DNA of 64,000 bases. Source: Panopea generosa (taxonomy: Eukaryota > Mollusca > Bivalvia > Adapedonta > Hiatellidae). Shown here piece after piece: positions 1 through 64,000 of the stretch. Numbering within the stretch: position 1 is the first letter of the stretch; each line of letters begins with the position of its first letter. Both the position numbers and the translations under genes were made by a program. The notes under the pieces are model-generated. The model ran no database searches. It had not been told where the DNA came from and saw only the letters and a program-made list of their open reading frames with translations. The stretch spans positions 12,432,133 to 12,496,132 of the forward strand of contig CM055907.1 in the NCBI GenBank assembly GCA_029582155.1, written 5' to 3'.

Positions 1-494
1 TGTGACTGGACAGGGCTACAAACTCACAAACCCTAAATTGATAGTCAGACTTGTTACCAAGTGTATATGAAATAAGAAGGCACTTGGGACCTTTTTGCAC
101 CAATGCGGCAATATTTTCTAACGGTTTTAGATAAAAATATTACGTTATTTTCGGAAATTCCCATTTTGTTATTAAAAGCAAGTTATACGCATTAAACTGT
201 TAAGTCAATGTCATCATTGAAACACCACTGTTGTCAACACACTGAATGAGTACATGCATTTTTATGGTAACCTGGAAAAAAAAACATGTCATGTGAAACT
301 TGTGATAATGCGACGTTGTCCCAACAAACATGATAGTGTCATCAATGAAATGCAAACTGGTTCTTTTTAACTCCACCCTATTGTAAATTTATGATTTTCA
401 TTGGGAAACTTTTGAAATGCAGTTAATATATATTATACCGGTAGGTCACATAGACCACTGGCGATAGTAATTTAAATACACTCATATCTCTTAC
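1..494 (-). other. ERCC5 intron 1, partial
   Basis: AT-rich sequence downstream (minus sense) of the ERCC5 first coding exon, beginning with its donor gtaaga at 494-489. I looked on the minus strand for the second XPG exon, which would continue the N-terminal nuclease segment, and did not find it. The intron therefore probably continues past the left edge. Confidence 0.6.
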
Positions 495-582
495 CAATAG
501 CCAGTATTTTGCCCTCCAGAGACTCCAGGGGTACTGGCTTCCCTGTCGAGCTGATAAGCTGCCACAGTCCATGAACGCCCAT
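495..582 (-). CDS. ERCC5: DNA excision repair endonuclease ERCC5/XPG, first coding exon (partial gene)
   Basis: Read on the minus strand from ATG at 582, this exon encodes 29 residues plus one base. It begins [10 protein letters not shown] and continues to LEGKILAI before the donor gtaaga, ending in phase 1. The start MGVxGLW and the segment LEGKxLAxD are the hallmark N-terminus of the XPG/FEN1 family; LEGKILA is typical of XPG itself. The leftover G would open the GAx codon of the conserved aspartate in the next exon. An in-frame TAG lies 9 bases before the ATG, which supports this start. XPG is the structure-specific nuclease making the 3' incision in nucleotide excision repair in the nucleus. 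Only the N-terminal tip of a normally over 1000-residue protein is present. The gene points left, divergent from LCMT1. Confidence 0.88.
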
Positions 583-1650
583 CTTTGTCTAATTGGGGTA
601 ATTGCAGGACACAATGTCTGATGCCCTAAACATCTATCACTCCCTCAGTAGTGTAATAAGCCATTTTAATAAGCAGGTACTGTAATGGAAAAGAAAACAT
701 AAATTAATTAATGGTCAGAAGTTTTGATAATGATTGAGTCCAGGGCTAGAAATAAAAGAAAAATCAGATTATCTGATGAGTATATGTTTGGCCAGGATAA
801 GTAAGATTTTAAGACATTGAGCAATTATCTTTCATTTTACATGTAGACAGTGACTATTGTTTATATGCCTCTGATGTAAGCAATAAAAAAAAAAATTGGA
901 AAATGATGAATGAATAGCTATGACAATTTTATTAAACTTATGGTTAGATATATAATTATAGAAACAAAGTGTTTTAAAGATCTTTTATAATATTCATTTT
1001 TGGTATAAATAATAAGTCATTTTAATGTTTATTTCATAAAAATCCATTAAGATGAAAGCAATGTCACAGCAATCTTAGAATTCAGATTTCTTAAAATTGT
1101 CGTATCTTGATTGTTTTGTTATAAAAAATGATCAAACTTGACCATATATACTTAAAATGATATTGTGACCAGTGCCTGTGGCTTTATACCAGGTTCATTC
1201 ATGTGTACTTATAAACTGGTCCAATTTGTTTTGAGAATAATTTTAATACTATTTTTAACACATGTGGAAAACTCTTATAAATGCTTTTATAAAGTACCCT
1301 ACTCCCCGCTCCGGTCAAGTGTTTAGCATGCTTACTCTAGCCTCAATACAAAAAAGTACATTCCCATAATGGACTGACGAAGGGAGTCAATATTATTTAG
1401 CTTGCTCAAAGACACAGAGTTCCATTGTGGTATTTCATAAGGTTTTTTTTCAAATGCACTCCCTGGTGATTATAAGTTTAAACAATATTTTATTCATAAT
1501 AAACATGGTAGTCATATTTCAATATACACATTAAGGATAAAAAAGAAAGCTGTAACAGCTTATAATTTTGTATCTGTTTCCCCATAGGGCCTTATCCAGC
1601 AATCCTTCAGAATGGAATTAAAGCAATCGTTCCCATGTCAGAAAGAGGAA

Positions 1651-1735
1651 AATATGAAGCCAGTCTTGGACTCAAACCCAGGCCCCTTACAGGGTGAATG
1701 CCCTACTGACTGAACTAGCTGGACTGCTGACATGT
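1651..1735 (-). mobile_element. tRNA-derived SINE head
   Basis: The minus strand reads like the first half of a tRNA gene. It has an A-box-like TAGTTCAGTCAGTAGGGC and, about 30 bases on, a B-box-like GGGTTTGAGTCC. The body does not fold into a full tRNA and no acceptor stem is visible, so this is a SINE remnant rather than a working tRNA gene. A sister copy lies about 220 bases to the right. Confidence 0.65.
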
Positions 1736-1884
1736 TTCTCTTACTGCAGGTTACGTACACACTCCGACATATTTCCTCACAAATTTGAAATTCATTCCCA
1801 AATTACCAGAGAATCATGTGAATCTTTCTCGGAATATATAAACATCAGTCCTTCATTGGTTGCCAATGTTATAGAACGAGAAAA

Positions 1885-1955
1885 AATATGCAGCCAGTTG
1901 GAGACTCAAACCACCCACATACAGGGCGATTGCTTTACCGACTGAGCTATCACGG
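1885..1955 (-). mobile_element. tRNA-derived SINE head, second copy
   Basis: The minus strand shows A-box-like TAGCTCAGTCGGTAAAGC followed by B-box-like GGTTTGAGTCTCC, with the CGCCCTGT stretch between them also seen, diverged, in the copy at 1651-1735. Both copies are followed by the same flank (catttctctccttactgg type), so they probably duplicated together with that flank. Confidence 0.65.
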
Positions 1956-2473
1956 ACACATTTCTCTCCTTACTGGTTACGTATACTGGTTACGTGTGAC
2001 ATATAAAAAATAACTGATTGCACCACAGGGGTAAGTGTCAAGATACATTTTATATCCTTATAAAACGTTAAAGTATAATATTTATCATACTATACTAATA
2101 TATAAGGATATAAAATTTATGACACTACTGTACAGTAGCCCCTTTGAATTGCACAACAGCCGAAAACTATTTATAATTGATTTAAAAATTATGTTTATTA
2201 TTGAAAGCTATAAGGTTAAGGGTCATAAAATCAGTTGACACAGGACTTGTGTATTGTCTTTAAATCGCATCATAGAAGAAATCATTGTCAAAATCAACTT
2301 ACTGTTATGAGGTTGTTGTTGTTGTTGTTGTTTGAAATTGTTGACACCGCTTTCGGATCTCATGATAGTGTAATTCTCACGCTTAACCGTTCCATGGTGC
2401 AATTTGTAAACACAGAAGTTATGGATCCCTAATCAGCTATTTTTTTAATCGTATTTAATAAGTGTCATATAAA

Positions 2474-21207
<18,734 letters not shown>

Positions 21208-21575
21208 ATTTACCCAACCAGATATATAACAGACTTCTGTTTCACTAACATTTTACTTAATATATTTAAAAAACTTTATTAAATGTTGACTGGTTATTAA
21301 CTATTATATAATGAATATAAATGAAACTTTGTGTATTTTTATTGCAACCAGTCTAAAATCATGATCACTTGGCTGCTTTTATTAGATTTAAGTTTGTACT
21401 TAAATACTTCAAAGAAAAGCGTCCAAATAATAATGTTATGAGACTGGTTCCAGTACAACTGTTTATGGTTTCATTACCATTTAAAACAGAATAAGTAGTT
21501 AACTAATCAAAATGAGTGAATATGTTAAATATTTAAGTAAAACTAAATATAAAATAAAATGTTGGTTAAATAAAA
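21208..21575 (+). terminator. LCMT1 3' UTR with poly(A) signals
   Basis: The AT-rich region after the stop codon carries AATAAA at 21553-21558 and 21569-21574, the first clustered canonical signals downstream. The cleavage site itself is not visible. Confidence 0.45.
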
Positions 21576-22539
21576 GTCATTTACAGTTTCTTTACCTATA
21601 AGTGTGATGGAGCTATTCAAATAAATATGCAATGTCTGTCTGGCAACTGACAGAGAAAAGCAGATATGGCCTGTAAAGACACATGTTTTTTTCAACTACT
21701 TTTTATTCAAGCTAGATTTCTACTAAATGAAAATGTGACTCAAGTATGGAGATTTGATAATTTAAAGAAAAAATGGTCTCTTTAGACAGGTGCTTGTTTA
21801 ATTGAGGGGACTGCATACAAAGCTTTTGCTGAGCTTTTCAAACAGGTGTTTTGGTTAATATTCAATGAAAATACATGATACAGGTTTATATAAATGAATC
21901 AAGTGTTTGATTAATTCCCTTTGTTTTTGTGTGATAGTGATAAAAAGAACTTGGTTAAAAGTTGAATTGCTTATGATATAAGTTCACTGCGAAGTCATAT
22001 TCTATTGGCTAAGAAGGGTACGTAAAAAATTTCATGAATACTGGTAATTGACAGGTGTCGGAATGAGTGGTTGAAATAAAAGTCTCAAGATGCACCATTG
22101 TAAACAGGTCAATGAAACCACCTCATCATGAAATCCAAAAACTCTCATCAATTTCGCAACCGCGTATATATGAGCTTGTGTCATGTGACTTAGAGCAAGG
22201 AATTATATAGAGAAGGAAAGGCAACTGATTGAGATTTTATGAACGCTCTCACATTCACGCAAAATCTCGCAATATCTCGTTTTTAATTATCTTCACATCC
22301 ATTCATCTCAGGAACACAAATCAAACTTCTTACACTGCAGAATGAAACTGTCATCAAAACAATACCATTCGCAGCAATTTGTGTTTAAAATTGTTGAAGT
22401 ACTTGTGATTACAAAATGTATATACTGCAGCTAAAATAATGACAAATTACGATAAATTTTCCTTAAAACCTCAATATCTTTAATTCAAGAGCATTTTGCA
22501 TGATCGAAACTTGTTTAAACATCTAAAATTACATACAAC

Positions 22540-22690
22540 TTACAGTTTATGTAGGAGAATTCAGTTGCCTGTGAGTTATGAATGATAAAATATGAATACT
22601 TCTTGTGCTGTTTTATCAACACAAAGCCAGGAGATGCAAGTTTCCTATCCTTCTACATGTATACAAGTCCTTGCTTATAGTAAACAATTT
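22540..22690 (-). repeat. Interspersed repeat shared with 3715-3865
   Basis: The reverse complement contains GTAGAAGGATAGGAAACTTG, ATAAAACAGCACAAGAAG and CACAGGCAACTGAATTCTC, matching LCMT1 intron 1. Confidence 0.65.
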
Positions 22691-23839
22691 TTATATTCAA
22701 TCTATGATTCACCATTTTCTGTATGCATGATGTTTAGGCCATTATGAATTAATTGCTATATTATCATCCAAATTTTTCTTAAAACGGGGGAAGTGCATTG
22801 GGAGGATTTTATGAATTTTTTTTTTTCCCTTTTTTTTTTAAAAATAAAAAGGGTCGGACAGCGCAGGCATGATTATCTAGCAATTTACTTATTACAGCCT
22901 TACAAAATAATGTTTGTAAACTAACTCAATATCTAGTTTTGTCAATTGTTTATGGATATTTGTGGATCAAGGCTGATAATTACCTGCATATATTCAACAA
23001 AGTGACAGCTGTCTGTAATTGGATGACATGAAAAAACTAGGCAATTTTTTACCATCCTGGCATTGAATGTAACATTTGTTGCACTGGATTCATAATTAAA
23101 TTTATGTAAATGTTATTGTTTTTTATGGTGTGTTTTTTTTATGAATTATAGTTATTATAGTTTGTTCTTGGTGAATTATTTTTTATGCTTTCACAGTTTA
23201 AAACAATAAAATTAAAAGCAATAATTTCACTGCTTTAAAAAAACAACAACACTTGTTTAATTCAGATAAATAATTTCACTTGTCATGAATATTGCATTTG
23301 GCATGCTCACTTGTGACTTTGCTACTCATGACCATGTAATTTCATTGTTCACTGTTAAACATATCTGGGAAAAAAATGAATAAATGTCTTAAAATTATTT
23401 TTAACAAATAACATACGAATGGTTTCGTAGGTCAAAACCACTTAAATATGACAAAATTGATTTTTAATTTGGAGTGGTTAAGTTGAAACGAAATCCCCAT
23501 TCTTAAAATAAACATCTCTTAAATACTGCTTGGTGACCTTCACATCGTCGTTTGAATTATTTCTAAATGAAACCATTTTTACTACATGTAAACCTGTATA
23601 TTGGATCAAATTGAAATAAAAATGAAATTATGTGACACATTTAATATGTCACAAAATATGTTGTAATTTTAAGCAGGAAATCTATTTCAGTCGTACCTAA
23701 GTTTGGAAATTCCATTTCAATATACTATATTGGCATGTTTTATGTTGCAATATTAAGCGGGAAATATATGTTGTCTAACCTTGGTGCATAGCCCAAGTTA
23801 GGAAATCCCTTTTAATTTTGAAAAATCCTGATAAATTCC

Positions 23840-23945
23840 ATTTAAGAAATCGGTGTGATTTTCTGTAGCAGCACTAAGACATGTTACTTTCTAGTATTTT
23901 TTTTCCTGTAAACAGTTATTTTGATCTTCATGATTGTTGGAAGGC
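23840..23945 (+). repeat. Interspersed repeat shared with 17807-17905
   Basis: TAAGAAATCGGTGTGATTTT, GCAGCACTAAGACATGTTAC and ATGATTGTTGG match the first copy. Confidence 0.6.
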
Positions 23946-24732
23946 GAGCAAAGCTCTGACTTCCATAGCTGTCGTGCAGCCCTAGCAATCTGTTGTAAAG
24001 GTAACATATGACAGGAACCGCCATATTCATCCGACGGATAAAGTAGTTCACAAGTTTCAAAACGCATTTGCCGTAGCAGAGGACGTTTTATACAACAAAA
24101 GATTCAAAGTTTTTTATTTATTTCGCATTTTTGTTCTGTATAAAAATTTAAAGATACGGGAAGCATACAATTTCATAAATTGTTAGTGTAATTTCATTGA
24201 CTAGGGAAGGTCCTCTTTTGATTTTGATAGTAAAATAAAGAAATTAGGTTTTGGGCTATTTTTGTTGTTGATAGAAAAATGCGCCAAACTGCCATCTTAT
24301 GCAAGCAGTGTTTTGATGTTGGTGAACAGATCCATCGCTCAAAGTAATTGATTTAAATATACATACATAATTTCATATATATATTTACACTTCTTATATA
24401 CTGTTGAATTGCTACTCAATTTTTGCTGCTAATTAGTTTATCTGAACATATTTAACCGTTAATTAGGTTATCCGACCATTATGTTTGTTGTGTTTCTGTG
24501 TTGTATTTATTAGATTGATTAAATCTAGGTCACGCAAAACCGTTTATAATGCTATATATTGATAATTTATACTGAAAGCTATATGAGAATCGAACATAAC
24601 TAAAGTCAATATACGCGTAAATCTATAAGTAAATCTATAAGTTATGTTTGTTTTGTTCTGGATAAAGAGTTATGATATGTGTCGTATATTCTCAGAGAAT
24701 CAGGAACATTTTGTGCTGAATGCGTTTCAGGG

Positions 24733-25605
24733 TGCAGGACGAAGCGTACCACTGTCTTTCCATACTACTGCCTTTACATACCATAACAGGACGAAGCGTA
24801 CCACATAAAGATTATATAGTAGTAAATACCTGGTGGAACACTCGATAATATGTTGTCAACTAGGTGTGAATAACAAGTATCATTTACTCAAATCAGTCCT
24901 TTATTAAAGCAAACTGACAAAAAGAAAGTAGTAATGGGTATTATCAGGTTAATTAAATGAAAAAAATCACAATTAATTGTAAAAGAACTCTTTTTTATTT
25001 GGAACCCAATTAAGATCCTCAAACAGTACAAACTTGTAATTACACATCTTGATTAATATAATAATAAACAAGCAAATATTGTATAAGAAAAGATATTATA
25101 TAAGATTATATTAATACGTGGATATACAGGAATTCACATCAGTGTATAGTGATTTAATTCAGATACACTAAGGACGTATATGGATATACAATTAAGTACT
25201 CAAAGATATGAACTTTTTTTATTATAATAGCATTATTGCAATTTAAATACTTTAATTGGTATATTATTTTACCAAATAATACAATATAAAAGATATACTG
25301 TAACACTGGAATAAAAAAACAAACAATAAAACATGTAGTTAAATCAGAGACGTATTATAATTCATTAATATTATTTATTGGTTAAATGCATAAATATTAT
25401 TTACATATGACATTTATTGGTGTCTAGAGATAAAAAAAATTAAAATACTTCACATTTGAACAGTAAAAAAAAAAAAATATATAAAAACTGCAAACAATAC
25501 ATTAGTATTATTAAATTTTCCCTATATAATCTATATGAGGTACGCTTCATCCTAGAAACTGATACGCTTTGTCCTGGTATGATAAGGCAGTGGTACACTT
25601 CATTC
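24733..25605. mobile_element. Candidate non-autonomous DNA transposon with GAAGCGTACC ends
   Basis: The left end holds AGGACGAAGCGTACCACTG and, 50 bases on, CATACCATAACAGGACGAAG then CGTACCAC. The right end, reverse-complemented, reads GTACCACTGCCTTATCATAC then CAGGACAAAGCGTATCAG, and GGATGAAGCGTACC. The interior of about 730 bp is very AT-rich with no supported protein. Confidence 0.5.
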
Positions 25606-25689
25606 AACATTTGCATTTCGTTATCTATAAATCACAACTATTGAACTGGAGATATTAAAAGTGACTGGAGTTGTAGCACAAAATATATG

Positions 25690-25825
25690 ATTGCCAGACT
25701 GAAGATGAAAAACGAAATCTGGAGTTGAAGTTAAAACATAATATATATCTGGAGCTGAATCATTGAAATTCTTGCTTGAGGAGTTGGACAAGTTAAGAGC
25801 TCAGATGACTCATTTGAATTGTTAA
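25690..25825 (+). pseudogene. Broken coiled-coil-like reading frame
   Basis: Two overlapping frames give charged heptad-like peptides: EDEKRNLELKLKHN, then after a frame change AESLKFLLEELDKLRAQMTH and a stop at 25823. The spacing of leucines and acidic/basic residues fits a coiled coil, but no start or splice signals are visible. It may belong to the mobile element that follows at 25962. Function unknown. Confidence 0.3.
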
Positions 25826-25961
25826 TTTGTGTTTTTTTTAAGAATTTAACTTTTTTTAAATAAACAATTATTCATTCAGTGTTGGTGATTGTTTGCACAT
25901 TATTAAAAGGCACTTTAAAGCGGTGCATTCTTTTTTTTGGATGAAATAATGGGGATAGATA

Positions 25962-26360
25962 TTGAGCAGTGGAGATGTAAAATTTGTAGTTTTTCTTGGA
26001 AGCATGTGTCTATCAATACTCTATCAAATAGTCAAACGTCAGAATATGAAGGTTTTGTTTGTCAAGCTTTCATATAGCTTGATCGTGTTGATAACTTTTA
26101 TGTTGATTTTATGTGGATATGTGGAAAGGAATCCTGGACCACCACATTATCAGTTTACAAAATTCCCTGTAAATGGCAATTTTCACCAGGATCATCGAAT
26201 ATTCAGTCAATTTTCAAAGGGAAGACAGTGTGTACCTTTGTTGTTTAGCATTTTTTGCAAATGCATTATTAAAACCGTTTGATAGCTACTGTTGGAAAAG
26301 TATTGATATGGACTCTGTATTGTATGCAGGAGACTAGTTATACAGATACACAAAAGAAAT
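25962..26360 (+). pseudogene. Degraded mobile-element ORF with 2A-like NPGP motif and GRQC protease-like segment
   Basis: The open frame to 26282 has a hydrophobic stretch (about residues 8-52) ending in CGYVERNPGPP. This resembles 2A-like ribosome-skipping peptides (consensus DxExNPGP) near the N-termini of some invertebrate retroelements, with the first Asp replaced by Tyr. It is followed by GNFHQDHRIF and GRQCVPLLF. After the stop, another frame reads DMDSVLYAGD. From knowledge of the families, a GxQC motif followed by a D(L/M)D...GD block recalls cysteine protease/deubiquitinase-like domains found in large invertebrate mobile elements. Stops and frame changes mark it as non-functional. 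The family assignment is inference. Confidence 0.45.
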
Positions 26361-26534
26361 ATCAAACACCACATTCTTTTCTAAATCCCAATGAATTGCC
26401 TTCTTACTCAACATATCAGAGATCTAACTAAGTTTTCCAATTTCCCGAATCTACATTTTCGAATTAACACAAGCAGTGAGCCTTCCCGCAGGCCTTTCAG
26501 GCCTTTGATTTTTATCAATTTTAATAAGGTTCTC

Positions 26535-26735
26535 TGGGGCTGAGTGGTCTAATGTGCCATCTCAAAATCATGAAACTCTCACCCCTTTATGTGAAAAATT
26601 GTGCCAATTACTTGCGGAAGGACGATGATTCTACTCAGATTCATTCTGAGGTCTTCCTCCATCAATAAAACTGGATATGCCATATATGACCTGAAATGTG
26701 TTGAAAATGGCGTTAAACTACATTAAAAAAATGTC
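26535..26735 (+). mobile_element. tRNA-derived SINE, family B
   Basis: GGGGCTGAGTGGTCTAATGT, CATCTCAAAATCATGAAACT, the ACTTGCGGAAGGACGATG block and the tail GAAATGTGTTGAAAATGGCG then TTAAACTACATTAAAAAAA. This is the most complete family B copy in the window. Confidence 0.8.
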
Positions 26736-26807
26736 AGTATACTTCACTGAACCCAACATTAATTCTCTATGTAAACTATGTACATCAGTGTCAGATGCGT
26801 AATTACA

Positions 26808-26998
26808 GTCATACCTGTCTTAAGCAGCCAGTCAGTGAAGGAGCAAAACTGGCCTTTAAAGATAGGATGTTGCTTAATACAGGTTAATTTGCTTTAATTT
26901 GCTCTGAAAGAATGGAAATGGGAAATAGTAAATATGGCTGCTTAAGACACGTGGCTGCTTAATAGAGTTGACCGCTTACACAGGTTTGAGTGTATGTG
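26808..26998 (+). mobile_element. MITE-like palindromic element, family G
   Basis: Ends ACAGTCATACCTGTCTTAAG and CACAGGTTTGAGTGTATG form terminal inverted repeats. Internal GGCTGCTTAAGACACGTGGC mirrors the left arm. No coding sequence. Confidence 0.75.
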
Positions 26999-27309
26999 AC
27001 AGTTAAATAATATATTGCATTGTTGGAGATATAAGTTTTTATAAAATAAAGTTTTGGCTGTTGTACTGGATGTACAGGTACTGGTAGTTATTGTTTTCGT
27101 CTCATCTATGTACAAACAATACAAGATAAAAATAGACATTATAGTTATGTACATAGTCATTCAAAATAGAAATATAAGAGATGTTTCATGAAAATCAACT
27201 ATCCAAACACAACATAACAAAATTTACAAGCTAAAACTACATAATTGTGGCTACTTTTTTATTAAAAATCTGCAATGAAATTATGATTGATTAAGAAACT
27301 GAAATGATA

Positions 27310-27731
27310 TTAAAGGGATTATAATGTTAAATACAATTCCCTGTCCTAAATACACACGCCCGGCATGAAGATACACTTATAACTTAGAGATAGGTGCGTC
27401 TAAGGTGTCTAATTGCATTACCTCTTTATTATAAACGCCACGTTTTTGTTTACATTTGCCGTTTTTAACGGACCGCTTTCGGTTTCCGATCAATCATCAG
27501 ATAACATCGTAAAGACTCGTTCCCGGGCTTTGTTCGGGATGTTTACGGGGTTCAATGTAAACATTGCGCAATACTTTATTGTGGCACATATTAAAGTTTT
27601 GGCCAATATTCAACTACTGTTAATTTGATAACTTTCAAGTAAATAAAGGTTATATGTCAATACATAAGCATTATTTTGTGCACACTGCATACAGGAAAAG
27701 TCTGGATTACTTGCCAATATAATCCCTTTAA
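27310..27731. mobile_element. piggyBac-type MITE with TTAA target sites
   Basis: The left end TTAAAGGGATTATA (27310-27323) is an exact reverse complement of the right end TATAATCCCTTTAA (27718-27731). The outer TTAA on each side fits the TTAA target duplication of piggyBac-like elements. The interior is about 400 bp. The 71-codon open frame inside shows no recognisable motif and is probably incidental. Confidence 0.7.
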
Positions 27732-28064
27732 GGGCACTGTTGTGCCAATTTAGAAACGAGTATCACCTTTGATCAGATCAACGGAGAACTGAGCAGCATC
27801 AGTTACATAGATATATAAAATTAAACATAATTAAAACATGAATAATTTTCATTATATACATGGGCAAAAATTATGATATTTAAACAGGTATTAGATTTCC
27901 GAGAAGCTGAAATTGTGTTTTATTGAATTTTTATTAATCAAGTTTGTTAATGTATGTAATTAGCCAATTAACTATATGTTTTATTGAGTGTTATACTTTA
28001 ATATTAAATGATATGAAATAAAATACACATACTTCTTGTCAAATCATATTTCCTTATTGCGATT

Positions 28065-28123
28065 TAGGGTCCTACGTGGCCAAGTGGTTTAAAACACTTC
28101 CTCAAGATCACTTACAGGGCGGT
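28065..28123 (+). mobile_element. SINE family B head, interrupted
   Basis: GTCCTACGTGGCCAAGTGGT then CCTCAAGATCACTTA matches the family B head. It stops abruptly at CACTTA where the next SINE begins, so the second element probably inserted into it. Confidence 0.65.
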
Positions 28124-28280
28124 GGTGTAATGGATAGAGTGTTGGCCACTCATGCCAGAGGTTGTTGGTTCAATCCCCAGCTCGACCTGATGCCTACTCA
28201 GTTCTGGTTCTACCCAGAAAGCTGACTCGAGAGGGGTTCATATGAGCTACAAACCTCCATCGCAATTGAGCTAAAATAAA
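28124..28280 (+). mobile_element. tRNA-derived SINE, family E
   Basis: Head GGGCGGTGGTGTAATGGATA with GAGTGTTGGCC, then B-box-like GGTTCAATCCCC. The body contains GTTCTGGTTCTACCCAGAAA. It is inserted at the interrupted family B head. Confidence 0.75.
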
Positions 28281-28599
28281 TTGGTATAAACATAGATCTC
28301 TTGCCTTTTATAGCTGGACTTGTGGGTTTGAGTACAACTCTTTTAACAAAATATCTTGACTGTAGTATCCACTCGGGATAAAATTTCATTGTCTATGAAC
28401 ACTTTTATAATAGAATAAAATCAATAATGGTGACAGTTGTAATGTTAAAATACATATAAGCTCTGTTGTTTTTAGGACATGTTGCATGCAAATTCATAAA
28501 CTCTAAAGTTTGAGTTGAGTGTATACTTGAGTTGATTTGTTTTGAGAATACGGGGCCAGTATCAAAAAGAAAGGGTAACAAGTGAGACTTTTTAAGAAA

Positions 28600-29790
28600 C
28601 TTTTTTAGCTTGCCTCAGCAGAGCTTTGTGTGAGCTTTTGTAATTGCACTGCGTGTGTCATCCAAATTTTTAGTTGTGTACAACTGTTGTTTTCATTGGA
28701 TCCTCACAAAACTTACACAGTAGTTTATATAATATTTAATGCCAGAGTTACGACCCTTGAATTGTAAAAAATGTCATTTTATTTTACCTTTTGTGTATTC
28801 TAGCACCAACAGTTTGCATTGGATCCTTTTAGAAGTTGCACAGTACTTACATAACCATAATATCTCAAATAAGTTCTTGACCTGGCCAAATTGAATAATA
28901 AATATCAGAGTTATGGTCATTGAATCATCAATTATTGAATTATTTGACCTTCTATACTCTCTAGTACACGCAGTTATTATTGGATTCTCACAAAACTTGT
29001 AGTATTACGGTAGTTATACAATCGTAGTATCTTATCATAATCAGTTGTTGAACTGAACAAAAATGATAAAATATCAATATGACCATTGAATGCCAAAAAA
29101 AAATGCATTGTTTGATCTTGTGTGCATTCTAGCACCATAATATTTTTTGTATCTCAACAAAACTTTCACAGCAGTTGTACAACAATAATATCGCGGAAAA
29201 GTTCATAAAATACCAACTCTGATAATTACTGACGGATTTGTGGCCCTTGAATTGTAAAAAGGTATTATTTTGACCTTGTGTGCATTATAGCTACAACAGT
29301 TCTCATTTGATCCTTACAAACAACTTGCACAAAAGTTTTTTTGTCATAATTTCTCAGCAAAGTTCTTGCTCCATCAAAACTGATGTTATGTAAACTCTAT
29401 TACCGACATTTAAGCTAACCTGGGCGAAACTCAAAATTAGCTATTCTGCTATCTTGTACGTCATCCTTTAACTCTTAAAGTTATGTGCATTTTACACTTA
29501 GCCTGCATATTTCAATGTATCGGATCGTCACCAAACTTACTATGTAGTACTAACTACATTATCTCGGACAAGTTCTGGAACTGGTAAAATTGGATGATTC
29601 TTGCCTTGAGAAATAAAAATGCACTATTTGACTTTGTGTGCATTCTAGCACCTGCATTTTTCACAGGACTCGTACCAAAGTGTTTTACTACCGTAATATC
29701 TCGGACAAATTCTTGAAATGGTCCGATAATTTACACTAGAGTTGTGGCCCATGAATCGTTAAAAATGTATACATTGTATACACGTTAGCA
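28600..29790 (+). repeat. Diverged tandem repeat of about 150 bp, about seven to eight units
   Basis: Units share GTGTGCATTCTAGCACCA, TTGGATCCTCACAAAACTTG, CAGTAGTT, ATATCTC(A/G)GACAAGTTC, GGATGAT and TTATGGCCCTTGAATTGTA. Strong divergence between units suggests an old array or the internal part of a mobile element. No gene. Confidence 0.8.
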
Positions 29791-29801
29791 CTTGTTTTAT
29801 G

Positions 29802-30068
29802 TTCACGGTGGCGAACCCACCTGACTTTATGTTATGTAGTTGTGCATGAATGAATGAATAGGGTTTTACGGCGTACCAACACATAGGTTATTCGACACCA
29901 GTGTAGTTGTTCAAAAGATCGAGAAAAACTGCCCGCTTCAGGTAACGTTTTTGCAGATATCTTTCTTTATATGTCATGGACATTCACGAATCAAAGACGC
30001 ACGCACTTTTCCTGCGATTTATTGCACCACTCCATAGCATGAAGTCACTTGGGTTCGCCACCATGAGT
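29802..30068. mobile_element. MITE with GGTGGCGAACCCA terminal inverted repeats
   Basis: The left end CACGGTGGCGAACCCA matches the reverse complement of the right end (CATGGTGGCGAACCCA) with one difference. A second copy lies at 49095-49437 and shares CACTCCATA and GGTAAC near the ends. No transposase. Confidence 0.75.
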
Positions 30069-30169
30069 ACATAGTTATATAAACATAATATCAGAGACAA
30101 CTTTTTATGAATCGGATATATTGTCACGATACTAGTTAGATTTGTTTGGCATGGTCTCCTATACCACGA

Positions 30170-30275
30170 ATTGGGTCATCGTCGGATACCCACGCGTAAT
30201 CCATTCTGATACTCTCCATTTATGATGGATGAAGAGTATCGGAGTTGACACCCCCGGAAATCCAGGCGATGGATG
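30170..30275. mobile_element. Internally deleted copy of the 40455-40725 element
   Basis: The left arm GTCGGATACCCACGCGTAAT then CCATTCTGATACTCTCCATT is followed directly by the right arm GATGGATGAAGAGTATCGGA, forming a hairpin. In the copy at 40455-40725 the same two arms are about 200 bases apart. Confidence 0.6.
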
Positions 30276-30865
30276 CAAGTGGATTTAGGCAATATATGCT
30301 CACATGCAAATGCAAAATCTTCTGGTAATAAGTTTTGCTTGTTTTTTTTTCTGTTGAGGGATGCTAATATCTTGTTTGAATAGGATTAAACCAATAGGAT
30401 GTGCCACAGAAGGAGAAAATAGCAAAATAAAACATTTTCTCAGGATCTCAGGATCTCAGGATCACCTGGTTCCCAAACCCCTCTCTTTGTTTTATTAGGT
30501 AAGTTATCGCCATGGTTTTCAGTCGTAACATCAGGGTGCCCTTAGTTGTTAGTCTTCCACATCACTGTTTGTTGTTACATCATCACCCCTTAGTTTTCTT
30601 TCGCCATCTATCAGTTGTTTCTTCATGTACGTATTTATCAGTGATCTTACTTTGGCCTTGAACGGAGGTAGGAAATTAAATTGGGGGAAAACAAGACAGA
30701 AAAGTGGGTGCAAATGTGAAACTAGTATCAGTGACATTTCTATCATTAAGTCACTTCTAGTATTCACGGCAGATATATTTAAAATCACCCCGTAACTACT
30801 CCAAAAGGAGGAAATGTAAGACAGTATGCACCCCCATCCCTCTCAGATTGTCTTATCAAAACATT

Positions 30866-31035
30866 TTACAGTCAAACCTGTGTAAGCGGTTACTTATAAT
30901 GAGTAGCCACATTTGCTATTTCCCATTTCTATGTTTTCATAGCAAATTGACATGTATTAAGCAACAAGTTGTCTTAAAAGGCCACTATTGCTCCTTCCCT
31001 TGACTGGATGCTTCAGACAGAATTTGACTGTATTT
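30866..31035 (-). mobile_element. MITE-like palindromic element, family G, reversed copy
   Basis: Begins ACAGTCAAACCTGTGTAAGC and ends AGACAGAATTTGACTGTA. The interior CCATTTCTATGTTTTCATAG then CAAATTGACATGTATTAAGC is the reverse complement of the 26808 copy. Confidence 0.75.
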
Positions 31036-31479
31036 CATTTCTGAACAACAGCTTGATTTCTCTGTGACCAGTAGTAAGTAAAAACTTCATTTACGACTTT
31101 CTTGCTCCAAGCAATTTGCTTTGAATTGTGTTTCTGATAAAAAATCTTAGGTCAAGGTCAATCTTACAATAAATAGAGAATTGGTTCCATCACAATAACT
31201 TGGTAAGCCAACCTTTATGTAAGACTTGCATCACCATTGCTTAGGATTGCTCTTTGGTTTTTTTTTTGGTTTTTTTTAAATTAAAAATTGTAAGAGATCA
31301 ATATATGTCACTTTTTATCAATTTACTCAACAATCTAATTAAAAACTTACTTTTTTAAACATTTCTTTCAAGTTCAATTGACAGCTTAACAACAGTGTTC
31401 ATTAAATCGGTGAAATCCCTTAAATTTCACTGTATTTGTTGAGAACGAATCTTCCTGCCCATCCCCCCTCAGACACAGG

Positions 31480-31485
31480 CACACA

Positions 31486-31581
<96 letters not shown>

Positions 31582-31584
31582 CAC
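31480..31584 (+). repeat. ACGC tetranucleotide microsatellite
   Basis: About 25 uninterrupted ACGC units, flanked by ACAC units. The apparent reading frames on both strands (alternating Ala-Arg-Thr-His or Val-Arg-Ala-Cys) are by-products. Confidence 0.97.
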
Positions 31585-31614
31585 ACACCACTCCGTGGAA
31601 AAAATCAAGCTCTC

Positions 31615-31960
31615 CTGATTCGGGAGATATTAAGCTCTCAATCGGAACATCGCTCGGCCATTTCCGTAAACGTGTGAAATAATATTTCGAACGTTTACGG
31701 AAATGGCCGAACGGTATTCCAATTGATCAGGTTCTGGGATAGACTACACACATTAGTGACTGTAGCTGGTCTGTTAAAAAGCAATGTTGGGAAAGCCGAA
31801 TTTGAGCACGTTGATTGGTCAGTTGCTTCAACTGAACGTTGAATGACGTCACAGTTTAAATTGCTCCTTAATTGTTGGCCAGGCAAATAATTCCATGCTT
31901 TTTCGTTGGTGATTAATAGACCTGATTCAGGAAAGATAGATACATACACACATACACTAA
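31615..31960 (+). mobile_element. Inverted-repeat element with perfect 18-bp hairpin and CRE-like palindrome
   Basis: CGGCCATTTCCGTAAACG at 31655-31672 is repeated exactly in inverted form at 31692-31709 around a 19-base loop, with a weaker stem extension outside. About 80 bases further begins a block with GCAATGTTGGGAAAGCC, GTTGATTGGTCAGTTGC and TGACGTCACAGTTT (31844-31857). The same block recurs at 37150-37310 and 37350-37510. Confidence 0.65.
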
Positions 31961-33340
31961 AGGACACACAGAAAAAATAAATGAAAATGCTTTATTTTAT
32001 AAAACATCTGACAAAACCGACAGAATCAATATCGTTTTACAACGACGGATATGTCGGTGCTTTCTTCCCATTATTCTAATTAGCATTTACTTTGCATGAT
32101 AATTAAGGATGAATTTGCGTTTTAGATTATTTTCGAAATCAGTGGTATATTTGGTATATAATAAAACATGGTGTTTTTGATGTGCCAATTTATAGCAGCA
32201 AAATCGCATATTTTTCGACATCAGTTGAGTTTCACAAAAATGTACAGAATCGAAACACATATCACCATGTAGACATTCAACGGATATATGAATTTACATA
32301 AAATTATCTAAAAAAAATATGACCAACGCCAAATTCTGATAGTATTAGCAAAAAACTATTTCCTCTCTCGATTATTTTCGAAAAAAATGCTTCGAATCAA
32401 AATTACCAACACAAAATAATAAATTCAAAAGGTGTAGTCCTCCTTAACGTCTCACTATGTACACAGACGCGCCCCTTTCTTGTCCCAGTAATATACTTCT
32501 GGTTAAGCTTGGAAAAAGTCTTATGTAATTTTGTTTCTAAATGATTCATCGGGGCTGTGGTTTCTTGTTGCAGATGAGTAGGTTAAAAGCTGACACAGTC
32601 TTTACTGCAATGAGACATCGCTGGTGTTAAAACATGGACTTTTATAGGAGCGTTTTTTTTAAAAATAGGGGTGTCACTTAACTGTTTTTAAAAAAAGCAA
32701 ACTCTTTAACCTACCAGTTATTGTGCATTTTTATGTGCGATACATTCCTGCTACGGAAAATACTTTAACATCTTTTCTATGTGAGACCTTATTTTATACA
32801 AAACACAGAACAGCATTCAACTGTGTGGTGAGTCCTTTATATGCCATCGTGCTTCTCCTCTGAATATTAAAATAATACCCCCAACACAAATGGGAAAAGT
32901 AAACGAAAATGTTCATACCATTACCCTTTTGAAGGCAAAACTCTGATGTAAAACATGGGTGACCATTTTATGTTATATTTATATTCACAGGTGATGAAGT
33001 CACATGGTACTTAACACGTTATAAAATATTTTCTTGTTTCTTGCGATCGCTTTTATAGTGCAAGAAATGGTCAGATTCTCTTGACATAATCATATACCGA
33101 TTTTTTCTTCTAAAGAATGAATTTTACACAGGAATATATTGATACATTACATGTATATTTTATATGAAAATATACTTTTCGCTTGTGAAGGTTTATATTT
33201 AAAAAAAAAGAATTAAAACCAAAGTGCATTTTTAGATATTGTATTTAAGAGCACCTGTTAAATATAAATGGAAAAAACACTAAATATTATCAATGTTATT
33301 TGCATGTCATGCCAGCTTTGCTGCTGAAGTAATGTCTTCC
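31961..33340. other. Gene-free stretch
   Basis: AT-rich sequence with no recognised gene or repeat family. A pyrimidine-rich acceptor (TTTCTTGTTGCAG ending 32573) precedes an 18-codon open frame to 32630, but nothing ties it to a gene. Confidence 0.5.
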
Positions 33341-33344
33341 TAAA

Positions 33345-34710
33345 TTTATCTCAACCTGAAAATAAAACAAACGAGAACTAATTATAGCACGCATTGAAAT
33401 GATTCCTTCTAAATATATCTAAACTTCTTGAAAATACATCAAACGAAAACTAAGCACGCATTGAAATGATTCCTTCTAAATATATCTGAACCTCTTGAAA
33501 ATACATCAAATGAAAACTAAACACGCATTGAAATGATTCTTTCTAAATATATCTCGATTTCAAAATACAGCAAACGAAAACTAAGCATGCATTGAAATGA
33601 TACTTTCTAAATATATCTCAACTTCAAAATACAACAAACGAAAACCAAGCCTGCATTGAAATGATTCTTTCTAAATATATCTGAACCATTTGAAAATACA
33701 TCAAACGAAAACTAAGAACGCATTGAAATGATTCTTTCTAAATATATCTGAACCATTTGAAAATACATCAAACGAAAACTAAGCACGCATTGAAATGATT
33801 CTTTCTAAGTATATCTGAACCATTTGAAAATACATCAAACGAAAACTAAGCACGCATTGAAATGATTCTTTCTAAATAAATCTAAACCTCTTGAAAATAC
33901 ATCAAACGAAAACTAAGCACGCATTGAAATGATTCTTTCTAAATATATCTCAACATGAAAATACAGCAAACGAAAACCAAGCCTGCATTGAAATGATTCT
34001 TTCTAAATATATATGAACCATTTGAAAATACATCAAACGAAAACTAAGCACGCATTTAAATGATCCTTTCTAAATATATCTGAACCATTTGAAAATACAT
34101 CAAACGAGAACTAAGCACGCATTGAAATGATTCTTTCTAAATATATCTCAACATGAAAATACAGCAAACGAAAACCAAGCCTGCATTGAAATGATTCTTT
34201 CTAAATATATATGAACCATTTGAAAATACATCAAACGAAAACTAAGCACGCATTGAAATGATTCTTTCCAAATCTATCTGAACCTCTTGAAAATACATCA
34301 AACGAAAACTAAGCACGCATTGAAATGATTCTTTCTAAATCTATCTGAACCATTTGAAAATACATCAAACGAAAACTAAGCACGCATTGAAATGATTCTT
34401 TCCAAATCTATCTGAACCTCTTGAAAATACATCAAACGAAAACTAAGCACGCATTGAAATGATTCTTTCTAAATCTATCTGAACCTCTTGAAAATACATC
34501 AAACGAGAACTAAGCACGTATTGAAATGATTCTTTCTAAATATATCTCAACCTGAAATAAAGCAAACGAAAACTAAACACGCATTGAAATGATTTTTTTC
34601 TAAATATATCTCAACCAGAAAATACAGCAAACGAAAACTAAGCACGATTTGAAATGATTCTTTCTAAATAAATCTCAACTTGAAAATACAGCAAACGAGA
34701 ATTAGTCACG
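33345..34710 (+). repeat. 67-bp minisatellite
   Basis: About 20 units of AAACGAAAACTAAGCACGCA, TTGAAATGATTCTTTCTAAA, TATATCTGAACC and TTTGAAAATACATC. The spacing is 67 in long units and shorter where TGAACCATTTGAAAA is replaced by CAACCTGAAAA. Long and short units alternate in small blocks. Confidence 0.93.
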
Positions 34711-35267
34711 CACTGTTTAACTGTTTAATACTGCCATCTGGTGGAGAATACTGCTAGAGTAAATGTTAAGCCATCTTTGTACTTTAATATAAAGTGTATT
34801 TCAGATGATCTTAACATGGTCAAATATAAGTCCATGTTCTACAGGAAGGTTAAACTAATACATTGGTATCAAACCTCGTGCATACCTTGAACACGAAGGT
34901 TATTGCCTCGTAGTTTGGTCTGAAAATTGGTGACCCACATTGTATTACATTTTAAATATTAAATGGTTTGTATAATATTTCTATTAATCAATGAGCCCTA
35001 TCCCTCCCCACACAACCCTTAAATAACAAAGTTCAAAATATTTGCCGGTTTCACAATCCCTATTTAAGAAGATTTAGATGTTGTTCTACTTTTAATAAAA
35101 TCGCTACTATTTTTCACAAATAGAACATTCCCTTTTACATTGAACGTCATGGCCGTCAGTAAATACTGACTTACTTCCTCAGATAATGAAATCACTCCAG
35201 GAACAAGACAGTAAATCCACATCTGAGCCGGTTAGAAGTTACATGGAATTTTAATTTCTAACATATC
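34711..35267. other. Gene-free stretch
   Basis: AT-rich single-copy sequence; nothing recognised. Confidence 0.45.
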
Positions 35268-35480
35268 CGTGTGGATCGCGTGGTCCAGTGGTTGAGCACC
35301 GAACCAATGATCGGAGGATCGTGTGTTCGATCCTCCGCCACGGCTATGTGTGGTGTCCTTGAGCAAGACACTTTTCCGCATGTGCTTAGTACAGGAAGTA
35401 CAGGGAGTCTTCGAGCATGATTTGCCTTAGTTGTAAGAACTTGTTTCACACTCGAAGTTAAATAAATATGTTTAAACTAA
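35268..35480 (+). mobile_element. tRNA-derived SINE, family A, best-preserved copy
   Basis: Head GCGTGGTCCAGTGGTTGAGC with A-box, B-box GTGTTCGATCCTCCGCC, core GGCTATGTGTGGTGTCCTTG, GTGCTTAGTACAGGAAGTAC and tail TTAGTTGTAAGAACTTGTTT. It ends near AAATAAATATGTTTAAAC, a 3' end shared with the copy at 2759. Confidence 0.85.
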
Positions 35481-36719
35481 ACGTATCATCAATCGTTCAA
35501 GTCAATACACATTCCCGCAATATGATAAATAGAAATATCTCTATTTTGCGTATTTCAATATAGAATTATATGGATTTTTTTATGTCATGTAACCTCTAAC
35601 CGGCTTAGATGTTTATCTACTTTCTCGTTTCTGGAGCGATTTCATTGGCTGATGAAGAAGGTCAACATCTACTGGTGATTTTATTGGATGAAAAATAAGA
35701 CAACATCTAATGAAGGGATTGAGAATATCAGGAATCACTGATTGAAGGAAACAATGACCCCGTGACCTTCGCTTGAACACTGATAGCAAACATCTCTGCC
35801 TTGGTAAATGTCCTGTCTGTACCGTGTCTGTATTGGACCAATAACAATGTCAGTTACTGACTTAATCATTTAAAATAGGATAGATAGGTCGTTGTATGTT
35901 CAAATTTTGATGGAAGTTTAAAATGAATTTGTTTTCAGAAAATATATAATTTTCTGCACGATTTGAGTTAATTTTGGGTTAATTTAAATAAATATCAAAA
36001 ATATTTTGAATACTTGTTGGTTTATGTTTACGACGATTTTTGTCGTAAGTGACTTCGTGAAGTTTTTGTCTTTATCAATTTGAAATGTAATGACACTCAA
36101 ATAGTACATGTATGAACTGGTTGGTTGTCATCACGAACAGTTCAAACAGAAAATTGAACGTATATACTTAATGACTTTATAAACGCAAGCATGGGTTAAA
36201 ATATTGTATCAAATTTAGAATTGACATGAATAATTCTTTCTTATTTTGTTTAGAATTTTTTTGAAATTGATTGCGGTCGACAGCGAGTTTAAATAAAAAA
36301 TAATAATAGGTCTGGAATAAAAAAAAAATAAAGTCAATATTAAAAAAAACTTGCGTTTAAAAAGTCGTTAAGATTATGAAAAACGATTATTAGTTTGTTT
36401 ATATTCATAAAAAAAGGAAATAACGGAATTTGTTTGATAGACAAGGAAGTTTGGTTTCTGGTCCTGATCATAGACTTTGATTATAATTTCAATAATGTCA
36501 CACAATCCATATTTAAATGTTGACAAAAACAACAACAAACAGATATACATTGTTCGATTATAGGCAAAACACTATGTTACATGTACTTACTCTAAATTGC
36601 AGAGGAACAGTCAATACTTTCTGCTTGCAAAGAACGGGACTAAGACAATATAATCAACAGGTTCGGTTTTATTGAGTCTGCTCTTGAGGGAGTAATGGAA
36701 TATAGAGGACCTCCAATGT
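35481..36719. other. Gene-free stretch
   Basis: AT-rich sequence with A/T runs at about 36290-36420. On the minus strand a possible acceptor (TTGTCTTAG, ending near 36648) leads into a nine-codon frame ending in a stop at 36611. It could be a C-terminal exon of the IgGFc-LU gene, but it encodes nothing recognisable. Confidence 0.4.
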
Positions 36720-36762
36720 GTGTGTGTTCGTGTGTGTGCGTGCGTGTGTGCGTGCGTGTGGC
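36718..36762 (+). repeat. GT/CGTG microsatellite
   Basis: Run of GTGTGTGT and GCGTGCGTGT units, about 45 bases. Confidence 0.9.
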
Positions 36763-36824
36763 GGTCCCTGTTACCTGAATGTCTTAAAGTAATTGCTATT
36801 GTTTCCCAGATCCCCAAAAGGATT

Positions 36825-36960
36825 TCCCCCAGATCTATAAAACTATTCATTTGATCACTGGATCTCTGAAAGTAATGGCCAATATTCCCCAGACCTATAA
36901 AACTATTCATTTGATCCCTGGATCTCTGAAAGTAATGGCCAATATTCCCCAGATCTCCAA
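36825..36960 (+). repeat. Two-copy tandem repeat of about 71 bp
   Basis: ATAAAACTATTCATTTGATC then TGGATCTCTGAAAGTAATGG and CCAATATTCCCCAGA occur twice in a row with only a few differences. Confidence 0.9.
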
Positions 36961-37149
36961 AACCCTCAGTGCCTTAGTATACAACCCCGTGCTACCATAA
37001 CACGGACTGAAGAGGCATTCTATTTTCGAACAACTCTGAGTGAGCTCCGTAAGGTAATTCCAAAGGGTATTTCCAAAGGTAATTCCAAAGGGTATTTCCA
37101 AAGGAACAGAAATAGATTGTAGAATGGTCTCAGCCGCCACGCGTATGTC

Positions 37150-37310
37150 CGTAACATTGCAATGCAATTTGAGCGTTGATTGAACAGTTGCTGCAGAGAA
37201 AGTTGGATGACGTCACAGTTTGGTACTGTGAACTGTAGGCCAGGCATAGAATTCCCTGCTTTTTCAATGCGGTTACACAGTCATGATTCAGGAGTCATCA
37301 GAGACTGGTA
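37150..37310 (+). repeat. CRE-bearing repeat, copy 2
   Basis: Contains GAGCGTTGATTGAACAGTTG, GGATGACGTCACAGTTT (palindrome TGACGTCA at 37208-37215), AGGCCAGGCATAGAATTCCC and CATGATTCAGGAG, in the same order as at 31790-31935. Confidence 0.75.
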
Positions 37311-37349
37311 GTCTGTAGAACCCACCCAGCTTTCCCAATTGGGTCCGTT

Positions 37350-37510
37350 AAATAGCAATGTTGAGAAAGCCCATTTTCAAGAGCAAGTTGATTGGCCAGG
37401 TGACGTCACTGTTTAGTAAGAGCGTTCAATCGCTATGAATTGTGGGACAGGCATAGAATTCCCTCCTCTTTTCATTGCGGATATTGGACGTGATTCGGGA
37501 GATATATCAG
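37350..37510 (+). repeat. CRE-bearing repeat, copy 3
   Basis: AGCAATGTTGAGAAAGCCC, GTTGATTGGCCAGGTGACGT (palindrome TGACGTCA at 37401-37408), GGACAGGCATAGAATTCCCT and GTGATTCGGGAGATAT. Confidence 0.75.
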
Positions 37511-37575
37511 GCTCTGGGATAAAATAAGAGACTGGGATAGACTAGGACCAGAAATTTCAACAGCGAGTCAAAGTG

Positions 37576-37734
37576 CTAAGTACTATATACGTATTTACCG
37601 ACTATAATGTTGCCCACTACTGAGCTACCGGATCCCGTACAGTTGTTGTTACAGTGGTCTGTGTCGCAGCACGAATGGCACACGGGGCTTGAACGTACTG
37701 ATGGATGCAGAATAGACCTCTTTATTGGGTAACA
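37576..37734 (-). CDS. IgGFc-LU gene exon 10 (LU2, last third; 3' end uncertain)
   Basis: Acceptor tcattgacag. Encodes CYPIKRSILHPSVRSSPV then CHSCCDTDHCNNNC and GSG/VVGNIIV, with the closing CCxxxxCN. Three ends are possible: donor gtagct after 37629, donor gtaaat after 37599 (both phase 1, as in exon 7), or read-through to TAG at 37578-37576. By analogy with exon 7 (100 nt), the 106-nt version ending at 37629 fits best, which would imply further exons downstream. Confidence 0.7.
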   Translation of the reverse strand, partial: CYPIKRSILHPSVRSSPVCHSCCDTDHCNNNCTGSGSSVVGNIIVGKYVYST

Positions 37735-40700
37735 CTGTCAATGAAAACGTACTACGATCAGAAACGATATGTTAGCGGAGACAAACAGTTGACAGGTTTT
37801 TTATTTCAATACATATGACAGCTATGGTATAAAGGAGATTTAGAAGCAGTTGCCCATATCCAATGTTTAGTTTTAACTTATCAATGTTTTACTTCAAAAT
37901 GTGAAACAAGTTATTACACCGTTTACAAGTCACTACAAGTCTTCGTGGGTAGAATCGGTTTTAGGCGTATACGGAAAACGTGTCTAGCTCAAGGACACCG
38001 CATAAAGTCGTGAGGGATGATCAAACCCGTGACCCTGGACTGCGCTCTCCACACATATATATCCAATGTTTAGCACACCACTTCTAATTTTTAAAAATAC
38101 GTTACGCTTGAAAGTAAGCTACCACCAGACGCGTATTTGTCCCGTTTGGGCCATTGCGGCATATTGATCAAATTAAGGACAGTCGAAATAATGAAACAAC
38201 GAAAATACGTGAAAAGCCGAAACAACGAAAAAACGATGGATATTATTTTAACTTTTCACCATCATTGTTTCGAGAAAAAAGTCGAAAAGTTTGAAAATGG
38301 TGATGATAAAATGTCGAAACAACGATGGTGAAAAGTCGAAACTACGATGGAGAAAAGTTGAAACTACGACGGTAAGAAGTCGAAACTAAAAGTCAACCAT
38401 TTCCACTTTTCACCATCGTTGTTTCGACATCTTACCGTCGTAGTTTCTGCTTTTCAGCATCGTAATTTCGACTTTTCGATCACCATTGTTGTTTCGTCTT
38501 TACACCATCGTAGTTTCGACTTTTCACCATCGTAGTTTCGTTGTTTCGAAATTACTTAAAATACTAAACATGCCGCGATGGCCCCTACCCCAATGGGACA
38601 CCGCAGAAACTACTCGTTAAAAGGCGGTTGTTATACTCAGATTCATTCTCACACTTTTCTCAATACATTGAACTGAATGGTTTATTTGGCATGTAAGGTG
38701 ATCAACACCCCTGCAACAAATCATGTAATTACTGAGCACATAATGTACAATGACGTACCAATTTAGACGCACATCCCAGCTTGTAATGGACTGTATGGCC
38801 CCAGTTATATTCCTCAATGCTGCAAAGCTACATTGATAACACAGAGGGTTTAATGTAATTTTAGTTTTTATGTATTTCAATTAATTTTGTTTAATGATTC
38901 CTTCAAAGTCTAAAAAACAAGTGATTTCACTGGTAAGTGTCGCATGCCCCAAAAATGGTCTGTGAAAAAAACAATATATGTTATAATAGGTAGCAACGTA
39001 TCCATGAATATCAAGAGTAATGGACTAACGTTTCAGACTAGCCATGCAATTTCATGTTTTTTTTACATTACAGCGTGACCTTGACCTTTGTGTAACATCT
39101 AATGTAATGGTTTGGATATTCCAACAGATAAATGCAGGTGGCACACCATCATGACATGCTGATCACTCCATGTAAGACAAAGTTACAGACCAGACATGAA
39201 AAATCAAACAAACTGAAAATGTGACCTTGAAGTAAGGTTATGGGTCTCAACGTGACACGTCATCATGTCATGTTGATCAACTGAGCCAAGTGTTTTTGAA
39301 ATCCATCCATGTACGATATAGTTACAGGACGGTCTTGAAATCTCAAACAGATTCAAAGTGTTGTCATACAAACTCAAAGTGTAACCTTGACCTTTGAGGT
39401 ACGGGTCTAGGTCTTACTTGTGACACGTTGTCATGTCGTCTTGATCAATTGAACCAAGTTAAAGACAAAGTTACAAACCAGACATGCAATATCAAAGAAA
39501 TTGAAAGTGTGACCTTGAACTTTGAGGAAAGGTTCTTGGTCTTATATGCGACACTTAATTATGCCACGTTGATCAACTGAGCCAAGTGTTTTTAAAATGT
39601 ATCCATATGTGACAAAGTTACAGACCGGACACTAAATCTCAAACGGACTGAAAGTGTTGTCAAACAAAGTTAAATTGTGGCCTTGACGTTTGAAGTGGGA
39701 GTCTGGGTTTAAGTGGGACATATTATGTCATGTTATGTTAATCATTTGTAGCAAATATTTATGAAATCCATCTATGCATAACAAAGTTACAAGCCGGACA
39801 CGAAATCTCACACAGACTCAAAGTGTTGTCAAACAAACTCAAAGTGTGACCTTGACCTTTGAGGTACGGGTGTGGGTTTTACTCGCGACACGTCGTCATG
39901 TTTTGTTGATCATTTGTAGCAAGTATTAACAAAATCCATTTATGCATGACAAAGTTACAGGCCGGACACAAAATACCGGACGGAAATGTTTTTTGGGGTA
40001 TAAAAATTCAGTTCTCCTTATATATCAATCAGAGTCTAAGCTAAGAGATAGAGCGTCCATCTCGCATGCGAAAGGTCGTGGGGTCGATCCCCGGCAGAGT
40101 GATACTAACGACATGAAAACTGGTACTAGAAGCTTCCTCGCTTGGAGCTCAGCATTTAGATTAGAGGATAGATTAGAGGAACCTGCGGGTCTATTCGGTC
40201 CGGTGTCAGAATTATGTGACTGGATGGGGTGTACAGAACGCAGCCAAGATAAGGAAATAGCTGACTCGCTTTAGTTGAAACCATGATACTAATTATGCAA
40301 CAATGCCTTAGGCCTCACACCTCTCCTCTAACAACCAAAGCAGCGACGGGGCGGTTTGTCCGAACATCTGAGTCACTTAGGACCAATTTTGTCAAACGAG
40401 TAGAGTTTAGATTATACGATAACACGATTGTATGTGTGCATACAAGCAGCATCGTCAAATATCCACGGGTAATCCATTCCGATACTCTCCATTCATAACC
40501 CACGGGATATAACGCTTGCTCTGCGCTGTTGCTGCCAAACCGAGATGCAGCCATATGATTGGTTCCTTCACATTTTCACGAAGACAAGTTTATCCAATCC
40601 AATCACTCGTTGCAAACAGTGTTTAGATTTACTGTCAAAATGGCGTCTTCTGGTAAAACAATTTTGCGATGATGATGGATGGAGGGTATCGGAATTGGCA

Positions 40701-41303
40701 ACCGGGCGTATCCGACAATGCCAAACAGGGATGTTGCTGATTTGAATTGCTTAATATGGAGGTACATGTTTTAAATGTATTTATAAATGTTATCTTTAAA
40801 TTATTATTATTTCACCTCATCATCCTGACAAATTGTAACAGTGTGGCATTCGTCTATATTACCGACATGACCGCAGTCAAAGCACAATGGCCCTCTCTCG
40901 CTGCGGTCAGGTAGTCCTTTAATTCGAAAATAAAACATTAAAACATCACTGTTCTTAAATATATATAAATCAATTAATAAGATAACAGTTGTAATACTAG
41001 TTGTAGTAGTAACAGTAGTAGTAGTAGCAATAATAGCATTATTATCATTATTATTATAATTAGTAGTAGTAGTAGTAGAAGAAGAAGTCGTAGTAGAAGT
41101 AGTAGTAGTAGTAGAAAAAGAAGCAGTAACAGTAGTAGTAGTAGAAGAAATAGAAGTAGCAGCCATATTAGCAGCAGTAGTACTAGTAGTAGTAGTACTT
41201 GTAGTTGCAGTAGCAGTAGTAGTAGTAGTAGAAGTAGTAGTAGTACTTGTAGAAGTAGTAGAAGCAGTAGTAGTAGCAGCAATAGTAGCAGTAGCAACAG
41301 AGC

Positions 41304-41338
<35 letters not shown>

Positions 41339-41363
41339 CAGCAGCAGAAGCAGCAGCAGCAGC

Positions 41364-41406
<43 letters not shown>

Positions 41407-44400
41407 AAAATAGCAGTAGCAGTAGCAGTAGTAGTAGCAGCAGTAAAAATAGCAATAGCAGTAGTAGTAACAGTAGTAGTAGTAGTTATAGTAGTAGTAG
41501 TAGTAAATGAATTAGTATCATTAATATACATAACAACAGCACTACTGGGGAGGGCCAGTACCAGTTACTTATATTGAAGTAACTCACCATGATCCCCGCA
41601 TCCTTCTCCGTTACAGAAACTAGAATTGCAACATTCCACACATTCATTTGAAGATGCAAGCGATTCTTTGTGCTGCAGCGAACAACTCTGAAATAGTATT
41701 TAGTTTAAATGTTTAAAGATGTTTTAATAATGCTATCCTACTGATGAGATAAAGTATCTGCCGTGATTGTATGATAGGTACTGAACTTCCATTTCTTGTT
41801 TGGTGTTTTAGTGCTCAGTTTTCGATACGCATGTTACGACATATGGTCATTCATTAATTTGGTTATCTGGACATTGTTTGTTTAGAATAAAACTATAAAA
41901 AAGTATTTTTGAGCGCTATATAGGTGAGTTAAGTAGTTTTGATAAATACAAAAAAAAATGAGTCATGGTCTATATTTTGTTTAAATCCTGTTTGTAAACA
42001 ATGTAAATCCATACTTTCTCAGTTTTAAAACAGGTGGTCACACACAATACATTTATAATATTGTTTTATAAAAATGTTGTCTAGATATTTATATACCTTC
42101 TACCGATATTTTTATTTATTAATGTGAGAGGTGCAGGTACAACTAGAGCAAAACTCTTTTTACCAACATTAACGTCTCATACACCAATTAATTTTGTACT
42201 GTTCTACATATAGAGACATGTACTTCTGGAACACTGAACACATTGCCAATGGTTTTAAAGGTGTTTTGTTTCCATAAATAGTCCTCTGTTAGTCTAGGTA
42301 TGCGAGAAAAATGAGGTTGACAAGATTGCTTTTTCGCAATTTCGATGGTTTGACGATAGATCTTCTCTTTTGTCAGTCAGTTGCAGTGTATCACTACGCA
42401 TTTTAAACTATTATATCTTTATCCAATAATACCGAATGTTATCAAATCTTGGCAGAACTTACAAAAATGTTCCAATGTTCTTATATGCACAAAGAAAATG
42501 ATAAGTTCAAACATTTTCAACAAAAACAACGCCCAGCTGATTTACACAGCTCTAATTCCTTGGAAGCACTAATATTGCTACCGTCACAAAGGGGAGGTAA
42601 TTGATAAGGGAGACATTAAGCTAAAACTAACTCTAGAAGTCTTATGGAACTCTATATAGCTAGCCAAACCGTGTTTAGTCCAAAGCAAGAAGGATAAATA
42701 CGACATAAAAATATGTAACAAAAAGCAATATACAAAATGAACCTTTCTTTCTTATATCAATCAAAATTCCATAAGGGAGCTAGATATTCAAGACATTTTC
42801 TTAACGGTATTCTTAAACGGGGCGGTATCGTGATGGCCGTTCAGTACTGGTTGTACACAGGAAACGGACCCGACAGCGACTCATTTAAGATTTAGCTTCT
42901 TCGTAAACAGTAAAAAAGGCTATTTTGAATGATTACTTAATCAGTGAAAAATGGAACTAACTGTTTCTTGTACTACCTATTGCATTACGTTGTAAGGTAT
43001 TGCACGGTTATACATAACTACCTAATAGGCCATACTTTACATCGATTGTGAAAAAAATGGACTAACACAAGACGAAACATTCCAAGGCCACAACCACCAC
43101 AAAAGCAAATACATGATTACAGGCATAACTAGAATGATAATTAATACATACAGACGAAGTGACAACAAGGGCCACACCGCCTTGTGGGAAGTGGGTAGGG
43201 GAGCAGCCAGTAGCAAGCACAGCGCTGTGGAGCTTGAACCTGGTCTACGGGTGTACAGAAGTTAATAAGCTATACATAGCACGTTCCTGGACGGAACCAG
43301 TACAAAGTCATATCTACTCTGTCTCTTACCTCGTGGTTCATACAGCCTGATCTATATATTGCACTCCCATCTTTATTGAAGCGTCCGACGAAACACACCT
43401 AACAAAAACAATACCTTATTATTACAGTTTAACAATAACATAAATGTTATACATTTTTACAAATGTAATAAGTGAACGTTTCATAATAACTGATGTACAT
43501 GTAACCGCCATAATGTTCTAAATTGTCGTCTGGGAACTGTTTGCAAACATAATCAAATCAAAGCGCTGTAACATACACTTTATATACTTAATATACATGA
43601 ACGGACGTAACCTACACAAAGTTCTCAATTGTCGTCTGGAAACTGTTTGCAAACATATTAAAATCAAAGCGCTGTGACAAATACTTTATATACTTAATAT
43701 ACATGAACTGACGTAACCGACATAATGTTCTAAATTATCGTCCGGGAAATGTGTGCAAACTTAATAAAAACCAATGCGTCGTAAAATACGCTTTATATAT
43801 CTAGAATATAAAACGTATTTTTATTTCAAAATTTCGGAATTGTGTAAATCATCATTGACTTGTACAATGTAAAAGTCGTTTACTACGCTTGCTTTTCGAA
43901 AAAACTAACAACAAACGTATTGGCACTTTGTACAGAAAATATTTAAATCTGGGAAATAAATTTGATTGAAAAAGACGAACACGCACATAGCGTTATGTTT
44001 AAATTAAATGAAGAAATACTTATTCCAGATCATTGCAGGTACTCTGCCTATTTTTTTTCCCAAATAATTAACATCATATTTACAGAAATAAACATCTAAA
44101 AGATAATTAGTTGAAATACTACGAACATCATCATGATAGTTCGACCGAACATCGACGATGTAGTCCGATTGTTATAATTAACCAATCAGAACATTATCAG
44201 AATCCCGTTACACTTTTCAAGACCGAACATCTAGGAGGTATTCCGAATGTTTTAATAAACCAATCAGAACATAATCAGAATCCCGTTTCATTATTTTGTC
44301 ATAAAAGAAATTCTGAAGAAAAGCAAACCTCATCGATAATCAGGACCGAACATCGCCGAGGTAAACCGATTATTTTAATAAACCAATCAGAACATTATCA

Positions 44401-47400
44401 GAATTATGTTACATTTTTTTGTAGCAAAGATTAAATTCTGAAGAAAAGCAAACATTCTCGTAAGTAAGATTTGATTGACCTAGAAAAATACACCTCCACA
44501 GTATTTATGTTTAAATACAATTAAGAAACATTTTAAAAGGAAAAAAATATTTGCCAACCATCTCATCAGCAAAAACTGAACACAGAAATAAAAATCTAAA
44601 CGAAAGCCTGATATAATACTATGGAAATCGCAAAGGTAGTTCGATTGTTGGAACCAATAAATCAGAAAATATATCAGAATACCGTTTCATTTCTATTAAA
44701 AAAAGATAGCCAAAGCATCGAACATGACCAAGACTAGTGTTTCAGATCCTAACAGAAGTCGCGTAATAGCCATGCGTGAAACTAATTTACTCTGAAAGAC
44801 TCAGCATTTTAGTTATTTGTTTTACCTCATTTTCTTGACATGCATGTACCCTGTCGCAGTACTGGAGATGAGACATGTCCTCACACGAGTAGCAAAAGTT
44901 CCTCAAACCTTGAAAAATAAATGGAGTCGTGTTTCTACATAGACGATAACTCATAACCGCCTACAGTAGTTAAACATATGTTGACAAGCAACATAAACTA
45001 AATTGATAACTTGAGTTGTATTAATTATTTGAAAATCACATTATCCTATTGAATTACGGCTCTGTGTACAAATAGAGTTCCACGCCTGTGATGGTTAAGA
45101 AGAAGAGGCTTTTGTTTTCTTATTCTAATCCTTAATTATTTTCAGAAGACGCTGACACTATAAAGGAATAAACACAGGCCAATGCCAAATTGCTTAAAGG
45201 CTTACCGTTTTCTGCCAGGGTAGAGAGTAATATAGGAGGGACTAATGTACAAACAGCTGTATTCTTTACCTGTCAGTTATGATACAGTGTAGTAAAACTA
45301 GGCCATAAAATCGTCTGCTTCAAGCCTGCAGAGAGTGTATAAACACAAATCCATGTGTATTTGTTAACTTAGAGTGTATGAGCTCACATGCTCCTCCCAA
45401 GAATTTCAATGTTTAGGCAGTTGGAGTTAAACTTGATTTCAACGGTTTTTGAAAATTATTTATTTGACAATTAGATGTATTAACAATAATCTAGCAGTAT
45501 TTAAAATTATAACAAAAATGCAGAAGTGACTGTGACATCTTAATAAAGGGTTCCCTGATTTGAATCATGTATGTAATTATACAAAACAAGCCCCAGAGAT
45601 ATGGTTATTTTGGCTTAAAATAGTCTATCTAATTAAAAATTGAAACCGGTCTTATGCTCAGAACAGAATGGAACGTAGTTTGCGTTATTGTATTTTATAT
45701 CACTTCAACGAATGAAGATGAATATCATTTTGTGTTAATATGTCCTAGTTATCAGAATATTCGTTAAAGTTTTAATAAACTATAGTATTACAAACGGCCA
45801 AGTATGCTTAAATTCATTGAGTTAATGCAAAGTAAGAAGCATTCAGTTTTACTAAATTTTTGTAAGTATGTTTATCAAGCTTTTGGTGTTCGTAAATCCT
45901 TGTATAATTAAACAGAATAAATGTTTTCATCTATCTATTTGTGTTGATCTACTGAAGTATATAATAACAAAGTGTGTTAAATAGGGTATTGATATTTGTC
46001 CAACCTCAAAAGAAAATATTTAATAAAAAGGTATTTAAATAACGTAATATATCTAATTTATTTTATTCCAACATGATTGATTATTCGCTATTATCTACTA
46101 GTCATGTGTTTAATTTATGTAACGAGACGCATTATATTTTAAAATTACTGAATAAAATTATTTGAATCTTGAATCTCTCTTCTTTGTCTGTATTGAGTTA
46201 AAATAGTTTTACACTTTTTCCTTGTTGTAAGACTTTTTCTTGTGATGATATTCATAAAGTTACGAAATAAATGGAAATTGGGTCAGAAGCCCAGCCTTCT
46301 TTAAATAAAGTGGGTAGATAGACACATTATTTTTAATGTCCTCCCCAATATCTTATAAGTTATTACCTATTTATCTAACGTGAATCATCTGTTGGCCTTT
46401 GTTTACATGCAAGAATGTACATGTACCAGGAGACTGGTTTATATTGGACATGGAAAGTTGACATTTTTGTATCTTTCGTTCAAAAGTAGATCTGCTCTTA
46501 AATATTGTCTTTGGAATGATATGTACATGTACTTCCTTTCATTACACATTAATTTACATTCGAAGTTTAAGAAACATATTTTTTTGGTAATAAAGTAAAA
46601 AGAAAACCATTCGATGTAATTGAAGAAAAAATGATTAGGGACAATTTTAAGGGTAGGTAGGCATTAGAAAATTATACTAAAGATGATATATATTGTACTT
46701 ACAGTCAAAATAGTATATATAATTAGCAATAATGTACCTGACACTGTAGAATTAGTAACCATGGTAGCAGTAACGCGTGTTGGTTGTACTGAGGCTGTTG
46801 AAGTACTTGGACGTTTTGTTGTAGAAGTAGATGATGTGGTAGATGCTGTTGATGAACCATCGCACGTTCCTATATTTAGTTTATCAAATCTAGCAAGTAG
46901 TAGCCGTAGAAAATGTTGTAGGTGAAGATACAGTCAAAGAACCATCACATGTGACCAAATTTAGCTGATAAAGCGTTCATTAAAACTGATAAAAGACACT
47001 AGTTTGCCAACATGGTAAAGACTTAGTTCATGTATTTTTTCTCGATCTTCAAAGTTTGGCTTCTAATGTGTTTGTTTGTCAATTATGATTCGAGTTCAAA
47101 TTAATATATATTATTATATAGATATATGTTGTTATAGTCGCTACAAAATACAATCGAGAACCATAGATATACGCTCAAAAGTTCTCATTAAAGCAAAAAA
47201 AATCAACAACTGGATGTCAAACCAATTATATATATATAATATATATATATTATCTAGTTGAAGTAATAAATTAATTGTAGTGTTAAAATTAATACACACG
47301 CGTAAGTTGAACAAGTTGTGGATTAGAAATTAATTAGATGTAAATTTAAATATACCTTGTAAATCCATGCCTGCATAATATCCGTATCCAAAATAATGTT

Positions 47401-50400
47401 TAAAGCCGTACACGAGTAGACCAAACTTAACTGTCACATCCTGATGTATCATTGTATGGTAACCTTCATTCACAGTGAGGGTTAGTACTGAGTAGTTACT
47501 ATATGGTGCCGGTACACCAACTGTCGTGCCATTGACTGGAGACCCGTCAAGACGAATTCCTGCTACCTGATCCGTTGGTACTATCACCGCCAAATGATGT
47601 ATAAATCCAGTAGCTGGTGATGGTACCATGAACGTATAGTTGTGTATAAACTGTGATACTGCTGGTACCACCGTCATGAATGGATCTCCGTCAACGTTGT
47701 CGTAATTCTGACTTACTGAATATTGAGTAACGCTGACGGGGGCATCCGCAGTTACAACGACAACTTCACTGCCGAAGAAGTAATCTTTTTTATCAGACGG
47801 TTGTACAACTTCAACTATTGTATTTGTTTTGTTTTTCAACGTCACATTTGTTGACATAGATTCTGATAAAACACGTATCATAAACGCCTTAGGTCGAATT
47901 AGCGGTACAATATATGCTTTTTGCCATGTGTCAGTCGGAAGCATTTGTGAGGCTATGTGATCTGCATCTTTTACTTTATCCGGAATTTCTGAATATGCTG
48001 AACCAGATATAACTGTTACAGGTTTATTAGATCGTATCACAGTTCCAGTTAAGTCTCCAGGGAATGGCACTTGCACCTGATACACTTCCATACTGTTTAA
48101 CGTGATATTGCCAATAGTATCTCTACCAAAGAAAACGTTTGTATTGTCTTCACCAGCTATTACAATCGCTCTGCTACCGTAGTTATAACCAGGAGAGTGA
48201 AAAGATGTATAGGAAAATACCATAAAGTGTGTACTCAGGGTCTGTACGGGATATATAAGATACGATTCGGTAGAATACAATTTGTAATAATTGGTCACCA
48301 GAACTGAGATGTCTATATTTGATGTTATTCGTATGCCCCTCTGACCTTGAAATGTGTCATCCTCTTGTATCGAGGCGTCGATAGGAATACGTAAGTTACT
48401 TCCGGGCGATATGTTGTAATGTTTGTTGACACCAAGGTAAGGAATTTCCAGTGTCAATGTACCTGTGTCAACTGAGATAATATCTAAGAAAACGTTTCCT
48501 CTCCAGCGACTAGCTAATGCATCCAAGATTCCAAATATGAATTCTCGTCCAATACTACCTGATAAACAGACCATTATATAAATGTATCATGAACATTTAA
48601 TTTGATACATCATTCATGCACATATTTAAGTTATATTAACACAGTAAGATGACACAAACTGCATGTTACATTAACTACTATTTCAAAACATACGAACGCT
48701 GGTTTATTTATCAATACACACAAATTAATAGCAAACGTAAGCATATATGACATGGACATTAACTATTTAGACAAAATCAAATATTTACCTTTGAGCAAGC
48801 TGTTAAATGTGCAACCCGCCGCCCCCTCTCCCAGATTTTGCTTTGATAATAATTTCTAAATGTGTATTAACTCCATTTTCAACATATAACATGATTTTAA
48901 TGGCATATCCAATTGTATTAGTGGACGAAGACCGAGGTCCATCGTCCTTCTGTAAGTAACTGGCATACTTTTCACATAAGTCTTTTAAACAAGTTGGGCT
49001 CAAACCCATGACCTCAGCGGTGAGAGATTAGTGACCATTTTTTCGAAAGCTCCTAATTAGACCACTCGGTCACGGAGGAATCAAACTATATTAACACGAT
49101 GGCGAACCAATGTGACCTAGTGGTGTAAACACTGGAGGGAAATTGCCCATTTTAGGTAACATAACTTCCCTTATATATCATGAGGTTTGACGTATAGAGA
49201 GGCACCTTCGTTGATATCAAGTGGCCATCCACAACTCATATTTTTTTTAACAAAAATGCAACAGTGTATATTGCTCAATTGAAACCGTTATGGTATAGAG
49301 TGGTGCAGTTTACTAAAACAACACGCCGTTGCACAATTTGTAAAAACTATGAGTTTTGCATGGTCCTTCTGCGTGACACTTTTCCTCATATTTTTACACC
49401 ACTCCATACCAGACGGTAACGTGGGTTCGTGATTATGTAATAAGTTCAATTAATTTAAAATATAATTTATAGTGGGAATCCACGCACGCACCCACGTACA
49501 GCAAGCTCGTACATGCGCATACACGCACACGCAAACCACCCAAAACAAACAAAATAGAACTAAAATGCGCTATAACAAAAACTGTTTCATTTATTGCTGC
49601 ATATATTTTGTTACTTACTTGATTTCCCTCCATTTTTACTGCTACAATGGTTTGTGTGAATCGATCCGAACTCTTGAAACAGTAAACCCTACAAGTATAT
49701 TCATATTGATTAGTCATCATTATAATTCTACAGACAGTCTCTGGGACGATTGGCCGTTAGCTGTGTTATACGGCGATGAATCACCTATGTGTCGGGAATC
49801 AGTCAGTGACATGAACAGGTAAGGTATGTCAAGTACTGGCGACAGTCTCTGTGACGATTGGCCGTGAGCTGTGTTATACGGCGATGAATCACCTTCCTGT
49901 CAGGAATTAGTCAGTAACATGTAGAGGTAAGGTTTGTCTATTAATGGCGACAGTATCTATGATGATTGGCCGTGAGCTATGTTATACGGTGATCTATCAC
50001 CTTCCTGCCAGGAATTAGTCAGTGACATGTAGAGGTAAGGTGTGTCTAGTACTGGCGACAGTCTCTGTGATGATTGGTCGTGAGCTATGCTATACGGCGA
50101 TGAATCACCTTCCTGTCGGGAATTAGTCAGTGACATGTAGAGGTAAGGTGTGTCTAGTACTTGCAACGGTCTCTGTGATGATTGGCCGTGAGCTGTGTTA
50201 TACGGCGATGAATCACCTTCCTATCAGGAATTAGTCAGTGACATGTAAAGGTAAGGTGTGTTTAGTATGGGCGACATTATATGTGATGATTGGCCGTGAG
50301 CTGTGTTATACGGCGATGAATAATCTTCCTGTCGGGAATTAGTCAGTGACATGTAAAGGTAAGGTGTGTCTAGTACTGGCGACAGTCTCTGTGATTATTT

Positions 50401-53400
50401 GCCGTGAGCTATGTTATACGGCGAAGAATCGCCTTCCTGTCGAGAATAATTCAGTGACATGTAGAAGTAAGGTGTGTCTTGTACTGGCGGCAGTCTCTGT
50501 GATGATTGGTCGTGAGCTGTGTTATACGGCGTCGAATCACCTTCCTGTCGGGAACTAGTCAGTGACATGTAGAGGTAAGGTGTGTTTAGTATGGGCGACA
50601 GTCTCTGTGATGATTGGTCGTGAGCTGTTTTATACGGCGATGAATCACCTTCCTGTCGGGAATTAGTCAGTGACATGTAGAGGTAAGGTGTGTTTAGTAT
50701 GGGCGACAGCCTCTGTGATGATTGGCCGTTAGCTGTGCTATACGGCGATGAATCATCTTCCTGTCGGGAATTAGTCACTAACATGTAGAGGTAAGGTGTG
50801 TCTAGTACTGGCGACAGTCTCTGTGATTATTTGCCGTGAGCTATGTTATACGGCGAAGAATCGCCTTCCTGTCGAGAATTATTCAGTGACATGTAGAAGT
50901 AAGGTGTGTCTAGTACTGGTGACAGTCTCTGTGATGATTGGCCGTGAGCTGTGTTATATGGCGATGAATCATCTTTACGTCGGAAATTTGTCAGTGACAT
51001 GTAGAGGTAAGCTGTGTTTAGTATGGGCGACAGTCTCTGTGATGATTGGCAGTGAGCTGTTTTATACGGCAATGAATCACCTTCCTGTCGGGAACAAGTC
51101 AGTGACATGTAGAGGTAAGGTGTGTCTAGTACTGGCGACAGATCCTGTGATGATTGGCCGTGAGCTTTGTTATACGGCGATGAATCACCTTCCTGTCGGG
51201 AATTAGTCAGTGACATGTACAGGTAAAGTGTGTCTAGTACTTGCGACAGTCTCTGTGATGATTGGCCGTGAGATGTGTTATACGGCGATGAATCACATTC
51301 CTGTCGGGAATTAGTCAGTGACATGTACAGGTAAAGTGTGTCTAGTACTTGCGACAGTCTCTGTGATGATTGGCCGTGAGCTGTGTTATACGGCGATGAA
51401 TCACCTTCCTATCAGGAATTAGTCAGTGACATGTAGAGGTAAGGTGTGTTTAGTATGGGCGACATTATATGTGATGATTGGCCGTGAGCTGTGTTATACG
51501 GCGATGAATAATCTTCCTGTCGGGAATTAGTCAGTGACATGTAAAGGTAAGGTGTGTCTTGTACTGGCGACAGTCTCTGTGATGATTGGTCGTGACCTGT
51601 GTTATACGGCGTCGAATCACCTTCCTGTCGGGAACTAGTCAGTGACATGTAAAGGTAAGGTGTGTTTAGTATGGGCGACAGTCTCTGTGATGATTGGTCG
51701 TGAGCTGTTTTATACGGCGATGAATCACCTTCCTGTCGGGAATTAGTCAGTGACATGTAGAGGTAAGGTGTGTTTAGTATGGGCGACAGTCTCTGTGATG
51801 ATTGGCCGTTAGCTGTGCTATACGGCGATGAATCATCTTCCTGTCGGGAATTAGTCACTAACATGTAGAAGTAAGGTGTGTCTAGTACTGGCGACAGTCT
51901 CTGTGATTATTTGCCGTGAGCTGTGTTATATGGCGATGAATCATCTTTACGTCGGAAATTTGTCAGTGACATGTAGAGGTAAGCTGTGTTTAGTATGGGC
52001 GACAGTCTCTGTGATGATTGGCAGTGAGCTGTTTTATACAGCGATGAATCACCTTACTGTCAGGAATTAGTCAGTGACATGTAGAAGTAAGGTGTGTCTA
52101 GTACTGGCGACGGTCTCTGTGATGATTGGCCGTGAGCTATGTTATACGGCGATAAATCACTTTCCTGTCAGGAATTAGTCAGTGACATGTAGAGGTAAGG
52201 TGTGTCTAATACTGGAGACGGTCTCTGTGATATTTGGTCGTGAGCTGTGTTATACGGCAATGAATCACCTACTTGTCAAGAATTAGTCAGTGACATGTAG
52301 AGGTTAGGTGTGTCTAGTACGTGCGACAGTCTCTGTGATGATTGGCTTTGAGCTGTGTTATACGGCGATGTATCACCTTCCTGTCGGGAATTAGTGAGTG
52401 ACATGTAGAAGTAAGTTGTGTCTAGTACTTGCGACAATCTCAGTGATGATTGGCCGTGAGCTGTGTTATACGGCGATGAAACATCTTCCTGTCAGGAATT
52501 AGTAAGTGACATATAGATGTAAGGTGTGTCTAGTACTGGCGGCATTTTCTGTGATGATTAGTCGTGAGCTGTGTTATACGGCGAAGAATCACCTTCCTGT
52601 CAGGAATTAGTCAGTGACATGTAGAGGTAAGGTATGTCTAGTACTGGCCACATTTTCTGTGATGATTAGTCGTGAGCTGTGTTATACGGCGATGAATCAC
52701 CTTCCTGTCAGGAATTAGTCAGTGGCATGTAGAGGTAAGGTGTGTATAGTACTGGCGACAGTCGCTGTGATGATTGGCCGTTAGCTGTGTTATACGGCGA
52801 TGAATTACGTTCCTGTCGGGAATAAGTCAGTGACTTGTAAAGGTAAGGTGTGTCTTGTACTGGCGACAGTATCTGTGATGATTGGCTCTGAGCCTTGTTA
52901 TTCGGCAATAAATCGCCTTCCTGTCAGGAATTATTCAGTGACATGTAGAAGTAAGGTGTGTCTAGTACTAGCGACAGTCTCTGTGATGATTGGCCGTGAG
53001 CTGTGTTATAATGTGATGAATCACCTTCCTGTCAGGAATTAGTCAGTGACATGTAGAGGTTAGGTGTGTCTAGTACTGGCGACAGTCTTTTTGATGATTG
53101 ACCGTGAGCTGTGTTATACGGCGATGAATCACCTTCCTGTCCGGAATTAGTCAGTGACATGTAGAGGTAAGGTGTGTCTAGTACTGGCGATAGTCTCTGT
53201 GTTGATTGGCCGTGAGCTGTGTTATACGGCGATGAATCATCTTCCCGTCGGGAATTAGTCAGTGACATGTAGGGGTATGGTGTGTCTAGTACGTGCGACA
53301 GTCTCTGTGATGATTGACCGTGAGCTGTGTTATACGGCGGTGAATCGCCTTCCTGTCGGGAATGATTCAGTGACATGTAGAAGTAAGGTGTGTTTAGTAC

Positions 53401-56400
53401 TGGCGACAGTCTCTGTGATGATTGGCCATGAGCTGTGTTATAAGGCGATGCATTACCTTCCTGTCGGGAATTAGTCAGTGACATGTAGAGGTAAGGTGTG
53501 TTTAGTACTGGCGACAGTCTCTGTGATGATTGGCCGTGAGCTGTGTGATACGGTGACGAATTGCCTTCCTGTCGGGAATTATTCAGTGACATGTAGAAGT
53601 AAGTTGTGTTTAGTACTGGCGACAGTCTCTGTGATGATTGGCCGTGAGCTGTGTTATACTGTGACGAATCATCTTCTTGTCAGGAATTAGTCAGTGACAT
53701 ATAGAGGTAAGGTGTGTCTAGTACTGGCCGCATTTTCTGTGATGATTAGTCGTGAGCTTTGTTATACGGCAATGAATCACCTTCCTCTCAGGAATTAGTG
53801 AGTGACATGTAGAAGTAAGGTGAATCTAGTACTGGCAACAGTCTCTGTGATGATTGGCTGTGAGCTGTGTTATACGGCGATGAATCACCTTCCTGTCGGG
53901 AATTAATCAGTGGCATGTAGAGGTAAGGTGTGTCTAGTACTGGCAGCATTTTCTGTGATGATTAGTCGTGAGCTGTGTTATACGGCGATGAATAACCTTC
54001 CTGTCAGGAATTAGTCAGTGACATGTAGAGGTAAGGTGTGTCTAGTACTGGCCGCATTTTCTGTGATGATTAGTCGTGAGCTGTGTTATACGGCGATGAA
54101 TTACCTTCCTGTCGGGAATTAGTCAGTGATATGTTGAAGTAAGGTGTGTCTTGTACTGGCGACAGTCGCTGTGATGATTGGCCGTTAGCTGTGTTATACG
54201 GCGATGAATCACGTTCCTGTCGGGAATATGTCAGTGACTTGTAAAGGTAAGGTGTGTCTTGTACTGGCGACAGTATCTGTGATGATTGGCCGTGAGCTGT
54301 GTTATACGGCAATGAATCGCCTTCCTGTCGGGAATTATTCAGTGACATGTAGAAGTAAGGTGTGTCTAGTACTGGCGACAGTCTATGTGATGATTGGCCG
54401 TGAGTTTTGTTATACTGTAATGAATCATCTTTCTCTCGGAAATTTGTCAGTGACATGTAGAGGTTAGGTGTCTAGTACTGGCGACAGTCTTTTTGATGAT
54501 TGTCCGTGAGCTGTGTTATACGGCGATTAATCACCTTCCTGTCAGGAATAAGTCAGTGACATGTAGAGGTAAGGTGTGTCTAGTACTGGCGACAGCCTCT
54601 GTGATGATTGGCCGTGAGCTGTGTTATACGGCGAAGAATCATCTTCCTGTCAGGAATTAGTCAGTGACATGTAGGGGTAAAGTGTGTCTAGTACGTGCGA
54701 CAGTCTCTGTGATGATTGTCCTTGAGCTGTGTTATACGGCGGTGAATCGCCTTCCTGTCGGGAATTAGTCAGTGACATGTAGAAGTAAGGTGTGTTTAGT
54801 ACTGGCGACAGTCTCTGTGATGATTGGCCGTGAGCTGTGTTATACGGCGATGAATCATCTTCCTGTCTGAAATTTGTCAGTGACATGTAGAGGTAAGTTA
54901 TGTCTAGTACTGGTGACAGTCTCTGTGATGATTGGCCGTGAGCTGTGTTATACGGTGACGAATTGCCTTCCTGTCGGGAATTATTCAGTGACATGTAGAA
55001 GTAAGTTATGTTTAGTACTGGCGACAGTCTCTGTGATGATTGGCCGTGAGCTGTGTTATACGGTAACGAATCATCTTCCTGTCAGGAATTAGTAAGTGAC
55101 ATATAGAGGTAAGGTGTGTCTAGTACTGACCGCATTTTCTGTGATGATTAGTCGTGAGCTGTGTTATACGGCGATGAATCACCTTCCTGTCAGGAATTAG
55201 TCAGTGACATGTAGAGGTAAGGTGTGTCTAGTACTGGCCGCATTTTCTGTGATGATTAGTCGTGAGCTGTGTTATACGGCGATGAATCACCTTCCTGTCA
55301 GGAATTAGTCAGTGACATGTAGAGGTAAGGTGTGTCTAGTACTGGCGACAGTCGCTGTGATGATTGGCCGTTAGCTGTGTTATACGGCGATGAATCACGT
55401 TCCTGTCGGGAATAAGTCAGTGTCTTGTAAAGGTTAGGTGTGTCTTATACTGGCGACAGTATCTGTGATGATTGGCCATGAGCTGTGTTATACGGCAATG
55501 AATCGCCTTCCTGTCGAGAATTATTCAGTGACATGTAGAAGAAAGGTGTTTCTAGTACTGACGACAGTCTCTGTGATGATTGGCCGTGAGCTGTGTTATA
55601 CTGTGATGAATCGCCTTCCTGTCGGGAATTATTCAGTGAAATGTAGAAGTAAGTTGTGTTTAGTACTGGCGACAGTCTCTGTGATGATTGGCCGTGAGCT
55701 GTGTTATACGGTGACGAATCACTTTCAGGAATTAGTCAGTGACATGTAGAAGTAAGGTGTGTTTACCACTGGCGACAGTCTCTGTGATGATTGGCCGTGA
55801 GCTGTGTTATGAGGTGACGAATCACTTTCCTGTCAGGAATTAGTCAGTGACATGTAGAGGTAAGGTGTGTCTAGTACTGGCGACATTCTCTGTGATGATT
55901 GGCCGTGAGCTGTGTTATACGGCGATGAATCATCCTCCTGTTGGGAATTAGCCAGTGACATTTAAGGGTAAGGTGTGATTGGTCGTGAGCTGGGTTATAC
56001 GGCGGTGAATTGCCTTCCTGTCAGGAATTTGTCAGTGACATGTAGATGTTAGGTGTGTCTAGTACTGGCGACAGTCTCTGTGATGATTGGCCGTGAGCTG
56101 TGTAATACGGTGACGAATCACTTTCAGGAATTAGTCAGTGACATGTAGAAGTAAGGTGTGTTTACCACTGGCGACAGTCTCTGTGATGATTGGCCGTGAG
56201 CTGTGTTATGAGGTGACGAATCACTTTCCTGTCAGGAATTAGTCAGTGACATGTAGAGGTAAGGTGTGTCTAGTACTGGCGACATTCTCTGTGATGATTG
56301 GCCGTGAGCTGTGTTATACGGCGATGAATCATCCTCCTGTTGGGAATTAGCCAGTGACATTTAAGGGTAAGGTGTGATTGGTCGTGAGCTGGGTTATACG

Positions 56401-58848
56401 GCGTTGAATTGCCTTCCTGTCAGGAATTTGTCAGTGACAATTAGATGTTAGGTGTGTATAGTACTGGCGACAGTCTCTGTGATGATTGGCCGTGAATTGT
56501 GTTATACGGCGATGAATCACCTTCCTGTCGGGAATTAGTCAGTGACATGTAGGAGTAAGGTGTGTATAGTACTGGCGAAACTAATTGTGATGATTGGCCG
56601 TGAGCTGTGTTATACGGCGATGAATCACCTTCCTGTCCGGAATTAGTCAGTGACATGTAGGAGTAAGGTGTCTAAAGTACTGGTGACAGTCTCTATGATG
56701 ATTGGCCGTGAATTGTGTTATACGGCGGTGAATCTCCTTCCTGTCGGGAATAAGTCAGTGACATGTAGGAGTAAGGTGTGTCTTGTACTGGCTACAATCT
56801 CTGTGATGATTGGCCGTGAGCTGTGTTATACGGCGGTGAATCACCTTCCTGTCGGGAATAAGTCAGTGACATGTAGGAGTAAGGTTTGTATTATACTGGC
56901 GACAATCTCTGTGATGATTGGCCGTGAGCTGTGTTATACGGCGATGAATCATCTTCCTGTCAGAAATTTGTCAGTGACATGTAGAGGTTAGGTGTGTCTA
57001 GTACTGGCGACAGTCTCTGTGATGATTGGCCGTAAGATGTGTTATAAGGCGATGATTCACCTTCCTGTCAGGAATTAGTCAGTGACATGTAGAGGGAAGG
57101 TGTGTCTAGTACCGGCGACAGTCTCTGTGATGATTGGCCGTGAGCTGTGTTTGAAGGCGATGCATTACCTTCCTGTCGGGAATTAGTCAGTGATATGTAG
57201 AGATAATGTGTGTTTAGTATGGGCGACATTCTCTGTGATTATTGGCCGTGAGCTGTGTAATACGGAGATGAATCATCTTCCTGTCAGGAATGAGTCAGTG
57301 ACTTGTAGAGGTAAGGTCTCTCTAGTACTGGCGACAGTCTCTGCGATGATTGTCCGTGAGCTGTGTTATATGGCGATGAATCATCTTCCTGTCCGGAATT
57401 AGTCATTGATTTGTAGAGGTAAGGTGTGTCTAGTACTGGCGACAGTCTCTGTGATGATTGTCCCTGTGCTGTGTTATACGGCGATTAATCATCTTCCTGT
57501 CAGGAATTAATTGGTGACATGTAGAGGTAAGATGTGTCTAGTATTGGCGACAGTCTCTGTGACGACTGGACGTGAGCTGTGTTATACGGCGCTGAATCTT
57601 CTTTTTGTCGGGAATTAGTCAGTGACATGTACAGGTAAGGTATGTCTAGTACTGGCGACAGTCTCTGTGATGATTGGCCGTGAGCTGTGTTATACGGCGA
57701 TGAATCACTTTCCTGTCGGGAACTTGTCAGTGACATGTAGAGGTAAGGTGTGTCTAGTACTGGTCGCAGTTTCTGTTATGATTGACCGTGAGCTGTGTTA
57801 TACGGCGATGAATCACCTTTCTGTCGGGAATTAGTCATTGACATGTAGAGGTAAGGTGTGTCTAGTACTGGCGACAGTCTCTCTGATGATTGGCCGTGAG
57901 CTTTGTTATACGTCGATGAATCATCTTCCTGTCGGGAATTAGTCAGTGACATGTAGAGGTTAGGTGTTTTTAGTACTGGCGACAGTCACTGTGATGAATG
58001 GCCGTTAGCTGTGTTAAACGGCGAATAATCACGTTCCTGTCAGGAATTAGTCAGTGACATGTAGAGGTAAGGTGTGTCTAGTACTTGCGGCAGTCTCTGT
58101 GATGATTGGCCGTGAGCTGTGTGATACGGCGATGAATCACCTTCCTGTCGGGAATAAGTCAGTGACATGTAGAAGTAAGGTGTGTCTTGTACTGGCGACA
58201 GTCTCTGTGATGATTGGTCGTGAGCTGTGTTATACGGCGATAAACAATCTTCCTGTCGGGAATTAGTCAGTGACATGTTGAGGTAAGGTGTGTCTAGTAC
58301 TGGCGACGGTCTTTGTGATGATTGGCCACGAGCTGTGTTATACGGCGATGAATCACGTTCCTGTCGGGAACTAGTCATTGGCATGTAGAGGATAGGTGTG
58401 TCTAGTACTGGCGACGGTCTCTGTGATGATTGGCCGTGAGCTGTTTTATATGGCGATGAATTCCTTTCCTGTCGGGAACTAGTCAGTGACATGTTGGGGT
58501 AAGGTGTGTCTAGTAGTGGCGACGGTCTCTGTGATGATTGGCCGTGAGCTGTGTTTTACGGCGATGAATCACCTTCCTGTCGGGAACTAGTCAGTGACAT
58601 ATAGAGGTAAGGAGTGTCTAGTACTGGCAAACCACCTAGCGGTTTCAAGGAACGATAATTAGGTATGCTGGCCGCCGTTAAATAACTCACGTAATGTTGG
58701 AAAAAGGCGTAAAACCCCAAACAAAGAAATATAGAAGGACGAAATTTAGTTCGTTTACATTCAATATAATATAATAAACTGAATTCTGCTACACAAAAAC
58801 AACAAGTTTAAAACTTACCAATATGAAAGCGAATATAAATTTCCTCAT
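37576..58848 (-). CDS. Secreted IgGFc-binding-domain protein with Thr/Ser linker and two LU (three-finger) domains, ten exons
   Basis: Exons in gene order: 58819-58848, 49619-49688, 47356-48558, 46738-46869, 44826-44908, 43330-43398, 41588-41687, 40816-40916, 38759-38827, and a last exon starting at 37734. All junctions are GT-AG and in phase, giving about 655-671 residues. Domains: signal peptide (MRKFIFAFIL joined to GLLFQEFG); an IgGFc-binding N-terminal type domain (about 34-434, from GREFIFGIL to YFGYGYYAGM); a Thr/Ser-rich linker (about 435-478) suited to O-glycosylation; LU1 (about 479-562); LU2 (about 563-655). Each LU domain has 12 cysteines, starting CxxC and ending CCxxxxCN. The 3' end is uncertain: read-through reaches TAG at 37578-37576, but donors at 37628 (gtagct) or 37598 (gtaaat) could lead to further exons, such as a membrane anchor. 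The founding family (FCGBP) is secreted mucus protein; a recognition role here is inference. TATAAA lies about 75 bases before the ATG. Confidence 0.82.
37935..38055 (-). mobile_element. tRNA-derived SINE, family A, diverged
   Basis: The minus strand contains GGGTTTGATCATCCCTCAC, GGTGTCCTTGAGCTAGACA and CGATTCTACCCACGAAGACT. It lies in the last intron of the IgGFc-LU gene. Confidence 0.6.
38140..38600. mobile_element. Foldback element with internal repeats
   Basis: The outer ends TTTGGGCCATTGCGGCAT and ATGCCGCGATGGCCC are inverted repeats. Inside, the left half has repeated CGAAACAACGATGGTGAAAA and GTCGAAACTACGATGGAGAA; the right half has the complementary CACCATCGTTGTTTCGAC and CACCATCGTAGTTTCGAC. 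The two halves can pair into a long multi-register hairpin. No reading frame of interest. Confidence 0.85.
38759..38827 (-). CDS. IgGFc-LU gene exon 9 (LU2, middle third)
   Basis: Acceptor atcaatgtag, donor gtacgt, 69 nt, phase 0 at both ends. Encodes LCSIEEYNWGHTVHYKLGC then ASKL, aligning with exon 6 at both cysteines. Confidence 0.8.
39055..39990 (-). repeat. Tandem repeat carrying AGGTCA direct repeats, reversed orientation
   Basis: Five to six units with GTGACCTTGACCTTTGAGGT, GTCATGTTGATCAACTGA and GACAAAGTTACAGACCGGAC. This is the reverse complement of the family at 15560-16700. Confidence 0.85.
40010..40290 (+). mobile_element. tRNA-derived SINE, family C
   Basis: Head AAGAGATAGAGCGTCCATCT with B-box GGGGTCGATCCCCGG, then TAGAAGCTTCCTCGCTTGG, GGTCCGGTGTCAG and GTGACTGGATGGGGTGTAC, matching 17495-17750 reversed. 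The open frame through it is incidental. Confidence 0.8.
40455..40725. mobile_element. MITE with imperfect 40-bp terminal inverted repeats
   Basis: The left arm CGGGTAATCCATTCCGATAC then TCTCCATTCAT pairs with the right arm ATGATGGATGGAGGGTATCG then GAATTGGCAACCGGGCG. The interior is about 190 bases with no transposase. A collapsed relative lies at 30170-30275. Confidence 0.65.
40816..40916 (-). CDS. IgGFc-LU gene exon 8 (LU2, first third)
   Basis: Acceptor cgaattaaag, donor gtgaaa, 101 nt, phase 1 in and 0 out. Encodes LPDRSERGPLCFDCGHVG then NIDECHTVTICQDDE, which aligns with exon 5 at CxxC, C and C. Confidence 0.8.
40985..41515 (+). repeat. Imperfect AGT/AGC/AGA trinucleotide array
   Basis: More than 500 bases of AGT units mixed with AGC, AGA and ACA. 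All minus-strand frames stay open as poly-Thr/Leu/Tyr-type tracts, which is a composition effect. It sits in the intron between LU1 (exon 7) and LU2 (exon 8). Confidence 0.97.
41588..41687 (-). CDS. IgGFc-LU gene exon 7 (LU1, last third)
   Basis: Acceptor actatttcag, donor gtgagt, 100 nt. Encodes SCSLQHKESLASSNECVE then CCNSSFCNGEGCGDH plus one base (phase 1). CCxxxxCN is the closing signature of Ly6/uPAR domains. Confidence 0.84.
41700..43325. other. IgGFc-LU intron 6, no further feature
   Basis: AT-rich intron sequence without a recognised repeat family. Short frames at 42381-42572 and 43159-43350 lack motifs, and the latter overlaps exon 6 on the opposite strand. Confidence 0.45.
43330..43398 (-). 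CDS. IgGFc-LU gene exon 6 (LU1, middle third)
   Basis: Acceptor ttttgttag, donor gtaaga, 69 nt, phase 0 at both ends. Encodes VCFVGRFNKDGSAIYRSGC then MNHE. Identical in length and phase to exon 9. Confidence 0.82.
43490..43780 (+). repeat. Tandem repeat of about 119 bp, 2.5 copies
   Basis: ATGTTCTAAATTGTCGTCTG, GTTTGCAAACATAATCAAAT, CAAAGCGCTGT and TATACTTAATATACATGAAC occur about 2.5 times in a row, in intron 5. Confidence 0.9.
44125..44430 (+). repeat. Irregular tandem repeat with AACCAATCAGAA
   Basis: Three units of GACCGAACATC, TTTTAATAAACCAATCAGAA and CATTATCAGAATCCCGTT, with the related AACCAATAAATCAGAAAATA at about 44658. The 107-codon frame through it is a repeat by-product. Intron 5. 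Confidence 0.85.
44826..44908 (-). CDS. IgGFc-LU gene exon 5 (LU1, first third)
   Basis: Acceptor ttttcaag, donor gtaaaa. Encodes LRNFCYSCEDMSHLQYCD then RVHACQENE, with the opening CxxC of a three-finger domain. Enters in phase 1, leaves in phase 0. Confidence 0.8.
45656..46175 (+). mobile_element. Non-LTR retrotransposon (CR1/L2-like) 3' fragment
   Basis: Frames separated by one shift encode NEDEYHFVLICPSYQNIR (from 45711) and then YYKRPSMLKFIELMQSKK, continuing to FGVRKSLYN before a stop at 45909-45911. The pattern D(E)xHFLxxCPxYxxxR followed by RP...KFIxLMxS is the usual C-terminus of CR1/L2-clade reverse transcriptase proteins. The 3' UTR ends in TTTGAATCTTGAATC, a short repeat tail typical of such elements. 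It is 5'-truncated and frameshifted, and lies in intron 4 of the IgGFc-LU gene. Confidence 0.7.
46738..46869 (-). CDS. IgGFc-LU gene exon 4 (Thr/Ser-rich linker)
   Basis: Acceptor aaatatag, donor gtacat, 132 nt, phase 1 at both ends. It encodes TCDGSSTASTTSSTSTT and KRPSTSTASVQPTRV, then ATMVTNSTVS. This is mucin-like and probably an extended O-glycosylated spacer between the IgGFc-type domain and LU1. Its symmetric phase lets it be gained or lost without shifting frame. Confidence 0.78.
46893..46970 (-). pseudogene. Decayed duplicate of the Thr/Ser linker exon
   Basis: The minus strand reads CAGCTAAATTTGGTCACATG then TGATGGTTCTTTGACTG. It resembles the working exon 4 start, AACTAAATATAG|GAACGTG then CGATGGTTC. 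It would encode TCDGSLTVSSPTTFSTATT before a stop. The acceptor AG is lost (TTTGG instead of ATAG) and no donor remains. It lies between exons 3 and 4. Confidence 0.55.
47356..48558 (-). CDS. IgGFc-LU gene exon 3 (IgGFc-binding N-terminal domain)
   Basis: A single 1203-nt exon (acceptor gtttatcag, donor gtatat) encodes 400 residues. It opens with GREFIFGILDAL and closes with KHYFGYGYYAGMDL. Such paired GxEFxF and YGF...GYxYxxGM landmarks bound the N-terminal domain of IgGFc-binding proteins. Internal landmarks include SYLIYPVQTLSTHF, SGSAYSEIP and MLPTDTWQKAYIVPL. Several NxT/S sites are present. No stop or frameshift. Confidence 0.92.
48840..49080 (-). mobile_element. tRNA-derived SINE, family B
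   Basis: The minus strand begins CCGTGACCGAGTGGTCTAAT. It has GGTCATGGGTTTGAGCCCAA as B-box, then TACTTACAGAAGGACGATGG and the tail TGTTGAAAATGGAGTTAAT. In intron 2 of the IgGFc-LU gene. Confidence 0.78.
49095..49437. mobile_element. MITE related to 29802-30068
   Basis: The left end CACGATGGCGAACCAATGTG and right end ACGTGGGTTCGTGATTATG are diverged terminal inverted repeats. Internal TTTTAGGTAACATAACTTCC and CACTCCATACC match the first copy. In intron 2. Confidence 0.65.
49619..49688 (-). CDS. IgGFc-LU gene exon 2
   Basis: Acceptor atatacttgtag and donor gtaagt bracket 70 bases. Read from phase 0 they give GLLFQEFGSIHTNHCSSKNG then GKS plus one base. That base joins GT of exon 3 to make a Ser codon, leading directly into SIGREFIFG. 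Both the phase and the signal-peptide sense support inclusion. Confidence 0.75.
49735..58630 (+). repeat. 108-bp satellite array filling intron 1 of the IgGFc-LU gene
   Basis: About 80 head-to-tail copies of a 108-bp unit: TAGTACTGGCGACAGTCTCT, GTGATGATTGGCCGTGAGCT, GTGTTATACGGCGATGAATC, ACCTTCCTGTCGGGAATTAG, TCAGTGACATGTAGAGGTAA and GGTGTGTC. Since 108 is a multiple of 3, long frames open on both strands (for example minus 53032-53592 and 58040-58492) with a 36-residue period. Multi-unit blocks are duplicated: about 1190 bp (50220 versus 51410) and about 399 bp (55721 versus 56120). No conserved start, splice or codon bias points to expression. Confidence 0.95.
58631..58818 (-). other. IgGFc-LU intron 1, promoter-proximal part
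   Basis: Single-copy sequence between the satellite edge and the exon 1 donor. No other feature seen. Confidence 0.5.
58819..58848 (-). CDS. IgGFc-LU gene exon 1 (signal peptide start)
   Basis: ATG at 58848 encodes MRKFIFAFIL, a charged start then a hydrophobic run, followed by the strong donor gtaagt (58818-58813), phase 0. The distance to exon 2 is 9.1 kb, but the frame and the hydrophobic continuation there (GLLF) complete a credible secretion signal. Confidence 0.72.
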
Positions 58849-59384
58849 ACTGCAACACTCGTAGACCATCTAGTTTCAAGTCGTCTAACTTCACGCCGCT
58901 TGTTTATAATATTATCCAAGTTTTATAATCTAGGTAACATAAATGCAAGATAAGGCATATCAGTTGGTATAGAGTATAATATGACATACACACAGAATTG
59001 TTCATGAGTGCCTATTTATCAATGCATTTATGAAACGATTTGTCATCAATGTTTAATGCGAGGCATATTATATATTTTTCGACAAGTTTATTAAATTTAA
59101 TAATTAATTAGTAAGAATGTGAGATTATATTTTACACATTTCTCTGACTGAAACTGTCACATTTCCAAAGCGTTTCTCTACAATACGAGGAAAGATATGT
59201 GAGTTCATAGCGAACGTGTTATACTTATTCTATATATAGATTATGTTTAAGCTGTTTTGGTTGTTGTGTCCTTTAAATTAGTACTGTATGTTTAATATTT
59301 GTTTTTAGTTAAACATAATATTATTGTCTAGGATGTACGCGAACTTTACAGGAAAATAAGTTTGTTTATATTAACAACCATCTA
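58849..59384 (-). promoter_or_regulatory. Candidate promoter region of the IgGFc-LU gene
   Basis: Upstream of the ATG on the minus strand. TATAAA-like motifs are at 58927-58922 and 58917-58912, 65-80 bases before the start codon. A TATA-driven short leader is plausible but unproven. The rest is AT-rich with no recognised element. Confidence 0.3.
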
Positions 59385-61450
59385 AATATTGTATTTCCCG
59401 TGATATACGAATTCATAAATACTGTGCATTAAAATGACAACCAAGAACGCGTGATATATGAATTTATAAATACTGTGCATTAAAGTGGTAACCAAGAACG
59501 CATGATATATGAATTCATAAATACTGTGCGTTAAAATGGCACCCAAGAAATTGTGATATACGAACTCACAATTACTGTGAATTAAAGTGGCAACCAAGAA
59601 CTCGTAATATACGAACAACTCACAAGTACTGTGCATTAAAGTGGTAACCAAGAACGCGTGATATATGAACTCACAATTACTGTGAATTAAAGTGGCAACC
59701 AAGAACTTGTGATATACGAACAACTCTCAAGTACTGTTTATTAAAGTGGCACCCAAGAACGTGTGATATACGAACAACTCACAAGTACTGTGAATTAAAG
59801 TGGTAACCAAGAACGCGTGATATACGAACAACTCAAAAGTACTGTGCATTAAAGTGGTAACTAAGAACGCGTAATATATGACTTCATAAAAACTGTGCAT
59901 TAAAGTGGCACCCAAGAACGTGTGGTATACGAACTCACAATTACTGTGAATTAAAGTGGCAACCAAGAACTCATGATATACGAACTCACAAGTACTGATC
60001 ATTAAAGTGGTAACACAAAACGCGTGATATATGAATTCATAATTACTGTGCATTAAAGTGGCAACCAAGAACGTGTGGTATACGAATTCGCAAGTACTGT
60101 TTATTAAAGTGGCAACAAAGAACGCTCGATATACGAATTCACAAGTACTGTGTATTAAAGTGGCAACCAAGAACGGGTGATATACGAATTCACAAATAAT
60201 GTGCATTAAAGTGGCAACAATGAACGCGTGAAATACCAATTCACAAGCGCTGTGCATTAAAGTGGCAACCAAGAACGGGTGATATACGAATTTACAAATA
60301 CTGTGCATTAAAGTGGCAACCAAAAACACGTGATATACCAATTTACAAGTACTGTGCTTTAAAGTGGCAACCAAGAACGCGTGATATACCAATTCACAAG
60401 TACTGTGTACTAAAGTGGCAACCAAGAACGCGTTATATACGAACTCACAAGTACCGTGTATTAAAGTGACAACCAAGAACGCGTGATATACGAATTCACA
60501 AGTACCTTGTATCAAAGTGGCAACCAAGAACGAGTGATATACGAATTCACAATTACTGTGCATTAAAGTGGCAACCAAGAACACATGAATTAAGAATTCA
60601 CAATTACTGTGCATCAACGTGGTAACTAATAAGGTGTGATAAAAGAATGCACAATTATTGTCCGGTAACCTAACAACCAAAAACGCTTGATATACGAATT
60701 CAAAATTACTGTGCATTAAAGTGACAACCAAGAACGCGTGATATACGAATTCACCATTACGGTGCATCCACGTGACAACCAAGTACGTGTGATATACGAA
60801 TCCAGAATTACTGTGCATCAACTTGGCAACCAAGAACGCGTGATATACGAATTCACAAAACTGTGCTTTAAAGTTGCAACCAAGAACGCGTGATATACGA
60901 ATTCACAATTACTCTGCATCAACGTGACAACAAAGAACGTGTGATAAACGAATGCACAATTACTGTCCGGTAACGTGACAACCAATAAAGCGTGATATAC
61001 TAATTCAAAATTACTGTGCACTAAATTGGCAACTAAGAATGCGTGATATACGAAGAATGCACAATTACTGTGCATTAAAGTGGCAACCAAGAACTCGTGA
61101 TATACGAATTCATAATTACTGTGCATTAAAGTGGCAACGAAGAACTCGTGATATACGAAGAATGCACAATTACTGTGCATTAAAGTGGCAACCAAGAACT
61201 CGTGATATACGAATTCACATTTACTCTACATTAACGTGGCAACAAAGAACGTGTGATATACGAATTCACAATTAATGTGCTTTAACGTGGCAACCAAGAA
61301 CGTGTGTTATACGAATGCACAATTACTGTCAGGTAATGTGACAACCAAGAACACGTAATATACAAATTCACAATTACTGTGCATTAACGTGGCACCAAAG
61401 AACGCGTGATATACGAATTTATAGTTTCTGGGCATTAAAGTGGCAACCAA
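59385..61450 (-). repeat. 51-bp satellite array
   Basis: About 40 units of GCGTGATATACGAATTCACA, AGTACTGTGCATTAAAGTGG and CAACCAAGAAC. Spacing is 51 at 60371, 60422, 60473 and 60524. Because 51 is a multiple of 3, the minus strand stays open for 368 codons (59727-60833) as a 17-residue repeat, HSNCEFVYHAFLVATLM. Some units are extended by AAC or GAA to 54. Confidence 0.95.
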
Positions 61451-62166
61451 GCACACAACCAAGAACATAAATTAACAGACTTTCTTTTATTGAATATACT
61501 CATGAGTCAGTTTATATTTGAGTTTTATACTCACCTTGCACGTGAGATGCTGCACGTGAACTGTTGATTCGGCGAGCATTTTATTAATTTTCAAATGCGT
61601 TAAATATAAGCATATCATAGTCTCATTAGACTTTCATAGACAACACATATTATTTCATTAATGTAACAACATTTACAGTTAATCTAAAATGTAAAAACGC
61701 AAACTTTAAGATGCAAAGCGTAAATTAATCCATTGGTGTATAAACTGTTCTTTGACTCGGTCGACCTTGACCTTGTAAACAGTGATTGTACTCGAGAAAA
61801 AAACTAACTTTCTTAGATAGTGATCAATCCCTCTTTTATTTTGATTTTCTATAATTCCTAGAATCTTGATGGGAAAGTATATATGATCCCTCAATATTTG
61901 AGATTTTGATTTTTACAGGTTATTGAAATAGAATTTCGTCCCAATCGTTATTGCAGGTACCTAGTTAAATATAATTCGTTGACTAATATACAAATTGAGC
62001 AAGTGTTCTGTTCCATTTTGTGTTAAATGTTCAGACGACCAATAAATGTGTACATGTATTGGTGTTATTTAATATGTTTTGAGTACTCATGTAAACACAA
62101 TATTGTTTGTTTTCACTTAAATTTAGTATTGGACGATAGAAAGAGAAAACTTTTATATTTTTACAG
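61451..62166. other. Spacer
   Basis: AT-rich, no gene recognised. Two CACGTG E-boxes lie 14 bases apart at 61539 and 61553. On the minus strand ATG 61579 runs 15 codons to a good donor (gtgagt at 61534), a weak first-exon candidate with no partner. Confidence 0.35.
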
Positions 62167-62946
62167 GTATGTCATAAGTGCACAGCGTCATGATTACCAA
62201 AGGATGACGGAATTGACCGAGTATGCACAATTGAATCAGAAATTTTACGATAATTTGCATCAGTTAAGCAGCTAATATGTATACTAGAATTACTGATCAG
62301 TAAATACACAATCAAATCATGATTTATTCACATGTCAGATATGTATCGTCTGTAATAAGCAACGGAACGCGTTGACAATTCACAGAAACGTTTGTCATTT
62401 ATAAACAAGTTGTTTATTTCTTTATAAAATAGATATCTTTTGTTACTGGCTATATCGCTTTAAGTTGTATTACAGTATTGTAATACAAGCGCTGCAATAC
62501 AAACGTACAGTTAATACAGTAAAAACATAATATATAAAATAAACAGCCTTCCTTACAATATATGGTTACTTAAGAACAATATGGCAGTTTCAAATAAATT
62601 ACAGTTGCCGTCAATATATATATTTGGAGACAATTATTTGTGAAAAACCAATACTTATCTAGAAGGTTAACACAAACGCACATGTGATTCAAGTATATGT
62701 AGTTGTATAAATAGAATTTCTCCTTTTAAAATTTGTCTTTTCGCAAAAGGTTTCCCACCTTTCTTTGACAATAGTTAATTAATTTTCATTTTGTACAGAA
62801 TATAGCTGTGTGTATTCTCTTGTTTTAATGACATCTCGTTAGGTTTCATTTCGTAAATCATACACGTTAAAGTCTCACTACATAGTTGAATTTTGTTCTT
62901 TGTTCTAAATAAAAGAAGGTCTAAGTCTCAAAAAAAAAAAAAAAAA
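62167..62946 (+). pseudogene. Possible retrocopy or terminal exon, ending in poly(A)
   Basis: After ATTTTTACAG (62157-62166) an open frame encodes YVISAQRHDYQRMTELTEYA then QLNQKFYDNLHQLSS, with a stop at 62273-62275. Then comes AT-rich sequence, AATAAA at 62908-62913 and, 16 bases later, 17 consecutive A residues (62930-62946). A genomic A tract exactly where a transcript would be polyadenylated suggests retroposition. The acceptor-like sequence at the left edge instead suggests a real last exon. I do not recognise the peptide and found no target-site duplication. Confidence 0.35.
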
Positions 62947-64000
62947 TCCACATAGAATTTTTTTTTATAGTTATTTCCCATAGCAGAAATGTACCCGCCG
63001 ATAAAAATGCACACTTACTGGTAGGTTGACCAGCTTAATGACAGTACAGTGTAAGATAGCATAAGATTCGTGTTACCGTCGTCAAAAAGGGGCGCAACTG
63101 ATTACTGAGAGAAACTTATAAGAAATCCGAGTTATCTTCTTCAACCAGCTGTGCCATTGAACAAGCAAAGCCTCTGACTGGGACTTTCGACTACGTTTTC
63201 TTTTTTTGACCCGTAAACGAATACTACACCTAAATTATTCCAAAATTGATCATTCACTTTTATCAAGCCGCGTGTTCACATTCGTTCACTCGCGAGCTTT
63301 TCTTTAAACGAAAGGAATTTCGGCACAGTTTTGGCACGTCCCAAGTATATGAGAACACACAAAAGTCTCTAATAACAGTAGGTAAAGGGCCAAGTTTATA
63401 GATGTCTTGTTGGTAAATGATTGAGTAAAGTGATTGTGTGATGCATTGAACATTACTTGACCAACTGATCTGACGCGGGCTGTCAATCAAACAAGTCGAT
63501 TATCCAATCAACGATTGATATTGTCTCCAGGGCCGCCATTTTCCTTACACACTACATTGTATTACATTGTATTTACTTGAACAAATAACGCCATGTTGCC
63601 AGTGGACGGAGCGAAAGTCATTCTCGCGTCTGGTTCATTACTTTACAAACGCTATAGAATTAGTTGTACATTTTATTTATTATGTTTGTTACATGTAAAA
63701 TCTAATGAGTTTCTTTCAAGAATTTAACATAGATATATATTTTTCTTCTGTTAAATAAACTTCTTCTTTCGCTTTTAAAACCTTGAAAGTTATGCTCTGA
63801 TTGGCTGGCGGAAAGGTCAATCTGAGGTGACCTTCTATGCGACGCAGTCAGATCTACTTTGCGTAGGGTATGGAAGCTTCAAAATTGATCTGATTTTAAT
63901 AAGAGTATTTAGATCTATCAATGTTATTATACGTGCTTTCCATTTTCGGTACCGGTTTTGTAATACATTCAACATATACTGTTATTTGTCTTCCGAACGA
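62947..64000. other. Right-hand flank, possible promoter elements
   Basis: No exon can be supported. From 63500 on the sequence is less AT-rich. It holds GCCGCCATTTTCC (63532-63544, a YY1-type site) and reversed CCAAT boxes (GATTGGCTGG near 63798), as seen near housekeeping promoters. An ATG at 63593 opens about 45 codons without known motifs. Confidence 0.35.

Follow-up and report, generated by a model that had tools for sequence, protein, structure and literature searches.

Ten exons of a probable gene on the minus strand of the window

We analysed a window of 64,000 nucleotides (C14:12432133-12496132) from the Panopea generosa assembly, which comprises 1.47 Gb in 39 contigs; other loci are named below by contig and position in the same way. 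On the minus strand of the window, ten segments splice into one stop-free frame of 671 amino acids (Table 1). Exons 2-10 are preceded by AG acceptors, and exons 1-9, as well as exon 10 at 37599, are followed by GT donors. The ten-exon chain of the original prediction was re-found at the same minus-strand positions, with its lengths and phases and with the frame open, and the joined exons confirmed both the phase-1 borders between modules after exon 3 and the two phase-0 cuts that had been placed identically in the two LU domains.

Table 1. Features of the IgGFc-LU gene and tandem arrays in the window
Feature	Window position	Strand	Length	Phase (start-end)	Description
Exon 1	58848-58819	-	30 nt	donor 0	MRKFIFAFIL, signal peptide start
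Exon 2	49688-49619	-	70 nt	0-1	remaining signal peptide, one Cys; the least certain exon
Exon 3	48558-47356	-	1203 nt	1-1	IgGFc_binding domain; without cysteine
Exon 4	46869-46738	-	132 nt	1-1	linker, Thr/Ser 56%, one Cys
Exon 4 read-through	46664-46737	-			hydrophobic 24-residue tail, then stop
Exon 5	44908-44826	-	83 nt	1-0	LU1 part a
Exon 6	43398-43330	-	69 nt	0-0	LU1 part b
Exon 7	41687-41588	-	100 nt	0-1	LU1 part c, terminates CNxxGCGDxG
Exon 8	40916-40816	-	101 nt	1-0	LU2 part a
Exon 9	38827-38759	-	69 nt	0-0	LU2 part b
Exon 10	37734-37599	-	136 nt	donor 1	LU2 part c, measured to the conserved phase-1 donor IIVG/GTAAAT
Exon 10 read-through	37598-37576	-			KYVYST, then stop; probably intron
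52-bp-unit array	5000-13809		8.8 kb		about 171 copies
AGT trinucleotide array	40987-41505				about 173 units
108-bp minisatellite	49733-58628		8.9 kb		82 copies
51-bp-unit array	59399-61451		2 kb		open frames up to 391 codons

The original prediction had proposed HMM searches as a check. Run on the joined protein, Pfam matched IgGFc_binding (PF17517) to residues 132-418, over positions 2-297 of the 297-position profile (6.7e-48; 163.9 bits, cut-off 25.6), and matched the three-finger family Toxin_TOLIP to two stretches (2e-5; 25.7 bits, above the cut-off of 21.2), while UPAR_LY6 stayed below its cut-off (0.0029; 18.5 bits, cut-off 24.8). A sequence search of the PDB returned weak matches only, mainly to three-finger proteins (best E 0.039). 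Both LU domains show the ten consensus cysteines and the CC-x4-CN end of the LU pattern plus two extra cysteines, giving 12 per domain, and both are flanked by phase-1 introns, as expected of the LU/Ly6-uPAR family. Within each domain, two phase-0 introns lie immediately ahead of the fifth and the seventh consensus cysteine. The cysteines nearest to the cysteine-free IgGFc exon, at residue 25 (exon 2) and residue 437 (exon 4), could bond across the IgGFc domain. An AlphaFold2 model of exon 3 by itself was discarded (pLDDT 37.9), and scans for tRNAs and Rfam families in the window found none. A 52-bp-unit array also lies in the window, and the AGT array occupies part of the intron separating LU1 from LU2.

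IgGFc-LU loci across the same genome

We searched the whole genome with PF17517 and obtained 65 matches at E <=0.001, which formed 56 loci after pieces less than 6 kb apart had been joined. By exon 3 identity, the loci closest to the window were C14:27.6M (51%), C15:13.6M (48%), C14:62.3M (46%), and C16:21.7M (46%). A protein search with LU1 and LU2 gave at least 109 exon matches at up to E 10. Same-strand LU matches lay within 25 kb downstream at 24 of the 56 IgGFc loci, on 6 contigs, although the figure of 24 overstates the number of independent genes because near-copies on C12 may be segmental or assembly duplicates. Both LU1 and LU2 were found at 22 of these 24 loci, LU1 preceding LU2. Of the 109 LU matches, 85 had this downstream placement, as against 3 same-strand matches upstream and 13 opposite-strand matches within 25 kb. 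The other 32 IgGFc loci, several of them partial, had no LU match within 25 kb downstream. A whole-genome Toxin_TOLIP search yielded 41 weak exon-length matches (best E 0.086). As judged from sequence, the IgGFc and LU layout is that of a gene family; both domains are known, and what is new, by the open-licence literature searched, is their pairing and its persistence across the family. On C12, at least five loci between 36.9 and 37.5 Mb (L003-L007) are near-copies; the near-identical IgGFc-LU copies at C12:36.8-37.5M lie about 0.4-0.5 Mb from each other and may represent tandem segmental duplications or assembly haplotigs. At C12:37425839-37426663, the IgGFc match falls within a 1977-codon open frame.

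The exon structure of the LU domains was compared between genes, and LU exons overlooked by the first pattern were re-sought in hand-set ranges. In 11 of 11 genes read, the LU1 c-exon ended in CNxxGCG, one or two further residues and then G/GT, and a length of 101 nt could be read for the LU2 a-exon, also in 11 of 11, with nearer or alternative sites in some genes. All 13 pattern-matched IgGFc-linked copies had an acceptor 8-14 nt ahead of the first LU1 cysteine, and at C1:18.8M the intron between LU1 a and LU1 b was lost. Twelve cysteines were present in 20 of the 20 complete LU domains compared. In a tree of 22 LU rows, including two without an LU2 c-exon (C12:37.036M and C12:37.044M), one branch parted LU1 from LU2 with a support of 100/100; within one gene, LU1 and LU2 were 22-40% identical (seven genes). 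With LU1 and LU2 each in a clade of its own (100/100) and 12 cysteines kept in 20/20 domains, the LU duplication predates the gene copies: the two domains were present ahead of the spread of the family and have since been retained as a pair. Between C12:37.036M and C12:37.044M, dN was 0.075 and 0.051 and dS 0.361 and 0.167, which points to selective constraint on this close pair, the only one tested; dS was saturated in comparisons of the window with C14:27.6M and C14:62.3M and of these two with each other. Because the same exons and phases recur in paralogues, the LU1 c-exon ends are kept, and dN is lower than dS in one close pair, the exon chain is not a product of chance.

LU content at the 24 loci was one LU1 plus one LU2 at 21, LU2 alone at two (C12:42.0M and C6:10.63M), and the cassette twice at one. 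These counts could shift through exons missed by the search, and at C14:27.6M, where the script typed two LU2b matches, the second covers the LU2 c-exon. At the doubled locus, C12:66.25M, a second LU1a-LU1c-LU2a-LU2c series lies about 10 kb farther on; over 133 columns, its LU1a shares 85% identity with that of the first series. The linker exon (78 nt, phase 1-1) is doubled too, and no IgGFc match was found between the two series, even at E 10. The simplest reading is a four-LU gene, the alternative being a copy that lost its IgGFc head. The original prediction was that the gene is arranged for an increase in its number of LU domains, as symmetric phase-1 modules can be duplicated without frame loss. 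In principle this phase-1 argument holds, but the unit duplicated is the linker-LU1-LU2 cassette, seen doubled at 1 of 24 loci; expansion of the LU count itself was not borne out, with one of each domain at 21 of 24 loci and no gain of a single LU seen. An 80-bp minisatellite (L021 1788-2897), with a unit length not divisible by three, is similar to the 3' half of the c-exon of LU2 at C12:66.24M.

LU pairs without a head, in whose neighbourhood even a cut-off of E 10 gave no IgGFc match, were found at C14:2.29-2.31M and C3:0.95M. Over the 4 kb read at C14:2.29M, no acceptor stands at the usual place before the LU1 a-exon, although there is one 32 nt ahead of the first cysteine, and the frame of this exon is open back to a Met and a signal-peptide-type hydrophobic stretch (score 2.93). 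Among the 13 IgGFc-linked copies, a Met-led stretch of scorable length occurred in the window frame alone (0.54); at C1:18.8M, a Met lies 14 residues ahead of the cysteine, just short of the limit of 15. The LU pair at C14:2.29M likely begins with its own signal peptide, the hydrophobic run of which partly overlaps a T-rich stretch.

Among the IgGFc exons whose next 10 kb was taken for reading, six had no LU exon in that stretch, and Pfam was run on five of them. SRCR exons (2.5e-36) at C11:10.8M and TSP_1 exons (6.5e-12) at C13:51.3M lay within 10 kb after the IgGFc exon on the same strand, and at C12:63.8M, C3:16.4M, and C16:34.2M there was no Pfam match at E 0.1 in the next 10 kb. At the sixth locus, C14:24.52M, LU exons sit 9-16 kb away. 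The IgGFc head may thus carry other tails (SRCR, TSP1), if these exons share one gene with it.

The ends of the gene and alternative readings

At the 5' end, an exon of the exon 1 type (Met plus hydrophobic residues, phase-0 donor) was present upstream in three of the four closest paralogues, as compared with 4 of 105 real 5-kb control segments and 0 of 39 shuffled ones. Candidates for exon 2 numbered 2-9 per 5 kb in the paralogues versus 1.5 in shuffled sequence, under a scan rule that misses the window's own exon 2, and the support for this less certain exon comes from its fit within the window. Intron 1 is mostly filled by the 108-bp minisatellite, the unit of which is divisible by three, so that the array contains long, probably non-coding open frames. 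The 51-bp-unit array lies directly upstream of exon 1.

At the 3' end, LU2 is followed by a pair of hydrophobic residues and then by a Gly whose codon is divided as G/GT ([IV/L][IV]G/GT) in nine of nine genes, the window included; in four of the nine, where the script had stopped short, this donor was taken by eye from the printed letters. Past the donor, the sequence differs in every paralogue read. Because the 136-nt phase-1 donor is kept in all nine genes, at least one further exon should follow exon 10, which is probably not terminal, and the stop codon at 37576 probably lies in an intron. An end of the gene at exon 10 was set aside on account of the counterpart of this donor in 9/9 genes, and a 106-nt exon 10 was rejected, since it is the donor at 136 nt that is conserved. 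As exon 10 is probably non-terminal, the exon chain does not settle the description of the protein as secreted. No exon 11 was recognised in the 6.6-16 kb beyond exon 10 in the five closest genes, Pfam gave no match at E 0.1 over 10 kb past exon 10, and conserved-frame searches after LU2 returned mainly dispersed repeats and no convincing common exon. Uncontrolled scans for transmembrane or GPI exons gave many scattered candidates.

We give an even chance to the product being a type I membrane or GPI-anchored receptor, in which the missing exon 11 would encode a transmembrane helix or a GPI signal. The donor conserved beyond LU2 shows that the chain continues, and GPI and type I membrane forms are usual among LU proteins according to an excerpt of PMC6600238. 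Furthermore, hydrophobic-tail phase-1 frames, mutually dissimilar, lie 1.2 and 1.6 kb past LU2 at C14:24.57M and C1:18.8M. However, over 16 kb past exon 10 and in seven paralogues, hydrophobic exons were no commoner after LU2 than in shuffled sequence.

Reading through the exon 4 donor produces a hydrophobic 24-residue tail, TVSGTLLLIIYTILTVSTIYIIFSIIF, followed by a stop. Such tails are rare, arising at 9 of 5111 GT sites in the window with five tandem arrays excluded, at a threshold chosen after the exon 4 case had been seen and with ten read-throughs inspected. A Thr/Ser linker exon in phase 1-1 was present in two of the four closest paralogues (C14:27.6M and C16:21.7M), and none passed the scan at C14:62.3M and C15:13.6M. 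The tail would allow a minor isoform, in which an alternative end within it gives a membrane-anchored IgGFc-linker form and normal splicing gives the long LU form. We consider this improbable, as the tail is absent from three of four other linker exons and is weaker in the fourth, where it does not terminate in a stop.

Slightly less probable still is a division into two genes, an IgGFc-linker gene stopping with exon 4 and, downstream of it, a distinct gene for LU1-LU2. The exon 4 tail does resemble a GPI or membrane tail of a kind uncommon in the window, the second linker at C12:66.25M also reads into a hydrophobic stretch, shorter and weaker, and the headless LU1-LU2 copy at C14:2.29M with its apparent signal peptide makes a split possible in principle. 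However, read-through of the linker ends within two residues at C14:27.6M and C16:21.7M and within four at the first C12:66.25M linker, exon 5 has a normal acceptor 14 nt ahead of the first LU cysteine, and the frame upstream of it scores just 0.54 for a Met-led hydrophobic stretch. LU exons, moreover, stand downstream on the same strand behind 24 of 56 IgGFc loci on 6 contigs. A separate gene for the LU exons, the case named beforehand as refuting the prediction, is thus unlikely here, and the recurrence of LU exons behind IgGFc loci, together with the open frame, supports the predicted single gene of IgGFc domain, linker, and two LU domains. That the locus is a decayed copy with exons surviving by chance, as the minisatellite swelling intron 1 by 8.9 kb and stops in some relatives might suggest, is very improbable in view of 671 codons without a stop, intact splice sites throughout, and the retention of 24 of 24 LU cysteines.

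We consider it likely, on sequence evidence, that the window carries one minus-strand gene of a large family, with a predicted secretory-pathway product made up of an IgGFc domain, a linker, and an LU pair.

Origin, relatives, and meaning of the IgGFc-LU architecture

Exons 1-2 are predicted to encode a signal peptide by which the product would enter the secretory pathway. The mature part would consist of an IgGFc_binding domain from a single exon, a short Thr/Ser linker, probably O-glycosylated, and two 12-cysteine LU domains of three exons each. Because whole-module borders are in phase 1 from exon 3 onwards, linker-LU1-LU2 could have joined the IgGFc head by intron recombination; this joining would have occurred once, long ago, with inheritance as a pair since. 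The protein may act outside the cell or at its surface, where the IgGFc head and the LU pair would each form one binding face with the linker as spacer, and the further exon would decide between release and anchoring. Adhesion or recognition in mucus or epithelium, at the mucosal surface, is the function we tentatively propose, at a little less than an even chance.

Excerpts of the functional literature describe oyster proteins annotated as IgGFc-binding that their authors tie to mucus and larval adhesion (PMC6337334), a clam FCGBP gene whose fold changes under LPS and peptidoglycan are negative (PMC7430831), limpet adhesive proteins homologous to IgGFc-binding protein that are VWD types (PMC7333891), and a mussel gene with PF17517 listed in an expression table (PMC11817969). 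In the excerpts, ‘IgGFc-binding’ is a name given by similarity, partly to VWD proteins, and it may concern other genes.

Vertebrate FCGBP consists of a signal peptide and an IgGFc_binding domain followed by VWD/C8/TIL repeats. The window gene is alike in having the IgGFc_binding domain after a signal peptide, whereas it has a linker and two LU domains in place of the VWD/C8/TIL repeats. Pfam gave no VWD, C8, or TIL match in the joined protein or in three frames of the 10 kb past exon 10, and the predicted departure from the vertebrate VWD/TIL layout thus stands. The likeness to FCGBP does not imply that the window protein binds IgG. Bivalve IgGFc-binding proteins of oyster, Manila clam, and mussel are alike by similarity annotation or PF17517, as far as the excerpts describe them; for the oyster proteins, EGF and VWD domains are named (PMC6337334), and LU domains are mentioned in none of the excerpts.

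Two-LU proteins such as uPAR resemble the window gene in their tandem LU domains, phase-1 flanking introns, and CC-x4-CN end, but the window gene differs from them by its large non-LU N-terminal domain. It also has 12 cysteines per LU domain, where uPAR and the LU family have 10, and two phase-0 introns per LU domain, whereas a typical LU domain is described in the excerpt of PMC6600238 as having a single internal intron, located where loop 2 has its tip. The cases that the same excerpt names of LU domains set within non-homologous proteins are GPIHBP1, SP-10, and TGF-beta receptor ectodomains (PMC6600238). In each of these, one LU domain is accompanied by an additional N-terminal segment or by a kinase, unlike the window gene, in which an LU pair stands behind a 400-residue extracellular domain, an arrangement found at two dozen loci. 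We recognised no description of the IgGFc and LU combination in the open-licence literature; protein databases, which lay outside the search, may list it.

It is conceivable, if somewhat short of evenly balanced, that linker-LU1-LU2 is a phase-1 cassette moving as a unit while the IgGFc head swaps tails (LU pair, SRCR, TSP1), and that the two would jointly create a combinatorial surface-recognition repertoire with LU as a true mobile module. Unusually for a three-finger domain, LU would serve as a shuffled building block in the IgGFc-LU family. The family is a counter-case: at two dozen loci, an LU pair with symmetric borders in phase 1 follows an unrelated extracellular domain, the cassette is doubled at one locus, and one copy is apparently headless. 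Furthermore, it suggests that in this lineage IgGFc_binding domains act as heads that can be exchanged on tails rich in cysteine, and such exchangeable heads would bear on how an antibody-less animal varies its mucosal recognition proteins.
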